IMG/VR virus record: IMGVR_UViG_3300028361_000013
Coordinates: 1-64,000 of that record
Source: a virus
DNA: 64,000 nucleotides
Reading direction: 5' to 3' (one strand)
Below are positions 1 to 64,000 of this stretch, piece by piece. Numbering within the stretch: position 1 is the first letter of the stretch; each line of letters begins with the position of its first letter. The notes under the pieces are model-generated. The model did no database searches and had not been told where the DNA came from. It worked only from the letters and a program-made list of their open reading frames with translations. The position numbers and the translations under genes were made by a program.

Positions 1-471
1 TGATATTGATTTGTTTATTGATTTTTTATGAGAAATTTTAACATCATTAATATCCATAACATTATTAACTCCATATTTTTCGTTTAATGTGTTTTTTATC
101 TTCTCTTTCACTTTTGGAATTTGCCCAACATTTTCAAATCCATATTTTTCAATTAATGAATTTTTAATATTTTCTTGAGTTTTTGGACCATTTTTACAAA
201 TTATTGAACATGTTAATGAATATCCTCTTGACAGTTTTATAAAATTAACTTCACCTTCACACTCTCTACAAGTGTTTATATTTGTTGAATTATTATATAC
301 ATGCCATACTCTTTGTTGTATTGTTGGAGTATAAGATAATTTTTCATCTAAAAACTTTGTTTCTAAATTTATAAATTTTAAAAATTCATTATCTCTTTGA
401 ATCTCTTTAGTTAAAAATCGGTGATTTCCAGAATCTATCTTTTCTTTTATTGTTTTTTTAAAATTATTCAT
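1..471 (-). CDS. Homing-endonuclease-like zinc protein, partial
   Basis: The frame runs off the left edge of the window, so only the first 157 residues are seen. The start ATG (469-471) overlaps the end of the upstream ribbon-helix-helix gene, suggesting translational coupling. Residues ~75-100 carry two Cys pairs (CREC and CSIIC) like a treble-clef zinc finger. After that come two copies of a repeat built around EKYG..NV, a pattern I know from phage endonuclease-like proteins. Nuclease residues would lie outside the window, so the function is inferred. Confidence 0.6.
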   Translation of the reverse strand, partial: MNNFKKTIKEKIDSGNHRFLTKEIQRDNEFLKFINLETKFLDEKLSYTPTIQQRVWHVYNNSTNINTCRECEGEVNFIKLSRGYSLTCSIICKNGPKTQENIKNSLIEKYGFENVGQIPKVKEKIKNTLNEKYGVNNVMDINDVKISHKKSINKSIS

Positions 472-694
472 CTTTCATTGCCTTTTTTACTTTGCTAATA
501 ATTTCTGATATTGGAATTGCTATTGGCCCCGCAGAATTTGAAGCGTAAATGTAATTTTCATCAGAAGACGTTTTATTTAAAATCAGATTTTCTATAAATC
601 TTGACTTATTAATATTTTCTTTTTTTGATAAAATTTCTAAAATATTAATAGTAGACTCATCAAGAGTTATAGATATTAGTTTTCTTTTTTTCAT
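464..694 (-). CDS. Ribbon-helix-helix DNA-binding protein
   Basis: A 76-residue protein whose first 45 residues fit a CopG/Arc ribbon-helix-helix fold: a basic start with a short beta strand (LISITLDE), then two helices with the turn INKSRF. Such proteins bind operators as dimers and usually repress their own operon. It lies directly upstream of, and overlaps, the zinc endonuclease-like gene on the same strand, so it may control it. A TATTTATA element sits in its leader (about 711-718 on the minus strand). Confidence 0.65.
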   Translation of the reverse strand: MKKRKLISITLDESTINILEILSKKENINKSRFIENLILNKTSSDENYIYASNSAGPIAIPISEIISKVKKAMKDE

Positions 695-778
695 AATACA
701 TATTTTAATACATATATAAATATGTTAAAATTTTGAAAATTGATATTAAATCAATATTTTTGTATAAAATAAATTATT

Positions 779-1750
779 ATGTTGAATTTACCTATTCCTG
801 TAGTGATGCAGTTACAAAAGTCTAAAAATATATTAATACTTGGAGCTGGAGGAGGAGTTGATGTGTTTTCAAGTCTTCCAATCTATTTTACTCTTGAAAA
901 AATGAAAATGGGATTACATTTGGCAAATTATACCCAATCCAATTGGGTGGAAATAAATCAACATGTTGAAACAATTCCTATAGCACTTGGTTGTGTAGGA
1001 GTTAGTGGGAATTTAAAAACTCCTTCTGAAAATTTACCAGAAGCATATCTTTCAAGTTGGTTTAGAGATGCAAGAAATCAAGACGTTCCAATATGGATGT
1101 TTAAGAGAGACCAGAGTGTGAAAGAATATTCTAATTCACTTAATATGCTTATAAAGCATCTTGAGATAGATGCTATACTTCTTGTTGAAGCGGGTATGAG
1201 TTCTATAATGAAAGGGAATGAAGATGGAAGTGGAACAATGTTAGAAGATACATTAACGTTAGCTGCTGTTAAGAATGCTGACGTACCAACAAAGATTTTA
1301 TCTTGTGTTGGGTTTGGAACTGAGACTGAAGAAAAGTTAAGTCATTATCTTGCTCTTGAGAATATGGCACAGATAACAAAGCAAGGAGGTTTCTATGGAA
1401 GCTGTAGTCTTGTTTCTTTCATGGATTGCTTCCAACAGTACAAGCAGGCTTGTGAACATGTCTGGAATCAACCAGGACATAGAAAGTCTCACGTTCAAAC
1501 AAGAATAATTCCTGCAGCTGAAGGAGAGTTTGGTGATTACCATATGTTTCCAGATGAAAAGAAAGCGGATGTATTCGTATCTCCACTTATGAGTGTATAT
1601 TGGTTTTTCAATGCAGAGGCAGCAATTTACAATAATGTAATTATGCCAGTATTGGAAGATAAGGAAACTTTCTTTGAAGCAGTTCAGTCTGGAGTCCCTA
1701 TGATTAAAAACAATATAAAAAGAGCAAGAAGAGAATTGCCACTAACGTAA
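779..1750 (+). CDS. DUF1152-like protein
   Basis: A 323-residue protein with an N-terminal glycine-rich nucleotide-binding-like loop (ILGAGGGVD, residues 20-28) followed by a Rossmann-like pattern, as in DUF1152 proteins. Their reaction is not established. No signal peptide or membrane segment is seen. The stop is separated by one base from the next frame (1752), so they are probably co-transcribed. Assignment rests on the GAGGG-D signature and overall length; function is unknown. Confidence 0.55.
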   Translation: MLNLPIPVVMQLQKSKNILILGAGGGVDVFSSLPIYFTLEKMKMGLHLANYTQSNWVEINQHVETIPIALGCVGVSGNLKTPSENLPEAYLSSWFRDARNQDVPIWMFKRDQSVKEYSNSLNMLIKHLEIDAILLVEAGMSSIMKGNEDGSGTMLEDTLTLAAVKNADVPTKILSCVGFGTETEEKLSHYLALENMAQITKQGGFYGSCSLVSFMDCFQQYKQACEHVWNQPGHRKSHVQTRIIPAAEGEFGDYHMFPDEKKADVFVSPLMSVYWFFNAEAAIYNNVIMPVLEDKETFFEAVQSGVPMIKNNIKRARRELPLT

Positions 1751-1751
1751 T

Positions 1752-2348
1752 ATGCAGAAAAAATTAGCAACAGATTTAGATAAGAGAATTCAGAAGGTAG
1801 CTGAGAATTTCTCTAAAAAGAATAGAGTAGGAAATGTGAATGGAGAAGATTTCACGATAAAAAGTAGATATGCTCTGTCTGACCATTCAGCTTTTGTAAG
1901 GTTCAATAAAACAAGCACAAAAGATGCTCTGGCTCTATTTTAATATGATGAGGATTACTGGAAATATTTTTTTCCTACAGATAATCACATATTTGGATTT
2001 AGATGTTTCGAGATAATCAAGATAACTGGTCAAACATGGAATGTAGTTGATGATGTTTTAGATATTGATAACTTTAGAGAAAAAGCAACTGAATCAATTG
2101 GTAAAAAGCCAGGCTTTAAATTTAGTGAGCATGTTTTCATGACAAATGATACTGCTGCAATTAGATATAAGAATGAGGAAGGAAAAAGAGAAATTGCGTT
2201 CTTCTATTATATTCATAAAGGTATGAGTCAAGGTTGGAAGTGCTTCTTTCCTACTGACATCCGCATCAACGGATTTAGATTATTTGAACTTGAGAAATTC
2301 AATGTAGAGAAGGAGAATTTTGAATTAAATTTCATTGTAGCTCAATAA
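1752..2348 (+). pseudogene. Two-repeat protein interrupted by an in-frame TAA
   Basis: One reading frame runs from 1752 to 2348 and is broken only by TAA at 1941-1943. The predicted product holds two copies of the same ~55-residue unit: the end of each reads like FFPTDn.i.GFR.FE. The stop falls in unit 1 where unit 2 has Tyr (context ALF-stop-YDED against AFFYYIHK), so a single TAT/TAC-to-TAA change explains it. It could be a recent nonsense mutation, a sequencing error or read-through. Annotated separately, it would look like two genes at 1752-1943 and 2139-2348. Confidence 0.6.
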
Positions 2349-2366
2349 GATATTTATGATTATATA

Positions 2367-2394
2367 GAACATTTTTGAATTTATTGCGTATAAC
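2367..2394 (+). promoter_or_regulatory. GAACATT/CGTATAAC promoter
   Basis: GAACATT at 2367 and CGTATAAC at 2387, with 20 bp between their first bases. This is one of 19 copies with almost constant spacing. It drives the TPR-SpoIIE gene starting at 2420. Confidence 0.75.
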
Positions 2395-2419
2395 AAGATA
2401 GAACCAATAAATTTATAAT

Positions 2420-4336
2420 ATGAAAACTCTATTAACATTAATGCTTGTTTTTATTTCTATAATCACCTTTTCAAAGGGTTTAGAAGAAATGAAGTCTGAT
2501 TTGAATAGTTCTACTACTTATTCTCAGAAGATTGAGAATGTTAAGAGCATTTTAGACTTTGCCTATTCTAAAAAAGATATTGATTTAGGTTATGAATATT
2601 TCGAGTTAGGGGTTAAATTAGCTCAGAACAGTGGTAACAAAAAAGATGAAGTTTGTGTTATAAATAAATTTGCTGACCTACAAAGTGACTTAGGTCTTTA
2701 TGATAAAGCTGTTGAGTTATATATGAGCTCGCAAGATTTGCTTAAGAATGAAGTAAATGTAGAGAGAGAAAAGCATGATTTATTTATTTCTTTGTCTATT
2801 ACATTTCAGCACAAAGGAGATTTTGTAAAAGCTCTTGACTATGCAAAGTACTCTTTAGATATTTCTAACAACATGGGAGATGATGAGTTGATTTGTTCTT
2901 CGTTAAGATTTTTAGCAAATGTGTATCTTGAAATTGAAGAATTAGAATTGGCTCTTGAGAATTATTATTTAGCTTTAGAAAAGTCGAACAAAACTGATAA
3001 CAAAAAAGTTTCTGCTCAAATCTTCAATAATATAGGTCTCGTATATCAAAATAAAAAAGACTATAAAAATGCTGAGAAACACTTTTTCAAAGCGTATGAG
3101 TTGGCGAAAGAAATTGAATACTTCTTGTTAATTGCATATATAGAAATGGAGCTTTCAGACTTCTATAATTTAACTGAAGATTACAGTAAGTCTGAAAAGT
3201 ATTTAACTCTTGCTTTAGCTAAAGAGAAGGAGGCTAATTATATTATTTTATCTCAAAACTTATTTGATAACGCTCATGATTTATATAAGAAAACTGGAGA
3301 CTATAAAAAGTCTTTAGAGTTCTTTGAAAAGTATCAGGTTATTTCAGACTCTTTAAACAAGCAGGGTAATGACCAGGATATACTGGAAGCAGAAACTAAA
3401 TTTAGAACAAACGAAAAGGAAAAAGAGATTCAAATTCTTAATACCGAAAACCTTTTGAAGGAGTCTGAAATTAAGAAAAGAAACATTGCAATATTCTTAA
3501 CAGCAATTATTGCTGCTATAGTCCTTTCGATGTTGTTTTTAGTACAGCGTTCAAGAAAAAAGCAGATTAGACTTACAGAAGAAATAACTCACCAACAAGT
3601 AGAAATTACAGATAGCATTAATTATGCTAAAATAATACAGGATTCTATTTTTGGAAAAAAGGAGACTATTAAAGATGTTTATGAAAACTCAAGCATTTTG
3701 TTTAAGCCAAAAGATATTGTGTCTGGAGATTTCTATTGGTTCCATAAAAATGAAAACAAATTTTTATTTACTGCAGCAGATTGTACTGGTCACGGAGTTC
3801 CAGGAGCAATGATGAGTATGATTGGAAACAATTCTCTAAATGATTCTGTTAAAGTCAAAGGGATGACAAAACCTTCTGAAATTTTAGACCACTTAAGCAA
3901 GTATGTTTATGATGCATTCTCTGACAACGATACAAAGAATGGTATGGACATAGCTCTTTGTTCTCTTGACTTAGAAACAAAAGAGTTAGAATACTCTGGA
4001 GCATTTAACTCTTTATATCTTTTTAAGAAAAGTGGAGATTTAATAGAAGTTAAGTCTGATAAAAATTATATTGGAGACATTGATTCTGTCTATACTAACC
4101 ATAAACTTCAATTAGAAGAGGGTGATTGTATTTATATTATGAGTGATGGTTATGTTGACCAGTTTGGTGGAGATAAAAACAAGAAGTATAAAACAGCAAA
4201 CTTAAAAAAAGAAATACAAAAAAACATTGACCAGCCAGTAGAAGTTCAAAAGGAAATTTTAGAAAAAAACTTTGATGCTTGGATGGGGGTGAACGAACAA
4301 GTTGATGATGTTTGTTTAGTAATAGTTAGAGTTTAA
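2420..4336 (+). CDS. TPR-SpoIIE family membrane serine phosphatase
   Basis: A 638-residue protein: signal peptide (residues 1-20), a long array of tetratricopeptide repeats (~35-320), one membrane helix (~357-377, followed by RSRKK), a short coiled linker, then a C-terminal PP2C/SpoIIE phosphatase domain (~410-638). The domain shows GDFYW, the metal-binding AADCTGHGVPGA motif, SDGYVDQFGG and a final DDVCLVIV. In Bacteroidota this architecture is common for RsbU-like regulators that dephosphorylate anti-sigma antagonists. It has its own phage-type promoter. It is probably host-derived and may tune host signalling during infection (inference). Confidence 0.85.
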   Translation: MKTLLTLMLVFISIITFSKGLEEMKSDLNSSTTYSQKIENVKSILDFAYSKKDIDLGYEYFELGVKLAQNSGNKKDEVCVINKFADLQSDLGLYDKAVELYMSSQDLLKNEVNVEREKHDLFISLSITFQHKGDFVKALDYAKYSLDISNNMGDDELICSSLRFLANVYLEIEELELALENYYLALEKSNKTDNKKVSAQIFNNIGLVYQNKKDYKNAEKHFFKAYELAKEIEYFLLIAYIEMELSDFYNLTEDYSKSEKYLTLALAKEKEANYIILSQNLFDNAHDLYKKTGDYKKSLEFFEKYQVISDSLNKQGNDQDILEAETKFRTNEKEKEIQILNTENLLKESEIKKRNIAIFLTAIIAAIVLSMLFLVQRSRKKQIRLTEEITHQQVEITDSINYAKIIQDSIFGKKETIKDVYENSSILFKPKDIVSGDFYWFHKNENKFLFTAADCTGHGVPGAMMSMIGNNSLNDSVKVKGMTKPSEILDHLSKYVYDAFSDNDTKNGMDIALCSLDLETKELEYSGAFNSLYLFKKSGDLIEVKSDKNYIGDIDSVYTNHKLQLEEGDCIYIMSDGYVDQFGGDKNKKYKTANLKKEIQKNIDQPVEVQKEILEKNFDAWMGVNEQVDDVCLVIVRV

Positions 4337-4349
4337 TTAATTTGTTTTT

Positions 4350-4364
4350 TATTTATAATAAAAA
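4350..4364 (+). promoter_or_regulatory. TATTTATAATAAAA element
   Basis: A TATTTATAATAAAA sequence seven bases before the ATG at 4371. The same sequence stands before several homing endonuclease genes and tnpB. It is possibly a late-type promoter; the spacing would leave a very short leader. Confidence 0.4.
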
Positions 4365-4370
4365 CAAATC

Positions 4371-4949
4371 ATGTTAGTAGCTATAAAAACAAGAAGAATA
4401 TCGAAGATTTCAACTCTTAATAAAAAAGGAGAAAATATAATCTTAAACATAGAACCTGGAGTATGGACTGTTATAGAAGATATAAATAATCCAAACTTAG
4501 TTCTAAACAAACAAGAAGTTTTAAACTCTGGAGGAGAAGTATATGCTTCACTATGGAGAAGTACGCCTCCATTTGGAGAAAAGGTTGCCTTTATTAGAAG
4601 TGGGTTTAACACAACTACAAACGCTACTTTTGCAGAAGTAAAGAGTGTGTCTAAAGATGCTATTTTAGAACTCTCTAAAGAGGCTGCTGATTCTTATGAC
4701 ACCATCCTTCAAGATATCGAGATAAAAGGTTATATTGATGGTATTAATGCTTTGGCAGAAAAAGCAACAGATACAATAGCTGGATTAAAGTCTGCATATG
4801 ATTCTAAAAGAATTGGTAAAGATGCGTTTGATACAAAGGCTGCTGCTGTTTTTAATGCTTATATAGAATTAGTTAACAACAATTCAAGTGATTATTTATC
4901 TAAAGTTTTTGGTGAAATAATTGTTACTGCAACAAGAAGGAAATATTAA
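4371..4949 (+). CDS. Unknown protein, 192 aa
   Basis: I do not recognise a family. The first ~80 residues look beta-rich (LVAIKTRRI, WTVIED, ASLWRSTPP); the rest is helical with alanine-rich heptads. The frame ends at TAA (4947-4949), but the +1 frame stays open for another ~18 codons (reading NLGAGSVIAD), so a frameshift near the 3' end is possible. It is followed by a strong terminator (5021-5053). A TATTTATA element lies just upstream. Confidence 0.6.
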   Translation: MLVAIKTRRISKISTLNKKGENIILNIEPGVWTVIEDINNPNLVLNKQEVLNSGGEVYASLWRSTPPFGEKVAFIRSGFNTTTNATFAEVKSVSKDAILELSKEAADSYDTILQDIEIKGYIDGINALAEKATDTIAGLKSAYDSKRIGKDAFDTKAAAVFNAYIELVNNNSSDYLSKVFGEIIVTATRRKY

Positions 4950-5020
4950 TTCTGTTAATCTTGGAGCTGGAAGCGTTATTGCTGATTCATCTACATAAAT
5001 TACTTAATTTTAATAAAAAT

Positions 5021-5053
5021 AAAAACGCTTTCAGAAATGAGGGCGTTTTTTTT
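5021..5053 (+). terminator. Rho-independent terminator
   Basis: AAAAACGC (5021-5028) pairs with GCGTTTTT (5043-5050) and runs into a T tract. It closes the unit carrying the 192-residue gene; the next phage-type promoter starts two bases later. Confidence 0.8.
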
Positions 5054-5054
5054 A

Positions 5055-5082
5055 GAACATTTTTGTTTTTATTGCGTATAAC
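5055..5082 (+). promoter_or_regulatory. GAACATT/CGTATAAC promoter
   Basis: GAACATT at 5055 and CGTATAAC at 5075 (20-bp register). It now leads only into a 14-codon gene fragment (5111) cut off by the LAGLIDADG gene. It is probably the original promoter of the Thg1-like gene. Confidence 0.7.
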
Positions 5083-5110
5083 AAATTGACTATACAAAAT
5101 AAGAATTAAT

Positions 5111-5155
5111 ATGAAATTTGAAACAATGGGTGATTGGTGTAAATTATTATTATAA
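5111..5155 (+). pseudogene. 5' stub of a Thg1-like gene
   Basis: This 14-codon frame reads MKFETMGDWCK and stops just after running into the 3' end of the convergent LAGLIDADG gene. It resembles the first residues of the intact Thg1-like gene downstream (MKDDLGDRMK). It lies at the usual distance from a phage-type promoter. I read it as the original gene start left behind when the endonuclease inserted; the similarity is short, so this is tentative. Confidence 0.4.
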
Positions 5156-5953
5156 AAAAGATATTATTTTTTCCTTTTTCCTTTTTAATTCAATTTTTTC
5201 ATTAGAATCTTCATATAATAAATTATAATATTTTTTTATAAAATCCTTACCATAGTAAGCGAATGAACCCACTATATTGTGATACCTAATATAAATTTTA
5301 GGTTTATGGTTTTCTTTTAATTTGTTTTTAGAACAAAAATCAATAATACTATTTAAAACTTCCAGAGTTCCAGTAAAAGATATTACAGGATATATTTTTC
5401 TCACAGAACTTATACTCCCATCTCCATCAAAGTAACCTCTAATAAAATGTTTTAGCATATTTTCTGGAATTTTATTATCTATTTTAGCAGTTAAAGATTT
5501 TTTATTAACTATTGAAAACAAATCTCTCAATCCAATAATAAATTCATCAATATGTAAATCTATATAACAATAGTTTTCTTTATCATTTTCTCTGTATTTA
5601 ACCATGTTTAAAATATCTGATTCCAATATATCCAAACATCTCAAAAAATTAATTAGATGATTAGAATCTCTTTTATGTAGTTTAATGTGTAGATTACTGC
5701 TGTTTTTTCTAATATATCCATCGGCTAATATAAACCCAGCCCAGTAACAGCTTTCTTTTGTATAAGACATGAAGAAACTTTTATTACATACTAAATCGCT
5801 TTTTCTTTTATGTAATTTTATTTTTTCTTTTTTTAACAATCTTTGAATCGTAGTTCTATGTAAATTAAATTTAATTGATAGATTTTTATTACTCATACCT
5901 TCTTTGTATAATTTTATTATCTGATTTTCAATACCATCTTCTAATTGTTTCAT
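5150..5953 (-). CDS. LAGLIDADG homing endonuclease
   Basis: A 267-residue protein with a helix-turn-helix at ~20-45 (NLSIKFNLHRTTIQRLL) and two LAGLIDADG motifs: AGFILADGY (72-80) and IRGYFDGDG (~170). Each motif supplies a catalytic Asp, so this is a single-chain two-motif enzyme that cuts a long DNA target and spreads its own gene. It is free-standing, opposite to its neighbours, and lies between a stub and a full copy of the Thg1-like gene. Its own leader contains ATTTATATAAAAAC, like other endonuclease genes here. Confidence 0.88.
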   Translation of the reverse strand: MKQLEDGIENQIIKLYKEGMSNKNLSIKFNLHRTTIQRLLKKEKIKLHKRKSDLVCNKSFFMSYTKESCYWAGFILADGYIRKNSSNLHIKLHKRDSNHLINFLRCLDILESDILNMVKYRENDKENYCYIDLHIDEFIIGLRDLFSIVNKKSLTAKIDNKIPENMLKHFIRGYFDGDGSISSVRKIYPVISFTGTLEVLNSIIDFCSKNKLKENHKPKIYIRYHNIVGSFAYYGKDFIKKYYNLLYEDSNEKIELKRKKEKIISFL

Positions 5954-6017
5954 ATTTTTGTTTTTATATAAATATGTAAAATTTTATAAATACATCATTT
6001 TCTCTACAATGAAGTTG

Positions 6018-6045
6018 AAACATTTATTTTTAATTTACGTATAAT
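6018..6045 (+). promoter_or_regulatory. GAACATT/CGTATAAC promoter (AAACATT variant)
   Basis: AAACATT at 6018 and CGTATAAT at 6038, 20 bp apart; the ATG of the Thg1-like gene follows at 6064. It is a second promoter for this gene after the insertion at 5150-5953. Confidence 0.65.
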
Positions 6046-6063
6046 ATTAAAAAAACATAAAAT

Positions 6064-6990
6064 ATGAAAGATGATTTAGGGGATAGAATGAAAAATTATG
6101 AGTTTAGTAGCAGGTCTTATTTGGGACCTAGGAGTTATTTAGTAATTCGACTAGATGGAAAGGCATTTCACACTTACACTAAAGGTTTAAAAAGGCCATT
6201 TGATGAGGCATTTTCATCTGATATGGATGAGACAGCAAGGTTTTTGTGTGAGAATCTTCAGGGCGCTAAGTTTGCTTACGTTCAATCTGATGAAATTTCT
6301 ATTTTTATAACTACTGTTGGTTCTGATAGTGCTCAACCATTATTTAAAAATCAAGTTCAAAAAATAGTATCTATTTCTGCTTCTATGGCTTCAGCTAAGT
6401 TTAATCAACTTAGAATGTTTAGATATTTTTGTGGTCCTGAAACAAATATAGTACAGGAAAATGATAAAACTATTGGAGAGCATTATGAAGTTGGAACAAA
6501 TTTAGAAGTTGTAAGAGATGATATTTCTTCGTTTATAAATTATATGCCAATTAATTCAAATCTTGCATTTTTTGATGCAAGAGTTATGTGTTTTTCTGAC
6601 CCATATGAAGTTCATAATTGTTTTGTTTGGAGGCAACAAGACGCTACAAGGAATTCAATTTCAATGGCAGCACAGTCATTATTTTCTCACAAAGAGCTTC
6701 ACAAAAAATCTACAAATGAAATGCAAGATATGATGATGACTCAAAAAGGGGTTAATTGGAATGATTACCCAGTAAGGTTTAAAAGGGGTGGGTTTATTTG
6801 TAGAGAAAATTATGAAGCTATAATTGACTTGAAAAATATTCCAGAAAACAAAAGACCATCTGGTAAAGTAATTAGAAGTCGTTGGTCAATAATAGCTCCG
6901 CCAATATTTACTAAAGATAAAGAGTTTACTTATAGTAGAATTCCAACCCCTTTTGGTCCTCTATGGAAATTGCAAGAAGATTTTAATTAA
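6064..6990 (+). CDS. Thg1-like 3'-5' tRNA polymerase
   Basis: A 308-residue protein of the tRNA-His guanylyltransferase/TLP family, which adds nucleotides to tRNA 5' ends in the 3'-5' direction. Visible motifs are RLDGKAFHTYTKG (residues ~29-41, with a metal-binding Asp) and QSDEISIF (~74-81, with the second metal site), plus FVWRQQDATRNS further on. Phage copies may repair 5'-damaged tRNAs, which would fit the RNA ligase encoded at 33-35 kb. It is preceded by its own phage-type promoter. A stub of a similar start lies at 5111. Confidence 0.9.
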   Translation: MKDDLGDRMKNYEFSSRSYLGPRSYLVIRLDGKAFHTYTKGLKRPFDEAFSSDMDETARFLCENLQGAKFAYVQSDEISIFITTVGSDSAQPLFKNQVQKIVSISASMASAKFNQLRMFRYFCGPETNIVQENDKTIGEHYEVGTNLEVVRDDISSFINYMPINSNLAFFDARVMCFSDPYEVHNCFVWRQQDATRNSISMAAQSLFSHKELHKKSTNEMQDMMMTQKGVNWNDYPVRFKRGGFICRENYEAIIDLKNIPENKRPSGKVIRSRWSIIAPPIFTKDKEFTYSRIPTPFGPLWKLQEDFN

Positions 6991-7052
6991 CACAATTATA
7001 AACAAGGTAGAGGTAGTCTTTGAAGATGCTGAGCCAATATTAAAAACAGAAA

Positions 7053-7466
7053 ATGAAACAGTTTAAATTATTATCAGTATTATTAGTGGCTATATTATTT
7101 ACATCTTGTGGCCCAGAAGGAGAAGCTTCAATTGAGAACAGTCTTGTGGTTGAGCAAGTTGAAAAGACAGTAGAGTCATCAAATTGTTCAGATTGTCTGC
7201 AAAGTATTTATCCTTATAGAGTTAAGTTAAAGACTAACTCTGGAAGTGTATTTTATTACACAAACTACAAGCATGAGGTAGGAGATACGCTTCTTTCTAT
7301 ATTTGAATTTACTGATAGCAGAGATGGAATCATAAAAACTACAGAGAACGCTCGTGATTCAATTATAGATGTAAATGTAAAATTGATTAAGAAGAATGAG
7401 GAATTAGAGTTGTACAATTCTTTGTTGATGGGTATAATTCAAGAAAACGCCTTAAAAACTAAGTAA
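7053..7466 (+). CDS. Small lipoprotein
   Basis: A 137-residue protein with an N-terminal lipoprotein signal: a basic start, hydrophobic LLSVLLVAILF, then lipobox FTSC with Cys19 as the lipidation site. The mature part has a close Cys pair (SNCSDC) and a coiled region. It is probably anchored in a host membrane after synthesis. The stop overlaps the ATG of the next gene (7466), indicating an operon. The family is not recognised; it looks host-derived. Confidence 0.7.
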   Translation: MKQFKLLSVLLVAILFTSCGPEGEASIENSLVVEQVEKTVESSNCSDCLQSIYPYRVKLKTNSGSVFYYTNYKHEVGDTLLSIFEFTDSRDGIIKTTENARDSIIDVNVKLIKKNEELELYNSLLMGIIQENALKTK

Positions 7467-7735
7467 TGAAACGCTCTTTAATATTAATATCTGTTGGTGT
7501 GTTAAACTTTCTTCATGGAATGTTTCATATAATTCAATTCATTCAATCAATGCTTTTGGTTGCTTACTCTACAGAACACGTTCATGAGCACGACCATAGT
7601 AGTTGGATTGAAAAGGTGATGCACAGCCCTTTCTTTGCTTTAGTTTGGGGTGTAATTGGGATACTTACTTTAGTAATAGGAATCAAAGACTATAGACACC
7701 ACAAGAAGTGTCAACACAATCACGAACATAATTAA
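7466..7735 (+). CDS. His-rich two-helix membrane protein
   Basis: An 89-residue protein with two predicted membrane helices (~5-35 and ~57-73) joined by a His-rich loop (EHVHEHDHS) and ending in a His-rich tail (HHKKCQHNHEHN). The histidines could bind metal, but no enzyme family is recognised. It overlaps the upstream lipoprotein stop and is six bases from the next ORF. Similar small membrane proteins occur on Bacteroidota chromosomes (from memory), suggesting acquisition from a host. Confidence 0.65.
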   Translation: MKRSLILISVGVLNFLHGMFHIIQFIQSMLLVAYSTEHVHEHDHSSWIEKVMHSPFFALVWGVIGILTLVIGIKDYRHHKKCQHNHEHN

Positions 7736-7740
7736 GAATA

Positions 7741-8103
7741 ATGAATACATTATCTACTGTTAAAGGCGCAGGAAACAGCGCATCAACAATTAGGTATGAA
7801 TACACAGATGTGAAGCCATTTATATCATACACTTATTATAGACTTTCTCAAGTGGATTATGATGGAGAAAAAGAAACTTTTGACGTGATAGCAATTCAAA
7901 ATGAGAGTCAAATATTTTACACATATTCTAAGAGTGGTGACAATAACATTTATCTATCAAGTCCTTCTAACTTCGAACTGTATAATATGATGGGGCAGAT
8001 TGTTAGAAACGGAAACGAAGACGTTGTTTACACAGAAGGATTGCCACAAGGTATATATGTCCTAAAAATAGGTTTATATACTCAGAAGTTCTTTATAAGG
8101 TAA
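7741..8103 (+). CDS. Truncated type IX secretion substrate (C-terminal signal)
   Basis: A 120-residue ORF that looks like only the C-terminal end of a secreted Bacteroidota protein. YYRLSQVDYDGEKE (~31-44) is the usual strand before a type A C-terminal sorting domain, and the last ~45 residues (FELYNMMGQIV ... LPQGIYVLKI ... KFFIR) fit that domain, which is recognised by the type IX secretion system. No Sec signal peptide is present, so as it stands it should not reach the periplasm. It is probably a decaying fragment or cytoplasmic decoy (inference). Confidence 0.75.
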   Translation: MNTLSTVKGAGNSASTIRYEYTDVKPFISYTYYRLSQVDYDGEKETFDVIAIQNESQIFYTYSKSGDNNIYLSSPSNFELYNMMGQIVRNGNEDVVYTEGLPQGIYVLKIGLYTQKFFIR

Positions 8104-8114
8104 ATTTTATTATC

Positions 8115-8122
8115 TATTTATA
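8115..8122 (+). promoter_or_regulatory. TATTTATA element
   Basis: TATTTATA 16 bases before the start of the 63-residue gene at 8138, similar to the elements before the homing endonuclease genes. Confidence 0.3.
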
Positions 8123-8137
8123 TACAAATCAATAGCT

Positions 8138-8329
8138 ATGAAATACGTTTTATATGAAGGTGGAAATGGGGATATACTTTTCACTAAAGAAGAATCTGTA
8201 AACAGCAATCCAAAACTATTGGACCCATTTACAGTAAAAACTCCAACATGGACAGTAGTTGCAGAAGATGATAGCTCAGCAGTCATGCTTTTGAATGCTC
8301 ACTTGTTAGAGAAACATTCTAAAAAATAA
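8138..8329 (+). CDS. Unknown small protein, 63 aa
   Basis: No family recognised. It is short, soluble and acidic in the middle, with no Cys or membrane segment. Its TAA stop directly abuts the stop of the convergent histone-like gene (8330). Confidence 0.5.
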   Translation: MKYVLYEGGNGDILFTKEESVNSNPKLLDPFTVKTPTWTVVAEDDSSAVMLLNAHLLEKHSKK

Positions 8330-9148
8330 TTACTTCTTAGAAGTTTTAGAAGCTGCCTTAGGGGCGGCTTTTTTTATGACTGTTTTTTTTACTGGAGAAT
8401 CCTGCTTTTTAACAACTGGTTTCTTTGTGATAACTGACTTTTTCGCTTCTACAACTTTTTTAACAGCTGGTTTTCTGGTAGTTACAATCTTGGGTGATGC
8501 TGCTTTTTTAATAGGTGAATCCTGCTTCTTTGCAACAACCTTCTTTGCAACAGTTGGTTTTTTTGCTACTGGCTTTGCAGCAGTTGGTTTAGCTGAGCCC
8601 TTTACTGGCCCTTTTGTGGCCCCATTCTTAATTGCTGATTTTCTGGTAGTTACAGTCTTTTTAATAGCTGGTTTAGCTTTTTCTTCAGCTTTAACTGGCC
8701 CCTTTGTGAGCCCTTTAGTTGCTGGTTTTTTAGCTATTGATGCTACAGTTGGTTTTTTAGGAGCAACAGGTTTCTTTGCTATTATAGTCTCTTCAGCTTT
8801 TTTAACTGCTGGCTTTCTTTTTCTCGTTACTTTTTTTCCTGAAGCCTTGTCTCTCTTTTTTTGAAGCTCTTCCAAAGTCATGTATCCTTTTATTACAAGA
8901 TATTCATCTTCGTCTTCTGGTTTTCTTAGCCATCCCAAAACAAAAGGTGCAATTATAACATTTATTTTGAGACTGTCTCTATATGCTCTTGAGCTTTCAG
9001 ACCAACGGTCTATTGAGCCTATATAGTTATCAATTTCTCCACGAAGACTTTCTTGATAATATTGAGAGATTGCCTTTCTCTTAGGGTTCTTAATTTCACA
9101 CTTAATACCTTCAACTTCTACATATTCTATTTTACCATCCTTGGCCAT
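8330..9148 (-). CDS. Histone H1-like Lys/Pro/Ala-rich protein
   Basis: A 272-residue protein. Residues 1-~105 form a unique acidic-to-neutral domain with tyrosines and charged helices; the rest is ~165 residues of low-complexity Lys, Ala, Pro and Thr built from units such as VAKKPT, TTRKPAVKK and KQDSPIKK. Such tails resemble histone H1 C-termini and bind DNA non-specifically. A role in compacting phage DNA is inferred. The opposite-strand ORF over the repeats is a shadow. The start overlaps the stop of the upstream coiled-coil gene by one base, so they are co-translated. Confidence 0.7.
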   Translation of the reverse strand: MAKDGKIEYVEVEGIKCEIKNPKRKAISQYYQESLRGEIDNYIGSIDRWSESSRAYRDSLKINVIIAPFVLGWLRKPEDEDEYLVIKGYMTLEELQKKRDKASGKKVTRKRKPAVKKAEETIIAKKPVAPKKPTVASIAKKPATKGLTKGPVKAEEKAKPAIKKTVTTRKSAIKNGATKGPVKGSAKPTAAKPVAKKPTVAKKVVAKKQDSPIKKAASPKIVTTRKPAVKKVVEAKKSVITKKPVVKKQDSPVKKTVIKKAAPKAASKTSKK

Positions 9149-9849
9149 TAATGTTTATTGATTATAATTTCTACAATAGGAGTTCCCATTGGATGGGAAA
9201 TACAATCATAAAGAATCTCCTCAACTATAAGTCCAACCATCTTTCCGTTTTTATCTGGAACAATTAGTCTGGTACCTTTTCCAAGCCCAGCAAGAACCTC
9301 TTTGTTCGGGAGTTCAAGTTCTGAGTCTGTATAGTTAGATTTAATAGAAATTTCTACATCATCATATATAGAAGCTTTTTGAACTAATGGCTCAGTGTTT
9401 TCAAGTTGCTGATTTATTTCTTTTAATCTTGCATCCAATTTTTCTTGAGCGTCTATTATCTTTTTTTCAGATTCTCCTATTTGACTTTTAATTCCAGAAA
9501 GTTCTTCTTGAGCTTTTTTGTTGGCAGCCTCCTCAAGTTTCTTTTGTTCTTCAGACTTTCCAGCTTCTTCTTCTTTATTTCTTAAAATCTGCATTTCTAC
9601 AGTAAATCCTTTTAACGATTTGTTACCTTCGCTATAATCTTTTATTAGAGAGTGGATATAGTCATCAGTTGATTTAGAGGCATCGTAGTAATTGTATGAC
9701 TCATGATTATATTTCATGAGAACGTTGTGAACTGCATCAAATTCAATTCTATTATATTTTTCAACTAACTGTGGTACATACTTAATAAAGTCTGGATTAT
9801 ATGCTAAATACAAGTCGGTTAGAAGTTCTGTGAAGTCCTCTTTTTTCAT
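9148..9849 (-). CDS. Unknown coiled-coil protein, 233 aa
   Basis: Three parts are visible: an N-terminal helical domain (1-75), a strong Glu/Lys/Gln coiled coil (~85-150), and a C-terminal beta-rich domain (~160-233) with DKNGKMVGLIVEEI. No family recognised; the layout suits a structural or scaffolding protein. It is coupled to the histone-like gene downstream by a one-base overlap. Confidence 0.6.
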   Translation of the reverse strand: MKKEDFTELLTDLYLAYNPDFIKYVPQLVEKYNRIEFDAVHNVLMKYNHESYNYYDASKSTDDYIHSLIKDYSEGNKSLKGFTVEMQILRNKEEEAGKSEEQKKLEEAANKKAQEELSGIKSQIGESEKKIIDAQEKLDARLKEINQQLENTEPLVQKASIYDDVEISIKSNYTDSELELPNKEVLAGLGKGTRLIVPDKNGKMVGLIVEEILYDCISHPMGTPIVEIIINKH

Positions 9850-9935
9850 ATTCTAAATTTATAAATAAATGTTATAGCAAAGGTTTGTAGGCGTGAAAGG
9901 AAAACGGCATACAAATATGTGTGGAAATATAAAAG

Positions 9936-10337
9936 TTAGTCTTTTTTTATAATAATTTGTGCATATGAAGTTTTAAAATATTGACCATAAATTGGAGAAT
10001 CATCAATATGAAAATCTATATTTTCTTTTTCACAAATCTCTGCTTTTGTACGATTCCATAAGTCATCATCAATCCACGGGTTTCCTTTTTCATCGTATAT
10101 CACTTCTGTACCCATTTCAATATGATAATCAACTATGGAATAAAATTTGGTATATGATATTCCAATTTCTTCAATTTCTTCTATAGCTCCATGAGATTTC
10201 ATTCTTCCAGTGATTATAATCACCTCATGTCCTGAGTTGACAAATAATTTTGACAGCTCAACAAAAAATTCTGGGTTTGCATCACAGACACCATGGATGT
10301 CCAGACCAATTTTCATTACTCTTTTGCCTTCATTCAT
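9936..10337 (-). CDS. HAD-like phosphatase
   Basis: A 133-residue HAD-fold protein. Motif I is DIHGVCD (the first Asp is the nucleophile), motif II is the Thr in IIITGRM, and the acidic motif is HIDDSP near the C-terminus. Phage HAD proteins of this size often act on nucleotides or 5' phosphates; the substrate cannot be told. The true start may be the second Met (10316), giving MKIGLDIHG. A phage-type promoter (10355-10382) precedes it. Confidence 0.7.
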   Translation of the reverse strand: MNEGKRVMKIGLDIHGVCDANPEFFVELSKLFVNSGHEVIIITGRMKSHGAIEEIEEIGISYTKFYSIVDYHIEMGTEVIYDEKGNPWIDDDLWNRTKAEICEKENIDFHIDDSPIYGQYFKTSYAQIIIKKD

Positions 10338-10354
10338 AAAATAACTATTATTAG

Positions 10355-10382
10355 GTTATACACAAATGTAATAAAAATGTTC
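10355..10382 (-). promoter_or_regulatory. GAACATT promoter for the HAD gene
   Basis: On the minus strand GAACATT begins at 10382 and TGTATAAC at 10362, a 20-bp register with one change in the second box. It overlaps the last bases of the sigma factor gene. Confidence 0.6.
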
Positions 10383-11320
10383 TAACGAGCATACTCTTTT
10401 AGAGAAGTATTTCTAATTCTACTCTTTAATCTCCTAACTCCTTTTTCTTTAATTTGTCTAACTCTCTCTCTTGTAAGGTCATACTTAATACCAATCTCTT
10501 CAAGACTTATTGGAGCTGTTCCGAATAATCCGAAATATAATATTAAGACATCTTTTTCTCTATAAGTAAGGCTTTGCATTATTCTCTTAAGTTCAACTTG
10601 TAGGTCAGAGTTTTTAAGAACTTTATTAATGTCATGCTCATCTTCTCCCTCTATTAAGTCGCTCATTGTTCCTGAGTCTGAATCAGTTGTCATAGGAGCA
10701 TCAATAGAGCTCATTGTTTGACCTTCATCTTGCGCATACCTAATCTTTTCAACAGTAAACCTTGAAACATCTCCTTTTGGTTGACCCTTGCTTGGACCAG
10801 ATGTGTGAACACCCTTTTCTAACTCCTGTTTTATAAGGAATTCAGAAATCTCTTCTTCGGTAGGCTGTCTCTCCAGGTGTTGATTCAAATCAGAAATCGC
10901 AGCTTTAATTTTATTAAGATTACCGAGCTTATTTAAAGGCAATCTAATCATCCTTCCATCATCAGCAATTGATTGCAATATAGATTGACGAATCCACCAT
11001 ACAGCATATGATATAAATTTAAAACCTCTTGTCTCATCAAATTTGTGAGCAGCTTTAATCATTCCAATGTTTCCTTCTTGAATTAAATCTGAAAGAGGAG
11101 CTTTTCCACTGTATTGCTTAGCAACTGATACAACGAATCTAAGATTGGCTTTAATTAATTTTTCTGCAGCTTTTTCATCACCAGCTCTAACTCTCTTAGC
11201 GAGTTCTATTTCTTCTTCTGGAGAGATAACGTCTCCAATGTTACTTACTTCTGCAAGATATTTGTTAAATGATTCTGAATCACGATTTGTGATTGATTTT
11301 GTAATTTTCAGTTGTCTCAT
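10382..11320 (-). CDS. Phage-encoded RpoD-like sigma factor
   Basis: A 312-residue sigma-70 family factor of the Bacteroidota primary type. It opens MRQLKITKSITNRDSES, has region 2 with FISYAVWWIRQSILQ for -10 recognition and melting, region 3, and region 4 with TREKDVLILYFGL plus the helix-turn-helix LTRERVRQIKEKGVRRLK. A ~25-residue insert (HTSGPSKGQPKGD) lies between regions 3.0 and 3.1, where I remember host factors being shorter. Two copies of the phage-type promoter lie upstream, consistent with autoregulation. It may direct host RNA polymerase to those promoters (inference). Confidence 0.93.
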   Translation of the reverse strand: MRQLKITKSITNRDSESFNKYLAEVSNIGDVISPEEEIELAKRVRAGDEKAAEKLIKANLRFVVSVAKQYSGKAPLSDLIQEGNIGMIKAAHKFDETRGFKFISYAVWWIRQSILQSIADDGRMIRLPLNKLGNLNKIKAAISDLNQHLERQPTEEEISEFLIKQELEKGVHTSGPSKGQPKGDVSRFTVEKIRYAQDEGQTMSSIDAPMTTDSDSGTMSDLIEGEDEHDINKVLKNSDLQVELKRIMQSLTYREKDVLILYFGLFGTAPISLEEIGIKYDLTRERVRQIKEKGVRRLKSRIRNTSLKEYAR

Positions 11321-11350
11321 ATTCTATTTAGATTTTGTTTTGTCTGACTA

Positions 11351-11377
11351 CTATACGTTTTGAAATTAAAAATGTTT
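11351..11377 (-). promoter_or_regulatory. Proximal promoter of the sigma gene
   Basis: Minus strand: AAACATT starting at 11377 and CGTATAG starting at 11357, a 20-bp register. It lies 31 bp upstream of the sigma factor start. Confidence 0.65.
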
Positions 11378-11441
11378 TATTTTGTTTCAAAAAGTTATCA
11401 ACATGTTAATAACTCAAAATTAAGGAAATAAAATTGCTTTT

Positions 11442-11469
11442 GTTATACGAATTTAAAGTCTAAATGTTT
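11442..11469 (-). promoter_or_regulatory. Distal promoter of the sigma gene
   Basis: Minus strand: AAACATT starting at 11469 and CGTATAAC starting at 11449, a 20-bp register. It is the second copy upstream of the sigma factor and also lies in the divergent region before the terminase-like gene. Confidence 0.6.
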
Positions 11470-11520
11470 CGTTTATAAATTCTAAAACTATTTATGTATG
11501 ACAAGTAAAAAAAAGCTTGT

Positions 11521-12423
11521 ATGACAATTATGAAAGAAGCAGAAATAATTAAACACAGAGAGTACTCAGAAGACCCAATTAAATTCATTAAAGAGAACAG
11601 GTTGGGTATAAACAATAAAACCTGGAAGTGTGAATATCTTGAGATGATGGACTTTGAAGAAAAGTTCCTAAGACACATACATGAAAACAACTTAAGTGTA
11701 ACAAAGAAGTCAAGGCAAATGCACATGACATCTCTTTCAGCTGCATACTGCGCCTGGAAGCTTATCTTCTCTTTTGATAAATCCATAGCTATAATATGCC
11801 CAAAAAAAGACCAGGCTGTTAGATTTATAGAGCTTGTAAGAATAATACTACAGAGCTATTCAAACGATATATTTCACTGGGAAGATAATTTTGTTAAAGA
11901 TAATAAAGATGAGATAAGACTGGATAATGGTAGCTATATAAAAGCTCTTCCTGCAAGTCCATCCGCACTTAGAGGGTATAGATTTGATATGGTTATTATG
12001 GATGAGGTAGCTTTTATGAAAGAAGCAAAAGAAATTTGGACCACATTAATTAGTGATTTTACGAATAACCCAAAAATAATTATTTACTCATCTACAAATG
12101 GCATTAACTTCTTTTATGATGTTTGGTTTCAGTCTATTAGAGAAGAAGTAGATTTTTCTCACCTTAGCTTTGACTATACCGATAACCCAAACTACAACAA
12201 CAAAGAATGGTATGATAGTATGTGTAAAACACTTGGGAGCAAAGATGCTATTGATGTTGAATTACATGGGCTTTTTGTTGATAAAAGTAAACCAGAGTCT
12301 TATAGATTAAATCTTAGGATTAAGAAAGATATATATGATAAGATGATTGATAAAATTGGAAACACAAACGTGTCTGATTATATCAGGAAATTAATCGAGA
12401 AAGATTTGCGTATAAATGAATAA
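11521..12423 (+). CDS. Terminase-like ATPase domain fused to ribbon-helix-helix
   Basis: A 300-residue protein. Residues ~30-255 match the ATPase domain of T4 gp17-type large terminases: SRQMHMTS (64-71) sits where gp17 has its Walker A (SRQLGKTT), then LDNGSYI, ASPSALRG, Walker B MVIMDEVAF and the SSTNGINFFYD coupling motif. The Walker A Lys is replaced by Met, so ATP hydrolysis may be lost. The nuclease domain is absent; residues ~257-300 form a ribbon-helix-helix-like module (LNLRIKKDIYDKM ... VSDYIRKLIEK). It could be a regulator or accessory of packaging rather than the motor. Confidence 0.75.
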   Translation: MTIMKEAEIIKHREYSEDPIKFIKENRLGINNKTWKCEYLEMMDFEEKFLRHIHENNLSVTKKSRQMHMTSLSAAYCAWKLIFSFDKSIAIICPKKDQAVRFIELVRIILQSYSNDIFHWEDNFVKDNKDEIRLDNGSYIKALPASPSALRGYRFDMVIMDEVAFMKEAKEIWTTLISDFTNNPKIIIYSSTNGINFFYDVWFQSIREEVDFSHLSFDYTDNPNYNNKEWYDSMCKTLGSKDAIDVELHGLFVDKSKPESYRLNLRIKKDIYDKMIDKIGNTNVSDYIRKLIEKDLRINE

Positions 12424-12505
12424 GGTTATTATTTATACATTATCTGACCCACCAATGTATGGTGATTCAGATTATAAAAAAAAGAGGTGGAAAGATTTTC
12501 TATAA
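12416..12505 (+). pseudogene. Possible GIY-YIG endonuclease N-terminal remnant
   Basis: A 29-codon frame starting inside the end of the terminase-like gene reads VIIYTLSDPPM, close to the N-terminal strand of the intact GIY-YIG gene at 15987 (VFFYTLSDPE), then stops. A TATTTATA sequence overlaps it. It may be the stump of a lost homing endonuclease; the evidence is one short motif. Confidence 0.3.
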
Positions 12506-12771
12506 AAGTCCCAATGATTTTTTTAAGATTAGTTCCAGAGCTTAAAATGGATGAAGAAACTATTGAAAACATAGAAGATTTGAAAATTCACATGAAATCT
12601 GGAAAAGAAATCGACCCACCAACTCTATATGTTGATGGAGATGTGGTAATTGACCACGATGGAAGGCATAGAGCTTATGCTGCAATAGAATTAGGTTTTG
12701 GAGAGATTCCAATACTTGTAATTGATGCGAATAATAAAGTAGAAAACTTTCCAGTTAATAAACAAGGTTAG
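12487..12771 (+). CDS. ParB-like nuclease-domain protein
   Basis: About 94 residues with the core of a ParB/Srx-type domain: PPTLYVDGDVVIDHDGRHRA, then EIPILVI. The DGRHR box is where ParB-family proteins bind CTP or, in nuclease relatives, substrate. The frame opens only at 12478, so the start is GTG (12487) or ATG (12523). The protein is much shorter than full ParB and has no helix-turn-helix. Its job is unknown. Confidence 0.6.
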   Translation: MERFSIKVPMIFLRLVPELKMDEETIENIEDLKIHMKSGKEIDPPTLYVDGDVVIDHDGRHRAYAAIELGFGEIPILVIDANNKVENFPVNKQG

Positions 12772-13055
12772 TCTTTTCTCATTTCTTTAAAAGTCTTTGG
12801 TTCTTCACCATATCTTGAAACAAATGAATTTCTGCACTTGTCGAGTTCTGCCATTTTTTCTTTATGCCTAACCTTAATAACGAGCCACAAAGAAACAGCA
12901 AATAAAAGAGATGCTGCGCCAACAATAATGGAAACAACTATGCTTTCTCTAAATATTAGTGATAATACCATTGAAACAATGTATATTGGCAACATAATCC
13001 CAGCAAAATTTGATTGCCAGTTCTCTTTCATTATTGACCTATAATCTTCTAACAT
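12768..13055 (-). CDS. Small two-helix membrane protein
   Basis: A 95-residue protein with two hydrophobic segments (~18-38 and ~40-62) separated by a very short turn, then a charged C-terminal tail. It overlaps the DnaA-C-like gene upstream and converges on the ParB-like gene. No family recognised. Confidence 0.55.
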   Translation of the reverse strand: MLEDYRSIMKENWQSNFAGIMLPIYIVSMVLSLIFRESIVVSIIVGAASLLFAVSLWLVIKVRHKEKMAELDKCRNSFVSRYGEEPKTFKEMRKD

Positions 13056-13411
13056 TCTTTTATTTTTTCAAGGAATTCATCTCTCATAACATCATACTCT
13101 TCTTTATAGCCTTTGAGAATGCTATAATCATTTAGATGTGTTTTACAGTGATGTATTAAAGAAGTTCTGTCCAAGCCAACAACTTCGGCAATTTGCTCCT
13201 GGGTGTATTTTTGGTTATTATACACCTCCATTAAAATTACCATAATTATTTTTCTGGAATATACAAGAGGTCTTTTTCTCGATTTATTCTTGATAGATTC
13301 TAAATCAACAATTTCTACATCAAATTTATCTTTAATGTATTTTTTGGTAATTTGAAATAATATATCTACCTCAGTTTTATGTTTTTCTAAAAAGTCCATA
13401 TGTTTAGCCAA
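13049..13411 (-). CDS. DnaA domain IV-like DNA-binding protein
   Basis: A 120-residue protein whose residues ~45-110 resemble the C-terminal DnaA-box-binding domain: RPLVYSRKIIMVILME, then YTQEQIAEVVGLDRTSLIHH, which parallels the DHTTVIHA signature of DnaA with D-R-T-S. The AAA+ ATPase part is absent. It may bind DnaA-box-like sites in phage or host origins (inference). It sits in a minus-strand run of overlapping small genes (12768-13999). Confidence 0.65.
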   Translation of the reverse strand: MAKHMDFLEKHKTEVDILFQITKKYIKDKFDVEIVDLESIKNKSRKRPLVYSRKIIMVILMEVYNNQKYTQEQIAEVVGLDRTSLIHHCKTHLNDYSILKGYKEEYDVMRDEFLEKIKEC

Positions 13412-13694
13412 ATATTTCAGATAGAGGATTTACTCTTTCGATTACGAATTTCAACTCAATTATTCCATTGATTACTTCGCACTCAAAACCTCCAGAGTTA
13501 TAGATTTTGTCTTCAGAATCCCAAGCTTGATTGATACAATGCACAGCAGCAATCTTAAGCTCTTTTGCTGTTGGAGTTCTTCTCCCTTCGGCATCGCACC
13601 TCCAAGTCCATCCAAGGAAATCCATTACTTTGTTAATTTTATCAAAGTCCATCTGCTCTATGATAAACTTAATTTGTTCTTCTCTTGATTTCAT
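13404..13694 (-). CDS. Unknown phage protein, 96 aa
   Basis: No catalytic motif seen. It has helical N-terminal and beta-rich C-terminal halves with tryptophans (FLGWTWRCD). It overlaps both neighbours by a few bases, typical of a phage operon. Function unknown. Confidence 0.6.
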   Translation of the reverse strand: MKSREEQIKFIIEQMDFDKINKVMDFLGWTWRCDAEGRRTPTAKELKIAAVHCINQAWDSEDKIYNSGGFECEVINGIIELKFVIERVNPLSEIFG

Positions 13695-13999
13695 AATGTC
13701 TCTATTTCAAATGTTTCATTAAATCTTTTAAGAAAAATGTTTTGTTTTAACTCTTTTGAGTCAATCATTCCTCTGATTTTCTTTGTAGATTTCTTAATAA
13801 CCTCTTTAAGAGCATTTTCGCAATTTGCGCCAGCTTCTCTTGGAGTTAGTTTAAAACCTTTATTAAGAGCATAGCTAAAACCATCCTCATCAAGTTCATC
13901 TATATGAAAGGCGGCACCAGACCTAATAGTGTTTGATTCTATTAACTCTTGGAGTTTAACTCTAATTTTAGGGTTTATAGGTGTTTCTTTTTCAGCCAT
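13691..13999 (-). CDS. Unknown phage protein, 102 aa
   Basis: First gene of the minus-strand operon 12768-13999, preceded by a phage-type promoter at 14018-14046. Mainly helical and charged, with no Cys and no membrane segment. Not recognised. Confidence 0.6.
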   Translation of the reverse strand: MAEKETPINPKIRVKLQELIESNTIRSGAAFHIDELDEDGFSYALNKGFKLTPREAGANCENALKEVIKKSTKKIRGMIDSKELKQNIFLKRFNETFEIETL

Positions 14000-14017
14000 A
14001 ATATAATTTTAGCACTT

Positions 14018-14046
14018 GTTATACGTAACATCCAGTAAGAATGTTC
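14018..14046 (-). promoter_or_regulatory. GAACATT/CGTATAAC promoter
   Basis: Minus strand: GAACATT from 14046 and CGTATAAC from 14025. The register is 21 bp instead of the usual 20. It drives the operon beginning at 13999. Confidence 0.7.
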
Positions 14047-14054
14047 TGTTTTTA

Positions 14055-14492
14055 TTAATTTTCTTCATCACTTTCTTCTGAAGTATTGTCCTCAAGGTAC
14101 TCTTTGCCCTTTCCAGTGAGAGTAATTTTAGTTTCTTTATATAGCAACAATGGACCTTCAGTTTCAGCCAATCCTTTCCTTCTAAGTGATTCAACAATTA
14201 TGTTGATACCAAAGTGTCCAGTAATTTTTCCCATTAATTCAGGAGTTACAGCTAATTCTTTTAAGCCAAGCTCTCTACAATAGAGAATGAGAGAAAATTT
14301 GCTTATTTCATAGTTTTCTTCTTCACTTCTGCTAAGAGGTTCTTTGTTGCACATTCTATGAAATACAGCTAATTCTTCATCGCTCATCATAGCCATCCAC
14401 TCATCCATTGTCTCAATGTCTTTGTTGACATATGAATCTGCAAGTTCACTTAATGTGTATATTACATCTTCGTTATTTTCTTTATCTTTCAT
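14055..14492 (-). CDS. Unknown acidic protein, 145 aa
   Basis: An acidic, helical protein with a winged-helix-like middle (LMGKITGHFG ... IVESLRRKGLAET) and a C-terminal acidic tail. No family can be named. It is preceded by a phage-type promoter at 14570-14597. Confidence 0.6.
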   Translation of the reverse strand: MKDKENNEDVIYTLSELADSYVNKDIETMDEWMAMMSDEELAVFHRMCNKEPLSRSEEENYEISKFSLILYCRELGLKELAVTPELMGKITGHFGINIIVESLRRKGLAETEGPLLLYKETKITLTGKGKEYLEDNTSEESDEEN

Positions 14493-14542
14493 TATCTGTT
14501 TTCTGGTAAGGTATTTGGAAACACAAGCTCTTCAAGTTCTTT

Positions 14543-14785
14543 GTGAGGGTAGAAATAGTATTTCATTTAGTTATACGTAAAAAAATAAAAAATGTTTCTA
14601 TTTTTATTTATAAAAGAGCTAAGCCAATTGATATTTATGATATAAATAAAAATATAATAAAAGAATGTAAAACAACTACAGAAGCTTATAGATTTTCTGG
14701 TCTAATAAATAAAGAATTTAGAAAATTGTTAGAATCTGGAGAACCATCAAAAAAAGGGTATATTTTTAAATACAAAGATGTGTAA
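14543..14785 (+). pseudogene. Homing endonuclease C-terminal (NUMOD-like) remnant
   Basis: From ~14609 the frame reads a NUMOD1-like module (PIDIYDINKNIIKE ... TTTEAYRFSG) ending GYIFKYKD. The same kind of C-terminal DNA-binding tail ends the GIY-YIG genes at 16604 (GGFVWKY) and 50234. No nuclease domain precedes it, and the upstream part of the ORF overlaps an opposite-strand promoter, so this is a decayed endonuclease. Confidence 0.6.
14570..14597 (-). promoter_or_regulatory. GAACATT/CGTATAAC promoter (AAACATT variant)
   Basis: Minus strand: AAACATT from 14597 and CGTATAAC from 14577, a 20-bp register, upstream of the gene starting at 14492. Confidence 0.65.
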
Positions 14786-14845
14786 TTAAAAAGTAAGTTT
14801 TATTTTTATGTTGCATTTATAATCAATAAATGTTAAACTTGTACT

Positions 14846-15256
14846 ATGAAAAAAATATCTTTTGATTACGATGGTAATCTTGATGACCATTTTGATGGTG
14901 GTAAAAATCCACACAAAGAAGAGGTCCAAAAACTGTTTAAGAAGTTATCAGAAGATGATGATGTTGACTTGTATTTGATTACAAGAAGATATGGTCCAGA
15001 ACATTCTACAAAAGGCCTAAAGAATGAGCACCAAAAGGTTTACAGCCTTCTTGAAGAATTAAACATAGTGCTTCCTAAAGAAAAAATTCTATTTACTAAT
15101 AGAGAAATGAAATACAAAATCATTCTTAATCTTGAAATAGATATTCACTTGGATGACGACTTCAGAGATAGAGAGTTGATTAATAAATTTACACAAGGAA
15201 GCTCAGTAGATACAACCAAGCCTGGCTGGTTAAAAAAATTCGATGAGCTTCTGTAA
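14846..15256 (+). CDS. HAD-like phosphatase, second copy
   Basis: A 136-residue protein with a HAD-like motif I (FDYDGNLDD), a motif II-like LITRRYG and a terminal acidic LDDDF. It parallels the HAD gene at 9936 but shares little sequence. The substrate is unknown; nucleotide or tRNA 5'/3' phosphates are possible given the neighbouring RNA-repair genes. Confidence 0.6.
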   Translation: MKKISFDYDGNLDDHFDGGKNPHKEEVQKLFKKLSEDDDVDLYLITRRYGPEHSTKGLKNEHQKVYSLLEELNIVLPKEKILFTNREMKYKIILNLEIDIHLDDDFRDRELINKFTQGSSVDTTKPGWLKKFDELL

Positions 15257-15268
15257 AAGAGGCTTATT

Positions 15269-15604
15269 ATGAAAGAACTGAATGTGAACTACCCACCCAC
15301 GGCAAAGCCGATGGGATGGGCTTCAGGAGTCATCACTCCAACCAATGTTGGCAGTTCGTCCTGATTTTTAACTGTCAGTCCCTGTAAATCTGGATTTGAA
15401 AGGAAGGAGTTCGCTGACTTTGATTATTTAACAGCAGAACCTTCAAATGGAAGTGTCAGAACCACAATGATTATATTGTTCATAATTATCGTTGGACTTT
15501 GTGTAGGTTTTGTTTTAAATCGTCATGACGAAACTGTAATAAGCTCTGCATTTAAAAGGATGAAGGAGAATAGTTATGATGATTTTAGCGATTATGGTAG
15601 ATAA
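15269..15604 (+). pseudogene. Small membrane-protein gene split by a hairpin element
   Basis: A start at 15269 reads MKELNVN and then runs into a TnpB-type hairpin (15290-15322) and stops at 15364. In another frame the sequence is open from 15365 to 15604 and reads a tail ending in one membrane helix (MIILFIIIVGLCVGFV) and a charged C-terminus. The simplest reading is one small gene interrupted by ~95 bp of mobile-element remnant. The distal part can still start at ATG 15467 (45 residues). Confidence 0.5.
15290..15322 (-). repeat. TnpB-type end hairpin, copy a
   Basis: CCCACCCACGGC (15292-15303) pairs with AGCCGATGGGATGGG (15306-15320). On the minus strand a short outer stem (TGAA/TTCA) encloses it. 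It shares shape and sequence with the hairpin just after tnpB (53099-53125), so it is a solo remnant of an IS605-type right end or guide-RNA scaffold. Confidence 0.65.
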
Positions 15605-15664
15605 AGTTTTTCAGTTTAATAAATTTTCATTAGATTTGTCCTGAACTTAAAAAAGACAATTGCT

Positions 15665-15937
15665 ATGAGCACAAGAAAAGGGATAGGCTATTCTCCTTTA
15701 ACAGAAAAAGTTTACTTAGGAAGACAGGACCGAAAAAAAGGCATGTGGATTGGAGATAAAGAAGATGTTACAAACGATTTTTTAAATATATGTTTTCAGT
15801 ATTTTGAAGAAAATACAATTAGAAACATCGGAAGTCCAAATGCTAAAAAGGAGAATTTGTTTATAAATATAAAAAATGACAAAAAGAGCATTGAAAAGGT
15901 AATTAAAAGATTACAAAAAGATTTGATTGAATTATGA
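15665..15937 (+). CDS. Unknown small protein, 90 aa
   Basis: Preceded at ~15632 by TAGATTTG, which fits the Bacteroidota -7 box (TAnnTTTG). A basic protein with no recognised motif. It lies four bases before the displaced start of the next gene (15941). Confidence 0.5.
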   Translation: MSTRKGIGYSPLTEKVYLGRQDRKKGMWIGDKEDVTNDFLNICFQYFEENTIRNIGSPNAKKENLFINIKNDKKSIEKVIKRLQKDLIEL

Positions 15938-15940
15938 ATT

Positions 15941-16015
15941 ATGGGTTGGTGGAATAAAGTTCTAATTTTTGTATCTATTTATAGATATGAAAAGAATTAC
16001 TCCACAAAAAGATAA
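15941..16015 (+). pseudogene. Original 5' end of the 16633 gene
   Basis: ATG 15941 reads MGWWNK before going out of context. TGGGTTGGTGGAAT (from 15942) is repeated at 16634, where the intact gene begins MGWWNE from a TTG codon. The GIY-YIG endonuclease gene lies exactly between the two copies, so this is the displaced first exon-like piece. Confidence 0.6.
15976..15983 (+). promoter_or_regulatory. TATTTATA element
   Basis: TATTTATA immediately before the ATG (15987) of the GIY-YIG endonuclease, as in front of the other mobile genes of this phage. Confidence 0.35.
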
Positions 16016-16604
16016 AGTATTTTTTTATACTTTATCTGACCCAGAAACAAAAGAAATAAAATACATTGGAAAAACATGGATAACACTATCTAAAAGGCTT
16101 AATGGTCATGTTTGTGAGGCAAAAAGAGCTGTAACAAAATTTGAAGGTAGATTAACCAAGAGAAAGCCAAGTAAGCTTTATAGATGGATAAATAATTTAA
16201 CTAAAAGAGGGTTAAGGCCTGAAATTAATTTTTTATCTGAAGAGTATAGAGAAAATTGGGAATTATTCGAAATTAATTGGATAGCTCAATTTAGAGGTTG
16301 GGGTTTTGATTTAGTCAACACCTCAAATGGTGGATATGGCTCAACAGGTCATAGTCAAACAGAGGACACAAAAAAAAGAATCTCTTTGGCGAATAAAGGT
16401 ACTAAGCCAGCGCCTCAAGCTATACAAGCATCTATAGAATATAATAATAAGAAGGTAAAGCAATATACCAAAGAAATGGAATTTGTAAAAGAATGGAATT
16501 CAAGCAAGATAGCTTCAGAATCTTTGAAAATCCACTCAAATTCAATATCAAATGTATTGTGCAATAGAGCAAAAACTGCTGGGGGTTTTGTTTGGAAATA
16601 TTAA
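15987..16604 (+). CDS. GIY-YIG homing endonuclease
   Basis: About 205 residues. The GIY-YIG core is visible as FFYTLSDPE...KYIGKTW with the Arg of KRLNGH, and the catalytic Glu is expected near ENWELFEINWI. The C-terminal half has NUMOD-type modules (SQTEDTKKRISLANKG; a final GGFVWKY). It is free-standing and inserted between a duplicated start of the 16633 gene. An upstream TTG (15969) also keeps the frame open, but ATG 15987 after TATTTATA is the better start. Confidence 0.85.
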   Translation: MKRITPQKDKVFFYTLSDPETKEIKYIGKTWITLSKRLNGHVCEAKRAVTKFEGRLTKRKPSKLYRWINNLTKRGLRPEINFLSEEYRENWELFEINWIAQFRGWGFDLVNTSNGGYGSTGHSQTEDTKKRISLANKGTKPAPQAIQASIEYNNKKVKQYTKEMEFVKEWNSSKIASESLKIHSNSISNVLCNRAKTAGGFVWKY

Positions 16605-16632
16605 ATAAATTATTAATTAAAACTTAGAAATT

Positions 16633-17382
16633 TTGGGTTGGTGGAATGAAAGTATTTATGGAGGAGATGCTCCTCTTGAATGGAAAGAAAATATTTACGA
16701 ACTTTGCAAGACAAAGGAGTATGGAAGAAATGATAAGCCAAAAGCTATCACAAGCAAGAACTTGGCTAAAAACATGTCGAAAATCAGAGAGATGATTGAC
16801 ACTGTTGGGATTGAAGATGAAGAAGATATGAATATCGGCTATCAAATTCTTGGAGCAATTTGCATGCACTCTGGGTATGATTTACTTGAAAGTCCAGGTT
16901 TAAAAGAGCAAGTCATTGAATCAATTGAGAATGATGTTTGGTCTAAAGAAAATGGGCTTAGAAGCCAAGCTTGCAAGAACTATAAGAAGATTGTAAAAGA
17001 ATACGACTTCAATACTCCAGTTAACATTGAAACGGTAAATATTTTTGAAGATTCAGAAGAAGAAGATGAAGAGTCTATATCTAAAGAGTTTGCAGAAGTT
17101 TTTTCGTTGCTTAATGCAAGAATGAAGAAACTTAAAACTGGGATTGAGGAAAAATCTGGTGATGAATCATTTGACGATGGTTATGAAACTGCAGCTCAAG
17201 AGGAAATAAGTTTTTTAACTGATTTTAAAGAATTAGTTGCCAGACAAGAAATGATGGGAGTTCTTCTTGAAAGAATTAAAAACGGTTCCATAGGTTCGAG
17301 CGCTGTTTCTAATGAGGGAGCAAAAATGTCTTCTGGAAGTCATTCTACTGACGCTGGAAGGGCTGATGTGACTCCAGGATAA
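16633..17382 (+). CDS. Unknown protein starting MGWWNE (TTG start)
   Basis: A 249-residue protein, not clearly recognised. Residues 1-~125 are helical, with MGWWNESIYGGDAPLEW at the start and AKNMSKIREMID further on; the rest is acidic and coiled, ending in a Ser/Gly/Thr-rich tail. The only in-frame start is TTG 16633, created after the endonuclease separated the original ATG (15941). It is followed by a phage-type promoter for the next operon. Confidence 0.65.
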   Translation: MGWWNESIYGGDAPLEWKENIYELCKTKEYGRNDKPKAITSKNLAKNMSKIREMIDTVGIEDEEDMNIGYQILGAICMHSGYDLLESPGLKEQVIESIENDVWSKENGLRSQACKNYKKIVKEYDFNTPVNIETVNIFEDSEEEDEESISKEFAEVFSLLNARMKKLKTGIEEKSGDESFDDGYETAAQEEISFLTDFKELVARQEMMGVLLERIKNGSIGSSAVSNEGAKMSSGSHSTDAGRADVTPG

Positions 17383-17391
17383 TATGTTTTA

Positions 17392-17419
17392 GAACATTAT
17401 TATGTTTTTAACGTATAAC
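17392..17419 (+). promoter_or_regulatory. GAACATT/CGTATAAC promoter
   Basis: GAACATT at 17392 and CGTATAAC at 17412, a 20-bp register. It drives the small membrane protein and ECF sigma factor pair. Confidence 0.75.
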
Positions 17420-17449
17420 TAAATATCTATTAACTAATAATTTAAAACA

Positions 17450-17674
17450 ATGATTGTATCAGGATTATCAATTTGGATTGTATTAGCAATTGCAGTTGTA
17501 ATAACTGGAGCGTATTACTTCAGACACAGAAAGTCATGGATGGGTAACCCTTGGATGATTTTGTTGGTGTTTGCAGGTCACTTTTTCTTTTTTGCTTGGG
17601 GTGTTATTTTCTTCATTCTTGGAGAAATCATCAGAAGTAAGATGAAATCGAATCCTAAAAAGGAAGGGAAATAA
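17450..17674 (+). CDS. Small membrane protein before the ECF sigma gene
   Basis: A 74-residue protein with two membrane helices (~6-24 and ~37-62) joined by a basic loop (RHRKSWMGN). It is two bases upstream of the ECF sigma gene. That placement would suit an anti-sigma or sensor partner, but the protein lacks a soluble anti-sigma domain, so the role is open. Confidence 0.6.
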   Translation: MIVSGLSIWIVLAIAVVITGAYYFRHRKSWMGNPWMILLVFAGHFFFFAWGVIFFILGEIIRSKMKSNPKKEGK

Positions 17675-17676
17675 AG

Positions 17677-18312
17677 ATGTTCAAAAGAGAAAAGAGTATA
17701 GAACAAATTATAGATGGTTGTATTTCTGGAAAAAGAAATTGCCAAGAACTTTTGTTCAAAGAGTTTCATGGAAAAATGAAAGTAGTTGTCATGAGATACA
17801 TAAAAGATGCAGATGCTGCTCAAGACGTATTAAGTGATGCTTTCGTAAAAGTTTTTGCAAAAATAAACAACTTTGAAAAGAGTGGAAGCATTGAAGGTTG
17901 GATAAGAAAAATAGTTGCAAACACAGCCATAGATGCTATAAGAAGAAATAAAAAAACATTCTTCTTAGAAGATTCAAATGTGGTAGACCACGAATCATTA
18001 GTTACACAGCCAGAAGGAGATGGTTTCGAAATAGAAGGCATCAACACTTCTGAAATAACGCCAGAAGAATATTTAGGACTAATTCAAGAGCTGTCGCCTT
18101 GTTATAGAGCTGTATTCAATATGAAGTTGTTTGAAGATATGACTCATAAGGATATTGCAAATAAACTTGAAATAGCTGAGGGAACATCTAAATCAAATTA
18201 TTCAAAAGCAAGAGGTATTTTGAAGGATAAAGTTATCAATCTGGTAAAAGAGAAAGATAAAGTGCAAGAAAAAATGAAACTTTTATACAAAGAAGTTGAC
18301 GTTGCAAAATAA
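17677..18312 (+). CDS. ECF-type sigma factor
   Basis: A 211-residue ECF sigma-70 family protein. Region 2 is visible as AQDVLSDAFVKVFAKI and GWIRKIVANTAIDAIRRNK; region 4 as LSPCYRAVFNMKLFEDMTHKDIANKLEIAEGT, with the helix-turn-helix ahead of KSNYSKARGILK. It belongs to the type that is plentiful in Bacteroidota. Together with the RpoD-like factor at 10382, the phage encodes two sigma factors. No target promoter can be assigned. Confidence 0.9.
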   Translation: MFKREKSIEQIIDGCISGKRNCQELLFKEFHGKMKVVVMRYIKDADAAQDVLSDAFVKVFAKINNFEKSGSIEGWIRKIVANTAIDAIRRNKKTFFLEDSNVVDHESLVTQPEGDGFEIEGINTSEITPEEYLGLIQELSPCYRAVFNMKLFEDMTHKDIANKLEIAEGTSKSNYSKARGILKDKVINLVKEKDKVQEKMKLLYKEVDVAK

Positions 18313-18381
18313 AGTGGGAAGAAAGAAGAAAAATACAATTCATAACTGGCAATCCCAGGTAAGTTGAAAAAAGAGTGGTTC

Positions 18382-18861
18382 ATGGATACGACTGATTACA
18401 GCAAGTTCTTAAAAGACATAGAGAACCAAGCTCATCTTGAATATGATGAAAGCCATGGAATTCGCTCAAGAGGGTTTAGCATGAAGTCAAAAAGTTTTGA
18501 TAGATTTAATCTTGGAATGTATGATGTCTTAATTTCAGAAGATGTTAGAGAGATTGTAGAAAGACTTGGAGCTCTTGGTCCAGAAATTGATGGAGAGTTG
18601 ATTAATTTCTTTGAAACTCATTATAAAGGGTGGAGCTTCGTATTGTGCATATTTGATGGAAATGAAGAAATGGACTCACAACCAATAACTTTTGAGTACG
18701 AGCCATTTCACTACAATTGGTTATACTTCCCTACAATGGATTCTCACTCTGGAGGAGCACCAAGTTTCATAAAACAGTTGCGGAAACCCAATCATCGACT
18801 TGTCGTGGTTGGGAGGAAAGCAACTTCCCCTAAGTTAAATTTATTATATGCAAATATATAA
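18382..18861 (+). pseudogene. Unknown gene, 5' part, cut by a hairpin element
   Basis: The frame (ATG 18382, or TTG 18364) encodes ~133 genuine-looking residues to about 18776 (SGGAPSFIK). It then reads into the hairpin element (18777-18824) and an AT palindrome. The following ORF at 18915 appears to be the remaining 3' part in another frame. The insertion looks like a ~130-bp TnpB-dependent mini-element. No domain recognised. Confidence 0.5.
18777..18824 (+). repeat. TnpB-type hairpin, copy b (GGAAA type)
   Basis: An outer stem GTTGC/GCAAC encloses GGAAA, an inner stem CCCAATCATCGAC (18787-18799)/GTCGTGGTTGGG (18802-18813) and AGGAAA. It matches copy d (54375-54421, opposite strand), where the outer stem is GTCTGC/GCAGGC. 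The paired changes argue for a conserved RNA fold such as a guide-RNA scaffold. Confidence 0.65.
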
Positions 18862-18875
18862 AATAAATTTAACTT
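18832..18875. repeat. AT-rich perfect palindrome
   Basis: AAGTTAAATTTATT (18832-18845) is exactly complementary to 18862-18875 across a 16-nt loop. It directly follows hairpin copy b and is probably the terminal part of the same inserted element; it could also work as a bidirectional terminator. Confidence 0.5.
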
Positions 18876-18914
18876 AACTTCTGTTTTTTCTTTTTTTTTA
18901 TTCATCCTATAAAG

Positions 18915-19172
18915 ATGGACCACACGCTTATTTACGAGTATCCTGGACTTGCTGATAGAGTTACAAATAATGTGGAATTCTCGCAAGATGTTCCAGAGAT
19001 TCTTAAAAGAAGAAACTATGTTGCCACAAAGTGGGACAAGTCACTTCCAAACGGAGACATGTACATCAATTTTGAAACTCTTAAAAAACATGCAAAAGAT
19101 AAAACGTTTTGCTATGACGGATTCAAAAGACAACTATCTCACCTAGAAGCAAGAATTTTCGATAAAGTTTAA
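18915..19172 (+). pseudogene. 3' part of the interrupted 18382 gene
   Basis: An 85-residue ORF beginning MDHTLIYEYPGLADRV. The same frame is open upstream (HPIK) back to the inserted element, suggesting that the original gene ran on from 18776. It may still be translated from ATG 18915. Not recognised. Confidence 0.45.
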
Positions 19173-19200
19173 GAACAAATTTCTTATTTTTGCGTATAAC
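19173..19200 (+). promoter_or_regulatory. GAACA/CGTATAAC promoter
   Basis: GAACAAA at 19173 and CGTATAAC at 19193, a 20-bp register. It drives the operon from ATP-grasp through lysS. Confidence 0.7.
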
Positions 19201-19218
19201 TTATAAAATCCTGGACTT

Positions 19219-20085
19219 ATGAAGATATTATTCCCATGTCATGAACTTGACAATAAAAAAGTTGATGACTGTTACATAGAGGAACATCACGCTGCAAAAC
19301 TGCAGGGTCATGATTGTTTTTTGTTTAGTCATGATGAGTTTGTTAGAGGAGAGTTTAAATCTAACATATTTCAAATAGATGATAAAACATCTCTTGTATT
19401 AAGGAGTTGGATGTTAAACCTAACTCAGTACGAAGAGTTATATAAAACTCTTGAAGAACTGGGCTACGTTCTTGTGAATACACCAGAACAATACAAAAAT
19501 TGTCATCACTTCCCAGAGTCTTATGATTATACAAAAGACCACACGTCAAAAGCTATTTTCATTAAAGAGTGGGATGCTGACATTCTTCAAGACATTTCTG
19601 AATTTTTTGGAGATAAAGACTTCTTAATGAAAGATTTTGTTAAGTCTGCAAAAGGAGTCCCAGGCTTGTTCAGAATGAATACTGGAATCAGTGGAGAAGA
19701 CCTCTTCAAGAAAGTAGAGGAGTTTGTTGAACATAGAGGAGAGTTGTTTAGTGAAGGTCTTGTTTTTAAAGAGTTTGTTGACTTGAAAAAATATGGAGAA
19801 AATGTAAATGAATATAGATTATTCTTTTATGACAGACGATTAATCTCAAGTTCTCAAAACTCTAACGTTAAAGTAGAACACAGCACTCCAAATGATGAAA
19901 CAATTGATTTTGTTGAAGAGATAGCTTGCGAAATTGATAGCAACTTCTTCACGATTGACATAGCTGAGATGGAAAACGGCATGTGGATGATTATTGAAAC
20001 TGGAGATGGACAAGTATCTGGACTTTCTCCAGGTCAAAATTGTTTAGAGTATTACGCAGCAATGCAAGGTCAATTAAAAGAATAA
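19219..20085 (+). CDS. ATP-grasp (R2K/DUF4343-type) ligase
   Basis: A 288-residue ATP-grasp protein. Visible landmarks are VLRSWML near the N-terminus, VNTPEQYKNCHHFPESY, LMKDFVKSAKG, LVFKEFVDL, NEYRLFFYDRR and the Mg-binding end FTIDIAEMENGMWMIIETGDGQ. Members of this clade are predicted to form amide bonds on peptides or modified nucleotides, often in conflict systems. The substrate is unknown. It leads a three-gene run ending in lysS. Confidence 0.75.
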   Translation: MKILFPCHELDNKKVDDCYIEEHHAAKLQGHDCFLFSHDEFVRGEFKSNIFQIDDKTSLVLRSWMLNLTQYEELYKTLEELGYVLVNTPEQYKNCHHFPESYDYTKDHTSKAIFIKEWDADILQDISEFFGDKDFLMKDFVKSAKGVPGLFRMNTGISGEDLFKKVEEFVEHRGELFSEGLVFKEFVDLKKYGENVNEYRLFFYDRRLISSSQNSNVKVEHSTPNDETIDFVEEIACEIDSNFFTIDIAEMENGMWMIIETGDGQVSGLSPGQNCLEYYAAMQGQLKE

Positions 20086-20088
20086 GTT

Positions 20089-20283
20089 ATGAATGTAATT
20101 ATGGACGAAACTATTAATTCAAGAAAGTTATTGAAGCCTGAGATGCGATTGCCATATCAGACTGTAAAATTTGTATACCAAGCACTTGATGTTGCTGAAG
20201 AGCAAATTGAAGAGCAGTTTGAAGAGATTAAAAAACTTAAACTTGAAAACCTTAGATTGTCAAATCTAAATAAAAAAGATTAA
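20089..20283 (+). CDS. Unknown small helical protein, 64 aa
   Basis: Fills the gap between the ATP-grasp and lysS genes with spacings of three and one bases. The C-terminal half is a coiled coil (EEQIEEQFEEIKKLKLENL). Not recognised. Confidence 0.55.
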   Translation: MNVIMDETINSRKLLKPEMRLPYQTVKFVYQALDVAEEQIEEQFEEIKKLKLENLRLSNLNKKD

Positions 20284-20284
20284 A

Positions 20285-21856
20285 ATGCGTAAATTATCAG
20301 AACAAGAAATAGTAAGACGAGAGCATCTTCAAGCGATGATTGACCTGGGTATTAATCCTTATCCAGCTGAGCCGTTTATCAATGATGTTGAGAATGGAGC
20401 TCGTATAAGATATGATTGTACAAGTGTTTGGGAAATGTTTGATACGCTTCAACATTTTTCGACAGAACTTCAAATTGAGCACATGGGAAGGACTGTTAAG
20501 TTGTCTGGAAGGCTAATGAGTAAGAACATAATGGGAAAAGCATCTTTCTTTAAATTACAAGATGATTCAGAAAGAAGAATGCAAGTGTTCATCTCAAGAG
20601 ACGAGCTTTGTCCAGACGAAGACAAAACAATGTACAATACAGTTTTTAAGAAACTGGTTGACCTTGGTGACTTTGTTGGTGTTGAAGGTAAAATGTTTGT
20701 CACTCAAACTGGTGAACTAACTATTCGTGCAACAAAGTTTACAATACTTTCTAAGTCTTTAAAACCTCTTCCTACTGTTAAGAAAGATGAGGAAGGAAAT
20801 GTTCACGATTCTTTTGAGAACCAAGAGATGAAGTATCGTCAAAGATATGTTGACCTTGTGGTAAACCCAGATTCAAAAAAAGTATTTAGAGATAGAACAC
20901 GAATAATTCGAACAATACGTGAAGTATTGGATGAAGAATTTTTCATGGAAGTTGAGACTCCAGTTTTACAGCCAATTCATGGTGGTGCAACCGCAAAGCC
21001 TTTTATGACACATCACAATAAATTGGACATTCCTCTTTATTTGAGAATTGCCAATGAGCTATATCTTAAGAGGTTGATTGTTGGAGGATTCGAAAGAGTG
21101 TATGAATTTGCTAAAGATTTCAGAAACGAAGGAATGAGCAGGTTCCATAATCCAGAGTTTACTCAAGTTGAGTTGTACGCAGCCAATAGAGATTATATGT
21201 GGATGATGGACTTTTGTGAGCAGATTGTAAAAAAAGCAGCATTCTCAATTGTTGATGATGTTGAAGCTGTGTTCGGAGAGAATAAAATTAGCTTCTTTGG
21301 AGAATTCGAAAAAATAAAGTTCTTTGATGCGATTGAAAGATATTCTGGATGTCAAGCAATGAGCATGACAGATAATGAGCTTAGAGTATTTCTTGCTGGT
21401 CATGAAATCCATGTTGATAACTCTATGGGTAGAGCGAAGCTTCTTGATGAAATTTTCGGAGAGTTTGTTGAGCCTAAATTGATTCAACCAACGTTTGTAT
21501 ACGATTATCCAGTTGAGATGTCTCCGCTTGCTAAAAAGCATAGAACAGACGCTGGCATAGTTGAAAGATTTGAACTTGTAATCAATGGTAAAGAAGTTGC
21601 TAATGCTTATAGTGAGCTTAATGACCCAATTGACCAGAGAGAAAGGTTTGAAGAGCAACTTCGTCTTGCTGGAGCAGGTGATGATGAAGCTATGGGTATG
21701 GATGAAGATTTCTTGAGAGCATTGGAATATGGGATGCCTCCTACTGCAGGTCTTGGTATTGGAATTGATAGATTGGTAATGATTTTAACTGAACAAAAAT
21801 CAATTCAAGATGTGTTATTTTTCCCTCAAATGAGACCAGAGAATATAAATTATTAA
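20285..21856 (+). CDS. lysS: Lysyl-tRNA synthetase, class II
   Basis: A 523-residue, full-length class II lysyl-tRNA synthetase. It has an N-terminal OB-fold anticodon domain (~55-160) followed by the catalytic domain: motif 2 FRNEGMSRFHNPEFTQVE and motif 3 GLGIGIDRLVM near the end. All core motifs look intact, so it should charge tRNA-Lys. Whole aminoacyl-tRNA synthetases are found in some very large phages. A likely purpose is to keep translation going or to replace a host enzyme under attack (inference). Confidence 0.95.
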   Translation: MRKLSEQEIVRREHLQAMIDLGINPYPAEPFINDVENGARIRYDCTSVWEMFDTLQHFSTELQIEHMGRTVKLSGRLMSKNIMGKASFFKLQDDSERRMQVFISRDELCPDEDKTMYNTVFKKLVDLGDFVGVEGKMFVTQTGELTIRATKFTILSKSLKPLPTVKKDEEGNVHDSFENQEMKYRQRYVDLVVNPDSKKVFRDRTRIIRTIREVLDEEFFMEVETPVLQPIHGGATAKPFMTHHNKLDIPLYLRIANELYLKRLIVGGFERVYEFAKDFRNEGMSRFHNPEFTQVELYAANRDYMWMMDFCEQIVKKAAFSIVDDVEAVFGENKISFFGEFEKIKFFDAIERYSGCQAMSMTDNELRVFLAGHEIHVDNSMGRAKLLDEIFGEFVEPKLIQPTFVYDYPVEMSPLAKKHRTDAGIVERFELVINGKEVANAYSELNDPIDQRERFEEQLRLAGAGDDEAMGMDEDFLRALEYGMPPTAGLGIGIDRLVMILTEQKSIQDVLFFPQMRPENINY

Positions 21857-21865
21857 AGGTTTTAG

Positions 21866-21893
21866 GAACATTCTTCCATAAAAAACGTATAAA
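21866..21893 (+). promoter_or_regulatory. GAACATT/CGTATAAA promoter
   Basis: GAACATT at 21866 and CGTATAAA at 21886, a 20-bp register, upstream of the lipoprotein and rnr genes. Confidence 0.7.
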
Positions 21894-21915
21894 CAAAAGA
21901 ATCAAAAAATAAAAA

Positions 21916-22176
21916 ATGAAAAATTTACTTATTATCTGCTTTGCATTGCTTACATTTGTATTAAATTCTTGTGAGGGTGTCGGTAAAACAACAAACTCTT
22001 ATGACTGTAAAACAAGGCTTGATGTCCAACTTGTGGATGGAAGTGCAATGTGGGTTTATGGAGGAAGCGTGCATGATGGTTACATAAGAGGTAATGACGA
22101 GGCGGGAAATGATGTATGGGTTTCTATGCATCAAGTGATAACAGCAACAGAAGTTGACTGTAGAAATAGAAAATAA
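21916..22176 (+). CDS. Small lipoprotein
   Basis: An 86-residue protein with a lipoprotein signal (hydrophobic LLIICFALLTFVL, lipobox LNSC, Cys19) and two more cysteines in the mature domain. It lies four bases before the RNase R gene. Not recognised beyond the signal; host-like in style. Confidence 0.65.
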   Translation: MKNLLIICFALLTFVLNSCEGVGKTTNSYDCKTRLDVQLVDGSAMWVYGGSVHDGYIRGNDEAGNDVWVSMHQVITATEVDCRNRK

Positions 22177-22179
22177 AAC

Positions 22180-23742
22180 ATGAAAAAATTAAAACAAACT
22201 GAAGGAACAATAGAGTTTATAAGAAACGGTCATGCTTACTTAATATTAGAAGGCAATGATGATTTGTTCATTCACAAAAAAAATACAGGCCAAGCTCTTC
22301 ATGGAGATAAGGTCACAGTGTCAATTGTTAAAGACGAAAGCGGAAAAGGTACTGGAGAACAAGGTATAGTAGAAAGAGTTGAAGATAGAAGCAAAACTGA
22401 ATTCTCTGGTGTAATTGACATCAATGAAGAAAAGGGATTTGCTTTTGTTAGAACTTCTGGAGGTAAGATGCCAGTAGATTTCTATGTTCCAATGGAGCAC
22501 CTAAATGGCGCTAAGGATGGAGAGGTTGTGGTTGTTAAATTGCACCGATGGCACAAGAAGGACAAAAGCCCAAAAGGTATTGTCACAAAAGTGATTGGCG
22601 CAGCTGAAACTCACGAGACTGAAATGAACAGCATTATGTTTAAGCATAATATTGATTATGATTTCTCTGATGCAGTTATGAAAGAAGCTGAAGACATTCC
22701 AGTTGAGATTTCTGAAAAGGAGATTCTTAAGCGTAGAGATATGCGTGGAGATTTGACAATCACCATTGACCCAGACAGTGCAAAAGATTTTGATGATGCA
22801 ATATCATTCAAGAAATTGGATAATGGGAATTACGAGATTGGAGTTCACATTGCTGATGTAACACATTATGTTAGACCAGGAAGTGAATTGGATAAGGAAG
22901 CATTTAGAAGAGCGACTTCAGTTTATCTTGTTGATAGATGTATTCCAATGCTCCCAGAGAGGCTTTCTAATGGAATCTGTAGCTTACGACCAAATGAAGA
23001 AAAACTGACATTCTCGGTTATCTTTCAGATGTCTCCAGATGGAGAAGTTGTTAAGCACAATTTCAAGAAGACTGTAATCAACTCTGATTGTAGATTGACG
23101 TATGAAGAAGCGCAAGAGATTATAGAAGGAACTGCCGACAGAATAGAAAGCGTTCCACCAGGGATGGGAGTATTCGATTGTGTGAAAATATTGAATGGCA
23201 TTGCAAAGAAAGTTAGAAAGAAAAGATTTAAAGATGGAGCGGTCACCTTCAACAGAAGAGAGCCAAACTTTGTTCTTGATGAGGACAATGTTCCAATAGA
23301 TGTTTTCTTTCATGAATCTGCAGATGCTCATCAACTTATTGAAGAGTACATGTTATTGGCTAACAAGTATGTTGCAACTTATGCACACGGACTTACCAAG
23401 CCATTCGTATATAGAACACACGACCTTCCAAGTGAAGAGAAACTGCATGAGTTAAGTTTATTCGTATCTCAGTTCGGTTATCACTTTAATACTTCAGGAA
23501 GCATGGAAGCTACCAAAGCATCTCTCAACGAGATGTTGAAGAAAGCGTCTGGAAGTGGTGAGGAAGCAATGATTTCAACGTTAGCTATTCGCTCAATGTC
23601 GAAAGCAGTTTATTCAACTCAAATAATTGGTCACTATGGACTCGGATTCAAGCACTATAGTCACTTTACATCACCAATAAGAAGATACAGCGATATTTTG
23701 AGTCATAGATTATTGTGGTATTATATGAATGGCGGACAATAG
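22180..23742 (+). CDS. rnr: RNase R, cold-shock and catalytic (RNB) part
   Basis: 520 residues covering two N-terminal cold-shock-like domains and the RNB exonuclease domain. The active-site motif DPDSAKDFDDA is at ~198-208, and the domain closes with HFTSPIRRYSDILSHRLL. Normal RNase R continues with a helix and an S1 RNA-binding domain; here a stop follows YYMNGGQ. The missing part is found at 30933-31310, beyond a 7.2-kb cassette array. RNase R degrades RNA 3'-5'. The two pieces may assemble, as in other phage split enzymes (inference). Confidence 0.9.
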   Translation: MKKLKQTEGTIEFIRNGHAYLILEGNDDLFIHKKNTGQALHGDKVTVSIVKDESGKGTGEQGIVERVEDRSKTEFSGVIDINEEKGFAFVRTSGGKMPVDFYVPMEHLNGAKDGEVVVVKLHRWHKKDKSPKGIVTKVIGAAETHETEMNSIMFKHNIDYDFSDAVMKEAEDIPVEISEKEILKRRDMRGDLTITIDPDSAKDFDDAISFKKLDNGNYEIGVHIADVTHYVRPGSELDKEAFRRATSVYLVDRCIPMLPERLSNGICSLRPNEEKLTFSVIFQMSPDGEVVKHNFKKTVINSDCRLTYEEAQEIIEGTADRIESVPPGMGVFDCVKILNGIAKKVRKKRFKDGAVTFNRREPNFVLDEDNVPIDVFFHESADAHQLIEEYMLLANKYVATYAHGLTKPFVYRTHDLPSEEKLHELSLFVSQFGYHFNTSGSMEATKASLNEMLKKASGSGEEAMISTLAIRSMSKAVYSTQIIGHYGLGFKHYSHFTSPIRRYSDILSHRLLWYYMNGGQ

Positions 23743-23842
23743 CTTATTTATTTTTTTAGATATACTTTCATCATATTTTATGATAATTAACTTAATGTTA
23801 CTTTACGCACAAAAATTAATTAGAATCATAAAACTTTAAAAT

Positions 23843-24073
23843 ATGGAAAAAGATAATTTGAAAAACGAAACTGAGCCATTTAATAAACCCTTTGTTAGCG
23901 GTAGTGGTTTATTAAAGCCTAAAAGTGGAACTGGATGGTATATGTTTGTATCAACAATATTGGCAGGTGGTGTAATGTTTTGTATAGGACAAATGTTCGG
24001 AACAGATGGTGCTATTATAACAGGAATACTATTGTTGATAGCAATGGCATCTGCTGTTAGATACAACGTCTGA
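23843..24073 (+). CDS. Cassette 1 protein, two membrane helices
   Basis: A 76-residue protein with two hydrophobic segments (~32-51 and ~54-70). The right core GTTAGCGGT (23894-23902) lies inside the ORF, with GTT as codon 18. Residues 1-17 therefore come from the flank and the rest from cassette 1. Function unknown. The array junction with rnr lies upstream; no clear left core is seen there. Confidence 0.55.
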   Translation: MEKDNLKNETEPFNKPFVSGSGLLKPKSGTGWYMFVSTILAGGVMFCIGQMFGTDGAIITGILLLIAMASAVRYNV

Positions 24074-24078
24074 CCATT

Positions 24079-24149
24079 ACCGCTAACGGCTATTGTATGG
24101 TGTCGGAATTTGTTTTTACAAATTATGCATTATACAAATTGTTACCCTT
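24079..24149 (+). repeat. attC-like site 1
   Basis: Left core ACCGCTAAC (24079) is complementary to the start of cassette 1 (23894). Right core GTTACCCTT is at 24141. The inner arms TTGTAT (24093) and ATACAA (24132) pair, with a ~30-nt loop. Confidence 0.8.
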
Positions 24150-24181
24150 AGTACGGGTTGATTAAAAACGAAATTTGAATA

Positions 24182-24679
24182 ATGAATACAGATAAAAAAA
24201 TATTAGATGCTTGTTGCGGAAGTAGAATGTTCTGGTTTGACAAAACAAACCCTAATGTTTTATTTGCTGACATAAGAACGGAAACCGTAGAAGTAAAAGA
24301 TAGTAGCGTAAATACTGGAATTAGAACAATAGAGGTTAAACCTGATATTGAGGTTGATTTTAGAGATATGCCATTTAAAGACAATACTTTCAAAATGGTA
24401 GTATTTGACCCACCACACTTAAATAAGTTAGGAAAAGACAGTTGGATGGCTAAAAAGTATGGTGTTTTATTACCTACTTGGGAATTAGATATAAAAACTG
24501 GATTTAATGAATGTATGCGAGTTTTAGAGCCTTATGGGACTTTAATATTCAAATGGAACGAAACCCAAATTACAGTTACTCAAATATTAAATGCCATTGG
24601 CCATCAACCATTATTTGGACACAAATCAGGTAAACGCTCAAATACGCATTGGATGTCTTTTATGAAAACAGATGTCTAG
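24182..24679 (+). CDS. Cassette 2: SAM-dependent methyltransferase
   Basis: A 165-residue Rossmann-type methyltransferase. DACCGSRMFW (~9-18) is the SAM-binding motif I and VFDPPHL (~75) the catalytic DPP motif, followed by the amphipathic WELDIKTGFNECMRVL and FKWNETQI. The DPPH tetrad suggests an amino-methyltransferase acting on DNA or a small substrate. It is a compact, complete single-domain protein that ends just before attC-like site 2. Confidence 0.75.
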   Translation: MNTDKKILDACCGSRMFWFDKTNPNVLFADIRTETVEVKDSSVNTGIRTIEVKPDIEVDFRDMPFKDNTFKMVVFDPPHLNKLGKDSWMAKKYGVLLPTWELDIKTGFNECMRVLEPYGTLIFKWNETQITVTQILNAIGHQPLFGHKSGKRSNTHWMSFMKTDV

Positions 24680-24683
24680 TATT

Positions 24684-24752
24684 AAGGGTAACGGCAAATT
24701 GTATGTTATCGGTTTGCTTTTCGCAAACTGAAATATACAAAATGTTATCGGC
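24684..24752 (+). repeat. attC-like site 2
   Basis: Left core AAGGGTAAC (24684) is the exact complement of the cassette 2 start at 24141. Right core GTTATCGGC is at 24744. The arms TTGTAT/ATACAA and GGTTTGC/GCAAACT fold into a hairpin with a four-base loop. Confidence 0.85.
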
Positions 24753-24906
24753 TGATGCGGATTATCTATCTTAATTTCAATACGAAGCACTAAATAAGTT
24801 TTTATTTTTTAGGGTCGGAAGAAAAATAATTGAAAAAGATTTGGTTTATACGAAACTTTATCGTAAGTTTGTCGTATGATTAACTATAACACTAAAACAA
24901 AATAAG

Positions 24907-25224
24907 ATGAATTTACTACAAGAACTGGCAACGATAAATACTGAAAGTAAAATAGACTTGACTGGATTATCATTAGATGAATTGAACAAAGTAATTGCTG
25001 ATGCAAATAGACTTATTCGTGAACAAGAATATCAAATTAAATTGGAACGGAAAGAAAAATCAAAAACCGATTTGAAAGTAGGAGACATAGTTTCCGTTGC
25101 TAGTGATAAATTTAAAGGTGAAATTTGGGAAGTTTTAAAACTAAATCCAAAGAAAGTTAAATGTAAAAGAGAAAATGGAGAGGTTTGGAACATTGCATAC
25201 TCATCAATTAAAATGATTGATTAA
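24907..25224 (+). CDS. Cassette 3: unknown protein with KOW-like segment
   Basis: A 105-residue protein: an N-terminal helical half (coiled, residues 20-55) and a C-terminal basic beta region with LKVGDIVSVASDKFKGEIWEV that resembles a KOW/SH3-like RNA-binding motif. It overlaps the next small gene by one base. Function unknown. Confidence 0.6.
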   Translation: MNLLQELATINTESKIDLTGLSLDELNKVIADANRLIREQEYQIKLERKEKSKTDLKVGDIVSVASDKFKGEIWEVLKLNPKKVKCKRENGEVWNIAYSSIKMID

Positions 25225-25397
25225 TGGTAAGAATAGAAATACATTTAGATAGAGATGAAACTGATATTCTTGATGCTATTGCTAAAGAAGATGGTAGAAG
25301 TCGTAAAAACTTATGTGAAACTGAAATACGTAAGTTAATCAAAGAGCGTGGGCAAAAAATAAAAACTTCTAACGTAAATATTGATACGAAGAAGTAA
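25224..25397 (+). CDS. Cassette 3: ribbon-helix-helix-like protein
   Basis: A 57-residue ORF (ATG overlapping the previous TAA) reading VRIEIHLDRDETDIL ... DGRSRKNLCETEIRKLI, which fits a ribbon-helix-helix fold. It is a possible regulator of its cassette or partner of the upstream protein. Together they make cassette 3 the only clear two-gene cassette before its left core. Confidence 0.6.
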   Translation: MVRIEIHLDRDETDILDAIAKEDGRSRKNLCETEIRKLIKERGQKIKTSNVNIDTKK

Positions 25398-25490
25398 TGT
25401 AGCATTTGCCGATAACGTGTTGAATATGGTGTGTAACGACAAAAACAGCACAAAACTTTTAATAATTAATAAACTTTAAAAACAGAACAG

Positions 25491-25748
25491 ATGAAAAATT
25501 TAAGAACGAAATTAAGTTATACGCTATATTTTGTGTTAGTTGCTGTGCTTTCTTCTTGTGGAGATGAAACCAAAGAAAATATTGAGCAAGAAAAAGATAA
25601 CAGAGAAATGTACATAAGCAACCCTAAATGGAAGGCAGACTTACAAATAGTAAAAGTTAGAAATTGCGAATATGTTTTGTGGTATAACGGTTACGGAAGC
25701 GATATGGAACACTACGAAGGTTGCAAAAACCCACAGCATTGCAACTAA
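25491..25748 (+). CDS. Cassette lipoprotein between attC arms
   Basis: An 85-residue protein with a lipoprotein signal (YTLYFVLVAVL, lipobox SSC, Cys23) and a mature Cys-containing domain. It lies between the two halves of attC-like site 3, with its final codons inside the right arm. Function unknown. Confidence 0.6.
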   Translation: MKNLRTKLSYTLYFVLVAVLSSCGDETKENIEQEKDNREMYISNPKWKADLQIVKVRNCEYVLWYNGYGSDMEHYEGCKNPQHCN

Positions 25749-25753
25749 CACTT

Positions 25754-25762
25754 GTTATATGC
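25754..25762 (+). repeat. Cassette 4 right core
   Basis: GTTATATGC, followed by TGTGCGGATTTTAA. The GCGGATTTTAA-like stretch after the core recurs behind several cassette starts. Confidence 0.7.
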
Positions 25763-25876
25763 TGTGCGGATTTTAACCACAAATGCTGATACGAAGAACG
25801 AAGCCTTTTTGTTTTATTTTTGTGGGTGGAATATTAAAAAGTGATTATTTATATATAGATTAAACTATTTATTATT

Positions 25877-26440
25877 ATGGAATTAAGAAAATTTATAGCA
25901 ACGACTATACGTGAATATTTGAATGAAGCATATATTGACCAAGATGGCAATTTAAAGGATATGAATTATGAACCAAGTTCAGATGATTTATGGGATGATA
26001 AAGAGTTTTTAACATTTGTTAATAAAAACATAGAAAATGGTAGTGAGATGCCTGAGAAAATGTATAAAGAAATATCTGATAATCATAAGAAACTTTATAG
26101 AAAAGAATTATTAGACTATGGTGGTCAGATAATAGCACATAGTGAAAACGAACTATTAGTAAAAGATTTAGTTAGATATGATTACAGTAGATTAGAAAAA
26201 GAAATATTAGATTGGGTTGAAATGTATTCAACATTTGGAAATGTCCATTTTCCTTTTGATGAATTATTTATAGAAAATGTAGATGAAATATTCCAAGGTA
26301 GAATTATTAACAAATTAATAGACGTGATGGATTGGGATATTGATTTACCAAATTCAATATTTTATAAATTTCATCCAAGAGTTAGGAAAATGATTGAAGA
26401 TAATAATTTTAAACCATTTAATATGGATTTAGAATTATAA
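25877..26440 (+). CDS. Cassette 4: unknown acidic protein, 187 aa
   Basis: The largest cassette protein of unknown function after the methyltransferases. It begins LRKFIATTIREYLNE, an opening I have seen on other phage proteins. Mostly helical and acidic, with no Cys and no membrane segment. A TTATTTATATA sequence lies upstream (~25847). Confidence 0.6.
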   Translation: MELRKFIATTIREYLNEAYIDQDGNLKDMNYEPSSDDLWDDKEFLTFVNKNIENGSEMPEKMYKEISDNHKKLYRKELLDYGGQIIAHSENELLVKDLVRYDYSRLEKEILDWVEMYSTFGNVHFPFDELFIENVDEIFQGRIINKLIDVMDWDIDLPNSIFYKFHPRVRKMIEDNNFKPFNMDLEL

Positions 26441-26503
26441 GTTCGGTGGAAAAACAAAGGGAATGTTATGATGAAACTTAATACGAAGTGATAACGTAGC
26501 ATT

Positions 26504-26706
26504 GCATATAACGCTAGGGGTATGGAGCGGATTTTTTACGGATTTGAAACACTAAACTTTATTGTATGACAACTGAAAGAATAAAAGAGATACAGGCTGA
26601 AACAGCTTATCCCAATAGTACAAGCGTACAACAAGCACTGTTGAAGGTGTGGAATGAATGTGACCAGGAGCGAGTAAAAAACTGCTCCATACCTGATGTT
26701 AGCATT
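26504..26706 (+). repeat. attC-like site 4 (long)
   Basis: Left core GCATATAAC (26504) is the exact complement of the cassette 4 start (25754). Right core GTTAGCATT is at 26698. The arm CTAGGGGTATGGAGCGG (26514) pairs with CTGCTCCATACCTGATG (26682). The ~150-nt loop holds the 5' part of the ORF starting at 26566. Confidence 0.7.
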
Positions 26707-26814
26707 TCGTTATTTTGCCGATGCTCACAGGCTAAAGGTAGAGATAATGATGAAAATGGTACGCCTTACTGTATTGAATGCCAAAAACCAATAGATGAAA
26801 GGCAAATACTATGA
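26566..26814 (+). CDS. Cassette 4/5 read-through protein, Zn-binding tail
   Basis: An 82-residue ORF. The first 44 residues are coded in the loop of attC-like site 4; GTT of the right core is codon 45 (Val). The cassette 5 part has CRC and CIEC pairs spaced like a zinc ribbon. Recombination at this core would swap the zinc-binding tail in frame. Whether the fusion is natural or accidental is unknown. Confidence 0.55.
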   Translation: MTTERIKEIQAETAYPNSTSVQQALLKVWNECDQERVKNCSIPDVSISLFCRCSQAKGRDNDENGTPYCIECQKPIDERQIL

Positions 26815-27022
26815 ATGCTAACGTTAAATCTATGGGTATTTTTTGCCCGACTTAAATAACTAAAAATTAATCATGAATATATCAGAAAAAGTAATTGACA
26901 TAGTAAAAGGAATGGAGGGTATCGGAGGAACACCAACAGACCAAGAGTTCTTAAACGAATTTGAATTTCGCTTACAAGCACTAAAGCTAGGGCAGACATT
27001 ACCTATAGATAGTGTTACCAAA
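26814..27022 (+). repeat. attC-like site 5 (long)
   Basis: Left core AATGCTAAC (26814) is the exact complement of the cassette 5 start (26698). Right core GTTACCAAA is at 27014. The arm from 26823 (AAATCTATGGGTATTTTTTG) pairs with 26990-27013 (CATTACCTATAGATAG). The loop holds the 5' end of the next ORF. Confidence 0.7.
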
Positions 27023-27163
27023 CGTTATTTATTCTGGTTTGAATCAGAAGGGAAAGACGGATGGACGTTTGAAATAGAGGCAGAAGATAGTAATGATGCT
27101 TATGATAAAGCGTATGACACACACGGGCCACAAGTTGCAGGAATGATGTACCAAGTTATTTAA
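26873..27163 (+). CDS. Cassette 5/6 read-through protein, 96 aa
   Basis: GTT of the right core is codon 48 (Val). The first 47 residues come from the loop of attC-like site 5, the rest from cassette 6. No family recognised; the C-terminal half is beta-rich (LFWFESEGKDGWTFEIEAED). The four bases after the core (CAAA) continue into a CGTTATTTATT stretch that marks other cassette starts. Confidence 0.55.
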   Translation: MNISEKVIDIVKGMEGIGGTPTDQEFLNEFEFRLQALKLGQTLPIDSVTKRYLFWFESEGKDGWTFEIEAEDSNDAYDKAYDTHGPQVAGMMYQVI

Positions 27164-27165
27164 TG

Positions 27166-27298
27166 TTTGGTAACGGTTTGTGTATGCTTTGTTGCGTATA
27201 GGTATCAATAAACTTTAAATAAGAACAGAACTGAATAAATATTAACAAGCCTTTAGATAGGCGGTATGTAGCAATAAAATATACACGTTGTTATATGC
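27166..27298 (+). repeat. attC-like site 6
   Basis: Left core TTTGGTAAC (27166) is the exact complement of the cassette 6 start (27014). Right core GTTATATGC is at 27290. GTGTATGCTTTGTTGC (27181) pairs with GCAATAAAATATACAC (27271), with a ~75-nt loop that holds a small CCTTTAGATAGG hairpin. Confidence 0.8.
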
Positions 27299-27314
27299 TT
27301 TTAAAATTACGATT

Positions 27315-27563
27315 ATGTACTCACAAAAATTAATTAAAGAAGTAAAAGAATGTTTCCCTGATTATGCAAAAATGCACGAATTAGCGGACGAAGGTAGTGT
27401 TTGGCTTGGAAGATATTTAGATGACAGTAGTGGTGGAAGTGTGTCATTAGATGCTATATTAACAGCTACCAACCTTGAAGAAATCCAAGACAAAGCACGG
27501 TTAATAAAGCGAAAAGTTAATTGTTATAAACTATGGTGTGATGAAGACCCAAGACGTAAGTAA
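27315..27563 (+). CDS. Cassette 7: unknown protein, 82 aa
   Basis: Start ATG 27315 is preferred; an upstream in-frame start at 27288 would lie inside the recombination core. A soluble, helical protein with LADEGSVWLGRYLDD in the middle. Not recognised. Confidence 0.6.
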   Translation: MYSQKLIKEVKECFPDYAKMHELADEGSVWLGRYLDDSSGGSVSLDAILTATNLEEIQDKARLIKRKVNCYKLWCDEDPRRK

Positions 27564-27571
27564 TTTTTATT

Positions 27572-27631
27572 GCATATAATGTCTAGGCTATGAGCCTGTA
27601 CTTGTATGGCTTTATAGCCTTTGTTGTAGGT
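27572..27631 (+). repeat. attC-like site 7
   Basis: Left core GCATATAAT (27572) matches the complement of the cassette 7 start except for the last base. Right core GTTGTAGGT is at 27623. AGGCTATGAGCC (27585) pairs with GGCTTTATAGCCT (27608). Confidence 0.75.
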
Positions 27632-27671
27632 AGTAATCCTGCAGAATTGAAACACTAAACTTAAAAATATA

Positions 27672-27854
27672 ATGGAAGATAAATTGAAACAACAGATTGA
27701 AGAATGGCAAACCAAGTGGCAACATTTACAAGGCTTAATTGATGATAAGATAAAAGCCGAAGATTACAACGGTGCTTTTAGGATGCAAACAGTTGCCACA
27801 ACATTAAAAGGATGTATAAGAGATGCTTATGACATTCTTGAACCACAAGAGTAG
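27672..27854 (+). CDS. Cassette 8: unknown coiled protein, 60 aa
   Basis: A short helical protein rich in Gln, Lys and Trp (EEWQTKWQHLQGL). The second half resembles a UvrB/UvrC-type helix pair (KAEDYNGAFRMQTVATTLK). Not otherwise recognised. One gene in one compact cassette. Confidence 0.6.
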   Translation: MEDKLKQQIEEWQTKWQHLQGLIDDKIKAEDYNGAFRMQTVATTLKGCIRDAYDILEPQE

Positions 27855-27864
27855 TAAATTTATT

Positions 27865-27933
27865 ACCTACAACGGCATCTTGTATGGTGTCGTAGTGAGG
27901 CACGAGCTATGCACTATACAAAGTGTTGTAGTG
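27865..27933 (+). repeat. attC-like site 8 (most canonical)
   Basis: Left core ACCTACAAC (27865) is the exact complement of the cassette 8 start. Right core GTTGTAGTG is at 27925. Arms CTTGTATGGTG and GCACTATACAAAG pair with one unpaired base, just as in integron attC folds. Total 69 nt. Confidence 0.88.
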
Positions 27934-27966
27934 AGTGCGGATTATTAACTTAAATGTATAATTGAA

Positions 27967-28158
27967 ATGAAAAATACAGATTTAGAATTACCCGAAAATA
28001 TGACAAGGGTGTTGGTTGAACATATTAGTGGAGTACTTGAATTTGCCTATTACAAAGATGGAATGTTCAAAGCAGACATGGAAAGCGATTGGGTTCAACC
28101 AAAATCAATTAAAAGCTGGATGTCAATATCTGAACTTAAATCAAAGGTAGGATTGTAG
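27967..28158 (+). CDS. Cassette 9: unknown protein, 63 aa
   Basis: A small soluble protein with a beta-rich centre (RVLVEHISGVLEFAYYKDG) and WVQPKSIKSWM. Not recognised. It ends five bases before the next left core. Confidence 0.6.
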   Translation: MKNTDLELPENMTRVLVEHISGVLEFAYYKDGMFKADMESDWVQPKSIKSWMSISELKSKVGL

Positions 28159-28162
28159 CATT

Positions 28163-28362
28163 CACTACAACTGATTTGTGTATGAATAGTAGCGATTAAT
28201 AACAACTAAATTTTATAAAAATGAACGAAACAAATAACCAACTTATCCAAACAGGATTTACACTTGATAGGTTGCACCAAGATAACAAAATAAGCGATGA
28301 AGCTTACGTAATCTTAAAAGACAGAAATAAGCAAGCTATTATTTATACACGGTGTTGTACGG
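28163..28362 (+). repeat. attC-like site 9 (long)
   Basis: Left core CACTACAAC (28163) is the exact complement of the cassette 9 start (27925). Right core GTTGTACGG is at 28354. GTGTATGAATAGTAGC (28178) pairs with GCTATTATTTATACAC (28335). The loop holds the 5' part of the next ORF. Confidence 0.75.
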
Positions 28363-28445
28363 AGTTGGTTTGTGATAGTTGCGAAAACACTGCTGTATAT
28401 GTGGAAAGAAAATGTAATGAATGTGCTTATGCAGATACGCAGTAG
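28221..28445 (+). CDS. Cassette 9/10 read-through protein, Zn-binding tail
   Basis: A 74-residue ORF. The first ~44 residues lie in the attC loop (MNETNNQLIQTGFTLDRLHQ); the tail from cassette 10 has CDSC and CNEC pairs like a small zinc finger. Unlike the other read-through ORFs, the core GTT is not in the codon phase here. A TTG at 28366 could start the tail alone. Confidence 0.5.
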   Translation: MNETNNQLIQTGFTLDRLHQDNKISDEAYVILKDRNKQAIIYTRCCTELVCDSCENTAVYVERKCNECAYADTQ

Positions 28446-28458
28446 GTAAAAACCAATT

Positions 28459-28516
28459 ACTTACAACGCCTAGTGTAAACGGTCGTTTTAATGCCGTTTT
28501 ACACATTGTTAGGTTT
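28459..28516 (+). repeat. attC-like site 10
   Basis: Left core ACTTACAAC (28459) differs at two positions from the complement of the cassette 10 start. Right core GTTAGGTTT is at 28508. GTGTAAACGGTC and GCCGTTTTACAC form a strong hairpin. Confidence 0.8.
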
Positions 28517-28544
28517 TAGTATGAACGGATTTTAAAGAATAAAT

Positions 28545-29144
28545 ATGAATAAATACAATATAATATATGCAGACCCAGCTTGGGAGCAAAAAGCAGGGAG
28601 ACCATTAAGCGGTGGTTACAAAAAAGAAAATGGGGTACAAGTGTTTAATCCAAAAAGCGATAAGTCTGCAGACTTGCCTTATAACACAATGAAATTTGAA
28701 GACATAGTAAACCTGCCTATTAAAAACTTGACTGCTGATAATTGTCATTTGTATTTGTGGGTTACAAATAAGTATTTAATGAAAGCGGAAGAAGTTGTAA
28801 AGGCTTGGGGTTTTAAATACTCTACAACCCTTGTATGGTGTAAAAAACCAATAGGTAGCGGAATGGGTGGAACTTTTAAAGTGTCTACTGAATACTTAAT
28901 TTTTGCAACCAAAGGCAAGGTTAATGAATTGGTAAATGAAAAAATAAACGGAACTTGGTTTGAAGAAAAAAGACAATATGTAAACGGCTACCCTTGCCAT
29001 TCAAAAAAACCAGACTTCTTTTATGAACTTATTGAAAAAGTATCTAAAGGAAATAAATTAGAATTGTTCTCCAGAAATATTAGACAAGGATGGGATGCTT
29101 GGGGAAATGAGATTGAAGGTAGCATTAAACTTAGTGAATATTAA
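28545..29144 (+). CDS. Cassette 11: MT-A70 family adenine methyltransferase
   Basis: A 199-residue MT-A70-type N6-adenine methyltransferase. IIYADPAWE (~5-13) carries the catalytic DPxW-type motif, followed by LYLWVTNKYL, TTLVWCKKP, STEYLIFATKG, KPDFFYELIEKVS and the SAM-binding LELFSRNIRQGWDAWGNE. It probably methylates adenine in DNA, which could protect phage DNA from host restriction. It is the largest single cassette gene, and its stop overlaps the next left core. Confidence 0.88.
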   Translation: MNKYNIIYADPAWEQKAGRPLSGGYKKENGVQVFNPKSDKSADLPYNTMKFEDIVNLPIKNLTADNCHLYLWVTNKYLMKAEEVVKAWGFKYSTTLVWCKKPIGSGMGGTFKVSTEYLIFATKGKVNELVNEKINGTWFEEKRQYVNGYPCHSKKPDFFYELIEKVSKGNKLELFSRNIRQGWDAWGNEIEGSIKLSEY

Positions 29145-29277
29145 ACCTAACCGCTTGGGCTATGTGTAGTGCCGACCTTGATAGATTACTATACTAACTT
29201 AAAATACTGAAACAATGGATAAATTAGAAATATTTGATAAAGATGGAAAGGTGTTACATATAGCTGATGTTATAAGT
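29143..29277 (+). repeat. attC-like site 11
   Basis: Left core AAACCTAAC (29143) is the exact complement of the cassette 11 start (28508). Right core GTTATAAGT is at 29269. GGCTATGTGTAGTGCC (29158) pairs partly with GGTGTTACATATAGC (29250). The ORF starting at 29215 enters through the right arm. Confidence 0.7.
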
Positions 29278-29424
29278 CGTTTTTTATCTGACAAAGTAGA
29301 TTATAAAAATGATTCTGACGTAATGATTGGAATGAGAGGTTTGAGTAAAAACATACCTTGTTTGTATTATATAACTCCTATTGATTATGAACCACATAGA
29401 ATTGAAGTTCTAAATGACTTATAA
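29215..29424 (+). CDS. Cassette 11/12 read-through protein, 69 aa
   Basis: GTT of the right core (29269) is codon 19 (Val), so residues 1-18 come from the attC loop and the rest from cassette 12. Small, soluble, unknown. Its stop lies in the next left core. Confidence 0.5.
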   Translation: MDKLEIFDKDGKVLHIADVISRFLSDKVDYKNDSDVMIGMRGLSKNIPCLYYITPIDYEPHRIEVLNDL

Positions 29425-29552
29425 CGCTGAGTATAACCGCAGTAGCGGATTAGAAAGCACAAATGATTGAATTAAACAGAATATTAATTAGAAGCAATGG
29501 TGTTAAAATTAAGCACTACAACCCGCTATTGCTGTTATACATTGTTGTGGTG
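29417..29552 (+). repeat. attC-like site 12
   Basis: Left core ACTTATAAC (29417) is the exact complement of the cassette 12 start. Right core GTTGTGGTG is at 29544. GTATAACCGCAGTAGCGG (29431-29448) pairs with 29523-29540 at 16 of 18 positions, with a ~74-nt loop. Confidence 0.85.
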
Positions 29553-29564
29553 CGTTTTTTAACT

Positions 29565-29771
29565 ATGTATTATCAAGAAAAAGTGATTAACGGAATTTTA
29601 TGTTGCAAGCACTCGCCAAATGGTGAATGGATTGAACTTGCAAAACAGACATTAACTGAACGCCTTATGAAGTATAAAAAGGCTCTTCAAATTATACAAA
29701 ACTTTGATGAAGAAGATGAAGGTAAATATGGCGACCCTGGTGTTGTTGCAGGTGAAGCACTTTCTTTCTAA
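29565..29771 (+). CDS. Cassette 13: unknown protein, 68 aa
   Basis: ATG 29565 lies 13 bases after the core, in the TGCGTTTTTTAACTATG context shared by other cassette starts. The frame is open further upstream (29463), but that part is attC hairpin. It has one Cys pair (LCCKH) and an acidic C-terminal half (DEEDEGKYGDPG). Not recognised. Confidence 0.6.
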   Translation: MYYQEKVINGILCCKHSPNGEWIELAKQTLTERLMKYKKALQIIQNFDEEDEGKYGDPGVVAGEALSF

Positions 29772-29774
29772 ATG

Positions 29775-29899
29775 CACCACAACGTTTTGTATATGAAACG
29801 TTGCCAACCGAAACTTAACAGATAAACAACAAATTTTGAATTATTAATAAACTAAATAAAAGACCACTAAAGCAATGTTTTATATACGTTGTTATGTGG
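29775..29899 (+). repeat. attC-like site 13
   Basis: Left core CACCACAAC (29775) is the exact complement of the cassette 13 start. Right core GTTATGTGG is at 29891. GTATATGAAACGTTGC pairs with GCAATGTTTTATATAC across a ~65-nt loop. Confidence 0.85.
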
Positions 29900-29908
29900 C
29901 GTTAAATT

Positions 29909-30076
29909 ATGGGAAGTAGTATAAGTAGAATTGATGATGAATACGATTGTTACGTATCTTTTTGTGAAAAATTGAATGAAGTTTCAAAAGATTACGAAGA
30001 TATTAAAGAACATACGAAGGAATTAGTTAAAAAACACAAAATCACAAAAAAGATGTGGTGGTATAATGCCACATAA
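29909..30076 (+). CDS. Cassette 14: unknown protein, 55 aa
   Basis: Short ORF beginning ten bases after the right core. A charged helical protein (DYEDIKEHTKELVKKHK) ending MWWYNAT. Its last codons and stop overlap the final left core. Not recognised. Confidence 0.55.
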   Translation: MGSSISRIDDEYDCYVSFCEKLNEVSKDYEDIKEHTKELVKKHKITKKMWWYNAT

Positions 30077-30077
30077 C
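30069..30077 (+). repeat. Terminal left core of the array (site 14, half)
   Basis: CCACATAAC is the exact complement of the cassette 14 start (29891). No convincing partner core follows before the recombinase ORF (30130), so this is the array end; the 52-bp gap may hold an attI-like site. Confidence 0.65.
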
Positions 30078-30129
30078 GACTATATATAAACACCTTTTTA
30101 TAAATCATTGATTATTAAATTGATATAAG

Positions 30130-30933
30130 ATGTTAAATCAAAAAATTGTAAAGATTTGTGAACAAAAGTTTATATATTTAAACTACTCTGAAAGAACCAA
30201 GGACATTTATACCCATTACATCAAGCAATTTATTACTTGGTGCGGTGATAAAAGAATAATTCACCTCAATTCAAAAGATTTTCAGTTATATCTTAATAAT
30301 TATAATTTCACTTCTATATCAAAACAAAATCAAGTTATTAACGCAATTAGATTTCTTTATAAGTTTGGGCTCAATAAAAAGTATGATAAAGTATCTTTTA
30401 AGAGGCCAAAGAAAGAAAAGAAGTTACCAAAAGTTATAGATGGAGAATTGATTAAAGATAAGTTATCAAAGATTGAAAATTTAAAACATAAAGCAATATT
30501 GACTTTAACGTATTCAGTTGGTCTTCGTGTATCAGAAGTTGTTAATTTAAAAATAGAAGATATTGACTCCATCAGAATGTTGATTTATATTAAAAATGCT
30601 AAGGGAAGAAAAGATAGGGTTGTACCATTATCGAACTATGTGCTGCAGTTGTTGAGGTATTATTGGAAAGAATATAGGCCAAAAACTTATTTGTTTAATG
30701 GTCAAAATTATGACCAGTATTCAGTTGGTAGTTGTCAGAAAATATATAAGAAGTATATTGACAACAACTCTTCAATTCACACACTACGCCATTCTTCTTT
30801 CACAAATCTATTGGAAAGCGGCACAGACCTTAGAATTATTCAGAAGATAGCGGGTCACTCATCATCTAAAACCACTGAGATATATACCCATGTCTCAAAT
30901 AAAATGTTAAATAAAGTAAATTTACCTATATAA
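30130..30933 (+). CDS. Short tyrosine recombinase of the cassette array
   Basis: A 267-residue tyrosine recombinase with an N-terminal SAM-like core-binding domain (~1-90) and a catalytic domain. Catalytic residues are R133 (GLRVSEV), K158 (GRKDR), H217 and R220 (HTLRH), H243 (AGHSS) and Y252 (IYTHVS). The catalytic residues are complete, but the extra helix that marks integron IntI between the K and HxxR boxes is absent, so it is closer to XerC/D. It lies downstream of the cassettes, in the same direction. Its TAA overlaps the ATG of the rnr S1 piece (TAATG). Confidence 0.9.
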   Translation: MLNQKIVKICEQKFIYLNYSERTKDIYTHYIKQFITWCGDKRIIHLNSKDFQLYLNNYNFTSISKQNQVINAIRFLYKFGLNKKYDKVSFKRPKKEKKLPKVIDGELIKDKLSKIENLKHKAILTLTYSVGLRVSEVVNLKIEDIDSIRMLIYIKNAKGRKDRVVPLSNYVLQLLRYYWKEYRPKTYLFNGQNYDQYSVGSCQKIYKKYIDNNSSIHTLRHSSFTNLLESGTDLRIIQKIAGHSSSKTTEIYTHVSNKMLNKVNLPI

Positions 30934-31310
30934 TGTATAATAAATCACAATTATCACAAATGTGCGAACATCTAAGTGAACAAGAACAAAAAGCTGCTAA
31001 AGCACAGAGAGAATCCATTAAGTACAAGCAGTGCGAGTTTCTGAAGAGTAAAATTGGAGAGAAATTTAAAGGAATTATTTCCAGTGTAAATTCGTTTGGT
31101 GTTTTTATAGAAATAATAGAAAATGGATGTGATACAATGGTTTCAGAAGATTGGCTAAAATCCAATAATCTATTTGTTGATGAAGAAAACTATTGTATAA
31201 ACGATTTTAATAATGGAGATAGCTATAGGCTTGGAGATGAGGTTTTAATTCAAGTTTCAAGAGTCAATATGACCAGAAAACAAATAGATTCTATTATAAT
31301 TTTAGATTAA
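30933..31310 (+). CDS. rnr: RNase R, C-terminal S1 part
   Basis: 125 residues corresponding to the end of RNase R: EHLSEQEQKAAKAQRESIKYKQ is the helix after the RNB domain, and the S1 fold follows (IGEKFKGIISSVNSFGVFIEI ... YRLGDEVLIQVSRV). It lacks any catalytic residue and starts exactly where the N-terminal part at 23742 stops. Its start codon overlaps the recombinase stop, so translation is probably coupled to the recombinase. Confidence 0.88.
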   Translation: MYNKSQLSQMCEHLSEQEQKAAKAQRESIKYKQCEFLKSKIGEKFKGIISSVNSFGVFIEIIENGCDTMVSEDWLKSNNLFVDEENYCINDFNNGDSYRLGDEVLIQVSRVNMTRKQIDSIIILD

Positions 31311-31327
31311 TCTTCTCCTTTATTAAT

Positions 31328-32119
31328 GTTCCCTTCATAAATAACTCCATCTATCTTTCTTGTGGTTGCCCAAAGTGGCTGCAAGTTAGAAAGAGAGTTT
31401 ACTATAAAAGAAAGGGAGAGCCTTCTACAGAAGAAAAAAAAGAAATCATACAACTTTATTCAAAAGAGCATAGGGGGGCAAAATATATAGGAAATCTGTT
31501 TGATAGAAGTGATTTTTCAATAACATATTGGCTTGATAAATGGAAAGTTCCAAAAATTAGCAAGAGTGACCTTTGCAAAAAAAACAGAGAAGTATATGGT
31601 CCAACTAAAGGATTTACTGGAAGGAAACATTCTAAAAAGTCGAAAGAACAGATTTCTAAAAGTGGAATTGAAGCTTGGGACAAAGAAGATAGACTTCCAG
31701 TTATAGGTAAGTCAAGAACTTTTAATACAAAAGCTGGAAAGGTTCTTGGTTCTTATGAGGTAGCATATCTTCAGAGGTTAATTAATGACGGAGTTGATTT
31801 GCCAAAACCAAATAGAAAAAAATTTAAAACACCTCATGGACAATACATTCCAGATTTTGACTTTGGAGATAGATTTATTGAAATTAAGAGTGACTTCACT
31901 TTGAAAGTGTGTAAAGGTGAGATGCCCAAAACTGATGGGACTTATTCTAATGAGCAATGGAAAAAGATTCAATGGGTTGATGGTAATGTTAAACCAGTTG
32001 AAATTATTGTTATTGATAAAGATGATGCTTTTAATTTGTTTGTTCAAGCAATTAGTACTAAATTTGTGCTTGATAAAGTAGAAATACATAAGAGACAATA
32101 TAAAATAATTAAAAATTAG
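31328..32119 (+). pseudogene. Homing endonuclease without a start codon
   Basis: Open from before 31328 to 32119 with no ATG. It reads a Cys-containing start (CGCPKWLQ), a NUMOD3-like GRKHSKKSKEQISKS, then an endonuclease fold EVAYLQRLIND ... GQYIPDFDF..FIEIKS with PD-(D/E)XK-type residues (D..EIK). The 5' end is missing and merges into the end of the S1 ORF. TTG 31799 could start only the C-terminal 106 residues. Confidence 0.6.
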
Positions 32120-32124
32120 AAATC

Positions 32125-32808
32125 ATGATTTATACTGTGATAGACATAGAAACAACTGGAGTCCCAGGAAAAAACGGAACTGTAGAAGAGCTTCAAATAA
32201 TTGAGTTCGGAGCTGTAATTGAAGATACAAACAATATATTGGCGATGGAAGACCTTCCTCAGTATAATAGAATCATCAGACACGAGCAATACACTGGAGG
32301 AGCATTTGCCATCAACATGAATGCGAGGATATTTGAAATTCTTGCTAAGCGTGAAACATACAGAAGAGGTGAAGAACAAGATGCGTATGACAAGCATCAT
32401 GGAATCATCTCTCTGAAGGATTTAGCTAAAGATTTCTTTGATTTCCTATATCCTCACTTTGGTAAAATTGAAGGGAGTGATTTTGAAAAAGCTATATCTG
32501 AAGCAAACAAATATAGTCAGGCTCCATTTGTGATTACTCCAGCTGGAAAGAATTTTGATGCTTTCGATAGAAAGTTTATTGACATTATTCCCAAGTGGAG
32601 TCAGTATATAAACTTGCGCCACAGAACAATCGACCCTACAAGTATGTATGTTGATTGGTATAATGATGACACCCCTCCAGGGCTTGGAGATTGTCTTCAG
32701 AGAGCAGGAGTTCCAAAGATTGTGACGCACAAAGCAGTTCAAGATTGTCTTGATACGCTTTTAGTAATTAGAAGAGAATACGAAATTAAGAAGCCATGGA
32801 TGAAGTAA
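32125..32808 (+). CDS. DnaQ-like 3'-5' exonuclease
   Basis: A 227-residue exonuclease of the DEDDh type. Exo I is VIDIETTG (D and E), Exo II lies near GKNFDAFDRKF, and Exo III is HKAVQDCLDTL (H and the last D). The length fits single-domain phage exonucleases used in proofreading or RNA trimming. It overlaps the next gene by 13 bases. Confidence 0.8.
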   Translation: MIYTVIDIETTGVPGKNGTVEELQIIEFGAVIEDTNNILAMEDLPQYNRIIRHEQYTGGAFAINMNARIFEILAKRETYRRGEEQDAYDKHHGIISLKDLAKDFFDFLYPHFGKIEGSDFEKAISEANKYSQAPFVITPAGKNFDAFDRKFIDIIPKWSQYINLRHRTIDPTSMYVDWYNDDTPPGLGDCLQRAGVPKIVTHKAVQDCLDTLLVIRREYEIKKPWMK

Positions 32809-33359
32809 AAGATGAAATAAGAATGTATGACGACCCTAATTTGGTAGAGTACAGAACAAACCTTGAAGGTTGGACTGGTCCAGACGGGCTTTATCATGGA
32901 AAAGGTGAAGCAGGAGAAAGAAGAGCAAGGTATGCAAATAGCACTCATACAAAATGTGATTGTGGAGCTGTTATAAAAAAGACTCGCACTAAATGTGACT
33001 TCTGCGTATCCAAGTCTTCTCATGAAAATTTTCTAAAATTAGAAGAAGTTGAATGGGATGGAGAGTCAATGATGTGCTTGAGACATGATGATAAATTCTT
33101 CTCAGACATGGAAGATGTTGTTGAATATTGTGAAGAAAATGAAGTGGACATCAAAAAATTAGAGCTTATGCATTGCGAAAAGCAAGTTCACATATCTGAA
33201 ATAAACATTGACGAGCTTAATGAAGAGTATTGCACTGAAGACCAGTCTCTTTCAGACTTCCATCCAGATATTGCAAACAAGGTTGAAGAATTAAATGAAT
33301 TAATTAGAAACACAGAGCCAAAGCTTTGGCTTTCAACAAATAAAAGAATAAAATTATGA
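32796..33359 (+). CDS. Unknown Zn-binding phage protein, 187 aa
   Basis: Carries a zinc-ribbon-like set (TKCDCGAVIKKTRTKCDFC, ~49-67) and an acidic C-terminal half. It is translationally coupled to the exonuclease before it and overlaps the RNA ligase gene after it, so a role in nucleic-acid processing is possible. Family not recognised. Confidence 0.6.
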   Translation: MDEVKDEIRMYDDPNLVEYRTNLEGWTGPDGLYHGKGEAGERRARYANSTHTKCDCGAVIKKTRTKCDFCVSKSSHENFLKLEEVEWDGESMMCLRHDDKFFSDMEDVVEYCEENEVDIKKLELMHCEKQVHISEINIDELNEEYCTEDQSLSDFHPDIANKVEELNELIRNTEPKLWLSTNKRIKL

Positions 33360-33973
33360 AAAAATTTATATCAGCAGCATCAATAGGTCAATATAGAAAT
33401 GTTGTAAAAAGCGTTTGCGATAGAGCAGGATTTACTGGGCTTGATGATAATGGAAAGGCAATATATGACCCTTCTATTAAAAAACCTAATCTTAAATTTA
33501 AAGGAACCATAAAATTACATGGTACATTTGCAGCAGTTTGTTATAATGATATTTCAGGGGTATGGTATCAATCTAAAAATGAAATAATTACACCAGTTCC
33601 AGAGGTTTTATATAAAATTTCTTTTGATGATAAAACAAATATTACAGTTGAAGACGAGGGAGAAAAAACTAAATTTTCAAAAAATATATTGGGAATTAAA
33701 AAATTAGAAACAAATGACAATGCAGGTTTTGCTTGGTTCGCAGAATCAAAAAAAGAAGTTTTTATAGATTTGATTAAATCTCTTGCTATACATAATGATA
33801 TTGATTTAAAAGAAAATACAATAATGCTATGCATGGAATGGGTTGGAAAGGGAATTCAAAAAAATGTTGGAATTTCTAATTTAGAGAAAAGCTCTTTTAT
33901 ATTTAGCCATGCTAAAGTATATCCATTTAATGAGGAAGTATCTTCATATTGGGTAGTGACAAAAATTAATTAA
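33356..33973 (+). CDS. RNA ligase, N-terminal half (split)
   Basis: 205 residues containing the nucleotidyl-transfer motif I KLHGT with the AMP-binding Lys53, and a motif III/IIIa-like CMEWVGKGIQKNVGI. It stops at SSYWVVTKIN where the family continues; the rest is at 34929. The chain has no motif IV or V, so it should not work alone. Phage RNA ligases of this kind repair tRNAs cut by host nucleases. Confidence 0.85.
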   Translation: MKKFISAASIGQYRNVVKSVCDRAGFTGLDDNGKAIYDPSIKKPNLKFKGTIKLHGTFAAVCYNDISGVWYQSKNEIITPVPEVLYKISFDDKTNITVEDEGEKTKFSKNILGIKKLETNDNAGFAWFAESKKEVFIDLIKSLAIHNDIDLKENTIMLCMEWVGKGIQKNVGISNLEKSSFIFSHAKVYPFNEEVSSYWVVTKIN

Positions 33974-34005
33974 TGGCCTGGTGTAAGTATTCTGTTTTTT
34001 ATTGA

Positions 34006-34020
34006 TATTTATAATAAAAA
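34006..34020 (+). promoter_or_regulatory. TATTTATAATAAAAA element
   Basis: Five bases before the GIY-YIG start (34025); identical to the element before tnpB (54291-54305, minus strand). Confidence 0.4.
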
Positions 34021-34024
34021 GAAT

Positions 34025-34921
34025 ATGTTTTACACAATTTATGAAATAAAAAATAAGATTAACAACATGGTTTATGTTGGGTATCACAAGACAATAAATA
34101 TTGATGATGGTTATATGGGGTCTGGACTTTATATAAAACGTGTTATTAATAAATATGGTATTGATAATTTTGAAAAAAGGATTTTACATTTTTGTGAAAG
34201 TGAAGATGAAATGAAATTGATGGAATCAAAAATTGTTAATGAAGATTTTATAAAAAGAGATGATACTTATAATTTAAAGTTAGGTGGTCATGGAGGTTTT
34301 AGAAAAGGTTATGTTTCTTTAAATGGAAGGCAAATAAAAAAAGAAGATTTTGATAAAGATGATTCTTTATTTGGAGTTGCAAAAAATAAAATAGCTGTTT
34401 TTGATAAAGATGGAAATACATTTCAAGTCAATAATGATGATGAAAGAATTAAAAATGGACAACTAACAAGGACTTTTGAAAAAAATGGATTAGTTAGTGT
34501 TATTGACAATGTAACTGGAGAGAAAAAAAGAGTTAGTAAAGAAGAATATGCAAATGACGACAATCTAATGTCAGTTAATGTTGGAATTGCTACAGTGAGA
34601 GATAAAAATGGTAATGTTTTAAAAGTTAGAGTAGATGATAAAAGATATGTTTCTGGAGAGTTAGTTGGATATACAAAGGGGGTTAATTTTAATAAAAGTG
34701 AGTATTTTATATATGATAATAATCATGTGAAAAAGTATCACATTTTAAATGAAAATTTTACAGAATTTTGCAAAAAAAATAACTTACCATATGGAGCGTT
34801 TAAGAAGTCATATAGAGAAAAAGGAGAGCCTATTTATAATAATTTAGGGTCAAACAAAAAAAGGTTAGAAAAAAAAGGCTTGTTAAAATATACTGGCTGG
34901 TATTGTAAAAAAACAAAATAA
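34025..34921 (+). CDS. GIY-YIG homing endonuclease splitting the RNA ligase
   Basis: A 298-residue protein with the GIY-YIG core (FYTIYEIKN ... VYVGYHKT), then [11 protein letters not shown], the catalytic Glu region near LMESKIVNE, and GGHGGF. The C-terminal part has three repeats around KKEDFDKDD / SKEEYANDD that probably bind DNA. It stands exactly between the two halves of the RNA ligase with its own TATTTATA element. Confidence 0.85.
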
Positions 34922-34928
34922 AATAAAC

Positions 34929-35498
34929 ATGAAAAATTTAAGTTCACCAGAAAATAAAATTTATAATATTGAAGACTTCAAGACCTACGAAGTGGATATT
35001 GACTTCAATAGACCAGATATTGTGCAGAATGATATAATTAATATGACTCTTGAAGTTGAAAATGAATGTCCTGTTGCAAAAGAATTTGAAGAAATAGGGA
35101 TTGGTGAAGGGATTGTCTTTTCCTGTCTAATGGAAGATGGGTCAAGACATATTTTTAAATCCAAAGGTGAAAAGCATGCTGGTGCGTCAAAAGTAAAAAC
35201 ACTTAAGGTTGTTGATAATGAGAAGCTTAATAAAATTCATGAGACTGTAAATAAGGTTACTCCAAATTGGCGTTTAGAACAAATGCTTTCAGAAACATTT
35301 GATTTAATCAACGGAGGGCATGTTGACAGAGCGAAGCTTGGTGATTACCTTAGAATGGTAATTAATGACGTTATGAAGGAAGAGCTTGATGTTATTGCTG
35401 ACGCTGGACTTGAGCCAAAGGAGATTAATAAATACATCTCACAGGTTGCGAGAGACTACTTTTTCGATAGAGAGAGAAATGATTTAGGAGTAGAATAA
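34929..35498 (+). CDS. RNA ligase, C-terminal half (split)
   Basis: 189 residues beginning KNLSSPENKIYNIEDF, which continues the chain from 33973 with no evident loss. It carries motif IV (GEGIVFSC) and motif V (FKSKGEKH), then a helical C-terminal domain (NWRLEQMLSETFD ... GDYLRMVINDVMKEE). Together the halves supply all nucleotidyltransferase motifs, so a two-chain ligase is likely. Confidence 0.85.
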   Translation: MKNLSSPENKIYNIEDFKTYEVDIDFNRPDIVQNDIINMTLEVENECPVAKEFEEIGIGEGIVFSCLMEDGSRHIFKSKGEKHAGASKVKTLKVVDNEKLNKIHETVNKVTPNWRLEQMLSETFDLINGGHVDRAKLGDYLRMVINDVMKEELDVIADAGLEPKEINKYISQVARDYFFDRERNDLGVE

Positions 35499-35525
35499 AA
35501 CATTTTTATTTTTTTTTCGTATAAT
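35498..35525 (+). promoter_or_regulatory. GAACATT/CGTATAAC promoter (AAACATT variant)
   Basis: AAACATT at 35498 and CGTATAAT at 35518, a 20-bp register, before the 35582 operon. Confidence 0.6.
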
Positions 35526-35581
35526 GGGATAAGTTCTTTACTTTCATAATTTTTCTTTGTATTTTTTTGCAAAGAGAAATT

Positions 35582-35839
35582 ATGAAAGACAAAGAACTTG
35601 AAGGCTTGCAATATGACAATTTGGTCTTAGACGAAAACGTACACAAGCTTATTGGAACATTAAAAAAAACACAAGGTGGAAACGCTGCGGAAGTAAAAGT
35701 TGATGATGGAGCCATGTGGCTTGTAACTGGCCTTGGATATTTGCAAGAAAATACTCCCGACAATCTTTTAGCAGCATCACTTGAAGATACAATCATACTA
35801 AGCAAAAAAGCTTTAATTGAATTTATAAAGAATAAATGA
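35582..35839 (+). CDS. Unknown protein, 85 aa
   Basis: First gene after a phage-type promoter. ATG 35582 is preferred over TTG 35567. It overlaps the DUF6527-like gene by four bases. Small and soluble, with a VKVDDGAMWLVTGLGY centre. Not recognised. Confidence 0.55.
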   Translation: MKDKELEGLQYDNLVLDENVHKLIGTLKKTQGGNAAEVKVDDGAMWLVTGLGYLQENTPDNLLAASLEDTIILSKKALIEFIKNK

Positions 35840-36126
35840 AAAAAACTAAAAACAGGATAGAGGTAACATATAAAAAAGTGGAAACCATGCCTGATTTTAA
35901 TGAATTTGAAGATAATGTAATTTACATTTCTGACATTTACAGCGTATCTATTCATAAATGTATGTGTGGATGCGGTAGTAAGACGGTTATGCCATTGGGA
36001 AAAGGAGAGTGGAGTTACCAATTAGATTCAAATGATAATATAAGTATGCAACCAAGTGTTGGGAATTATCAATTACCTTGTAAATCTCATTATATTTTCT
36101 ATAAAGGAGGAGCAAATTTTGTTTAA
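35836..36126 (+). CDS. DUF6527-like Zn-binding protein
   Basis: A 96-residue protein with NVIYISDIY, then HKCMCGCGSKTVMPL, GEWSY, PSVGNYQLPCKSHYIF. The CxCGCG and CxxH arrangement fits DUF6527, small proteins known to me from ubiquitin-like (E1/E2) anti-phage operons. Here no E1, E2 or ubiquitin-like gene is nearby. It might mimic or block such a system (inference). Confidence 0.7.
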   Translation: MKKTKNRIEVTYKKVETMPDFNEFEDNVIYISDIYSVSIHKCMCGCGSKTVMPLGKGEWSYQLDSNDNISMQPSVGNYQLPCKSHYIFYKGGANFV

Positions 36127-36143
36127 AAATTAAATTTATAAAA

Positions 36144-36542
36144 ATGAATACAGTAGAAGAATTTGTAGAATCAATGGTGAAAATAGATTTCATTGAAAAT
36201 AGCAATTGTTATGGTCATTACCCATTTCAACTTTTTGTAGAAACAAAAGATAATAAGTTTGAAATAAACGCATTAGCATTAGGTGGTGATGTTGCTTCTT
36301 GTTATAGGAGGTTTGCAGAATACAAAAACAATGGCGCTAAAAGAGTGTATTTATCTCTTGATTTCCCTAAAGGTGGAGACATTAATAATGATTATGTTGC
36401 AATATTTTCATTTGAAGATGGAGTTTTTGACTTGTTTGCAATACCATACAACATTGAAGACGGTGAGGTTCTTGATTACATAAAAGACAGTGCTCAATTA
36501 AATAATATAAAATCTAATTTTGAAGGTTTTTTAGCAAAATAA
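36144..36542 (+). CDS. Unknown protein, 132 aa
   Basis: An alpha/beta-looking protein with HYPFQLFVETKDNKFEINALALGGDVASCYRR near the N-terminus. A member of the 35582-36926 operon. Not recognised. Confidence 0.6.
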   Translation: MNTVEEFVESMVKIDFIENSNCYGHYPFQLFVETKDNKFEINALALGGDVASCYRRFAEYKNNGAKRVYLSLDFPKGGDINNDYVAIFSFEDGVFDLFAIPYNIEDGEVLDYIKDSAQLNNIKSNFEGFLAK

Positions 36543-36545
36543 CAA

Positions 36546-36926
36546 ATGACAAAAAACGAACCTTCAAATTTACCTAAGTTTATTTTAAAATTCTTCGACC
36601 TCTTTAGGAAGTGGAAGCTTGGTACATATAAGAAAAAGAAAGTTCGTAAAGAGAGAGCTTTAAAGAACAGGATGTACTTTGTAAAGTTTACTATAAAGGT
36701 TAACGACCCTTTAAACCCACAAGAGAGTCATAAAGAGTATGAGATGTTTATACCAGCCAGGGCAGCTTTTTTCGCTAAGATGAAAGCCAGGCAGGCGATA
36801 TTAAAAAAGATTGAGCTTGAATTTGTAGATTGCGATTTTGTATCAGAAGAGGAATATAATGAACTTGAAGGCACAAAGGAACAGTACATTAAAGATATTA
36901 AAGAAGGAGTTGTCGTAAAAGATTAA
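36546..36926 (+). CDS. Unknown basic protein, 126 aa
   Basis: The N-terminal third is strongly basic (RKWKLGTYKKKKVRKERALKN); the C-terminal part is alpha/beta. Last gene of its operon; its 3' end forms part of the terminator. Not recognised. Confidence 0.6.
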   Translation: MTKNEPSNLPKFILKFFDLFRKWKLGTYKKKKVRKERALKNRMYFVKFTIKVNDPLNPQESHKEYEMFIPARAAFFAKMKARQAILKKIELEFVDCDFVSEEEYNELEGTKEQYIKDIKEGVVVKD

Positions 36927-37125
36927 CTCCTTTTTTTATAATCCCAGTCTCAATTAACAGCTCTTTTAAGGAGGTTTGTCTTGCTCTTGGGTCAACATTA
37001 TCAATCGCCATATTAAACGCCTTACGTTGTCCAACAAATACAGCCAACTTCTTTGCTCTTGTAAGTCCTGTGTACAATAAATTTCTATAAAGCATTCTTG
37101 AGTATTGAGTCATGATTGGAATGAT
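36898..37125 (-). pseudogene. Remnant 3' end of a recD2 gene
   Basis: Reads VIIPIMTQYSRMLYRN, LLYTGLTRAKKLAVFVG and RQTSLKELLIETGII, the same C-terminal helicase motif VI region as the intact RecD2 (38476-40773; RTLIYTGITRAKKL ... RQTSLKELLIESD) but diverged. It has no other helicase domains. I take it as the original gene end left behind after an endonuclease gene arrived with a substitute end. Confidence 0.75.
36904..36937. terminator. Rho-independent terminator
   Basis: AAGGAGTT (36904) pairs with AACTCCTT (36926), followed by a T tract. It ends the plus-strand operon; its reverse side lies at the end of the recD2 remnant. Confidence 0.75.
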
Positions 37126-37298
37126 AACGCAGGTTTGTATCGTCTCATATGGGGACAAATTTCATCGAGCCAACCATTGCTATAAGCAGCTTGATAAGCT
37201 CCACTATATTTTTTTTGAAACTCACTTCTTGAATCACACTTTAGAGCTGTTTCATGATATAATTCTTTTGTCCAATATCCAAGTGGTTTTCTATTCAT
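37110..37298 (-). pseudogene. Homing endonuclease N-terminal module remnant
   Basis: A 62-residue ORF with GYWTKELYHETALK, SRSEFQKKYSGAYQAAY and NGWLDEICPHM, a repeat module typical of phage endonucleases. It runs into the recD2 remnant in a different frame, so it is a cut-off piece of a former insertion. Confidence 0.6.
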
Positions 37299-37355
37299 AT
37301 ATGATTTTTATTTTTATTACTATTTATAATTGTAACACAAATATACAATATTACA

Positions 37356-37508
37356 ATGAAAAAAACAATTGATAAACACTTGAGCGTTAGACTGAGTTAT
37401 GAGTTATACCAGAAATACGTAGAAAAGGCTATTAAGCGTAGTAATGAAGAAAAGAGAATAGTTAAAGTATCAGAGGTTATTAGAGAGTCTTTAGAAAAAG
37501 GAGTTTAA
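37356..37508 (+). CDS. Ribbon-helix-helix-like protein, 50 aa
   Basis: Short ORF reading TIDKHLSVRLSYELYQKYVEKA ... RIVKVSEVIRESLEKG, a basic strand followed by two helices. It lies one base before the endonuclease gene at 37510, as the first gene of a two-gene mobile unit, and may repress it. TATTTATA (37321) stands upstream. Confidence 0.6.
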   Translation: MKKTIDKHLSVRLSYELYQKYVEKAIKRSNEEKRIVKVSEVIRESLEKGV

Positions 37509-37509
37509 G

Positions 37510-38490
37510 ATGTCAGTAAAACTAACAACAGAAGAGTTTACAGAAAGGTCAAATAAAATTCATGAATACAAATATGATTATTCACTTGTTGAATATTTAG
37601 GGAGTAAATTGAAGGTTGAAATTATTTGTTCAGAACATGGTATTTTTGAACAATCTGCAGAAAAACATTTTAGAGGACAGGGGTGTCCAAAATGTGTTAA
37701 CAAAAATATAACGACTGAAGAATTTATTAAAAAGGTGAGGAATATACATACAAATAAATACGATTACTCTCTAGTTCAATACAACAATTCTTTAAAAGCA
37801 GTAAAAATTATTTGTCCAGAACATGGAGAGTTTAAACAAACTCCTAAAAATCATTTAAAATATGGTTGTATAAAGTGTGGAATTAAATTAAATGCAAATA
37901 AATCAAGATTGACATTGAAAGAGTTTATATCTGATTCTAAATTAGTTCATGGAGATAAATATGATTACTCAAAAGTTAATTATGATAATTGTATGAAAAA
38001 AGTATCTATCATATGTTCAAATCATGGTGATTTTAAGCAAACCCCTAACGCACATAAAAGAGGCGATGGGTGTCCTAAGTGCAAGTTTTCAAATGGAGAA
38101 AAAATGATTTATAAAATTTTAAAAGAAAACATGGTAAAGTTGGAAGGTGAGAAAAAATTTAATGATTGTAAATATATTTTGCATTTAAAATTTGATTTTT
38201 ATTTGCCAAAACAAAATGTGTGTATAGAATATCATGGAAATCAACATTTTGAATCTGTTGAATATTTCGGTGGAATCGAAAAATTAAAAGAGACACAGAA
38301 AAGAGATAAAATAAAAGAAAAATATTGTAAAGAAAATAATATTGGATTAATAATTTTATGGAAAATTGATAAAGAGATTTATTTTGTGGATTTGTATAAC
38401 AATTCTCCTGAAATAGTTTTAAATTTATTAAATTTTAAACAATTAGAATCACAAGAGTTTTATAAATATAGAACATTAAGGGATAAGTGA
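37510..38490 (+). CDS. Repeat-type homing endonuclease (EDxHD-like)
   Basis: A 326-residue protein with three ~60-residue zinc repeats (motif H..KYDYSLVEY ... ICSEHG.F.Q....H...GCPKC), then a C-terminal nuclease region: FDFYLPKQNVCIEYHGNQHF ... FGGIEKLKETQKRDKIKEKYCKENNI. This resembles very-short-patch-repair-type homing nucleases. Its 3' end overlaps the convergent recD2 end by 15 bp, so it moved together with that gene end. Confidence 0.8.
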   Translation: MSVKLTTEEFTERSNKIHEYKYDYSLVEYLGSKLKVEIICSEHGIFEQSAEKHFRGQGCPKCVNKNITTEEFIKKVRNIHTNKYDYSLVQYNNSLKAVKIICPEHGEFKQTPKNHLKYGCIKCGIKLNANKSRLTLKEFISDSKLVHGDKYDYSKVNYDNCMKKVSIICSNHGDFKQTPNAHKRGDGCPKCKFSNGEKMIYKILKENMVKLEGEKKFNDCKYILHLKFDFYLPKQNVCIEYHGNQHFESVEYFGGIEKLKETQKRDKIKEKYCKENNIGLIILWKIDKEIYFVDLYNNSPEIVLNLLNFKQLESQEFYKYRTLRDK

Positions 38491-40773
38491 ATTTACCATA
38501 TCAGACTCAATTAAAAGTTCTTTAAGAGAAGTTTGTCTTTTAGATGAATTAACTGTATTAACAGCTTTTTGCAACGATTCTCTTTTGCCAATAAAAATAC
38601 ACAATTTTTTTGCACGAGTGATTCCAGTATAGATTAAAGTTCTCTCAAGCATTCTGTTGTATGTTGGCATTATTGGTAATATTATGCAAGAACATTCACT
38701 GCCTTGGTATTTATGTATTGAAACGGCAAACGAAAGTTCAAGTTCAATCATATTTGATTTTTTATATTTAATTATTTTACCCCCATCAAATTCTACTTCA
38801 CAAAAACCAGAAATGGAATCAATTAATATTATCTTTCCTATTTCTCCATTAAAAACCTCAAGGTCATAATTATTCTGTATATGGATTACTTTATCGTTTT
38901 TTCTAAATTTTTTATCACCTATTTTTATTTCTTCATCTCCTCTTTTTAGTGGATTTATTGTTTCTTGAATAATTGAGTTTATTTTAATAGTTCCTAAATC
39001 AGATACTTTCATTGGGATTAATATTTGAATATCATCTGTGTTATAGTACTTTTTTATAGTTTTAGTGTAAATGTTTTTAATCATATCCACCACATCCATA
39101 CCATATCTAAGAGAAGACCGCTCTGGATATTCACTATTCGGCCTTCCATATTCACCAACTCCAGAGTCAATAAACATACAATCTGTTCCATCTTTCCAAA
39201 TCTCTGGATTTATTAAAGGATTTTTGATTACAGGCATTATTCCATTATTTATATCATGTGCTGAAGTTATGATTTCAGAGTTTTTAGCTTGTCTAAAAAT
39301 TTCAGTAAGTTTAAATGTTGGAACAATTTCGCTTTCTATCATATCTCTAAATGGTGCTCCAGCATTTACAGGGGGTAATTGATTGTGGTCTCCAACAAAT
39401 AATATCTGACATTCGTCAGGTATTGCTTTTAAAAATGATGACATTAAATTTATATCAATCATCGAAGCTTCTTCTGTTATTATAAAATCAAATGGTAATG
39501 GATTATTTTCATTATGCATAAATCCAAAACTCTCTGGGTCCCAACCAAGAAGTCTATGAATAGTTGAAGCTTCAAATCCAATAACTGATGTGCTACGTAA
39601 TGCAGCTTTTCCTGTAGGAGCACAAACCGCTAAGTTTTTACCTAATTTCAACAATACTTCAACAATAGTTTTTGTTGTATATGTTTTTCCACAACCAGGG
39701 CCTCCAGTTAATATTGAAACCCCTTTAGATATAACTCCAAAAACTGATTCTTTTTGTTCATTACTTAATTTGCCAGTTTCAATTATTGTTTCAGATATTT
39801 CAATGTTTTTGTGATTTAATAAAAGTTCTCCAATTCTGTTGGCACATTTTTTTTCATTATAATAAAGCTTTTTAGAATAGTACCTTGTTTCGTTTTCTTC
39901 ATCATCAAGATATATTGTTAAAATATCTTTTTCTTGAATCATATACTTTAAGATGTTCTCAACTTGGGGTCTAATGTCAACTCCAAGTAATTCGGTTGAC
40001 TTAATAGTAATTTGCTCTCTTAATAAATAGCAATGACCATCAAGACTACCAGATTCAAGGATGTGCATAATGCAGGCTTTTATTCTCTCTTCGCTATCAG
40101 GCTCAACACCAACTTCAAGAGCAATTTTATCTGCATACTTGAATCCTATTCCTTTAATATCTCTTGCAATCTCATAAGGTCTCTCTTTGATTTGAGCAAC
40201 ACAACCTTTTCCATAATGCTTATAAATCTTTGCAGCATATACAGTGGTAATACCAAATTGCTGAAGGAACATCATTATTTCATTTATTTCGTTGTTTGCC
40301 TCCCATGACTCCTTGATTGCTTCTAACTTCTTTTTAGAAACTCCAGGAACATCAAGAAGCAGTTCGATGTCTTCGTTAAACACTCTTATGACATCATCAT
40401 TTTTAAAATGCTTGATTATTCGATTTGCGATAACTGGACCAATTCCTGGAAAGAAACTTGACGCAAGATATGCCTTAAGGCCTTCTTTAGTGTTTGGTGG
40501 AACTTCATATACAGCTTTAGAGTTCATCTGTTTTCCAAAACGAGCATGCTCAATCCATCCACCTTCAAATTCATAAGTTACACCTTCGTGAAGACTTGGG
40601 TGGCTTGCTGTAATGGTTACATCTTCATCATTTGGAAGAGATACGCTTAGTATATAGTATCCATTATCTTGATTGTGAAAAATTATCTTATCTATAATTC
40701 CTGTTACTTTCTCTTTCTTGCTGTCGTTCATGTTGTCAATTATCTGTGTGTAAATATAGTCTAAATAAATCAT
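38476..40773 (-). CDS. recD2: RecD2-like helicase
   Basis: A 765-residue SF1B helicase. It has N-terminal OB and helix-hairpin-helix segments (FFPGIGPVIANRII ~107-121; DVPGVSKKKL ~141-150; IKGIGFKYADKIA ~206-218), Walker A GGPGCGKT (357-364), Walker B-like FIITEEAS, and a UvrD_C-type end with FAVSIHKYQGSE and LIYTGITRAKKL. It unwinds DNA 5'-3' during replication or recombination. The start may be the internal Met at 40731. Its C-terminal end is duplicated as a remnant at 36898. Confidence 0.9.
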   Translation of the reverse strand: MIYLDYIYTQIIDNMNDSKKEKVTGIIDKIIFHNQDNGYYILSVSLPNDEDVTITASHPSLHEGVTYEFEGGWIEHARFGKQMNSKAVYEVPPNTKEGLKAYLASSFFPGIGPVIANRIIKHFKNDDVIRVFNEDIELLLDVPGVSKKKLEAIKESWEANNEINEIMMFLQQFGITTVYAAKIYKHYGKGCVAQIKERPYEIARDIKGIGFKYADKIALEVGVEPDSEERIKACIMHILESGSLDGHCYLLREQITIKSTELLGVDIRPQVENILKYMIQEKDILTIYLDDEENETRYYSKKLYYNEKKCANRIGELLLNHKNIEISETIIETGKLSNEQKESVFGVISKGVSILTGGPGCGKTYTTKTIVEVLLKLGKNLAVCAPTGKAALRSTSVIGFEASTIHRLLGWDPESFGFMHNENNPLPFDFIITEEASMIDINLMSSFLKAIPDECQILFVGDHNQLPPVNAGAPFRDMIESEIVPTFKLTEIFRQAKNSEIITSAHDINNGIMPVIKNPLINPEIWKDGTDCMFIDSGVGEYGRPNSEYPERSSLRYGMDVVDMIKNIYTKTIKKYYNTDDIQILIPMKVSDLGTIKINSIIQETINPLKRGDEEIKIGDKKFRKNDKVIHIQNNYDLEVFNGEIGKIILIDSISGFCEVEFDGGKIIKYKKSNMIELELSFAVSIHKYQGSECSCIILPIMPTYNRMLERTLIYTGITRAKKLCIFIGKRESLQKAVNTVNSSKRQTSLKELLIESDMVNSLIP

Positions 40774-40833
40774 AAGAACAAAATTTTTTTAATTGAAATA
40801 TTTGCTATACATTTGCATCGAGAGATAAAAACA

Positions 40834-41421
40834 ATGGCAAGAAATTACAAATTAGAACGACTACAAAGTGGAGAATCTTTCTTGACGAGCGAGAAAGGTA
40901 ACTCTATGGTTCCTCTTATTAAGTCTGGCCAAGAACATATGCTTGCTCCTGCTACATGCGATAGCGTTCAGGTTGGAGATATTGCATACTGCAAAGTTAA
41001 AGGAAATTGGTACACTCACCTTGTTACTGCAAAAGATGATAAGCGTGGTTGTCAGATTTCAAACAATCAAGGGTATGTAAATGGATGGACAAAAGCTGTT
41101 TATGGAGTTGTCGTTGAAGTGGTTGGAGGTAAGCATAAAAGAAAAAAAGTAAAGAAAATGGCTAATAAAAAAATGTTTATTGTAAGCGTTCCTTATTGTG
41201 ACGCATTCTTCGACCAAGATGGAGAGCTTATTAGAACAATACATGAAAATGATGGTGAGTATCGACAGGAATACTTTAATGGTTTATTCGAGCATTATGC
41301 GATAAGCGTTGAGAGGTTTAAGCTTTCAGAAGAGCTTAATCATAAAATTGATGTTGGCATGCATGCTGATAAAGAATTGTATGATTTTTTAGAAGATATT
41401 AAAAAAGCACTTGAAGAATGA
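40834..41421 (+). CDS. S24/S26 peptidase-like fold plus C-terminal extension
   Basis: 195 residues from ATG 40834. SEKGNSMVPLIKSGQ, VQVGDIAYCKVKG and YTHLVTAKDDKRGCQISNNQG follow the S24/S26 (LexA/signal peptidase) core, with the nucleophile Ser in GNSM. There is no membrane anchor and no helix-turn-helix. The last ~85 residues are separate and unknown. A TACATTTG box upstream (40804) resembles a host -7 element, so it may be an early gene. Confidence 0.65.
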   Translation: MARNYKLERLQSGESFLTSEKGNSMVPLIKSGQEHMLAPATCDSVQVGDIAYCKVKGNWYTHLVTAKDDKRGCQISNNQGYVNGWTKAVYGVVVEVVGGKHKRKKVKKMANKKMFIVSVPYCDAFFDQDGELIRTIHENDGEYRQEYFNGLFEHYAISVERFKLSEELNHKIDVGMHADKELYDFLEDIKKALEE

Positions 41422-41723
41422 AGTATATCTACTCAATAAGAAACAACCCAAGCGGTGTTGCGAGCATATTCAATACAATGACTATTGAAGAGAGAGTTGT
41501 TGCTCTGGTTGATGTCATGACTGATATTAGAATATCATATGAGGACACCGAGGACGAACTTAAGTACAGATTATCTGGAGATATGGTGAATGAAAATGTT
41601 GAGATGTTTTTGGATATGTACAAAGACTATCTTGCAGTAATCAAGGAGTGCAATCACATTATAGATAAAAAGGAAAAGGTAGAAATGATTGTTAAAAAAA
41701 TGAGTGATGAACAAGGAACCTAA
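41418..41723 (+). CDS. Unknown helical protein, 101 aa
   Basis: Overlaps both neighbours. A helical, acidic protein (YEDTEDELKYRLSGDMVNE) with no recognisable motif. Part of the operon leading to the nucleotide cyclase. Confidence 0.55.
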   Translation: MKYIYSIRNNPSGVASIFNTMTIEERVVALVDVMTDIRISYEDTEDELKYRLSGDMVNENVEMFLDMYKDYLAVIKECNHIIDKKEKVEMIVKKMSDEQGT

Positions 41724-41988
41724 ATACTATTTCGTATATTACAACTGTAAAAAATACGGATGGAGAAACGCAGGAGTAACTGAAGGGTGGGTTTCTACTG
41801 GATGCATAGATGGCAACAATCAATGCTTAACAGATATACACCCTTTGCAGTGGCAGATGGATTGCAATGAAAAGTATGGAAAATACATAGAAAATAAAGG
41901 ATACAAGAGCCGTGAGCACTATGAGGTAATTAGTTGGCAACAACTTACTCTTGAAGAATATAAACAGTTTGATGGACACATAGGATGA
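41704..41988 (+). CDS. Unknown protein, 94 aa
   Basis: Contains YYFVYYNCKKYGWRNAGVTEGWV and LTDIHPLQWQ, a compact alpha/beta layout I have seen in small Bacteroidota phage proteins but cannot name. It overlaps the cyclase start by four bases. Confidence 0.55.
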   Translation: MMNKEPKYYFVYYNCKKYGWRNAGVTEGWVSTGCIDGNNQCLTDIHPLQWQMDCNEKYGKYIENKGYKSREHYEVISWQQLTLEEYKQFDGHIG

Positions 41989-42743
41989 GTGATTTAGAGA
42001 AAAATAAGAGACATGCTACGTCTGTGATTACAGACCTTAGAAACTTCTCGAAGACGTTTAAGGATTTTCAACATGCAGATGATGAGAAGTTTCTGGTGTT
42101 TATAGAGAAGTATTACTTCACTCTAAATTCTCTGGCAACGACTATATCTGATAAAGTGTGGATGCATTCTATTGGAGATGGTATATTGGCTATTTTCTTA
42201 GACAAGGATGACCACGACCAAAAGGGATACGCTTATATATTGGCTGCACACAAGGCTTTAAATACGTTGTGTGAAAAGTTTGTGAACGACAATCCAGGTA
42301 CTCACGTTTCTTTTGGAATTGGAGCTGACTCTGGTAGTGTTTGGAAAGTAGGAAAGGGTTACTTGAACACTTACGTTGGAACAGTGATTAATAGAGCAGC
42401 GAGAATTGAAGCTCTAACAAAAGGGTTTGGTAAAGCTACAACAGCAATTGGAGATAGTCTTTATAAATCTCTTTTAAAAGATTTTTATCCAAGCGCTCTT
42501 GCTCTTGTTGAAGAGTCTGAAGATTACGATACTCTTCTTAACGAAAGTCCAGAAGCAGTTTTGATTAGTAAAAAGTTTATGCTTCAATATGCTTACGACA
42601 TTCCTTTAAAAGGAATCCAATCGAGCGCTCCTATATTCAGGTTATCAGATAGTCTTGCAAAAAATGATAAGTTATTCTGGAGTGTTATGAACAAGCTTAT
42701 AGGTGAAGAAAAATTAGAAAAAGTAAAAAAAATAATACAATAA
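41985..42743 (+). CDS. Class III nucleotide cyclase
   Basis: A 252-residue protein with a class III cyclase domain: VITDLRNFSKTF (metal Asp17), HSIGDGILAIF (metal Asp65), SFGIGADSGSVWKV and YVGTVINRAARIEA (transition-state Asn136 and Arg140). The residues that recognise purines in adenylyl cyclases are changed: the Lys position is His61 and the Asp position is Thr129. Metal and catalytic residues are kept, so an active enzyme with altered base choice, as in Pycsar pyrimidine cyclases, is possible (inference). No membrane part and no effector gene nearby. Confidence 0.85.
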   Translation: MSDLEKNKRHATSVITDLRNFSKTFKDFQHADDEKFLVFIEKYYFTLNSLATTISDKVWMHSIGDGILAIFLDKDDHDQKGYAYILAAHKALNTLCEKFVNDNPGTHVSFGIGADSGSVWKVGKGYLNTYVGTVINRAARIEALTKGFGKATTAIGDSLYKSLLKDFYPSALALVEESEDYDTLLNESPEAVLISKKFMLQYAYDIPLKGIQSSAPIFRLSDSLAKNDKLFWSVMNKLIGEEKLEKVKKIIQ

Positions 42744-43126
42744 TGGAAACACTATCTAAATTATCAGAAAGAGAGAAGTTTATTCTTGAAACTGAAAGAG
42801 AAATTTACAACAAAATCTATGATAAAATAGATGACATCAATAAGGGGAAAATTGATGCTGAATATTATATGGAAGAAATCGAAAGAAAGCTTGATAATAT
42901 TGAAGGAAAATTAAAAGAGCCAATACTAACTCCACAAAAAGTTGAAGTGTTGGCACCAGAATATGGCCCAGGAGAAGAGATTAGTCATAGAGTGACAGAT
43001 ACTGCAATGCTATTCAAAGTAATGGAGGTTAATCATAGCACAAAAGAATATAAACTTACATCAAAAAATCAAGCAAAGCCTATAACTATTATGGTAGGTT
43101 GGGGTGAACTTGACGAAACATTATAA
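42743..43126 (+). CDS. Unknown protein after the cyclase, 127 aa
   Basis: Overlaps the cyclase stop and the nuclease start by one base each, so all three are co-translated. An N-terminal coiled coil (~10-65) and a beta-rich C-terminal half. Not recognised. Confidence 0.6.
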   Translation: METLSKLSEREKFILETEREIYNKIYDKIDDINKGKIDAEYYMEEIERKLDNIEGKLKEPILTPQKVEVLAPEYGPGEEISHRVTDTAMLFKVMEVNHSTKEYKLTSKNQAKPITIMVGWGELDETL

Positions 43127-44049
43127 TGGTAGATTTAAAAGAAATAGCAAAAGAGATAAGAGATGTTATCGACAAGAAGCAAAAGGAAATGTCCTTGACC
43201 TTTGTTGAAGATACGCATACTTATTATATCAAAGATTTAAAAGGAGATATAACAACTAAGTTTCCATCAGTATCAACTGTACTTAAGTCTTTTTATCATG
43301 TATTCGATTCCACCAAGACTGGGACATTTAAACAATGTGGCGAAGATAAGCAGAAAGAGAAAGAATTGCTTACCGAGTGGTCTGAAAAAGGAAGCTACGC
43401 AACCAATAAGGGCTCAAGAGTCCATTTCATACTGGAGCAAGAGCTTGTTGACCAATACGGGAGCTACAAAGAAGTCAGACTTCCAATATTTGAATGTGAC
43501 GAAGACCAAATAAGCGATGGGGATGCAATGATTCAATCTGGAAGAGATTTTCTTGACCTTATGCATGAGAGAGGAGCAGTTCTTCTTGATACTGAGATGG
43601 TTCTTGGTAGTGCTGAGTTTGGATACACTGGTCAGCCAGATAAAGTTTGGCTTATGATTGATAAGGATGGGAACATCGGAATTGTAATTACAGATTGGAA
43701 ATCTAATAAACCTGAAAATTTTGAAGTTAGAAGGTGGACTAAGTTAATGTTACCTCCTTTTGAAAATCATTGGGATACAGCACTTGGGCATTATTATGTT
43801 CAACTACCTCTTTATGGAAAATTGCTTTTAAAAATGCTGGAGGGGACTAAATATGAAAACATAAACTTTTTTGGAGCAGTTGTTGTACTTGTTAAAAAAG
43901 ATGGTGAATTTGAGGAATTTAGAGTTCCTGGAGAAGTTATAGACAAAGTTATGAATATGGATGTTGGAGCTGTATTAAAAGAGCGAGAAGAACACATTAA
44001 TAATCATAAGTTTTTGGAAAAGAGAGATAATGATATTATTAAATCATAA
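43126..44049 (+). CDS. PD-(D/E)XK (RecB-like) nuclease
   Basis: A 307-residue nuclease: TFVEDTHTYYI and FPSVSTVL near the N-terminus, KGSRVHFILE, then the catalytic GYTGQPDKVWL ... IVITDWKSNK (D ... D-x-K) and ALGHYYVQLPLYGKLL. This is the layout of phage exonucleases related to RecB/Cas4. The last ~10 residues may be altered by the remnant insertion that follows (44056-44406). Confidence 0.8.
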   Translation: MVDLKEIAKEIRDVIDKKQKEMSLTFVEDTHTYYIKDLKGDITTKFPSVSTVLKSFYHVFDSTKTGTFKQCGEDKQKEKELLTEWSEKGSYATNKGSRVHFILEQELVDQYGSYKEVRLPIFECDEDQISDGDAMIQSGRDFLDLMHERGAVLLDTEMVLGSAEFGYTGQPDKVWLMIDKDGNIGIVITDWKSNKPENFEVRRWTKLMLPPFENHWDTALGHYYVQLPLYGKLLLKMLEGTKYENINFFGAVVVLVKKDGEFEEFRVPGEVIDKVMNMDVGAVLKEREEHINNHKFLEKRDNDIIKS

Positions 44050-44055
44050 AAGAAA

Positions 44056-44300
44056 TTAAACATATTGATTTAAAAGTATAAATTTATCATATTTTCTTTT
44101 TAAACCAATTTTATCATAATCATTTGTTTTATTGATATATTTAAAGAATTTAATGATGTCATATTTGTTGAAAAAATTAACTTGAGATGACTCTCCTCTA
44201 TCATCTGTTAGAGTTCTAATTTTATATTTAATATCCAATTTATCTAACATGTCTGCTATAAAAACCCAATCTTGGTCTCTTGATGATGAAAAAGAAAGGC
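44056..44300 (-). pseudogene. LAGLIDADG endonuclease C-terminal remnant
   Basis: The minus-strand frame reads FSSSRDQDWVFIADMLDKL, RGESSQVNFFNKYDII and DKIGLKRKYDKFILL, the usual last ~80 residues of phage LAGLIDADG enzymes. No active-site motif is left. It lies between the RecB-like nuclease and the dCMP deaminase genes. Confidence 0.6.
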
Positions 44301-44406
44301 TTTGTACTTTTATTGTGAAAAATGTGAAAATGAATTTGAAATGCCTGGTATTATAAATGCCATTATAGATGTTTCTTACGATGTAGATAAATTGAAAAAA
44401 ATTTAG
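44296..44406 (+). pseudogene. 3' end of a displaced Zn-motif gene
   Basis: An open frame without a start reads YFYCEKCENEFEMPG and ends at TAG 44406, two bases before the deaminase ATG. It looks like the tail of a gene cut by the endonuclease remnant upstream; the CxxC pair suggests zinc binding. Confidence 0.4.
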
Positions 44407-44407
44407 T

Positions 44408-45091
44408 ATGAATAAGTGGGACAAGCGTTTTATGGACCTGGCCAAGATGGCAGCCACCTGGTCAAAAGATAAAGGAACTGGCGTTGGCGCTGTAATTGTT
44501 GATGATGAAAAGAAAATTGTAAGCGTAGGCTTCAACGGTTTTCCAAGAGGAGTGAATGATGATATTGCTTGCAGACATGAATCGCCAGAGAAACATCATT
44601 GGACGATTCACGCAGAAAGAAATTGTATTCTTGAAGCTGACATACCGCTTAAAGGGATGACGCTTTACTGCACGTTCTTTACCTGTTCTATTTGCGCAGG
44701 TGAGATTACGACAAAAGGATTTAAGAGAGTTGTTGCTCCAGAGCCAGATTGGGACCATCCAAGATATGGTGAAGGTCAAAAAATTGCCATGGAGATGTAT
44801 AAGGAGCGTGGTATAGAAGTTGAATTCTACAAAGAGGATGGAGAATCAAATTTATGGACATTCTATAAAATAGGGTGTGGTGGAGGAAAAATACACGCAA
44901 TTGTTTCTGCTGATAAATTTAAGCAATACGTTGAATATCATCGAAGTAAGCTTGAAGGAGAAGGTTATGTGATAGACAGTTATGAAATTGATTTTGAATT
45001 TAAGGTAATAAAATTTTTAGGTTTGGAAGAAAGGCACTATCTTTACTTCGCAAATCAAGGAGTCGATGACTTCATATTTAATAGAGACTAA
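44408..45091 (+). CDS. dCMP deaminase with C-terminal extension
   Basis: A 227-residue protein. Residues ~1-140 are a deoxycytidylate deaminase: HAE (68-70) holds the zinc ligand and proton shuttle, and C93/C96 (TCSIC) complete the zinc site; GTGVGAVIV and FNGFPRG are typical. It converts dCMP to dUMP for thymidylate synthesis. The extra ~85 residues (VSADKFKQYVEYHRSKL...) are not part of the usual enzyme and are unknown. Confidence 0.88.
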   Translation: MNKWDKRFMDLAKMAATWSKDKGTGVGAVIVDDEKKIVSVGFNGFPRGVNDDIACRHESPEKHHWTIHAERNCILEADIPLKGMTLYCTFFTCSICAGEITTKGFKRVVAPEPDWDHPRYGEGQKIAMEMYKERGIEVEFYKEDGESNLWTFYKIGCGGGKIHAIVSADKFKQYVEYHRSKLEGEGYVIDSYEIDFEFKVIKFLGLEERHYLYFANQGVDDFIFNRD

Positions 45092-45468
45092 TGGATGTAA
45101 TTTTAGAAAAAATAGCTGCAGAATGTAACGAGGCAGGAATTCAAATCAAAGAGTCAAAGCCTGGTGTTTATACTATTGAAGGGCTGTATGAAGGTTCTGC
45201 GTATTTATATATTTGTGAGACCGATGAAGCTGTAGTTTTTGAAAATGCTCTTGGAGAAAAACTTCACGTTCTTTCTTTTAGAGATTTTGTTAATACTGCA
45301 ATGTTTTGGTGCAAGAGTAACAAAAACTGGCCTTATTTGAATGTAAAAGAATCTGCATGGTACAAAGTGTTCAAAAGCTTCTCAACAGGAAGGAGTTATT
45401 ATGAGCTGGAGGAAAAAGAAACTGAAGGTAAAATTTCATTTATTTTACAAGAAGACCTTCCTTTTTAA
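45091..45468 (+). CDS. Unknown protein, 125 aa
   Basis: Starts on the last base of the deaminase stop. An alpha/beta protein with several Trp and Tyr residues (NWPYLNVKESAWYKVF). Not recognised. Confidence 0.55.
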   Translation: MDVILEKIAAECNEAGIQIKESKPGVYTIEGLYEGSAYLYICETDEAVVFENALGEKLHVLSFRDFVNTAMFWCKSNKNWPYLNVKESAWYKVFKSFSTGRSYYELEEKETEGKISFILQEDLPF

Positions 45469-45495
45469 AACATTTTAATTTTTATTTCGTATAAG
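45468..45495 (+). promoter_or_regulatory. GAACATT/CGTATAAC promoter (AAACATT variant)
   Basis: AAACATT at 45468 and CGTATAAG at 45488, a 20-bp register, just before the gene at 45501. The start codon lies six bases after the second box, so a leaderless or nearly leaderless mRNA would result. Confidence 0.6.
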
Positions 45496-45500
45496 TACAG

Positions 45501-45887
45501 ATGGCAAAAGAACAAAAAAATAAAATGATTTGCATCACACTTCCTTGGACTGATTCTGAATACACACAACTTAAAGGGAGAATCTACCGACAAGGTTCAG
45601 AATTTGATTCTGTTTTTACTATTTTTTCTCAACTTCCAGAAGGGTTCAAAGAAGACCCAAGTTTATTGAATGAAATTGATTACCAACCACCTTCAATGGT
45701 GATTGTTGTTTTATTATCTCTATTTAGTTACATCCTAATTGATAGAGGTATTTTCGGTAGCGACATTCAAGTTTTGGTTGAAAAAAATGGAGTAGGTGGT
45801 TATTTTTTAAGAAAAATTTCTTTGATGGGTGCAATAATTTTTGTAAGTTTGTTGCTCCAGTTCGTTGCTTTACTTATTATAATTTAA
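45501..45887 (+). CDS. Chimera: helicase motif VI fragment plus two membrane helices
   Basis: A 128-residue protein. Residues 9-50 read ICITLPWTDSEYTQLKGRIYR and QGSEFDSVFTI, matching motifs V-VI of SNF2-like/DarB-type helicases (Q..GRIYRQGS), but no other helicase domain is present. Residues ~70-128 contain two hydrophobic helices. It is probably a recombination product or relic; whether it is functional is unknown. Confidence 0.55.
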   Translation: MAKEQKNKMICITLPWTDSEYTQLKGRIYRQGSEFDSVFTIFSQLPEGFKEDPSLLNEIDYQPPSMVIVVLLSLFSYILIDRGIFGSDIQVLVEKNGVGGYFLRKISLMGAIIFVSLLLQFVALLIII

Positions 45888-45894
45888 AATAAAA

Positions 45895-46518
45895 ATGGAA
45901 GAGAAAAAGACAAACATAGTTGACAAGATTGAACAGATGTATAATCTTAAAGACGAAAGCGGAAAGCAAAAGAACAAAGCTTTCTTTTCACATCTAATTA
46001 GGTCATATCTACCATTTAAAAGCGTAGGAGTAGCTCAGTCTGAGCCAGCTAAAGAAGTTGGAAAGAAAAAGCCAAGAGTTCATTGCGTATTCACACATGA
46101 CAAACTGATGACTGTTGAAGCTGTAATTGCAGCAAACAACACAGACTCCTTCAAAATGAATCTTGATGACTTCTTAAGGTCTTTTGATGCTGAAAGAGGG
46201 TTTTTTGCAAGCCCAACACCTATGAGTCAACTTCTTAACGGAAAGACGCTGGCGCTTCAGGGAAAAAACACCAAGACTTATATGTCTCAAGAATCTTATC
46301 TTGCCTTTGTAGGTTGGGTAATGAATAAATATCTCGCTGGAGATAAAGATATTATCTGGTTGCTTAACCAGATGACAAAGAACCCTTTCCATCCTGGAAT
46401 TGCGGTTAAGAAAAGAAAATCAAAGCCGAAGTCGTACCAGTCCACTGGTTCAAAAAAGAGCACACTTGGTGACCTTGACGCACTTCAGAAATTAAGAGAT
46501 AAGTTTAAAGACAAATAA
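45895..46518 (+). CDS. Unknown protein, 207 aa
   Basis: A basic C-terminal tail (KKRKSKPKSYQSTGSKK) follows a helical domain with KKPRVHCVFTHDKLMTVEAV. It abuts the next gene without a gap. Possibly nucleic-acid binding; no family recognised. Confidence 0.6.
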   Translation: MEEKKTNIVDKIEQMYNLKDESGKQKNKAFFSHLIRSYLPFKSVGVAQSEPAKEVGKKKPRVHCVFTHDKLMTVEAVIAANNTDSFKMNLDDFLRSFDAERGFFASPTPMSQLLNGKTLALQGKNTKTYMSQESYLAFVGWVMNKYLAGDKDIIWLLNQMTKNPFHPGIAVKKRKSKPKSYQSTGSKKSTLGDLDALQKLRDKFKDK

Positions 46519-47493
46519 ATGATAACGATAACTAAAGATAAAATCTATCGTTCCCCATTTACATTAAAAAGTACTAAGCCAGATTCAGATACAGTCAAAG
46601 AGATTGGTGTTGATGATGTACTATTTAGTCTTGGGGAGGATATTGAGCTTGGAGAGGATTTAACTTTCGGCAGACTGTTTGATTTGATTATATTTCACAA
46701 AGATTTTTTTAACATACTTTTCGCATCTGAGCTTAGAGGTAATGTTATTGAAGATTTCATAAGTGACTATGAGAGGGATATTGATGTTGTTTTTGAAAAT
46801 CAAGAATACAGACTTAGGCTTTCCTGGATTTGTGATGTATATGAATACAATGGTGATGTTGATTTTATAGATTACCTTTCTTTTGATGCATTTGGAAGAA
46901 TCAATAAAGATATTGATAAGGAAGAATATGGAATTTCTATTGCTTTTTCTTCTCTGGGAGAAATAAAGAACAATTTACTATTCATAGACAATTCATTTGA
47001 AGTCCACAATTCAAAAACTTATGAAGACGAATTGGATGCTATAATTAAAGCGAGTTACAAGCCAGTAACATCCTATCAAGTAATTTCATCTATTTTGCGT
47101 GAAATAAGTTTCTATGGTAAGCCAGAAGAAAGAGATGCTCAAAGAAAAGATTTGGTAAAGCAAAATGAGCAGATGGAGAAGTGGATTGAAGAAGGCACCA
47201 TGGAAGAGAATACTAAAAATTGGGAAACTGTAACTGGAGAAATTGATGCGATGATTGATGAGAACCTGCAGGAAGATGATAATATTACTTTCTGGGATGT
47301 TCTATACCCTAAAGCAGAGCCAACTGGAATAAGCAGTCAAGATGAGGTTGATAATGTGATAATTGCATTGTCAGAAGGTTCTAAAATTTATCTTGAAGAG
47401 CAGCTACAAGAGGCTCATGATTCTGAGGATTACGAGAAAGCTGCAAAGCTTAAAAAATTAATTGACAAGCGAGACGGGAACAAAACTGATTAA
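46519..47493 (+). CDS. Unknown protein with C-terminal UVR motif
   Basis: A 324-residue protein. The last ~40 residues (LEEQLQEAHDSEDYEKAAKLKKLIDK) form a UvrB/UvrC-type UVR helix pair used for protein contacts in repair and clamp-loading proteins. The rest is acidic and unassigned. Confidence 0.65.
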   Translation: MITITKDKIYRSPFTLKSTKPDSDTVKEIGVDDVLFSLGEDIELGEDLTFGRLFDLIIFHKDFFNILFASELRGNVIEDFISDYERDIDVVFENQEYRLRLSWICDVYEYNGDVDFIDYLSFDAFGRINKDIDKEEYGISIAFSSLGEIKNNLLFIDNSFEVHNSKTYEDELDAIIKASYKPVTSYQVISSILREISFYGKPEERDAQRKDLVKQNEQMEKWIEEGTMEENTKNWETVTGEIDAMIDENLQEDDNITFWDVLYPKAEPTGISSQDEVDNVIIALSEGSKIYLEEQLQEAHDSEDYEKAAKLKKLIDKRDGNKTD

Positions 47494-47494
47494 C

Positions 47495-47839
47495 ATGATA
47501 CAAGATTTAGAAGGTGTAGACATATATCATTGCGACTATTTTAATGTTAATTCTAAAAGAAAGCTTGTTTTTGCTAAGGGGAGTTATGTGAATAAATCTC
47601 CAGAGGATTTCAAGACCATCCATCAGATTTATAATGTTACCAGATATTGCATGTGGATTTTAAAGCAGAAAACTATTGATGAACTCAATAAATATGCTGC
47701 CATTGTTTATATCAACAGAATGAACGAAAGATTCAAAATGATAGAGAATGAGTATAGAAAGGTTCTTAAGAAAACTCAGACTAATAATGAGAAAAACCTT
47801 AAAGACTCAATTGATAAACCAGGAAGAACTTACGTATGA
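47495..47839 (+). CDS. Unknown protein, 114 aa
   Basis: ATG 47495 follows the previous stop by one base. Helical in the second half (KQKTIDELNKYAAIVYINRMNER). It overlaps the PcfJ-like gene by four bases. Not recognised. Confidence 0.55.
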   Translation: MIQDLEGVDIYHCDYFNVNSKRKLVFAKGSYVNKSPEDFKTIHQIYNVTRYCMWILKQKTIDELNKYAAIVYINRMNERFKMIENEYRKVLKKTQTNNEKNLKDSIDKPGRTYV

Positions 47840-49407
47840 CAAAGGAAAAGCAAAAAATAATTGATGAAATTTTAAAGAATTTTAAACCAAATTCTCACTT
47901 TGAAACTGAACACTTTATCTACTGGGTTAGAGAGAGTTATTTTTATAATGGAGACACTGTATCCAGAGAAGAGTTTAAGTGCATCAAAGATTATGTAATT
48001 AAACATGGCACTTTGCCTTGCATGCTTGTTCCTGATGTAAAAGATGAAAAAATAAACAAGCTAATCCCAAGGTCAAATCACAAAGGGTTTGTATATGGCT
48101 CTCATGACAATAGAGTTTTAAGGTATTCAAAAACTTATGATTCATTGGAGATGTATGACCACGACACAAGCATTAGAGCTCCTCACAATTCTAAGATAGA
48201 TAGAATTTTGGTTATTGCAAAAAAACAAATAGCATTTAAAGTAAATACCAAAAACTATGTCCTCATTGGTGGTAAGAGATGGCTGTCTCTTAAAAATTGG
48301 CATTCATTTGTAATTAATTCATTTATAAAAGAAAATGAAGTAAGAGTTTTGATGAGCACAATGCTTGGTGGACAAGGTTGGGTTGAAAATTTAAAAGAAG
48401 TTGAAACCATATCAATTCAAAATAAAAACTCAAGAAAAGCCAGTTCTATTTCTGAAGCTGTAAATTTTGAATGTGGTTTGATGCCAGCTAAAGTTTTGTT
48501 TAAATTTATGTCTGTAAATCAAGTAATTAAGCTTTATAGGTTAATTAATCCAAATAAAATTCACTCAATTACCAATTTCATAAAAGAAAATAGCAGTCAA
48601 ATCAAGCACCTTCTTACTAATGGAGAAGAGAGTAAGTTGTTGCTGTATTATTATTTTCTATGCAAGGACAATAGATGTGAGAGAACCATTTTGATTGATT
48701 ACTTCAACATGGCTGAAGAAGAAGGGGAAGAGATAAATTTGAATATGAGCTCTTACGTTACCATTAAGAAAAAACACGATAAAATAAGTAGAGATATTTT
48801 AAAGAAGAAAGAGGGTGGTGGTAAGTTAAAGGTTGCTAAAATATATCCAAACATTAAATCTACTCCAGAGATGGAAGTTGAGAAGATAAAAACAGCTCGT
48901 AGACTGGACCACGAAAGCGAAATGCTTCATCATTGTGTTCATGGTTACAAGAGTAACATAAACACAGGATACTGCGCTATTTACAGTCTTTTGTTTAATG
49001 ACGAAAGATACACGCTTCAAATTAATGCAACCAAAAAGAAAAAAGAAGAGGATGAAGAAGCTCTTCCAAAATGGTTTATGACTAAAGAAGAGCAAGTTGC
49101 AGAAGAGAAAGCAAAAAATGTTGATGACCCTTCTGAGTACGAATTCAAAATTGCGCAACTTAAGGGGAAATTTAACTATGATGCTCCTGAAGCAATAAAG
49201 AAAAGCCTTGAGTTAATGTGTGAGAGATATGACATTCTTCCTTTGGAAAAAAGCCCAATAAGATTTAGAACTCATGAAGTTGAAGGTATGAAAGAAACAA
49301 AGAGAGAAATAATCCAAAAAGGAGCTGCAATACTTGAAGATTTAGTTCAAGGAAAAAGAGTAGAGGAAGCAAGGGATTTAGCTGAAGTAAATGATTTTCC
49401 ATTTTAA
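47836..49407 (+). CDS. PcfJ-like protein
   Basis: A 523-residue protein. The segment EMLHHCVHGYKSNINTGYCAIYSL with a following strand (RYTLQI) is the core of PcfJ-like proteins found on conjugative plasmids and phages; their activity is not known to me. The preceding ~350 residues are helical. A Lys/Glu-rich low-complexity stretch lies at ~400-420. Confidence 0.65.
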   Translation: MTKEKQKIIDEILKNFKPNSHFETEHFIYWVRESYFYNGDTVSREEFKCIKDYVIKHGTLPCMLVPDVKDEKINKLIPRSNHKGFVYGSHDNRVLRYSKTYDSLEMYDHDTSIRAPHNSKIDRILVIAKKQIAFKVNTKNYVLIGGKRWLSLKNWHSFVINSFIKENEVRVLMSTMLGGQGWVENLKEVETISIQNKNSRKASSISEAVNFECGLMPAKVLFKFMSVNQVIKLYRLINPNKIHSITNFIKENSSQIKHLLTNGEESKLLLYYYFLCKDNRCERTILIDYFNMAEEEGEEINLNMSSYVTIKKKHDKISRDILKKKEGGGKLKVAKIYPNIKSTPEMEVEKIKTARRLDHESEMLHHCVHGYKSNINTGYCAIYSLLFNDERYTLQINATKKKKEEDEEALPKWFMTKEEQVAEEKAKNVDDPSEYEFKIAQLKGKFNYDAPEAIKKSLELMCERYDILPLEKSPIRFRTHEVEGMKETKREIIQKGAAILEDLVQGKRVEEARDLAEVNDFPF

Positions 49408-49416
49408 ATATTGATT

Positions 49417-49464
49417 ATGTATAAAGTACTTGTAACTGGAGGAATTGGAAGTGGGCTGGAGTAA
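49417..49464 (+). pseudogene. 5' stub of coaE
   Basis: Reads MYKVLVTGGIGSG and then LE-stop. This is the start of a dephospho-CoA kinase up to the P-loop, cut where Lys should follow. The intact gene restarts at 50227 with MSKLFRVLVTGSIGSGKT, coded with different codons. The GIY-YIG gene lies between. Confidence 0.8.
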
Positions 49465-49478
49465 AATAAATTTCTGTG

Positions 49479-49492
49479 TATTTATGATAAAA
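49479..49492 (+). promoter_or_regulatory. TATTTATGATAAAA element
   Basis: A close variant of TATTTATAATAAAA eight bases before the GIY-YIG start (49500). Confidence 0.35.
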
Positions 49493-49499
49493 CACTATC

Positions 49500-50234
49500 A
49501 TGAATACAACATTTATTTACGTTTTAATTGACCCAGACACAAACTTTGTTAGATATGTTGGTAAATCAAATAACCCAAAGAGAAGATATTATAAACATTG
49601 CTCTAAGAGTAAAAAGAAAACACATAAAGTTAATTGGATTAATAAATTATTAAATGAAAATAAAAAACCAATTTTAGAAGTTATAGATGAAGTTCTTGTT
49701 GAAGATTGGTCATTTTGGGAGTCTTATTGGATTTGTCAATTTAAAACATGGGGTTTTAAATTGACAAACAACACTAATGGCGGAGATGGCTGTACGTTTG
49801 CAAATAAAACTTCTTTTAAAAAAGGCAATGTTTCTTGGAACAAAGGAAAGAGTATGAGCGAAGAAGCTAAAGAACATTTAAGGCAATGTAACTTAGGAAA
49901 AAAGCATAGTAATAAGACTAAGGAAAAAATGTCTGAAACAAGAGGGGGAAAATTGCCAGGTAATATTGAGATTTTTTTAGAGAATGGTAAAAAAAGTAGA
50001 CTTAAAAAAGGTGATGAATCTTGGAATAAAGGTAAAAAAGGCTATAAAATTGGAGGAAAAAAATCCTCAAAAATAGTTCAACAGATAAATTCAAATGAAA
50101 AAGTTATTAACGAATTTGTTGGATGTAAAGAAGCGGCTGATTTCATGGGAGTGACCTATGCAGCTATTAGCAAGTGTTGTAGAGATGTTAATAAAACATC
50201 TTGTGGTTTTAAATGGAAGTATAAATATGAGTAA
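49500..50234 (+). CDS. GIY-YIG homing endonuclease in coaE
   Basis: A 244-residue protein: IYVLIDPD...RYVGKSNNPKRRYYKH (GIY-YIG core), WESYWICQFKTWGF (catalytic Glu region), NGGDG, repeated NUMOD3 units (SWNKGKSMSEEAKEHLRQ; ESWNKGKKG) and a terminal NUMOD1-like GCKEAADFMGVTYAAISKCC...GFKWKY. It is inserted at the P-loop codons of coaE; its stop overlaps the new coaE start by eight bases. Confidence 0.88.
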   Translation: MNTTFIYVLIDPDTNFVRYVGKSNNPKRRYYKHCSKSKKKTHKVNWINKLLNENKKPILEVIDEVLVEDWSFWESYWICQFKTWGFKLTNNTNGGDGCTFANKTSFKKGNVSWNKGKSMSEEAKEHLRQCNLGKKHSNKTKEKMSETRGGKLPGNIEIFLENGKKSRLKKGDESWNKGKKGYKIGGKKSSKIVQQINSNEKVINEFVGCKEAADFMGVTYAAISKCCRDVNKTSCGFKWKYKYE

Positions 50235-50880
50235 ATTGTTTAGAGTGTTAGTTACGGGTTCTATTGGGTCAGGAAAAACAACGGCCTGCAAATTGTTTGA
50301 AGAACTTGGAGTGCCAGTGTTCTATTCTGATGAGGCAGCCAGAAGTTTGATGGATACAAATCCGTTTATAATGATGAATGTCAAAAAGTACTTTGGAGAT
50401 GATATATACGTTAAGAAGTATGACAAAAAGAAAGTTTCTGTTAAAGAGGAATTAGATAGAAAGAAGCTTGCCAGTATTGTATTTAATGATAAAGATAAGT
50501 TGGATATACTAAATGAAATTGTTCATCCAGCTGTTGGAGAAGCTTTTGAAGACTGGTGTGAGGTCCAGGAAACTATATTAAAAGATTCAGAATATGTGAT
50601 TGAGGAAGCTGCAATTGCAATAGAACTTGATATTCATCATAAATTTGATTATATCGTTGTAGTGACAGCTGAAGATTCTGTTAGAATTGAAAGAGTTATG
50701 GCTCGTGACAATTGTACAAGACAAGATGTAATTGATAGGATGAATAATCAGGTTTCCGAAGAAGTTAGATGCAGTCATGCTGATATGATAATAAGCAATA
50801 ATAACTTTCCAAACCTTAAGTGTCAAATTAGTTCTGCAAACAAAAAAATACTTAAGGCTATAAAAAGCTTGCAAGAGTAG
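50227..50880 (+). CDS. coaE: Dephospho-CoA kinase
   Basis: A 217-residue kinase with P-loop GSIGSGKTTA (11-20), VFYSDEAAR, NEIVHPAV and RDNCTRQDVIDRMNNQ, as in CoaE, which makes CoA from dephospho-CoA. ATG 50227 overlaps the endonuclease stop, so expression is coupled to it. An in-frame Met at 50158 lies inside the endonuclease and is less likely. CoA biosynthesis is an unusual phage cargo; related deoxynucleoside monophosphate kinases share this fold and cannot be fully excluded. Confidence 0.85.
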   Translation: MSKLFRVLVTGSIGSGKTTACKLFEELGVPVFYSDEAARSLMDTNPFIMMNVKKYFGDDIYVKKYDKKKVSVKEELDRKKLASIVFNDKDKLDILNEIVHPAVGEAFEDWCEVQETILKDSEYVIEEAAIAIELDIHHKFDYIVVVTAEDSVRIERVMARDNCTRQDVIDRMNNQVSEEVRCSHADMIISNNNFPNLKCQISSANKKILKAIKSLQE

Positions 50881-50907
50881 AACATTAGTAAAAAATAAAC
50901 GTATAAC
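50880..50907 (+). promoter_or_regulatory. GAACATT/CGTATAAC promoter
   Basis: GAACATT at 50880 (its G is the last base of the coaE stop) and CGTATAAC at 50900, a 20-bp register. The gene starts at 50914, seven bases after the second box. Confidence 0.72.
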
Positions 50908-50913
50908 ATTAGT

Positions 50914-51468
50914 ATGTCAGATATAGAAAACTTAAAAGAAGATATTAAAAACAACCTTGAAACAAACTTCATTGACCACTCTGCGTCTGTTAAGAAAGAA
51001 ATGGGTTTGCTTAATATTTTGTTAAGCAATTTTGTTGATGACCAATACACTTATGATGAATATTGTGGGTGCAGGATGAAATTTGAACTTGAAGGTTGTG
51101 ATTTAGTTAACATTGACCTTGAAGTGGAAAAGCAAATGTCTTCACAAGAAAGAGAGATAATTAGAGCAAGAGCTGTTAGAAAACATATGGCCAACAAGGA
51201 GGAAACTATTTATGAAGAACTTTTGAAAGAAGAGTGGATTAAGTGGCAGGTTGAGAAAATTGCCAATATTGATTGGGAAATATTTTATCCAATATTTAGA
51301 CATGCATCAATTCATTTGATAATGAATAAAGTTAAGGGTGAAGCATGGGATAGCAATGAAGATTTTTTTGTAGACATATGCGAAGCAAAATCTAAGAAAC
51401 TTGCAACTTTAATAGCAGAAAATAATAAAGAAACTCACGAAGAACAATTAAGGGCTTCGAATATGTAA
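50914..51468 (+). CDS. Unknown helical protein, 184 aa
   Basis: Highly charged, mostly helical (SSQEREIIRARAVRKHMANKEE), with KWQVEKIANIDWEIFYPIFRHA. Not recognised. It has its own phage-type promoter and precedes the RNA-gene region. Confidence 0.6.
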   Translation: MSDIENLKEDIKNNLETNFIDHSASVKKEMGLLNILLSNFVDDQYTYDEYCGCRMKFELEGCDLVNIDLEVEKQMSSQEREIIRARAVRKHMANKEETIYEELLKEEWIKWQVEKIANIDWEIFYPIFRHASIHLIMNKVKGEAWDSNEDFFVDICEAKSKKLATLIAENNKETHEEQLRASNM

Positions 51469-51588
51469 AAAGCGTGTGCGTTTCTGGCAGGATAGCAGCA
51501 CAAATGAGAACTCAATTAAATCTTGCCCGTTGTCAACACTAAGGTCTGCAGTCTAATGTTGGTTCCCCAGTACGATAAACTGGGACCT

Positions 51589-51661
51589 GGGTGTAAAGCT
51601 TATTGGTAAGCGCCCCGACAACCGTTGGGGAGTGTTGCAAGTTCGACTCTTGTTACATTCA
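51589..51661 (+). tRNA. tRNA-like sequence with abnormal anticodon arm
   Basis: 73 nt. Acceptor GGGTGTA/TACATTC, D arm GCTT-ATTGGT-AAGC and T arm GCAAG-TTCGACT-CTTGT fit a tRNA. The anticodon arm (CCCCGACAACCGTTGGGG) gives a 6-bp stem with a six-base loop, or an 8-base loop, without U33, so no isotype can be called. Position 8 is A instead of U. It may be a degenerate tRNA or a mimic. Confidence 0.5.
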
Positions 51662-51669
51662 CGATAGAT

Positions 51670-51740
51670 AAGAAGTGTATTAATAGGAGTTGAGGAAGCC
51701 TATTTTTATTTATGTTATGCCATACACTTCTTGTCTTTTT
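51670..51740 (+). terminator. Terminator-like long stem
   Basis: AAGAAGTGTAT (51670-51680) pairs perfectly with ATACACTTCTT (51722-51732), enclosing a second stem AATAGG/CCTATT, and is followed by GTCTTTTTT. It could end the transcript carrying the tRNA-like fold. Confidence 0.6.
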
Positions 51741-51928
51741 TGACATTTAAAATATCAGTCTAACTTACATAAGACTGAGGGGGAGTAAAAGTAACTTAAG
51801 ACATGCTTTTGCTCTGTGACCGAAAAACTGATAGTAAGGAAAAAGTGACATTAGGAAACAGGGGTGGTACGTTGTAACTACGTGGAAGTCGTAGATAGGA
51901 AACCCAACAATCTTATTGTCATTTTGAC

Positions 51929-52002
51929 GGCCCGTTAGCTCAGTTGGATAGAGCACAAGTTTTCTAAACTTGCGGTCCCAGGTTCGAATCCTGGACGGGT
52001 CA
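51929..52002 (+). tRNA. tRNA-Arg(UCU)
   Basis: 74 nt without encoded CCA. Acceptor GGCCCGT/ACGGGTC with a G-U pair, D arm with TTAGCTCAGTTGGATAGAGC, anticodon stem CAAGT/ACTTG with loop TTTCTAA giving anticodon TCT, and T arm CCAGG-TTCGAAT-CCTGG. It reads AGA, the main Arg codon in these AT-rich genes, which fits a supply role. Confidence 0.95.
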
Positions 52003-52024
52003 CAATTTTTAAAATAAAAGTATT

Positions 52025-52279
52025 ATGAAGGCGATTTTAATTGATGACATTGGTGATTTAACAGAAAATCAATGTGAATTTACAATTGATGTTAAAGGCG
52101 AAATGTTGAGAGGCTATCAAATAGCTAAACCTTTAAATTATGATAAAGAATATACAACCAAAGCTGATAGAAAGAAAATGGCTAAACTTATCCTTGAAGG
52201 TAAGGCAATAGCGGTTCAGTTTTTTTCTGACCTATCTGAAGAAGAACAAAGCAAATACGTAGAGGACAAGATAAAATAA
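52025..52279 (+). CDS. Unknown protein, 84 aa
   Basis: First ORF after the tRNA. A soluble acidic protein of alpha/beta appearance (ILIDDIGDLTENQ; MAKLILEGKAIAVQFF). One base separates it from the next gene. Not recognised. Confidence 0.6.
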   Translation: MKAILIDDIGDLTENQCEFTIDVKGEMLRGYQIAKPLNYDKEYTTKADRKKMAKLILEGKAIAVQFFSDLSEEEQSKYVEDKIK

Positions 52280-52280
52280 T

Positions 52281-52613
52281 ATGAGTTGGAAAGATAAGAC
52301 ATTTAAAGAAAAGAAGGTGTTCTACAAGGAGCGTCAAGTGTTTTTTGATGCTGTTAAGTCTGACAAGGATGGTGAAGATTCTGTTATTAAGTATAGTGGT
52401 GAAATGTATAAACTTGTTTCTCCAGTAGAATTTTGGGAATATGTAGAAGATAAGTGGCAGGGCAAATGTGTTATTTTTAGCAAAGCCTACAAATCTAATA
52501 CTATTGTCGATTGGTGGTATAGTAGCAGAAATGGTTTTAGATTCGACAACGAAAAAGGAGACAAATCAAGAAAAGATAAGGAAAACGTATTGTGTTTTGC
52601 TGAAAAAATATAA
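52281..52613 (+). CDS. Unknown protein, 110 aa
   Basis: A basic, aromatic-rich protein (PVEFWEYVEDKW; IVDWWYSSRNGFRFDN). Not recognised. It is followed by a possible leader peptide and a hairpin. Confidence 0.6.
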   Translation: MSWKDKTFKEKKVFYKERQVFFDAVKSDKDGEDSVIKYSGEMYKLVSPVEFWEYVEDKWQGKCVIFSKAYKSNTIVDWWYSSRNGFRFDNEKGDKSRKDKENVLCFAEKI

Positions 52614-52615
52614 AA

Positions 52616-52648
52616 ATGAAAAAAGTAATAGAGATTTCTTACAGGTAA
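52616..52648 (+). CDS. Possible 10-codon leader peptide
   Basis: ATG 52616 gives MKKVIEISYR and a stop at 52646-52648, inside the 5' arm of the hairpin that covers the next start codon. Ribosomes on this leader would disturb the outer stem (TTTCTTACA/TGTAAGAAA). It may be an attenuation-like switch or chance. Confidence 0.3.
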   Translation: MKKVIEISYR

Positions 52649-52697
52649 TGAGCTTGGTGCTCAACTCAAGCACACCAAGCTATAACAATGTAAGAAA
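52635..52697 (+). promoter_or_regulatory. Two-tier mRNA hairpin over a start codon
   Basis: Outer stem TTTCTTACA (52635-52643) with TGTAAGAAA (52689-52697), inner stem AGCTTGGTG (52651-52659) with CACCAAGCT (52673-52681), all perfect. The outer 3' arm includes the A of the ATG at 52697, so the fold should hide the start. Confidence 0.6.
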
Positions 52698-52975
52698 TGA
52701 AAAACATGAAAAGAGCGTACCGTAGGTACAAAAAAGAGGTTCATCTAAAGAGAAGAGCCAGAAATTATTATGACTGGAGCTGGTCTTATAGTATAAACAA
52801 TGATAATCTTTGTTGGGCTGATTACTGGAAAGAAGTCCAGTCTGGAGAATCTGGAATCTGGATGAGACACACAGGGAAAGTTTGTAGCTGCTCAATGTGT
52901 TCTTGGCCAATTTATAAGAAACCAACTGCTGAAGATGTTCGTAAGATTATCGAAGAGCAGATGAACGATATTTAA
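52697..52975 (+). CDS. Small Cys-motif protein of Bacteroidota phages
   Basis: A 92-residue protein: a basic N-terminus (KRAYRRYKKEVHLKRRARNYY), aromatic middle, then WMRHTGKVCSCSMCSWPI with a C-x-C-x2-C cluster. I recall many small Bacteroidota proteins of this layout, of unknown role; zinc and RNA binding are likely. Translation is probably controlled by the hairpin over its start. Confidence 0.65.
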   Translation: MKNMKRAYRRYKKEVHLKRRARNYYDWSWSYSINNDNLCWADYWKEVQSGESGIWMRHTGKVCSCSMCSWPIYKKPTAEDVRKIIEEQMNDI

Positions 52976-53098
52976 GAGCAACGACAGTCAAATGTCGGGA
53001 GGGTGGTGCAATATTCATAGACACCATGGCCTGTAAAGCCACGAGTTGAAAAGGGAAAAGAGCACTTAAGTACCTTAGTAGAATGTAGGTGTCAATTA

Positions 53099-53125
53099 CC
53101 CATCCACGCCAAGGCGATGAATGGG
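53099..53125 (-). ncRNA. TnpB right-end hairpin (omega-RNA end), copy c
   Basis: CCCATCCACGCC (53099-53110) pairs with GGCGATGAATGGG (53113-53125), just past the tnpB stop on the same (minus) strand. In IS605-type elements the guide RNA runs out of the tnpB 3' end through such a hairpin into flanking DNA. The element end should lie a few bases below 53099. Confidence 0.65.
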
Positions 53126-53138
53126 CTTGCAATGCCAA

Positions 53139-54290
53139 TCAGACCGTGATGGTCGTCTTGGGCTGACATGCGATTGGGCGATTGACAACGCCCTGCCCGT
53201 CAAGCAAGCTTCCTTGCGAGATGGGGTGTTTGCTCCTTCGAGCGATGTTAACTGCAGCATTAATGTCTGCATCATATACCAAGCCTGACTTTGCATAAAA
53301 TCTAACTCCTCTTCGTTCACCCTCTCGGATTCCTGAAACAGAGTCGATTTGACTGGTATATGCTGGCGAAACCAAACAAACATGTTTTCCCATGTTCTCG
53401 GCCTTATAAGTCAAAACTCTTCTTAATTCGAAGAACGGAACTTGACTCACTCCATTTTTATTTTGTGTTTTATATTTCTTTGCCTTTATTCCCTTTAGGT
53501 TCTCCAGCGCAATCACATTTGCACTTGTCTTGAGGATTTCATTGGCAACAAGATGTGTTTGATTCTTGTTCTTGTCTCTTTCTTTTCTCCTTAGCTTTTT
53601 TAAGTGCTTTCTTGAGCTCTTGGTTCCCTTGGACTGGAGACACCTCTTCTTATATCGAAGTTCTCTCTTTTCTTTGTTAAACTTTTTGTCGATGATGAGT
53701 CTGCCATCAGAAAGCGCAGCAACCCTTCGGATGCCAAGGTCAACCCCAAGACAAAGAGTGGACTTGACAGGCTCAATTGCATTGTCAAAAGTCAGCGCAA
53801 TCATTAGTTTGCCATCACGAACAAATATAAGTGGGTCAACAAATTGATGCTTGCTCATTAATTCCTCAAGCTTCGGATAAAGGACAATTGAGAATTCTTT
53901 CTTCTTTTCTTTGGTTGTTATCTTTATCTTCGTTGGCTCGCCCTTGACGTGAGAATAAAGTCTCTTGTCAAGTCTCATCGAGAGATTATGTTTCTCGAAT
54001 GGCCTCGATATTTTGTGCTTGTTGGATTTGATTGCTTTATATGATGCAAGGCACTCCATCTCGGCACGAATGACCATTTGAGAAGGGAAATTAGGGTGAG
54101 ATTCTCTTGTTGGGTGATAAAAAGTGTTATGCAATGCCTTGAGTGCGCTTAAATCCTTAAGATTAGAGAACTGAATTTGACTTGCTTCATTAACGACAGA
54201 GCGAAATTCCTCCATGATGCTCATGATTAAGCTCATGTCATCTGGGTTTGTTGGAATAAGTTCTGTGCAGTAAGTTATCACTTCTCTCAA
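53139..54290 (-). CDS. tnpB: TnpB RNA-guided nuclease
   Basis: A 383-residue TnpB (OrfB of IS200/IS605). The RuvC triad is visible: D184 in GVDLGIRR, E263 in ALENLKGI and D342 in DADINAA. The zinc finger between the last two is degenerate: positions expected to be Cys read D316, S319, Y332 and S335. No tnpA is in the window, so it is non-autonomous. TnpB cuts DNA guided by RNA from its own 3' end. A TATTTATAATAAAAA element lies directly upstream. Confidence 0.92.
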   Translation of the reverse strand: MREVITYCTELIPTNPDDMSLIMSIMEEFRSVVNEASQIQFSNLKDLSALKALHNTFYHPTRESHPNFPSQMVIRAEMECLASYKAIKSNKHKISRPFEKHNLSMRLDKRLYSHVKGEPTKIKITTKEKKKEFSIVLYPKLEELMSKHQFVDPLIFVRDGKLMIALTFDNAIEPVKSTLCLGVDLGIRRVAALSDGRLIIDKKFNKEKRELRYKKRCLQSKGTKSSRKHLKKLRRKERDKNKNQTHLVANEILKTSANVIALENLKGIKAKKYKTQNKNGVSQVPFFELRRVLTYKAENMGKHVCLVSPAYTSQIDSVSGIREGERRGVRFYAKSGLVYDADINAAVNIARRSKHPISQGSLLDGQGVVNRPIACQPKTTITV

Positions 54291-54305
54291 TTTTTATTAT
54301 AAATA
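54291..54305 (-). promoter_or_regulatory. TATTTATAATAAAAA element before tnpB
   Basis: Minus strand, directly abutting the ATG at 54290. Identical over 15 bases to the element before the GIY-YIG gene at 34025. Confidence 0.4.
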
Positions 54306-54324
54306 TATAAAAAAAAAGAAAACT

Positions 54325-54352
54325 TGAAATTAATTAAATTTTTTTGTATATT
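54325..54352 (+). promoter_or_regulatory. Bacteroidota-type promoter for the ncRNA
   Basis: TTG at ~54323-54326 and TATATTTG at 54345-54352 (TAnnTTTG), ~20 bp apart, as in Bacteroidota primary-sigma promoters. It points into the non-coding stretch that ends at the terminator 54665-54697. Confidence 0.6.
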
Positions 54353-54374
54353 TGTCGTATACTAACAAAAAGAG

Positions 54375-54421
54375 GCCTGCTCATCCCAACCACACTTCGT
54401 GATGATTGGGTTTCCGCAGAC
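54375..54421 (-). repeat. TnpB-type hairpin, copy d (GGAAA type)
   Basis: On the minus strand: outer stem GTCTGC/GCAGGC, then GGAAA, inner stem CCCAATCATCAC/GTGTGGTTGGG, then ATGA. Same fold as copy b (18777-18824) with compensating changes in the outer stem. It lies upstream of tnpB, in the same orientation as the hairpin at the tnpB end. Confidence 0.65.
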
Positions 54422-54664
54422 AAAAAACATTATGAAATCCTACCTCTCCACAATATTAAATGAAACGTGTGAGGATTAGTCTCCTCCCAATGTGCCACAC
54501 ATGGATGAAGTAGCGTGACTGCTGCAGTGGTCGGGGATGCACCCGTTATTGTATCTATACTTGCCTGATTGAAGGTTTAAGAGGATACGTGTAGGCTGTG
54601 AAGTTGATTCGCCAGGATTAGTGGAGCCCACCTTGTGATAGCACGAGCTTAGGGTAAGTGAATA

Positions 54665-54697
54665 AAGCAGTAAGAATTAACTTACTGCTTTTTTTTT
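54665..54697 (+). terminator. Rho-independent terminator of the ncRNA
   Basis: AAGCAGTAAG (54665-54674) pairs with CTTACTGCTT (54681-54690) and ends in eight or more T residues. Confidence 0.88.
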
Positions 54698-54698
54698 A

Positions 54699-54726
54699 GA
54701 ACATTTTTAATTTATTATCGTATAAC
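54699..54726 (+). promoter_or_regulatory. GAACATT/CGTATAAC promoter
   Basis: GAACATT at 54699 and CGTATAAC at 54719, a 20-bp register, immediately after the terminator; it serves the gene at 54744. Confidence 0.75.
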
Positions 54727-54743
54727 TTAATAAACATAAAGGC

Positions 54744-55421
54744 ATGAAGTTACATTATCCAAAATCAGATAGGTTAAACTACAAAGAAAGTATTGCTAAG
54801 TGGGAAGATAATGAATTTCCATATCAGCCTTTTTCTTGTATTGAAGAGTCTAATCATCCTGAATATGGAGTTAAACTTTTAATTGGATACAATAAAGATG
54901 GGGGGTGCATATTTATATCAAATGGTTTTATATCTGAAGTTAACCAAAAAGATAAAGTTGAAGGTTATAAAGTATCTAATCAAGAAATAAATAATTATTA
55001 TAATAAAGCCAAAAGACCATCAGATGAGCATTCTATTTTTAGAAAACCAAAAAGTGGAGATACGCTATTATGCGTAGCTGAAGGGAGATATTTAGGGTGT
55101 AAATTTGGAGAAACATACGTTGTTGATAATATTGGTGAAGACGAAAGAGTTTCTTTTACAACTGACGCTCCATATACATATGATTATAAATACTTTATTG
55201 TAGTAGATGCAAAATCTTTACAAAAAAGTGTTGAAATTATTGGCAATGAATATAGAGATAGGGCTGATTTCATTTTTGAATCTGACGTTGATGCTATGAG
55301 ATATGGAGCGATGTCGATTAAAATTATGGAAGATGACGAATTAATCGTAAGAAAAAAAGTAGAAGATACAGAACCAGAAAGAAGAAAAATATATTCATCA
55401 GAATTACTTATTAGAAAATAA
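54744..55421 (+). CDS. Unknown protein, 225 aa
   Basis: A mixed alpha/beta protein; GDTLLCVAEGRYLGCKFGETYVVDNI suggests a small beta-barrel. No catalytic motif recognised. First gene after a phage-type promoter. Confidence 0.6.
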   Translation: MKLHYPKSDRLNYKESIAKWEDNEFPYQPFSCIEESNHPEYGVKLLIGYNKDGGCIFISNGFISEVNQKDKVEGYKVSNQEINNYYNKAKRPSDEHSIFRKPKSGDTLLCVAEGRYLGCKFGETYVVDNIGEDERVSFTTDAPYTYDYKYFIVVDAKSLQKSVEIIGNEYRDRADFIFESDVDAMRYGAMSIKIMEDDELIVRKKVEDTEPERRKIYSSELLIRK

Positions 55422-55441
55422 AAACAAATAAATCATAAATT

Positions 55442-55753
55442 ATGAAATACGAAGAAGGAGTAAAAAATAGACTTGAAGAACTTGGTAACAAAGAAAAGGA
55501 GATTAAAAGAAACGGAAAATCAGGAAAGTCTGAATTGGGAGTTCAAATTGCAAAACTTGAAGGAGTTATTGTTAAAGCAGAAGCTGATGTGGAGATAGCT
55601 GAAGAAGAATATGAGGCATCAAAGTTTAGCATGCCTTTTAGCTTAAAAGATGTTGATGATGCGGATTACAAACTTGAAAAGGCAAAGAAAGCTCTTTCTG
55701 GTCACAAGTCTGACCTTAAAAATAGAAAGACTCTTCTTAAGGAATTGTTTTAA
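55442..55753 (+). CDS. Unknown coiled-coil protein, 103 aa
   Basis: Almost entirely a Lys/Glu-rich coiled coil (IAKLEGVIVKAEADVEIAEEE). It overlaps the next start by one base. Confidence 0.6.
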   Translation: MKYEEGVKNRLEELGNKEKEIKRNGKSGKSELGVQIAKLEGVIVKAEADVEIAEEEYEASKFSMPFSLKDVDDADYKLEKAKKALSGHKSDLKNRKTLLKELF

Positions 55754-56085
55754 TGGATGTTGGCATTTTAATATTGCTAATTATTGGAGGGCTATGTTTT
55801 TTAACATTAGCCTTCCTTTTTGTGTCCAGGATTTTAATGAACAAAATTAGAAGAGAAGCTCTGGATAAGCCTCTTGTTGAGAATCACAAGCTAAAGTTAA
55901 GGCCACCAACCTGGAGGTTTCAAAAGTATCATCCAAACAGGTGTCCACACTATAATGGCATATTTAGAAAAGTATATGTAAAAGTTTTGGATAAGACAAT
56001 AGAAAAGTCTATCTTTGTTTGCGCAGATTGCGTTAGTGTAATCGAGCAAGAAGAATTAGAACAAAGAGATAAATTCAAAGTATAA
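55753..56085 (+). CDS. Membrane-anchored Zn-ribbon protein, 110 aa
   Basis: One N-terminal membrane helix (VGILILLIIGGLCFLTLAFLF, ~2-23) and a soluble part with two Cys pairs (CPHY and CADC) around KVLDKTIEKSIFV. A zinc ribbon facing the cytoplasm is likely. One-base overlaps with both neighbours. Confidence 0.6.
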   Translation: MDVGILILLIIGGLCFLTLAFLFVSRILMNKIRREALDKPLVENHKLKLRPPTWRFQKYHPNRCPHYNGIFRKVYVKVLDKTIEKSIFVCADCVSVIEQEELEQRDKFKV

Positions 56086-56744
56086 TGGAAGATTTGCATA
56101 CAGTAAAGAACATAATAATCCAAGGTTTCAAGGGTGGTTATATGTCAATTAATAACCCTAAGATAATAGGCGGAATTACTATGGTAAATGGTAAGTGGCA
56201 CCTTCCAGATGGAGTTGAGATTGGTTCTACTTGGGATATAATTTTAAATCCTGAGTTTGCCAAAGTTGTATGGCCAGAAGATTATCAAAAGCACTTAATG
56301 GCTATGGTTATAATGTCTGATGGCGATAGAGTTGAGTATCTTCATAGTTTTTTCGTAGAAGAAAAATATGTTACTCCAACATCAGAGGCTCCAGAATTTG
56401 TGGTGTCAAATGACAGCCTCATGAGTTCAATTCAAAATTCTCTTGAAAACCTAAAGGAATATTCTGATTCTCTATTTGTAGAAACGTGTAATAGCACGTA
56501 TGAAAGATTGAAAGGTGTGGTGTCAAAAACTTCAGTAACAGAGTTACAAGAAATTGACTTTATTGTAATGAATTCAATGGATAGAGTTCTTAGAGGAGGT
56601 CTTTCTGGGTATTTAAACAATTACGCTAAGCCTTCTTTTACTGTTTGCCCAGAGTGTGGTGTTGATGATTTCACTCACGTTGAAGGATGCTCCATAGACA
56701 GAAAGGGTGGAGATTATTTAATTAGCTTAAACGATGGTTGTTAA
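56085..56744 (+). CDS. Unknown protein with C-terminal Cys cluster, 219 aa
   Basis: A beta-rich N-terminal half (GGITMVNGKWHLPDGVEIG), a helical middle, and CPECGVDDFTHVEGC at the end. Last phage-operon gene before the second cassette cluster. Confidence 0.6.
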   Translation: MEDLHTVKNIIIQGFKGGYMSINNPKIIGGITMVNGKWHLPDGVEIGSTWDIILNPEFAKVVWPEDYQKHLMAMVIMSDGDRVEYLHSFFVEEKYVTPTSEAPEFVVSNDSLMSSIQNSLENLKEYSDSLFVETCNSTYERLKGVVSKTSVTELQEIDFIVMNSMDRVLRGGLSGYLNNYAKPSFTVCPECGVDDFTHVEGCSIDRKGGDYLISLNDGC

Positions 56745-56762
56745 ACATAAAAATTATAAAAC

Positions 56763-56978
56763 ATGATAAATTTATTTTACATATTAGGTACTTTATTTTT
56801 CTTATTCGAATTGGGTATTTTACAAAATCCAAAAAAATACTTATATAGACTCAGGCTTCTTGAGGGTTTAAATAAAGAGAGCGAAAACGGTGAAAAGAAA
56901 ATAGAGCTTGAATTTTTAATCTGCAATGTCGGATGTTCAGCCTTACCTATAACGTTAAGGCTAAGGATTGGAATTTGA
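56763..56978 (+). CDS. Cassette-like membrane protein, fused tail
   Basis: One membrane helix near the N-terminus (LFYILGTLFFLFELG) and a charged middle. From ~56930 the frame passes through a CCTATAAC core and an AGCCTTA/TTAAGGCT hairpin, so the last ~15 residues come from the recombination site. Confidence 0.45.
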   Translation: MINLFYILGTLFFLFELGILQNPKKYLYRLRLLEGLNKESENGEKKIELEFLICNVGCSALPITLRLRIGI

Positions 56979-57023
56979 GGAACGAAAATTATAAACTTTA
57001 GGTGGCCGACTGAATTTTCAAAA

Positions 57024-57224
57024 ATGAGATGTTTGATGTGTGATAAAGAAAGAGAAATGACAGAAGAAGAGAGAGTTGATTTTAAAATAGGCACTAAAGA
57101 AAGCTTCTTTGGAAAAACTAAAGTAGTATTGCTGCTAACGGTTTGGCTATGCACCGTAAAGCATAGCACAATGTTTAATCTTAGCACAATACTATATTGC
57201 TTTATGGTGTATAGGTTGTGTTAG
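57024..57224 (+). CDS. Cassette ORF truncated by an attC-like site
   Basis: The first ~36 residues (MRCLMCDKEREMTEEERVDFK...) look like a genuine Zn-motif protein start. After ~57130 the ORF reads through the hairpin of the recombination site, so the natural C-terminus is lost. Confidence 0.4.
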   Translation: MRCLMCDKEREMTEEERVDFKIGTKESFFGKTKVVLLLTVWLCTVKHSTMFNLSTILYCFMVYRLC

Positions 57225-57228
57225 CAAA
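57132..57228 (+). repeat. attC-like site b1
   Basis: Left core GCTGCTAAC (57132) and right core GTTAGCAAA (57220). GGCTATGC/GCATAGC forms a hairpin between them. The cassette start that would match the left core is not seen upstream. Confidence 0.65.
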
Positions 57229-57239
57229 TCGTTTTTATT

Positions 57240-57488
57240 ATGAACCAATTTGAATTAAAATCACAGTTTACGGAAGAGTTCTTTGAAGAGTTTCAATTTG
57301 ATGCAGAGTTTAGAAGCATCTTTGAATCTATGGCGAGAGGATTAACGCCTTATGAAGCAATAGAGCATTTATGTAAAAGCAAAAAAGAACTATTCCAATC
57401 ACTTGAGAGAGCAATTGAAAATACACCAAGAAAAATAATAGTAACAACAGAAAGATTTGAGCAACTGAAAGATGAAATTAAGCAGTAG
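57240..57488 (+). CDS. Cassette protein, 82 aa (cluster 2)
   Basis: A helical acidic protein with FEEFQFDAEFRSIFESMARG and LTPYEAIEHLCKSKKEL. It starts 20 bases after the right core and ends before its matching left core. Not recognised. Confidence 0.6.
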   Translation: MNQFELKSQFTEEFFEEFQFDAEFRSIFESMARGLTPYEAIEHLCKSKKELFQSLERAIENTPRKIIVTTERFEQLKDEIKQ

Positions 57489-57496
57489 CCCAAATG

Positions 57497-57632
57497 TTTG
57501 CTAACGTTTTGCGTGTATGAGAAGTTGGCGATTTTGAAAACGAAAACTTCCTACTGCCACAGAACTCGATTAGAAAAACTAAGGTTCATTTAACCACTGA
57601 ATTGCCAATTTATTATGCACGCTGTTATGTGC
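57497..57632 (+). repeat. attC-like site b2
   Basis: Left core TTTGCTAAC (57497) is the exact complement of GTTAGCAAA (57220). Right core GTTATGTGC is at 57624. GCGTGTATGAGAAGTTGGC (57511) pairs with GCCAATTTATTATGCACGC (57604) with few mismatches. Confidence 0.85.
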
Positions 57633-57671
57633 TGGGCGGTTTATCAGCACTAAATTTAATTTAAAAACGAA

Positions 57672-57962
57672 ATGAATACAGAAAATTGGAGAGTAAGAGT
57701 TGTAAGTGAATCAATGTTTTTTATAGAAGCAGATTTACCAAATGCAGAAAAAAATGGACATTATCCACGACTTGAAGTAATGCAAGAAGATTATGGCGAC
57801 CACAATGGATATACAGATGAAATAAGAATGGAAGACGCTAAACTTATTATTTCTGCACCAAAAATGAAAGAAGCCATAAACGAAGTTCTTGAAGTATTAA
57901 ATGGCAATGGTGTTCCAAATGTTGAATGGATTAAAAATCGTCTTTTGGAAGCAGTAAGTTAG
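57672..57962 (+). CDS. Cassette protein, 96 aa (cluster 2)
   Basis: A soluble alpha/beta protein (WRVRVVSESMFFIEADLPN; MEDAKLIISAPKMKEAINEVLE). I recall similar small ORFs in phages and plasmids but no function. Confidence 0.6.
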   Translation: MNTENWRVRVVSESMFFIEADLPNAEKNGHYPRLEVMQEDYGDHNGYTDEIRMEDAKLIISAPKMKEAINEVLEVLNGNGVPNVEWIKNRLLEAVS

Positions 57963-57966
57963 CCTT

Positions 57967-58099
57967 GCACATAACGTTTAGTATAATAATAGTAGCGTGT
58001 AAATATGCGTTAGCTATCTGATAGGAATAAATTTAATTAACAAGTAATAGCCTTATAAACAGCACCTAATAGCTATTATTTTTATACATTTTTAGGGTG
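57967..58099 (+). repeat. attC-like site b3
   Basis: Left core GCACATAAC (57967) is the exact complement of the preceding cassette start (57624). The right core is degenerate (TTTAGGGTG, 58091). GTATAATAATAGTAGC pairs with GCTATTATTTTTATAC. Confidence 0.75.
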
Positions 58100-58112
58100 C
58101 GTTATTTTAATT

Positions 58113-58382
58113 ATGGAAAATTACCTTAAAGAAAAACTAAAAGCAATATCCGAGTTTAATGATGAATGGACTAGTTGGGATTATAGCGAAGACGTTAACG
58201 AAGACGCACTTTCTGATGCATGGTTAGATAACCGAACAAGTTACATTTATAAAGTAGGTGTATTATGTGCAATAGATTCTAATAAGTGTGACTGGATGCA
58301 CATAGCGATAGGGACTCAAAGAAGTGAAAACTCGGATATGGAATTAAAGGGTGTGTTTCACTTTAATGAAGGTGAAAAATGA
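58113..58382 (+). CDS. Cassette protein, 89 aa (cluster 2)
   Basis: An acidic protein with WTSWDYSEDVNEDALSDAWLDN and a beta-rich end. It starts 13 bases after the core in the GCGTTATTTTAATTATG context. Not recognised. Confidence 0.6.
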   Translation: MENYLKEKLKAISEFNDEWTSWDYSEDVNEDALSDAWLDNRTSYIYKVGVLCAIDSNKCDWMHIAIGTQRSENSDMELKGVFHFNEGEK

Positions 58383-58386
58383 TGAT

Positions 58387-58638
58387 ATGGGTAGAGTGAT
58401 TGACAGGGCTTTTAAAATTAATGCAATACGCACACCCTGCCTTAAAAGTGGACTAATGCACCCTAACTTCATATTTATGGGAATAGCATATTTTTTCTGG
58501 GCTATCGTAGGAGTTTTATTTGCTGGTCAGTGGATTATGTTTTTATGTCTCCTGGCATTTGGATTCTCTACAGGATTCTATAGAAGAAGGTTTTGTAAAA
58601 ACAGCACGACTAAAAAGTTTAATAGTTATAAAACTTGA
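58387..58638 (+). CDS. Membrane protein crossing a left core (cluster 2)
   Basis: 83 residues with two hydrophobic segments (~30-48, ~51-66). The left core CACCCTAAC (58459) lies in the ORF (MHPNF), so its 5' part belongs to the preceding cassette and the rest to the attC loop or next unit. Confidence 0.45.
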   Translation: MGRVIDRAFKINAIRTPCLKSGLMHPNFIFMGIAYFFWAIVGVLFAGQWIMFLCLLAFGFSTGFYRRRFCKNSTTKKFNSYKT

Positions 58639-58702
58639 CGCATTTGTATCAAGTGTTACGCTGGCTTTTATTGTAATAAATCATTTTCATCAAATTTTAT
58701 AA

Positions 58703-58730
58703 GAACATTTAATTTTAATTAACGTATAAT
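58703..58730 (+). promoter_or_regulatory. GAACATT/CGTATAAC promoter
   Basis: GAACATT at 58703 and CGTATAAT at 58723, a 20-bp register; the ATG at 58735 follows after only four bases. Confidence 0.7.
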
Positions 58731-58734
58731 TGTT

Positions 58735-58887
58735 ATGAATAGAACAGAAGGACACGTAAGAGCTGTCAAAAGAGAAATTGAGGAAGGAAGAATGGTTCCA
58801 ACCAAAAAAATAGGAATGGAGATTGTCAACCTTGATAATTTCATGATGTCATTTAAGGACAAATCAGAAACAAAAAACAAGCATTAA
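58735..58887 (+). CDS. Unknown small protein, 50 aa
   Basis: A basic protein (GHVRAVKREIEEGRMVPTKK) following a phage-type promoter at short distance. Not recognised. Confidence 0.55.
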   Translation: MNRTEGHVRAVKREIEEGRMVPTKKIGMEIVNLDNFMMSFKDKSETKNKH

Positions 58888-58900
58888 CATCGGTGAACTT

Positions 58901-59008
58901 GTGAATCTTAAAGAACACATTGACCATGTTATTGGAGGCATCTCTGACACAATTCAAATGTTTATTAATTATGAAAAAGAAGTCTCCGAGATACTGGGGG
59001 AGTCTTGA
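58901..59008 (+). CDS. Possible 35-aa protein (GTG start)
   Basis: GTG 58901 gives a helical peptide (NLKEHIDHVIGGISDTIQM) that overlaps the next start. Weakly supported. Confidence 0.25.
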   Translation: MNLKEHIDHVIGGISDTIQMFINYEKEVSEILGES

Positions 59009-59366
59009 GAAATGCCCAGAGTACAAAACATACAGTGTGTCAATCGACCTTGAGAACTTCATGCACGAAGAATCAGAAGGGAAAGAGTTAATTCCAGGAG
59101 CATGTTTCTTACCAGACAACTATGCTCTTGCAGAAAAGATTGAGAAAGCTTTTAAGAAAGCTGGAGGAGATATGAAGGGTGAATGTGGAGAGCACTTTAG
59201 AGAGTGTGCAAGCTGGCAATTTAAGAGCAAAGCAAAAGCAAAGAAGCTTGTTAAGTTCATTGATGACACTTATGTAAAACCAGCATTGAAGGAGAGAAAA
59301 AAATTGTTTAACATAAAGAAAGTAATATTTGGTGAAACCCAAATTGATTTCGAATACAAAAAATAA
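58971..59366 (+). CDS. Unknown protein, 131 aa
   Basis: Start ATG 58971 chosen (KKKSPRYWGSLEKCPEYK). An alpha/beta protein with four Cys residues (GECGEHFRECASWQF). Not recognised. Confidence 0.6.
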   Translation: MKKKSPRYWGSLEKCPEYKTYSVSIDLENFMHEESEGKELIPGACFLPDNYALAEKIEKAFKKAGGDMKGECGEHFRECASWQFKSKAKAKKLVKFIDDTYVKPALKERKKLFNIKKVIFGETQIDFEYKK

Positions 59367-59369
59367 GAC

Positions 59370-59558
59370 ATGGTTGGTAAATTTATTGTACACATGCTTG
59401 CTGCACTGGCGTATGGCGCTGGAGCAATCTGGGGAATAGTTGAAGGGATAGATTACTTTGTGAATCAAGACCCAGTAAATTGGATGTTTTTAGCCCCTCT
59501 GATTGGAGGAATAGTTGCTGCTATAATTAATATGGCATTGATGTTTAAAGATAGGTGA
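59370..59558 (+). CDS. Small two-helix membrane protein, 62 aa
   Basis: Two membrane helices (~5-24 and ~37-57) with the short loop DYFVNQDPVNW. Last gene before a terminator. It has the size of a holin, but nothing specific supports that. Confidence 0.6.
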   Translation: MVGKFIVHMLAALAYGAGAIWGIVEGIDYFVNQDPVNWMFLAPLIGGIVAAIINMALMFKDR

Positions 59559-59570
59559 TATTAAATACAA

Positions 59571-59602
59571 AAGGGACTCTGTTAATTCAGAGTCCCTTTT
59601 TT
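59571..59602. terminator. Rho-independent terminator
   Basis: AAGGGACTCTG pairs with CAGAGTCCCTT across TTAATT, then a T tract. It separates the plus-strand unit from the convergent RadA-like gene. Confidence 0.88.
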
Positions 59603-59634
59603 CTTTTTAGAACCACCATAAAAGAATGTAATAT

Positions 59635-60549
59635 TTATGAAAAGTATTCTTTAGACAACTTTGTCATTACCATAACAATCTGTGTACAAATTACAGCATC
59701 ATCATTGTTGTCGTTGTAAATCTTTTTTACTTCTTTGTTGAAGTCTTTTTTGAAAGACTTGTAGTTTTCATGGTTTTTGAATGCTGAAGCAAATTGAAAT
59801 GCAGTATCAGTTACCATCTCTGGAAGAGAAACTCCTTCTTTAGCAATTTTATATTCGTCTTCATCAAAGAATTGAATAATTCTATCATCAGAAACAAATT
59901 CATAATAAATGCTACCAACTGTTCCACCGTTTCTATTTTTAGAAGCCTCTAAGTGACGCTCTTTAGTTTTTGGGTTAGCAATAAGTTTTAAAGGAACATC
60001 TACATCAAAAACTGTAGCTTCTGGACCTTCAACCTTACCTTGTCCATTTAATTGAACAATCATTACAACAATAGTGTTGCACTCTTCTTTCCATGTATAA
60101 AGGTCTTCTACAATCTGAGCATAATTATCATACTTATATTTTCCATTCTCCTTAGAAAGAAGCTTTGCAGCATGTTGAAGAGAGTCAATGAATGCAATCG
60201 TTGGCTTGTCTTCATATAAATACTTCATAAATGAAGACCATGTTGGAAAATCTTTATCATCACAAACCAATGCGTTGTCTCCAGTCTCAACTCTCTTAGT
60301 TTGACGAGCAACTGAATTTTTGCTTGTCTCTAAAGAGAAGAATGTAGAGAATAGGTCTGGAGAAAGTTCTTTTTGAAGTTTCTTACAAAGAGTAGTTTTA
60401 CCTGCTCCTGAAGTTCCTGCTAATGCAATCATTGTTGACAAAGGAATTCCACCATCCGCTGAAAGGAATGAGTTAAGAACTTCATCTCTAAACATAAGTC
60501 CATCTTGAATTATAAATGGAACTTCTTTATATGTTGTTGGCTTGTTCAT
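59635..60549 (-). CDS. RadA/RecA-like ATPase
   Basis: A 304-residue ATPase with Walker A GTSGAGKTT (45-53), FFSLETSKN, Walker B-like IAFIDSLQH, and IVQLNGQGKVEGP as the L1/L2-like sensor region. It resembles RadA/Sms or DnaB-type RecA-fold proteins without zinc finger or Lon-like domain. It probably serves recombination or replication. Its own phage-type promoter lies at 60579-60606. Confidence 0.8.
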   Translation of the reverse strand: MNKPTTYKEVPFIIQDGLMFRDEVLNSFLSADGGIPLSTMIALAGTSGAGKTTLCKKLQKELSPDLFSTFFSLETSKNSVARQTKRVETGDNALVCDDKDFPTWSSFMKYLYEDKPTIAFIDSLQHAAKLLSKENGKYKYDNYAQIVEDLYTWKEECNTIVVMIVQLNGQGKVEGPEATVFDVDVPLKLIANPKTKERHLEASKNRNGGTVGSIYYEFVSDDRIIQFFDEDEYKIAKEGVSLPEMVTDTAFQFASAFKNHENYKSFKKDFNKEVKKIYNDNNDDAVICTQIVMVMTKLSKEYFS

Positions 60550-60578
60550 ATCTATTCTTTTTAAATTGGTTCTAACTT

Positions 60579-60606
60579 GTTATACGCACACAAATTAAAA
60601 ATGTTC
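60579..60606 (-). promoter_or_regulatory. GAACATT/CGTATAAC promoter
   Basis: Minus strand: GAACATT from 60606 and CGTATAAC from 60586, a 20-bp register; drives the RadA-like gene. Divergent from the next promoter, 23 bp away. Confidence 0.75.
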
Positions 60607-60629
60607 TATTTTTTATATTTTTTTTATTA

Positions 60630-60657
60630 GAACATTTGCTCTAACTTTGCGTACAAC
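60630..60657 (+). promoter_or_regulatory. GAACATT/CGTACAAC promoter
   Basis: GAACATT at 60630 and CGTACAAC at 60650, a 20-bp register with one change; drives the 60689 operon. Confidence 0.7.
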
Positions 60658-60688
60658 TATATAACGATAGTATTTTAAAAAGTTACAA

Positions 60689-61006
60689 ATGACAGACGAA
60701 GAGTTTAAAGATATTAGAGAAAGGTATCCAGACATAACATCTGAAGAAGGAACCTGTCTTTCTTATACTAATTGGTATAAGTGCAGAGTTGGTTTTTATG
60801 AGAAGGGTGCAAAAGAACTTAAAGATGCGCTACAGGATTTTTTTAAGAATGGAAGAAGCTGGACTCGCAGTGATGAAGATAAAGAATGGTATAAGTCATT
60901 TTTAAGAGATTTAAAGAACAATTTAGAATCAGCACATAGAGATTGTATGGCTGAATATAAGAATCATTTAGAAGGATTGAACCCTCCTTCGTGTTACAAA
61001 TTTTAA
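60689..61006 (+). CDS. Unknown protein, 105 aa
   Basis: Charged and helical with several Trp/Tyr residues (YTNWYKCRVGFYEKG). It shares one base with the next start. Not recognised. Confidence 0.6.
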   Translation: MTDEEFKDIRERYPDITSEEGTCLSYTNWYKCRVGFYEKGAKELKDALQDFFKNGRSWTRSDEDKEWYKSFLRDLKNNLESAHRDCMAEYKNHLEGLNPPSCYKF

Positions 61007-61305
61007 TGAAAGAATTAATTCAAGACATATTAAATGACCCATACTGGTCTGCTATAATTGTGTTTTTATCACAGTTTATGTTCATATATCTTAGGACATT
61101 AAATGTGATTTATACTGCTGAGAAAAAGAAGTTAGCAGCCATACTTACTGGCAACGGGGTCGGAATACTTACGCTAATCTCTTTCTCAATAGGAATAAAG
61201 TCTGTGTTGAGTGGAGATGTTGTGCCAGTTATATTGTTTTTGCTTGGTGGTTCTTTTGGAACTTACTTTGGCATCAAGCAGAATGAAAGAAATGAAAGAA
61301 AGTAA
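61006..61305 (+). CDS. Membrane protein, DUF5698-like
   Basis: 99 residues with three membrane helices. YLRTLNVIYTAEKKKLAAILTG and LGGSFGTYFGI resemble the UPF0316/DUF5698 membrane family. ATG 61006 overlaps the previous stop and is preferred over 60991. Confidence 0.55.
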   Translation: MKELIQDILNDPYWSAIIVFLSQFMFIYLRTLNVIYTAEKKKLAAILTGNGVGILTLISFSIGIKSVLSGDVVPVILFLLGGSFGTYFGIKQNERNERK

Positions 61306-61306
61306 A

Positions 61307-61334
61307 GAACATTTTATAATAATAATCGTATAAC
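61307..61334 (+). promoter_or_regulatory. GAACATT/CGTATAAC promoter
   Basis: GAACATT at 61307 and CGTATAAC at 61327, a 20-bp register; the ATG is five bases after the second box. Confidence 0.72.
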
Positions 61335-61338
61335 CACT

Positions 61339-61929
61339 ATGGATGTAGAACAATTTGAGGCGAATATAGGAAAAAAGTGCAAGAAGAGACCTCTCGATGA
61401 TAAAAACATTGGGAAGTATAAGTTAAAACCTTTCAAGAGTGGACTTAAAGTAAATACAATTTCTGGAGTCATACCTCACCCAAAACTGGAAGGTAGAATG
61501 GCTTATACTTTTGATGAAGATGAGAGTTATGTTGAGTGCAGGAGATGTGAAGTCATTAAGTTAAAAATTAAAATTAAGTCAAAAGAAGAAATTAGAGAAC
61601 TTACACCAGTAAAGCCAGAAGGTTTTTGGTGGAAAAGTATGACATCAAACTTTATTTATTTATCACTAATTCTATCTCCATTTTTATCAATTTCTTTAGT
61701 ATTAGTTGCTCTGGGAAACGTGTCATTAGGGGTTTCGTTTTTTGTTATAACATTTGTGACTATAATATCGCTTTCAATTATGATTATGGATAATCTTGGT
61801 CCAGTATTTTCTGACAAATATTTTAATATTCATTATTATAAAAAGAGAAACTCCGTTTGGAACAAGTGGTGGATGGAGACAAATAAACACATTAAGTATC
61901 TGGAATACAAACAAAAGTACGACATATGA
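61339..61929 (+). CDS. Unknown two-helix membrane protein, 196 aa
   Basis: A soluble N-terminal part (~1-100) with one Cys pair (ECRRCE), two membrane helices (~108-130 and ~134-154), and a basic C-terminal tail with paired Trp. It overlaps the next gene by four bases. Not recognised. Confidence 0.6.
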   Translation: MDVEQFEANIGKKCKKRPLDDKNIGKYKLKPFKSGLKVNTISGVIPHPKLEGRMAYTFDEDESYVECRRCEVIKLKIKIKSKEEIRELTPVKPEGFWWKSMTSNFIYLSLILSPFLSISLVLVALGNVSLGVSFFVITFVTIISLSIMIMDNLGPVFSDKYFNIHYYKKRNSVWNKWWMETNKHIKYLEYKQKYDI

Positions 61930-62327
61930 AAAACAAAGAAATAAACAAAGTATTCAAGCAGACTCTAAAAGCATTTGCTTTGGAGGTGATGAAAACTGGA
62001 GCTGATTTCGTTAAAGAAATTGATGACTGCAAGACCAACGAAGACCTTCTAAATGTATTAGAGGATAATTCTGATTTTTTGTTTGAAATCCTAAATGGAG
62101 AATGTAGTTCTTGCGAAGACAAGAACGATGAAATAAAAGAGCTGCAGGATGAAGTGAGCTGTCTTGAAGATTCTGTTGCTGATTTAACTGTAGAGTTTGA
62201 AGAGGTAGAGAATGAGATGAGTATGGGTTATATCCCTAAGACACTTATGGATGTATATAAAATGGAAGCGTTCAAGAGGGCTGCTGATAAATTTACATTA
62301 TCTGAGATTGAATCTTTGTTAGATTAA
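61926..62327 (+). CDS. Unknown acidic coiled-coil protein, 133 aa
   Basis: Strongly acidic with a Cys-x2-Cys (SSCEDK region) and a coiled coil (DEIKELQDEVSCLEDSVADL). Not recognised. Confidence 0.6.
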   Translation: MKNKEINKVFKQTLKAFALEVMKTGADFVKEIDDCKTNEDLLNVLEDNSDFLFEILNGECSSCEDKNDEIKELQDEVSCLEDSVADLTVEFEEVENEMSMGYIPKTLMDVYKMEAFKRAADKFTLSEIESLLD

Positions 62328-62339
62328 ATTGAATATAAA

Positions 62340-62927
62340 ATGAAAAGATTTTTAAAAACATTATTTCCAAACCTCTTCAAAAGAGATAAGTTAGAAGCTA
62401 TGGTTGAATCTCTTAGAGAAGATTTAATTTCATACAAGTCAGAGTCTAAAAACAAGATTGATTCAATCAATAAAGAGATGTGGAGCTACAAGAGAGAAGT
62501 TGACTCTGGACTATCTAAACTTAATGGCCAGTTAGGGTGGAGAAAAATAAACAAAAAACTTGAAAGTTGGGAAAATGAACATGAGTTTGTTGAATACTTT
62601 GCTGTTGTTTATGTGGTGGATGATGGGTACAGAAAAGTTCTTGCTCCATATCTAAAAGCAGACTCCAGTGGCAAAACTGAGATTGACAAAAAAGATTGGC
62701 TTGCTAATGACTGGAATGGTTCTACTAAAATTAGAACATACATGGTTTCAAGACTTGTGCTTCCAGGTTATTTCAAAGTGGAAGACTTCTTGAGTAATGA
62801 TTCTAAAAACTTTACATTTGAGAAAATGTTTGGAAAAGACTATCAATCTCTATTGGATTATATGTCTGAGCACAACTATTCAAGAAACATTGAAGACATG
62901 TATTCTATAAATTTCTATGAGATATAG
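62340..62927 (+). CDS. Unknown protein, 195 aa
   Basis: An N-terminal basic and coiled segment (~1-70), then an alpha/beta domain with YFAVVYVVDDGYRKVLAPY. Not recognised. Confidence 0.6.
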   Translation: MKRFLKTLFPNLFKRDKLEAMVESLREDLISYKSESKNKIDSINKEMWSYKREVDSGLSKLNGQLGWRKINKKLESWENEHEFVEYFAVVYVVDDGYRKVLAPYLKADSSGKTEIDKKDWLANDWNGSTKIRTYMVSRLVLPGYFKVEDFLSNDSKNFTFEKMFGKDYQSLLDYMSEHNYSRNIEDMYSINFYEI

Positions 62928-62954
62928 AACATAGTTTAAATTATTTCGTATAAC
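62927..62954 (+). promoter_or_regulatory. GAACAT/CGTATAAC promoter
   Basis: GAACATA at 62927 (first base is also the last base of the upstream stop) and CGTATAAC at 62947, a 20-bp register; the ATG is at 62960. Confidence 0.7.
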
Positions 62955-62959
62955 CTATT

Positions 62960-63379
62960 ATGGAAGAAAAGAAATTAGAATATAGTAGACCAGAGCACAA
63001 GCTCAAGTTGTTTACAATGGGGCTAAATCTCGAAGTACAACCATACTGGCTGTTGAAGCAAATGGTTAATGAAAATAGCCAAAACATTCTTGATAAATTG
63101 ATTTTTGATAAATTTGAACAGGCCATTCGTGCTTTTGATGATTGGGAGAAAGATGTTATAAATAATATCAAAGGAGATGAAGGCGAACTGCTTTTTGATG
63201 AACACAAGTACAATAAGCACATACAGCAAATTCAGGATGTTGCAGATATTTCAAGACATTTGCTTCCGCTTCACACAGATTCAGAATACGAATTAAGAGA
63301 AAACCCTTTGCTACAAGATATAGTTCAAAGGGCATATACATATTGGGGTTATAATAAATTTTATGGACATGAGAGATAG
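62960..63379 (+). CDS. Unknown protein, 139 aa
   Basis: A helical protein (PYWLLKQMVNENSQNILDKL) with an acidic centre. It overlaps the next gene by 17 bases. Not recognised. Confidence 0.6.
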   Translation: MEEKKLEYSRPEHKLKLFTMGLNLEVQPYWLLKQMVNENSQNILDKLIFDKFEQAIRAFDDWEKDVINNIKGDEGELLFDEHKYNKHIQQIQDVADISRHLLPLHTDSEYELRENPLLQDIVQRAYTYWGYNKFYGHER

Positions 63380-64000
63380 AAATTCGCCAGAGAGCATCAA
63401 AGGAACAATTGATTATACTCAAAAGAAACTTGATGATGAGAAAAAAACAATTGAGTTTTATAAAGAGTCTGGAGCTAAGAAAGACCTTTCTTGGTCAGAA
63501 GGTCAAGTGGAGTTATTTGAGAGTGACATCCAAAACCTTACAGATTTATTGAATAATGGACCAAAGAATGTAAGTGGTCTAAAAGTTCTTGTTACTGAAT
63601 ACAAAGGCAATATTATTGTTGACACACTTGAAGCTTCAGATTTTGACCAAGATTTTTCACCAGCAGGAGGTGGGAGTATTGGATGTACTCTTCATGAAAC
63701 AGAAAGGCTCGGAATGAGTCAAGAAGCTGTTAATGCAATAAAAAAACTTAAGAGAGTTGGAGATAGTATTGGAGATTTTATGAACGGGAGTTCAAATTAC
63801 TTCTCGTGGATTGGTGGAGAATTTTCTATTAAAGACCAAAGTTGTGTTGTTAGTAGAGACTTCAAGATGCCAACAGGATATATTGTAATTGATAACAAAA
63901 CTTCTGACAAAGCCAAGGAAGAGATTGATTCAAATATTGAAGATGGCGATAGAGAATACAACTCTCTTCACCACAGTATTTGGATTGAGCTAAGAGAAAG
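63363..64000 (+). CDS. Unknown protein, partial at window end
   Basis: Open from ATG 63363 to the right edge (212 residues so far). A coiled N-terminal region (~8-62), then beta-rich sequence with PAGGGSIGCTLHETERLG. The 3' end is outside the window; no family recognised. Confidence 0.6.
   Translation, partial: MDMRDRNSPESIKGTIDYTQKKLDDEKKTIEFYKESGAKKDLSWSEGQVELFESDIQNLTDLLNNGPKNVSGLKVLVTEYKGNIIVDTLEASDFDQDFSPAGGGSIGCTLHETERLGMSQEAVNAIKKLKRVGDSIGDFMNGSSNYFSWIGGEFSIKDQSCVVSRDFKMPTGYIVIDNKTSDKAKEEIDSNIEDGDREYNSLHHSIWIELRE

Follow-up and report, generated by a model that had tools for sequence, protein, structure and literature searches.

A phage-borne gene-cassette array in mirrored layout, very probably working like an integron with its own recombinase

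The 64,000-nt stretch analysed here (the window; positions 1-64,000 of IMG/VR virus record IMGVR_UViG_3300028361_000013) holds a phage RNase R gene, rnr, that is split by 15 tandem gene cassettes (23743-30077), an attI-like site that they abut and a tyrosine recombinase gene (30130-30933). Judging from sequence comparison, we consider it very likely that the phage captures cassettes with these parts in the manner of integrons, the platforms through which antibiotic-resistance genes spread, with its own, simpler recombinase acting on attC hairpins and attI, in a mirrored arrangement. The system is not a canonical integron: no IntI additional domain is present in the recombinase, which falls in a clade of its own, and the layout is mirrored. 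A preliminary description of this DNA had proposed an integron-like array with its own recombinase inside phage rnr, which is borne out; of the extent it gave, 23743-30932, the array occupies the part up to 30077 and the recombinase gene lies beyond it, and the fourteen cassettes it counted are 15.

All features given here lie on the plus strand, and each unit ends with the last nucleotide of its R'' core. Unit 1 (23743-24087; ORF 23843-24073) has R' at 23894 (GTTAGCGGT) and R'' ending at 24087 (ACCGCTAAC); its hairpin, the leftmost of the array, is unrecognisable. Units 2 (24088-24692; R' 24141) and 3 (24693-25416; R' 24744) have hairpins matching our covariance model at 24079-24149 and 24684-24752 (the latter with 32.4 bits), and ORFs at 24182-24679, weakly methyltransferase-like, and 24907-25224. 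Unit 4 (25417-25749; R' 25535) has a lipoprotein-like ORF (25491-25748) whose start falls within the hairpin loop, and between it and unit 5 (25750-26512; ORF 25877-26440; R' 25754), the head of which resembles cassettes of four other loci (L008, L015, L016 and L066), the hairpin has been reduced by deletion to 4 nt. There follow unit 6 (26513-26822; ORF 26566-26814; R' 26698, perfect), unit 7 (26823-27174; ORF 26873-27163; R' 27014), unit 8 (27175-27580; ORF 27315-27563; R' 27290; model match 27166-27298, 38.1 bits), unit 9 (27581-27873; ORF 27672-27854; R' 27623; match 27572-27631), unit 10 (27874-28171; ORF 27967-28158; R' 27925; match 27865-27933) and unit 11 (28172-28467; ORF 28221-28445; R' 28354). 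Unit 12 (28468-29151; R' 28508) combines a 40-nt hairpin with an MT-A70 methyltransferase ORF (28545-29144; Pfam MT-A70, 1.6e-28), and in unit 13 (29152-29425; ORF 29215-29424; R' 29269; match 29143-29277) the ORF again starts within the hairpin loop. Unit 14 (29426-29783; ORF 29463-29771; R' 29544; match 29417-29552, 38.4 bits) precedes the attI-proximal unit 15 (29784-30077; ORF 29909-30076; R' 29891; match 29775-29899), whose R'' (CCACATAAC) is directly joined to the attI-like site GACTATATATAAACACC (30078-30094), with a predicted crossover at AA|C.

The two cores of a unit pair perfectly over nine positions in 13 of the 15 cases; unit 8, whose R'' ends in AAT, has one mismatch, and unit 11 has two (28354/28467). 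Self-complementary cassette ends had been described at this place, and they withstand controls: six sites in the array region combine a perfect core partner with an adjacent stem (our strict criterion), none did so in 60 Markov resamples, and the other 6.4-kb blocks of the window contain none, barring one apparent chance match and a second array at 57 kb. Many window sites are also recovered by the covariance model, which was trained without the window. Across loci, a perfect 9-mer partner of the cassette ends is found in 36 of 51 testable loci, as against 1.1-1.5% of control AAC/TAAC positions. Chance or simple repeats as the origin of the cassette ends are rejected by these control positions, the resamples and the window blocks. 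The form of the cores is GTTA(T/G)NNN; the GTTRRRY type assigned to them previously fits just 17 of 180. The second array (57131-57975; ORFs 57240-57488 and 57672-57962; model scores of 56.5 and 49.2 bits) has perfect core pairs GTTAGCAAA-TTTGCTAAC and GTTATGTGC-GCACATAAC, is recombinase-less and fits a CALIN (cluster of attC lacking integrase), a class that is excluded for the main array by the recombinase at 30130-30933.

This recombinase (267 aa; PF13495 and PF00589), with Tyr252 as its catalytic tyrosine, aligns by profile with VchIntIA in two blocks, 10-176 with 10-179 and 209-257 with 260-308, and the stretch of the IntI additional domain, around patch III, amounts to about 33 residues here compared with about 81 in VchIntIA. 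Its score against the IntI family TIGR02249 is 152.6 bits, under the cut-off of 265, and that against NF040815 (XerA-like), 169.5 bits, is likewise under the cut-off. In our tree, it falls outside the 100/99 clade of IntI1 and two Shewanella IntI, the three IntI sampled, and the Xer-type proteins of Flavobacterium group in a clade apart. No relative above 38% was found among 50,697 GenBank phage records, nor any IntI above the cut-off in the ten genomes reached through the loci.

The attI-like site borders the array on its 3' side and adjoins the recombinase, and the cassette ORFs point toward it; AAC|TATNATATATA, upstream of the recombinase, is conserved in 58 loci. Among 195 cassettes walked across loci, 183 ORFs are on the recombinase strand and 7 on the opposite one, with the stop codon a median of 13 nt ahead of the R'' end. 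Counting 7-mers in the sequence preceding the cassette ORFs returned AT-rich words alone and identified no promoter common to the cassettes. The ORFs share their strand with the recombinase and are read in the direction of attI and beyond it, and the recombinase, which follows the array, is transcribed with attI behind it; in gene direction relative to the recombination sites, the layout therefore mirrors that of a classical integron. These observations bear on the most durable rival, namely that an ordinary bacterial IntI-type integron or an integrase-less cassette cluster was acquired by the phage. Integrons and attC clusters are already known from phages (PMC9892861), and folds and families do indicate IntI/Xer relatives, but the missing domain, the sub-threshold score, the position outside the IntI clade, the departure from GTTRRRY cores, the dearth of close relatives among GenBank phages, and an attI at the wrong end with reversed polarity together make this origin improbable.

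The phage recombination sites are hairpins of 40-190 nt with variable cores. Compensatory double changes occur at 18 of 25 hairpin pairs, the AAC/GTT cores are invariant, and two near-invariant G.T pairs (47/47 and 46/47) correspond to A.C on the opposite strand; in both folding and covariation, the sites far exceed shuffled sequence. By folding energy, the sense strand is the more stable in 143 of 163 hairpins and the bottom strand in 3, whereas the attC of the classical dfrA1 cassette gave, under the same computation, the expected preference for the bottom strand (-36.3 versus -26.6 for the top). This suggests that it is the gene-sense strand that would be recombined. ARAGORN found no tRNA within the hairpin loop of locus L009.

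Recombinase, attI and arrays are common to about 58 viral loci, and members of the family occur in dozens of large phages. Comparisons among them indicate that attI is where cassettes are acquired and swapped. Two loci (L048 and L051) are 100% identical over 2,647 nt rightwards from attI, and another two (L061 and L062) over 1,225 nt, and in both pairs the cassettes differ to the left of TAAC; a further locus (L049) equals the end of L051 plus one cassette placed exactly between AAC and attI. A 960-nt block common to L012 and L022 (99.9%) precedes another hairpin in one and attI in the other, and the blocks shared by L057/L070 and L017/L061 terminate at AACG. Relatives with different cassettes thus break exactly at the core, as had been anticipated, although they are relatives of the system and not of the rnr insertion. 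Where near-identical phages differ in their arrays, the break comes no more than 4-6 nt from the core adjacent to attI; the closest pairs are metagenome assemblies, in which array repeats can cause misassembly, an origin argued against by the same breakpoints recurring in many independent pairs. We give very little credence to the idea that the hairpins serve as transcription terminators or are repeats between genes, with the differences products of homologous recombination and the recombinase an unrelated passenger. The hairpins are intergenic and common attC sequences could conceivably recombine homologously, but variable 9-mers are paired across each cassette, the AAC/GTT cores are invariant, the breaks cluster at the core beside attI, a single cassette was gained at attI, and the linkage to the recombinase is constant. 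Equally remote are Xer/dif-type modules (like pdif modules), genes flanked by short double-stranded Xer sites, since the Xer-like length and fold of the recombinase and its NF040815 score are outweighed by long covarying hairpins with variable cores in place of a conserved dif site of about 28 bp, and by uniform cassette polarity.

In the integron-like reading that we favor, the recombinase would join a folded, single-stranded attC hairpin to the attI beside its own gene, with the cut in the R'' core at AA|C; new cassettes would consequently enter beside the recombinase. The mobile unit would be hairpin, ORF and R'', and cassettes gained, copied and reordered would give the phage a supply of small accessory genes, including a few for DNA methyltransferases that are likely used against host restriction.

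Counting against this reading, besides the risk of misassembly, are the absent IntI additional domain and the element's left end within rnr. The 5' part of rnr (22180-23742; the catalytic part of RNase R; NCBIfam RNase_R 7e-166, profile 64-578 of 711) terminates at a stop codon created by the insertion, and the 3' part, with the S1 domain (30933-31310; 5e-30, profile 590-706), begins with an ATG overlapping the recombinase stop (TAATG). Two relatives (L082 and L178) have an uninterrupted rnr, and the junctions are identical in a second IMG/VR contig (L002/L083, 100% over 13.9 kb). The left junction lacks the AA|C core and a recognisable first hairpin, and insertion mediated by the recombinase does not explain this end. 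One shared insertion place for all systems is rejected, since their right-flank genes form many small clusters.

The IntI additional domain is reported to be necessary for IntI activity and has been regarded as required for hairpin recombination. That necessity would become directly testable with dozens of systems that evidently turn over hairpin cassettes without the domain. A phage-native cassette platform would offer a mechanism by which large phages rapidly replace small accessory genes and methyltransferase genes, and would open a path for cassettes to pass between phages and bacteria. Mirrored polarity uncouples site polarity from gene direction, which go together in known integrons, and thereby tests the reason for the classical array orientation. 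More broadly, these systems probably represent a second, independent integron branch whose recombinase lacks the IntI domain, with a Bacteroidota-chromosomal form and a mirror-image form in large phages (genes inverted relative to the recombination sites); the latter would turn over entire accessory genes, some encoding proteins that start with a peptide from the recombination hairpin.

Classical integrons (class 1, Vibrio superintegrons) share with the phage system the self-complementary cassette ends, attC sites that form imperfect hairpins, an attI adjacent to the recombinase with insertion alongside it, and mostly one small gene per cassette. The phage system differs in its recombinase without the IntI additional domain and outside the IntI clade, in its GTTA(T/G)NNN cores in place of GTTRRRY, in having the hairpin 5' of its own gene in the mobile unit, in ORFs that run on the recombinase strand toward attI instead of away from it, and in a sense strand that folds better. 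XerC, XerD and XerA resemble the phage recombinase in length, domains and catalytic residues but act on dif. In Treponema-type integrons, the recombinase lies upstream and is transcribed toward attI, and the cassettes follow attI in normal polarity (PMC3607928); recombinase and cassette genes are on the same strand there too, whereas the phage recombinase lies downstream of the array and reads away from attI. The claim that such an array is undescribed holds, as far as we searched, for this kind, whereas phages carrying integrons, or attC clusters without an integrase, were reported earlier (Qi 2023, PMC9892861). One attC of Polaribacter phage P12002L was recombined by IntI1 in that study, which recognised in the cluster neither a distinct family nor a mirrored layout. 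The P12002L sites match the phage covariance model on the gene strand, with up to 36 bits, and one has the GGTCGTTTTAATGCC loop of the window hairpin at 28468, although this cluster is without a recombinase. The preliminary description did not extend to the mirrored array, the absent IntI domain, the spread of the family over dozens of large phages or the existence of a related version on chromosomes. This chromosomal version is found in Bacteroidota, including Flavobacterium (L093, L146, L153, L154, L137 and others), with a sister recombinase family that matches IntI profiles only outside positions ~180-238, an attI of the form TATAAACAA|GTT and attCs recognised by the phage-trained model. 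Unlike the phage form, these arrays have normal polarity and a recombinase pointing to attI; their ORFs follow attI in 21 cases versus 3, and the bottom strand is the more stable in 18 versus 2.

Between the halves of the RNase R gene (rnr) of this virus, whose record is 168,582 bp long and includes the window, we find an insertion of 15 tandem units and a tyrosine recombinase gene. The 5′ part of rnr occupies 22180-23742 and its 3′ part 30933-31310, with the array (23743-30077) and the recombinase of 267 aa (30130-30933) between them. On the + strand, each unit runs hairpin, GTT... core (R′), ORF and ...AAC core (R″), and R″ is the reverse complement of its own unit's R′ (a perfect 9-mer match in 13 units; one unit has 1 mismatch and another has 2). 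The preliminary description had claimed 14 self-complementary cassettes of GTTRRRY type; the self-complementarity stands, while the count rises to 15 and the cores found across loci follow the consensus GTTA(T/G)NNN. The final R″, CCACATAAC, ends at 30077 and abuts GACTATATATAAACACC (the attI-like site) ahead of the recombinase. The rnr junctions recur in a second contig (L002/L083), and two related loci (L082 and L178) carry an uninterrupted rnr with RNase R about 70% identical; no relative with different cassettes at the same rnr position was found. The stop codon of the recombinase and the start codon of the rnr 3′ fragment share bases at 30931-30935 (TAATG), and the S1 part could therefore be translated by coupling; the split RNase R is possibly functional.

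The recombinase has many relatives in IMG/VR: a peptide scan gave 98 and a profile scan 252, though some of the 252 may lie outside the family. In nearly all loci examined, the site AAC|TATNATATATA, whose base frequencies were computed over 58 loci, precedes the recombinase gene and is joined to a variable R″. Of the 51 loci that have 1 kb or more of upstream sequence, 36 show a perfect 9-mer partner 80-1000 bp away; among AAC or TAAC positions taken as controls downstream of the recombinase, 1.1-1.5% do. Walking the arrays across loci gave 195 units, in which ORFs lie on the recombinase strand (183 versus 7), stop codons fall a median of 13 nt before the R″ end, and hairpin lengths cluster near 40, 80 and 118 nt.

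The enzyme has domains PF13495 and PF00589 and conserves, by alignment column, the candidate residues R133, K161, H217, R220, H243 and Y252, which we take to be catalytic. The region of the IntI additional domain spans about 33 residues, versus 81 in VchIntIA, and the AlphaFold model (pLDDT 85.5) has VchIntIA and XerA as its nearest folds. In a 57-row tree, with few IntI sampled and some open forks, the phage enzymes group with a few members from bacterial contigs (L084, L086 and L121), apart from IntI and Xer. No relative above 38% was found among 50,697 GenBank phages; in about 85,000 GTDB genomes, the best among the matches listed was 55%, in L084, a MAG contig of 5.8 kb on which this attI and these sites recur.

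Hairpin folding was asymmetric between strands. Across 163 sites, DNA folding beat shuffled sequence (mean z about -3.8), as the preliminary description anticipated, and the gene-sense strand was the more stable in 143 versus 3; a classical dfrA1-cassette attC gave the opposite strand by the same method, as expected. For the 80-nt class, 47 sites yield 25 predicted pairs, 18 of them with compensatory changes on both sides; the core-adjacent pair is G.T in 47/47 and one stem pair is G.T in 46/47, both becoming A.C mismatches on the opposite strand. A covariance model trained on these 47 phage sites, which include none of the window's, recovers the window array; its matches in other phages lie almost exclusively upstream of recombinases and score best on the strand predicted, with rough E-values. 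The phage recombinase would act on these cassette sites, and the gene-sense strand would be the one recombined.

Comparison of related loci locates the probable crossover. Rightward from attI, L048 and L051 match perfectly for 2,647 nt, and left of TAAC they are unrelated; L061 and L062 show the same pattern over 1,225 nt, and pairs or groups of lower identity agree on the breakpoint (L009/L012/L022, L046/L047, L007/L070, L010/L005, L014/L039 and L008/L017). The left end of L049 is identical to the last 118 nt of the attI-proximal cassette of L051 and is followed by one extra cassette and then attI, which amounts to the gain of one cassette at the exact junction of AAC and attI. Cassettes shared by otherwise different arrays span the hairpin to the next AACG (L057/L070, 419 nt, 97.9%; L017/L061, 315 nt, 100%). 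Because of these breakpoints and extents, we infer that the mobile unit is hairpin, ORF and R″, cut at AA|C of R″ and not at G|TT of R′, whereas classical cassettes, in gene sense, are cut at G|TT of R′. About one-third of cassette ORFs begin within the hairpin, which therefore encodes the first residues of the protein (e.g. ...LNISDV), and the AA|C cut would leave this fusion intact when a cassette moves. Hairpin-encoded N-termini such as FNENSELNISDV are common to ORFs in L034, L031, L039, L012, L024, L042, L061 and other loci, and in the window at 29215-29277; they may account for an N-terminal motif that recurs among uncharacterised phage proteins. In L022 (1-113 and 2634-3593, compared with L012 583-1542), a cassette seems to have been copied into the position next to attI, with its tail remaining at the former position, which is the outcome expected of a copying (replicative) pathway. 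L022 and L023 also show differences deeper in the array.

Among the phage families matched by flanking genes are clamp loader, thymidylate synthase, RNA ligase/tail-fibre attachment protein and ribonucleotide reductase, and we therefore infer that the carriers are large myovirus-like phages. Most of 118 cassette proteins are small and of unknown function; DNA methyltransferases make up most of those that can be recognised, which also include one PARP-like and one exonuclease-like protein. Further arrays occur: a second one without recombinase in the window (56900-58400), a third, single site elsewhere in the virus record (128852-128951, - strand) and, in another phage (L027), a second array about 8 kb past the recombinase (18245-20587). 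The window also holds several homing-endonuclease-like genes and a transposase (phrog_506) at 34025-34921, 37510-38490, 49500-50234 and 53139-54290, and a tRNA-His guanylyltransferase-like gene (phrog_4717) at 6064-6990.

The phage-trained model also has matches on chromosomes of Flavobacterium and Saprospiraceae, next to a sister recombinase that is longer than the phage enzyme and likewise lacks the IntI domain. There, about 115 nt past the recombinase stop, ...TATAAACAA|GTT is followed by cassettes; walking 24 units showed ORFs that follow attI (21 versus 3) and greater stability of the bottom strand (18 versus 2). Since these arrays are classical in polarity, the phage genes and recombinase are inverted relative to the sites. 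Integron-like chromosomal arrays, apparently overlooked until now, were seen in L093, L094, L119, L137, L146, L153, L155 and L158 (and L102 and L154), from Flavobacterium and other Bacteroidota. A relative of the sister recombinase at E<=1e-50 is present in 51 of 148 sampled Bacteroidota genomes, a count of the recombinase and not of arrays. Given this sister enzyme and the phage P12002L, the hosts are probably Bacteroidota.

We found no description of this family in the searchable literature, subscription journals and preprints being outside its scope. Complete integrons have been reported as rare in Bacteroidetes (PMC9024848). The additional domain is the defining feature of archaeal and bacterial IntI (PMC9668308), and a survey of tyrosine recombinases noted incomplete conservation of this insertion within its "integron-like" subgroup (PMC8138268). 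Qi et al. (PMC9892861) described phages carrying attC clusters as well as complete integrons, the enzymes being IntI where there were any; the sites of their Polaribacter phage P12002L match our phage-trained model on the gene strand. In Treponema integrons, too, the recombinase and the cassettes share a strand, but attI lies upstream of the cassettes (PMC3607928).

Follow-up and report, generated by a model that had tools for sequence, protein, structure and literature searches.

A TnpB-element left end joined to the 3' part of a phage noncoding RNA with an L1-stalk mimic, a putative decoy for host uL1

Introduction

The ribosomal protein uL1 binds helices H76-78 of 23S rRNA and represses the rplK-rplA operon through an mRNA mimic of this site, a repression that is released by new rRNA (PMC10931766). 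The head of the L1 stalk also docks on the tRNA elbow by means of a double T-loop, a device that also occurs in RNase P and T-boxes (PMC5309774, PMC4810234). Ribosomal protein genes are carried by some phages, such as those for uL1 and uL11 in PhiMa05 (PMC13157829). As far as we found, mimicry of the rRNA site for uL1 is otherwise known only as mRNA autoregulation. Among mobile elements of the IS200/IS605 group, the tnpB-only members of the IS1341 type usually lack the transposase TnpA, and the guide of TnpB is the sequence that follows the right end of the element.

In this study, we analyzed a window of 64,000 nts, which represents the first 64 kb of a 168.6-kb virus record. A previous sequence-only reading had described positions 54325-54697 of this window as a structured noncoding RNA of about 335 nts with a host-type promoter and a terminator. 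This interval is a chimera, composed of the left end of an insertion sequence and the 3' part of a phage RNA gene. The latter contains a domain homologous to the L1 stalk, and we think it somewhat probable that the RNA serves as a decoy for host uL1.

Results

A tnpB element in a phage RNA gene

The ends of the mobile element were set by comparing seven tnpB loci, whose TnpB proteins are 57-100% identical and whose flanks are unrelated. The element is of the IS200/IS605 type without TnpA (IS1341-like), lies on the minus strand at 53091-54431, and is inserted in the RNA gene. Its right end (...TTGAC) is at 53091 and its left end at 54431, the right end TTGACA being common to five of the seven tnpB relatives. 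The tnpB gene (53139-54290, minus strand) encodes a product of 383 amino acids that matches the Pfam families Cas12f1-like_TNB (4.8e-13) and OrfB_IS605 (2.5e-7) as well as TnpB and Cas12f chains in PDB, and an alignment shows that the RuvC residues D184, E263, and D342 are kept in all seven relatives. A TnpB search of the genome contigs gave no match.

At the left end, a minus-strand hairpin (CTGCGGAAACCCAATC...GGTTGGGATGAGCAG, 54377-54419) occupies what we take to be the position of the palindrome recognized by TnpA in IS200/IS605. This end is flanked by the target motif TTCAT (54432-54436, minus strand), the predicted TAM of TnpB, which was found in six of the seven relatives and reads CTCAT in L017. 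The locus thus shares with tnpB-only IS200/IS605 elements a RuvC-type tnpB, a left-end hairpin, a TTCAT left-end target, and a right end ...TTGAC. It is set apart by the lack of TnpA in the record (no Y1 transposase, PF01797, was found in the 168.6 kb), by an outward promoter-like box that is kept, and by several solo left ends. This promoter-like motif (54324-54354, plus strand) consists of TTG (54324-54326), a spacer of 20 nts, and the -7 box TATATTTG (54347-54354), as the sequence-only reading had noticed. The box is kept, also pointing outward, in the contigs L005, L006, and L015 and in a further copy at 18.8 kb of the window. The pattern as such is no commoner than chance (14 occurrences in the window against a shuffle mean of 17.2).

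The further copy first appeared as a second short match (18779-18817, minus strand) when the interval was compared with the record. Read side by side with the first, it proved to be a left end without tnpB (18765-18890, minus strand) that has the promoter-like box, the hairpin, and a TTTCAT target. Both copies in the window run from an A-rich stretch through TATATTTG and the hairpin CCCAACCAC..GATGATTGGGTTTCCGCA to ..TTATGAAA. In the window, the 18-mer GATGATTGGGTTTCCGCA has two copies, and shuffles are expected to give 0.02 occurrences even with three mismatches allowed. In other phage contigs, the left-end module stands before unrelated sequences (L005, beside tnpB; L006; L007; and L011/L012), and its hairpin recurs at 18.8 kb and in L005, L006, L011, and L015, with pair-preserving changes in L015. 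The interval 54325-54697 is not one unit because its 5' segment is a mobile left end that recurs at other sites; judging from these comparisons, the left end of the mobile element accounts for all of it as far as 54431, and 54432-54697 is flanking phage DNA.

Solo left ends, with neither tnpB nor a right end, were seen at 18765-18890 of the window (minus strand), at 2955-3085 of L006, and at 1590-1690 of L011. Two of them stop at the same A-run adjoining the hairpin. The solo ends may have arisen by deletion at A-runs, or they may represent a short non-autonomous element. In L006 and L007, the left end lies inside a gene that we take, from a reading of its sequence, to be epimerase-like. The frame of this gene seems to be without its middle around the inserted left end (L006, 2400-3200; and L007), and the junction carries an ATGAAA in the reading frame of the 3' part. 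In these two contigs, the left end could supply a promoter and a start codon to the truncated gene.

When the element is removed, positions 52976-53090 join 54432-54697 in a sequence of 379 nts without an ORF, and GTAGG and CCTAC of the rejoined flanks would form a hairpin across the insertion point. The flank past the right end (52976-53090, plus strand) probably belongs to the same RNA gene as the stalk-bearing part and would represent its 5' part. The 3' part (54432-54697, plus strand) has 266 nts, including an intrinsic terminator with an 11-bp stem, a 6-nt loop, and a T tract (54664-54697). This terminator had been correctly recognized by the sequence-only reading, as had the absence of a long plus-strand ORF from the interval and its raised GC content (44% at 54400-54699, compared with about 27-32% just downstream). 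Among the "several perfect stems" that had also been described, the left-end hairpin and the terminator are strong. Once the terminator is left out, however, the folding energy does not surpass that of shuffles, with z values of -0.31 (54358-54655) and -0.82 (54436-54655). Because of this, energy alone gives no proof of a structured RNA.

A tmRNA in the rejoined flanks was rejected, as ARAGORN finds nothing there. Rfam at gathering score reports only a tRNA in the whole window, and the T-box and RNase P family models have no match in it at gathering or relaxed thresholds. The 3' part matches no Rfam noncoding RNA family, which agrees with the earlier statement that no known RNA class was recognizable. 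For the rest of the RNA, no relatives were found by blastn in phages or by a DNA search of nine related virus records, the 16-mer GGTCGGGGATGCACCC had only chance matches in viral contigs, and synteny of the neighboring genes led to no RNA relative; the one exception to all these searches is a second contig with an identical copy. The gene after the terminator (54744) has no Pfam or phage match, and a tRNA-Arg gene is located 1 kb upstream of the RNA locus. The gene upstream of the interrupted RNA (52697-52975) has a distant homolog, gp226, in Sphingomonas phage PAU; the gap after gp226 is 75 nts there, hence that phage has no comparable RNA gene. The window also contains genes for an ECF-like sigma factor, a lysyl-tRNA synthetase-like protein, an RNase R-like exonuclease, and dephospho-CoA kinase (CoaE), listed together at 17677-18312, 20285-21856, 22180-23742, and 50158-50880.

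An L1-stalk mimic before the terminator

An Rfam search, which the sequence-only reading had proposed, gave no gathering-score match at the interval; it did reveal a match to the L1 stalk of LSU rRNA (54577-54647, plus strand) that the earlier reader had missed. In a search of 54425-54715, RF02541 (bacterial LSU) was found at 54582-54645 with 25.4 bits (E 2.3e-6 to 4e-6), spanning model positions 2140-2204 without a broken pair. The match surfaced only in searches of short stretches, and a search over 52600-54900 at an E-value threshold did not report it. The whole domain comprises H77/H78 and the junction strands of 23S rRNA, corresponds to about 2109-2180 in E. coli 23S numbering, and lies directly before the terminator.

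We then compared it with a covariance model (R1) whose training set was eleven authentic 23S stalks representing five phyla, with the window excluded; its sources are ten plasmid records and one prophage contig whose 23S gene is identical to that of Klebsiella. R1 aligns with 54577-54647 along its entire length, scoring 41.5 bits (E 1.9e-8; E-values of this model are rough by design, with bit scores unaffected), and gives no second match anywhere in the window or the 168.6-kb record. By chance, the model reaches at most 13.2 bits in 116 kb, and at most 11.7 bits in 779 kb of unrelated phage DNA.

H77, the inner 3-bp helix, and H78 are all formed, with 16 of 16 pairs being standard. Compared with the Klebsiella 23S rRNA, six of these pairs are changed on both sides and two on one side, and none is broken. 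The core unpaired bases are identical at 28 of 32 positions to Klebsiella and at 26 of 32 to Segatella, and the junction strands (AGGAUA and GAUA) are largely retained. In an alignment of 17 stalks, 99.6% of the cells pair and 12 pairs are altered on both sides, well in excess of slid controls, the alignment having been fitted to the structure and hence being biased towards pairing. The fold of the window stalk has -8.8 kcal/mol compared with a minimum free energy of -16.2 kcal/mol, so that minimum energy favors other pairings; true 23S stalks likewise lie 3.6-6.8 kcal/mol above their own minimum.

In its H77 and H78 helices, junction strands, tetraloop region, and spacing, the domain resembles the 23S L1 stalk (H76-H78; RF02541). 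Unlike the latter, it stands alone in a phage RNA of about 380 nts with a terminator, outside an rRNA gene, and both the sequences of H77 and H78 (largely) and the elbow-stacking pair have been replaced. No other LSU match was found around the stalk. Owing to the divergence of its helices, the stalk had no blastn match in E. coli. The same general fold, the double T-loop device, is present in T-box stem I and in J11/12-J12/11 of RNase P, whose family models the window does not match.

Isolated stalks in other phages

A stricter stalk pattern revealed isolated stalks in further viral contigs (L111, L154/L158, and L155/L156/L159), with R1 scores of 74-94.5 bits; the window stalk is the lowest-scoring of the isolated stalks. 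This pattern replaced a looser one, for which only chance matches were present among those listed. Three other contigs from the stalk-pattern scan (L157, L160, and L161) were rejected as coding sequence, and a window-specific stalk pattern, which was too narrow, had no match in the genome contigs. The stalk of L154/L158 is intergenic, with baseplate wedge and RNA polymerase beta'-like genes nearby, and that of L111 lies at a contig end and could continue into rRNA.

The stalk of L155/L156/L159 is part of a block of about 430 nts that is near-identical between these prophages up to its own terminator, and in L156 it exceeds the Rfam LSU gathering score with 53.9 bits. The coordinates of this prophage RNA are 9340-9900 in L155, 6610-7170 in L156, and 5880-6440 in L159, and a CI-like repressor gene is located upstream of it in L155. 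In Bordetella phages, the upstream part of the block is present and no stalk match was found. The Rfam family Burkholderiales-2 (RF02917) is the opposite strand of the 5' part of the block, and falls within the stalk-carrying prophage RNA of L155/L156. It models only 74 nts on the other strand, has no match in the window, is listed as cis-regulatory, and may be annotated on the wrong strand.

No Ribosomal_L1 gene is present in the record of the window or in six other stalk-bearing records.

Discussion

Because H76-H78 bind uL1 and none of the seven stalk records has a uL1 gene, the simplest function for a stand-alone stalk would be the binding of host uL1 in trans. The phage RNA would be made and present the H77/H78 fold in trans; host uL1 would bind to it, and such a decoy would either relieve the repression of rplK-rplA by uL1 or deprive some ribosomes of this protein. 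A close parallel is the autoregulatory site for uL1 in the mRNA of rplK/rplA (L11-L1 operon), which likewise mimics the rRNA site in another RNA. In contrast to that site, the phage RNA is not the leader of a ribosomal-protein gene, ends at a terminator before the next gene (54744), and would act in trans; it is not upstream of rplK or rplA, and the next gene has no Pfam match. Taken as a whole, the reading in which the left end of a TnpB element is fused to the 3' part of a phage RNA that acts as a uL1 decoy appears to us to have a somewhat better than even chance of being correct.

Binding to tRNA is a serious rival because the stalk docks on the tRNA elbow through its double T-loop (PMC5309774, PMC4810234), and in the phage RNA much of both junction strands (AGGAUA and GAUA) is kept. 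The phage also has the tRNA-Arg gene 1 kb upstream and the lysyl-tRNA synthetase-like gene. At the positions aligned to the elbow-stacking pair G2112-A2169, however, A and U are found, which speaks against docking, although this pair varies among bacteria as well (A/G in Firmicutes and Fusobacteria). We judge an action on tRNA to be unlikely, if still worth considering.

Nearly the same low probability is assigned to a functionless relic, i.e., a captured fragment of host 23S rRNA in decay. The sequence is clearly rRNA-like, its gene has been interrupted by an insertion, and no homolog of the full RNA was found. Decay is hard to reconcile with eight changed pairs of which none is broken, with a segment that comprises just the stalk and has a terminator behind it, and with the recurrence of stalks in phages that are not related, in three cases as part of a conserved RNA.

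A native RNA of 335 nts with its own host-type promoter, as the sequence-only reading had it, is very improbable. The promoter-like motif, the terminator, and the lack of an ORF are all real, but the motif and the first ~75 nts are a transposable left end that elsewhere stands before unrelated sequences. The motif is therefore not a native promoter, since it sits in the inserted left end, and the early expression suggested for the RNA fails for the native gene on the same ground. What survives is a structured RNA in the 3' two thirds, with the L1-stalk domain and the terminator. A match to a known decayed element, named in advance as counting against the RNA, was half borne out. Chance similarity to 23S rRNA can practically be dismissed, as the R1 score of 41.5 bits compares with 11.7 bits for the best chance match in 779 kb, even though RF02541 gives 25.4 bits, which falls short of the LSU gathering score of 50 (a value set for whole rRNA genes).

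Returning to the decoy, the insertion would have severed the stalk-bearing remnant from the native 5' region. Transcription from the outward promoter of the element may now yield a chimeric RNA of about 335 nts, with the stalk and terminator still at its 3' end. With TTCAT as the TAM and a guide taken from the right flank (ACCTACATTCTACTAAGG...), TnpB would target uninterrupted copies of the RNA gene. The insertion may represent a natural example of a noncoding RNA gene as the site of RNA-guided homing.

More broadly, the isolated stalks raise the possibility, which we rate slightly below even, that several unrelated phage lineages carry stand-alone L1-stalk-mimic RNAs acting in trans on host uL1 or tRNA. 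If true, this would be a general, undescribed route by which phages act on the translation machinery, and a trans-acting stalk RNA would be a new kind of ribosomal-protein takeover that complements phage-borne ribosomal protein genes. We found no report of a phage L1-stalk RNA in the literature within reach, which left out most subscription journals. The stalk identity makes an anonymous class of phage RNA directly and cheaply testable via uL1 binding, and cautions against writing off pieces of LSU rRNA in phage genomes as contamination.

Two further observations were made in the course of this analysis. In the RNA polymerase beta'-like gene of L158 (3-4931), an intein containing a LAGLIDADG domain is inserted behind the catalytic motif DFDGD. 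In addition, the Vibrio coralliilyticus plasmid NC_020451.1 contains, as its only such sequence, a piece of ~98 nts (4080-4178) that resembles 23S domain V just past the stalk region and is possibly another isolated rRNA fragment.
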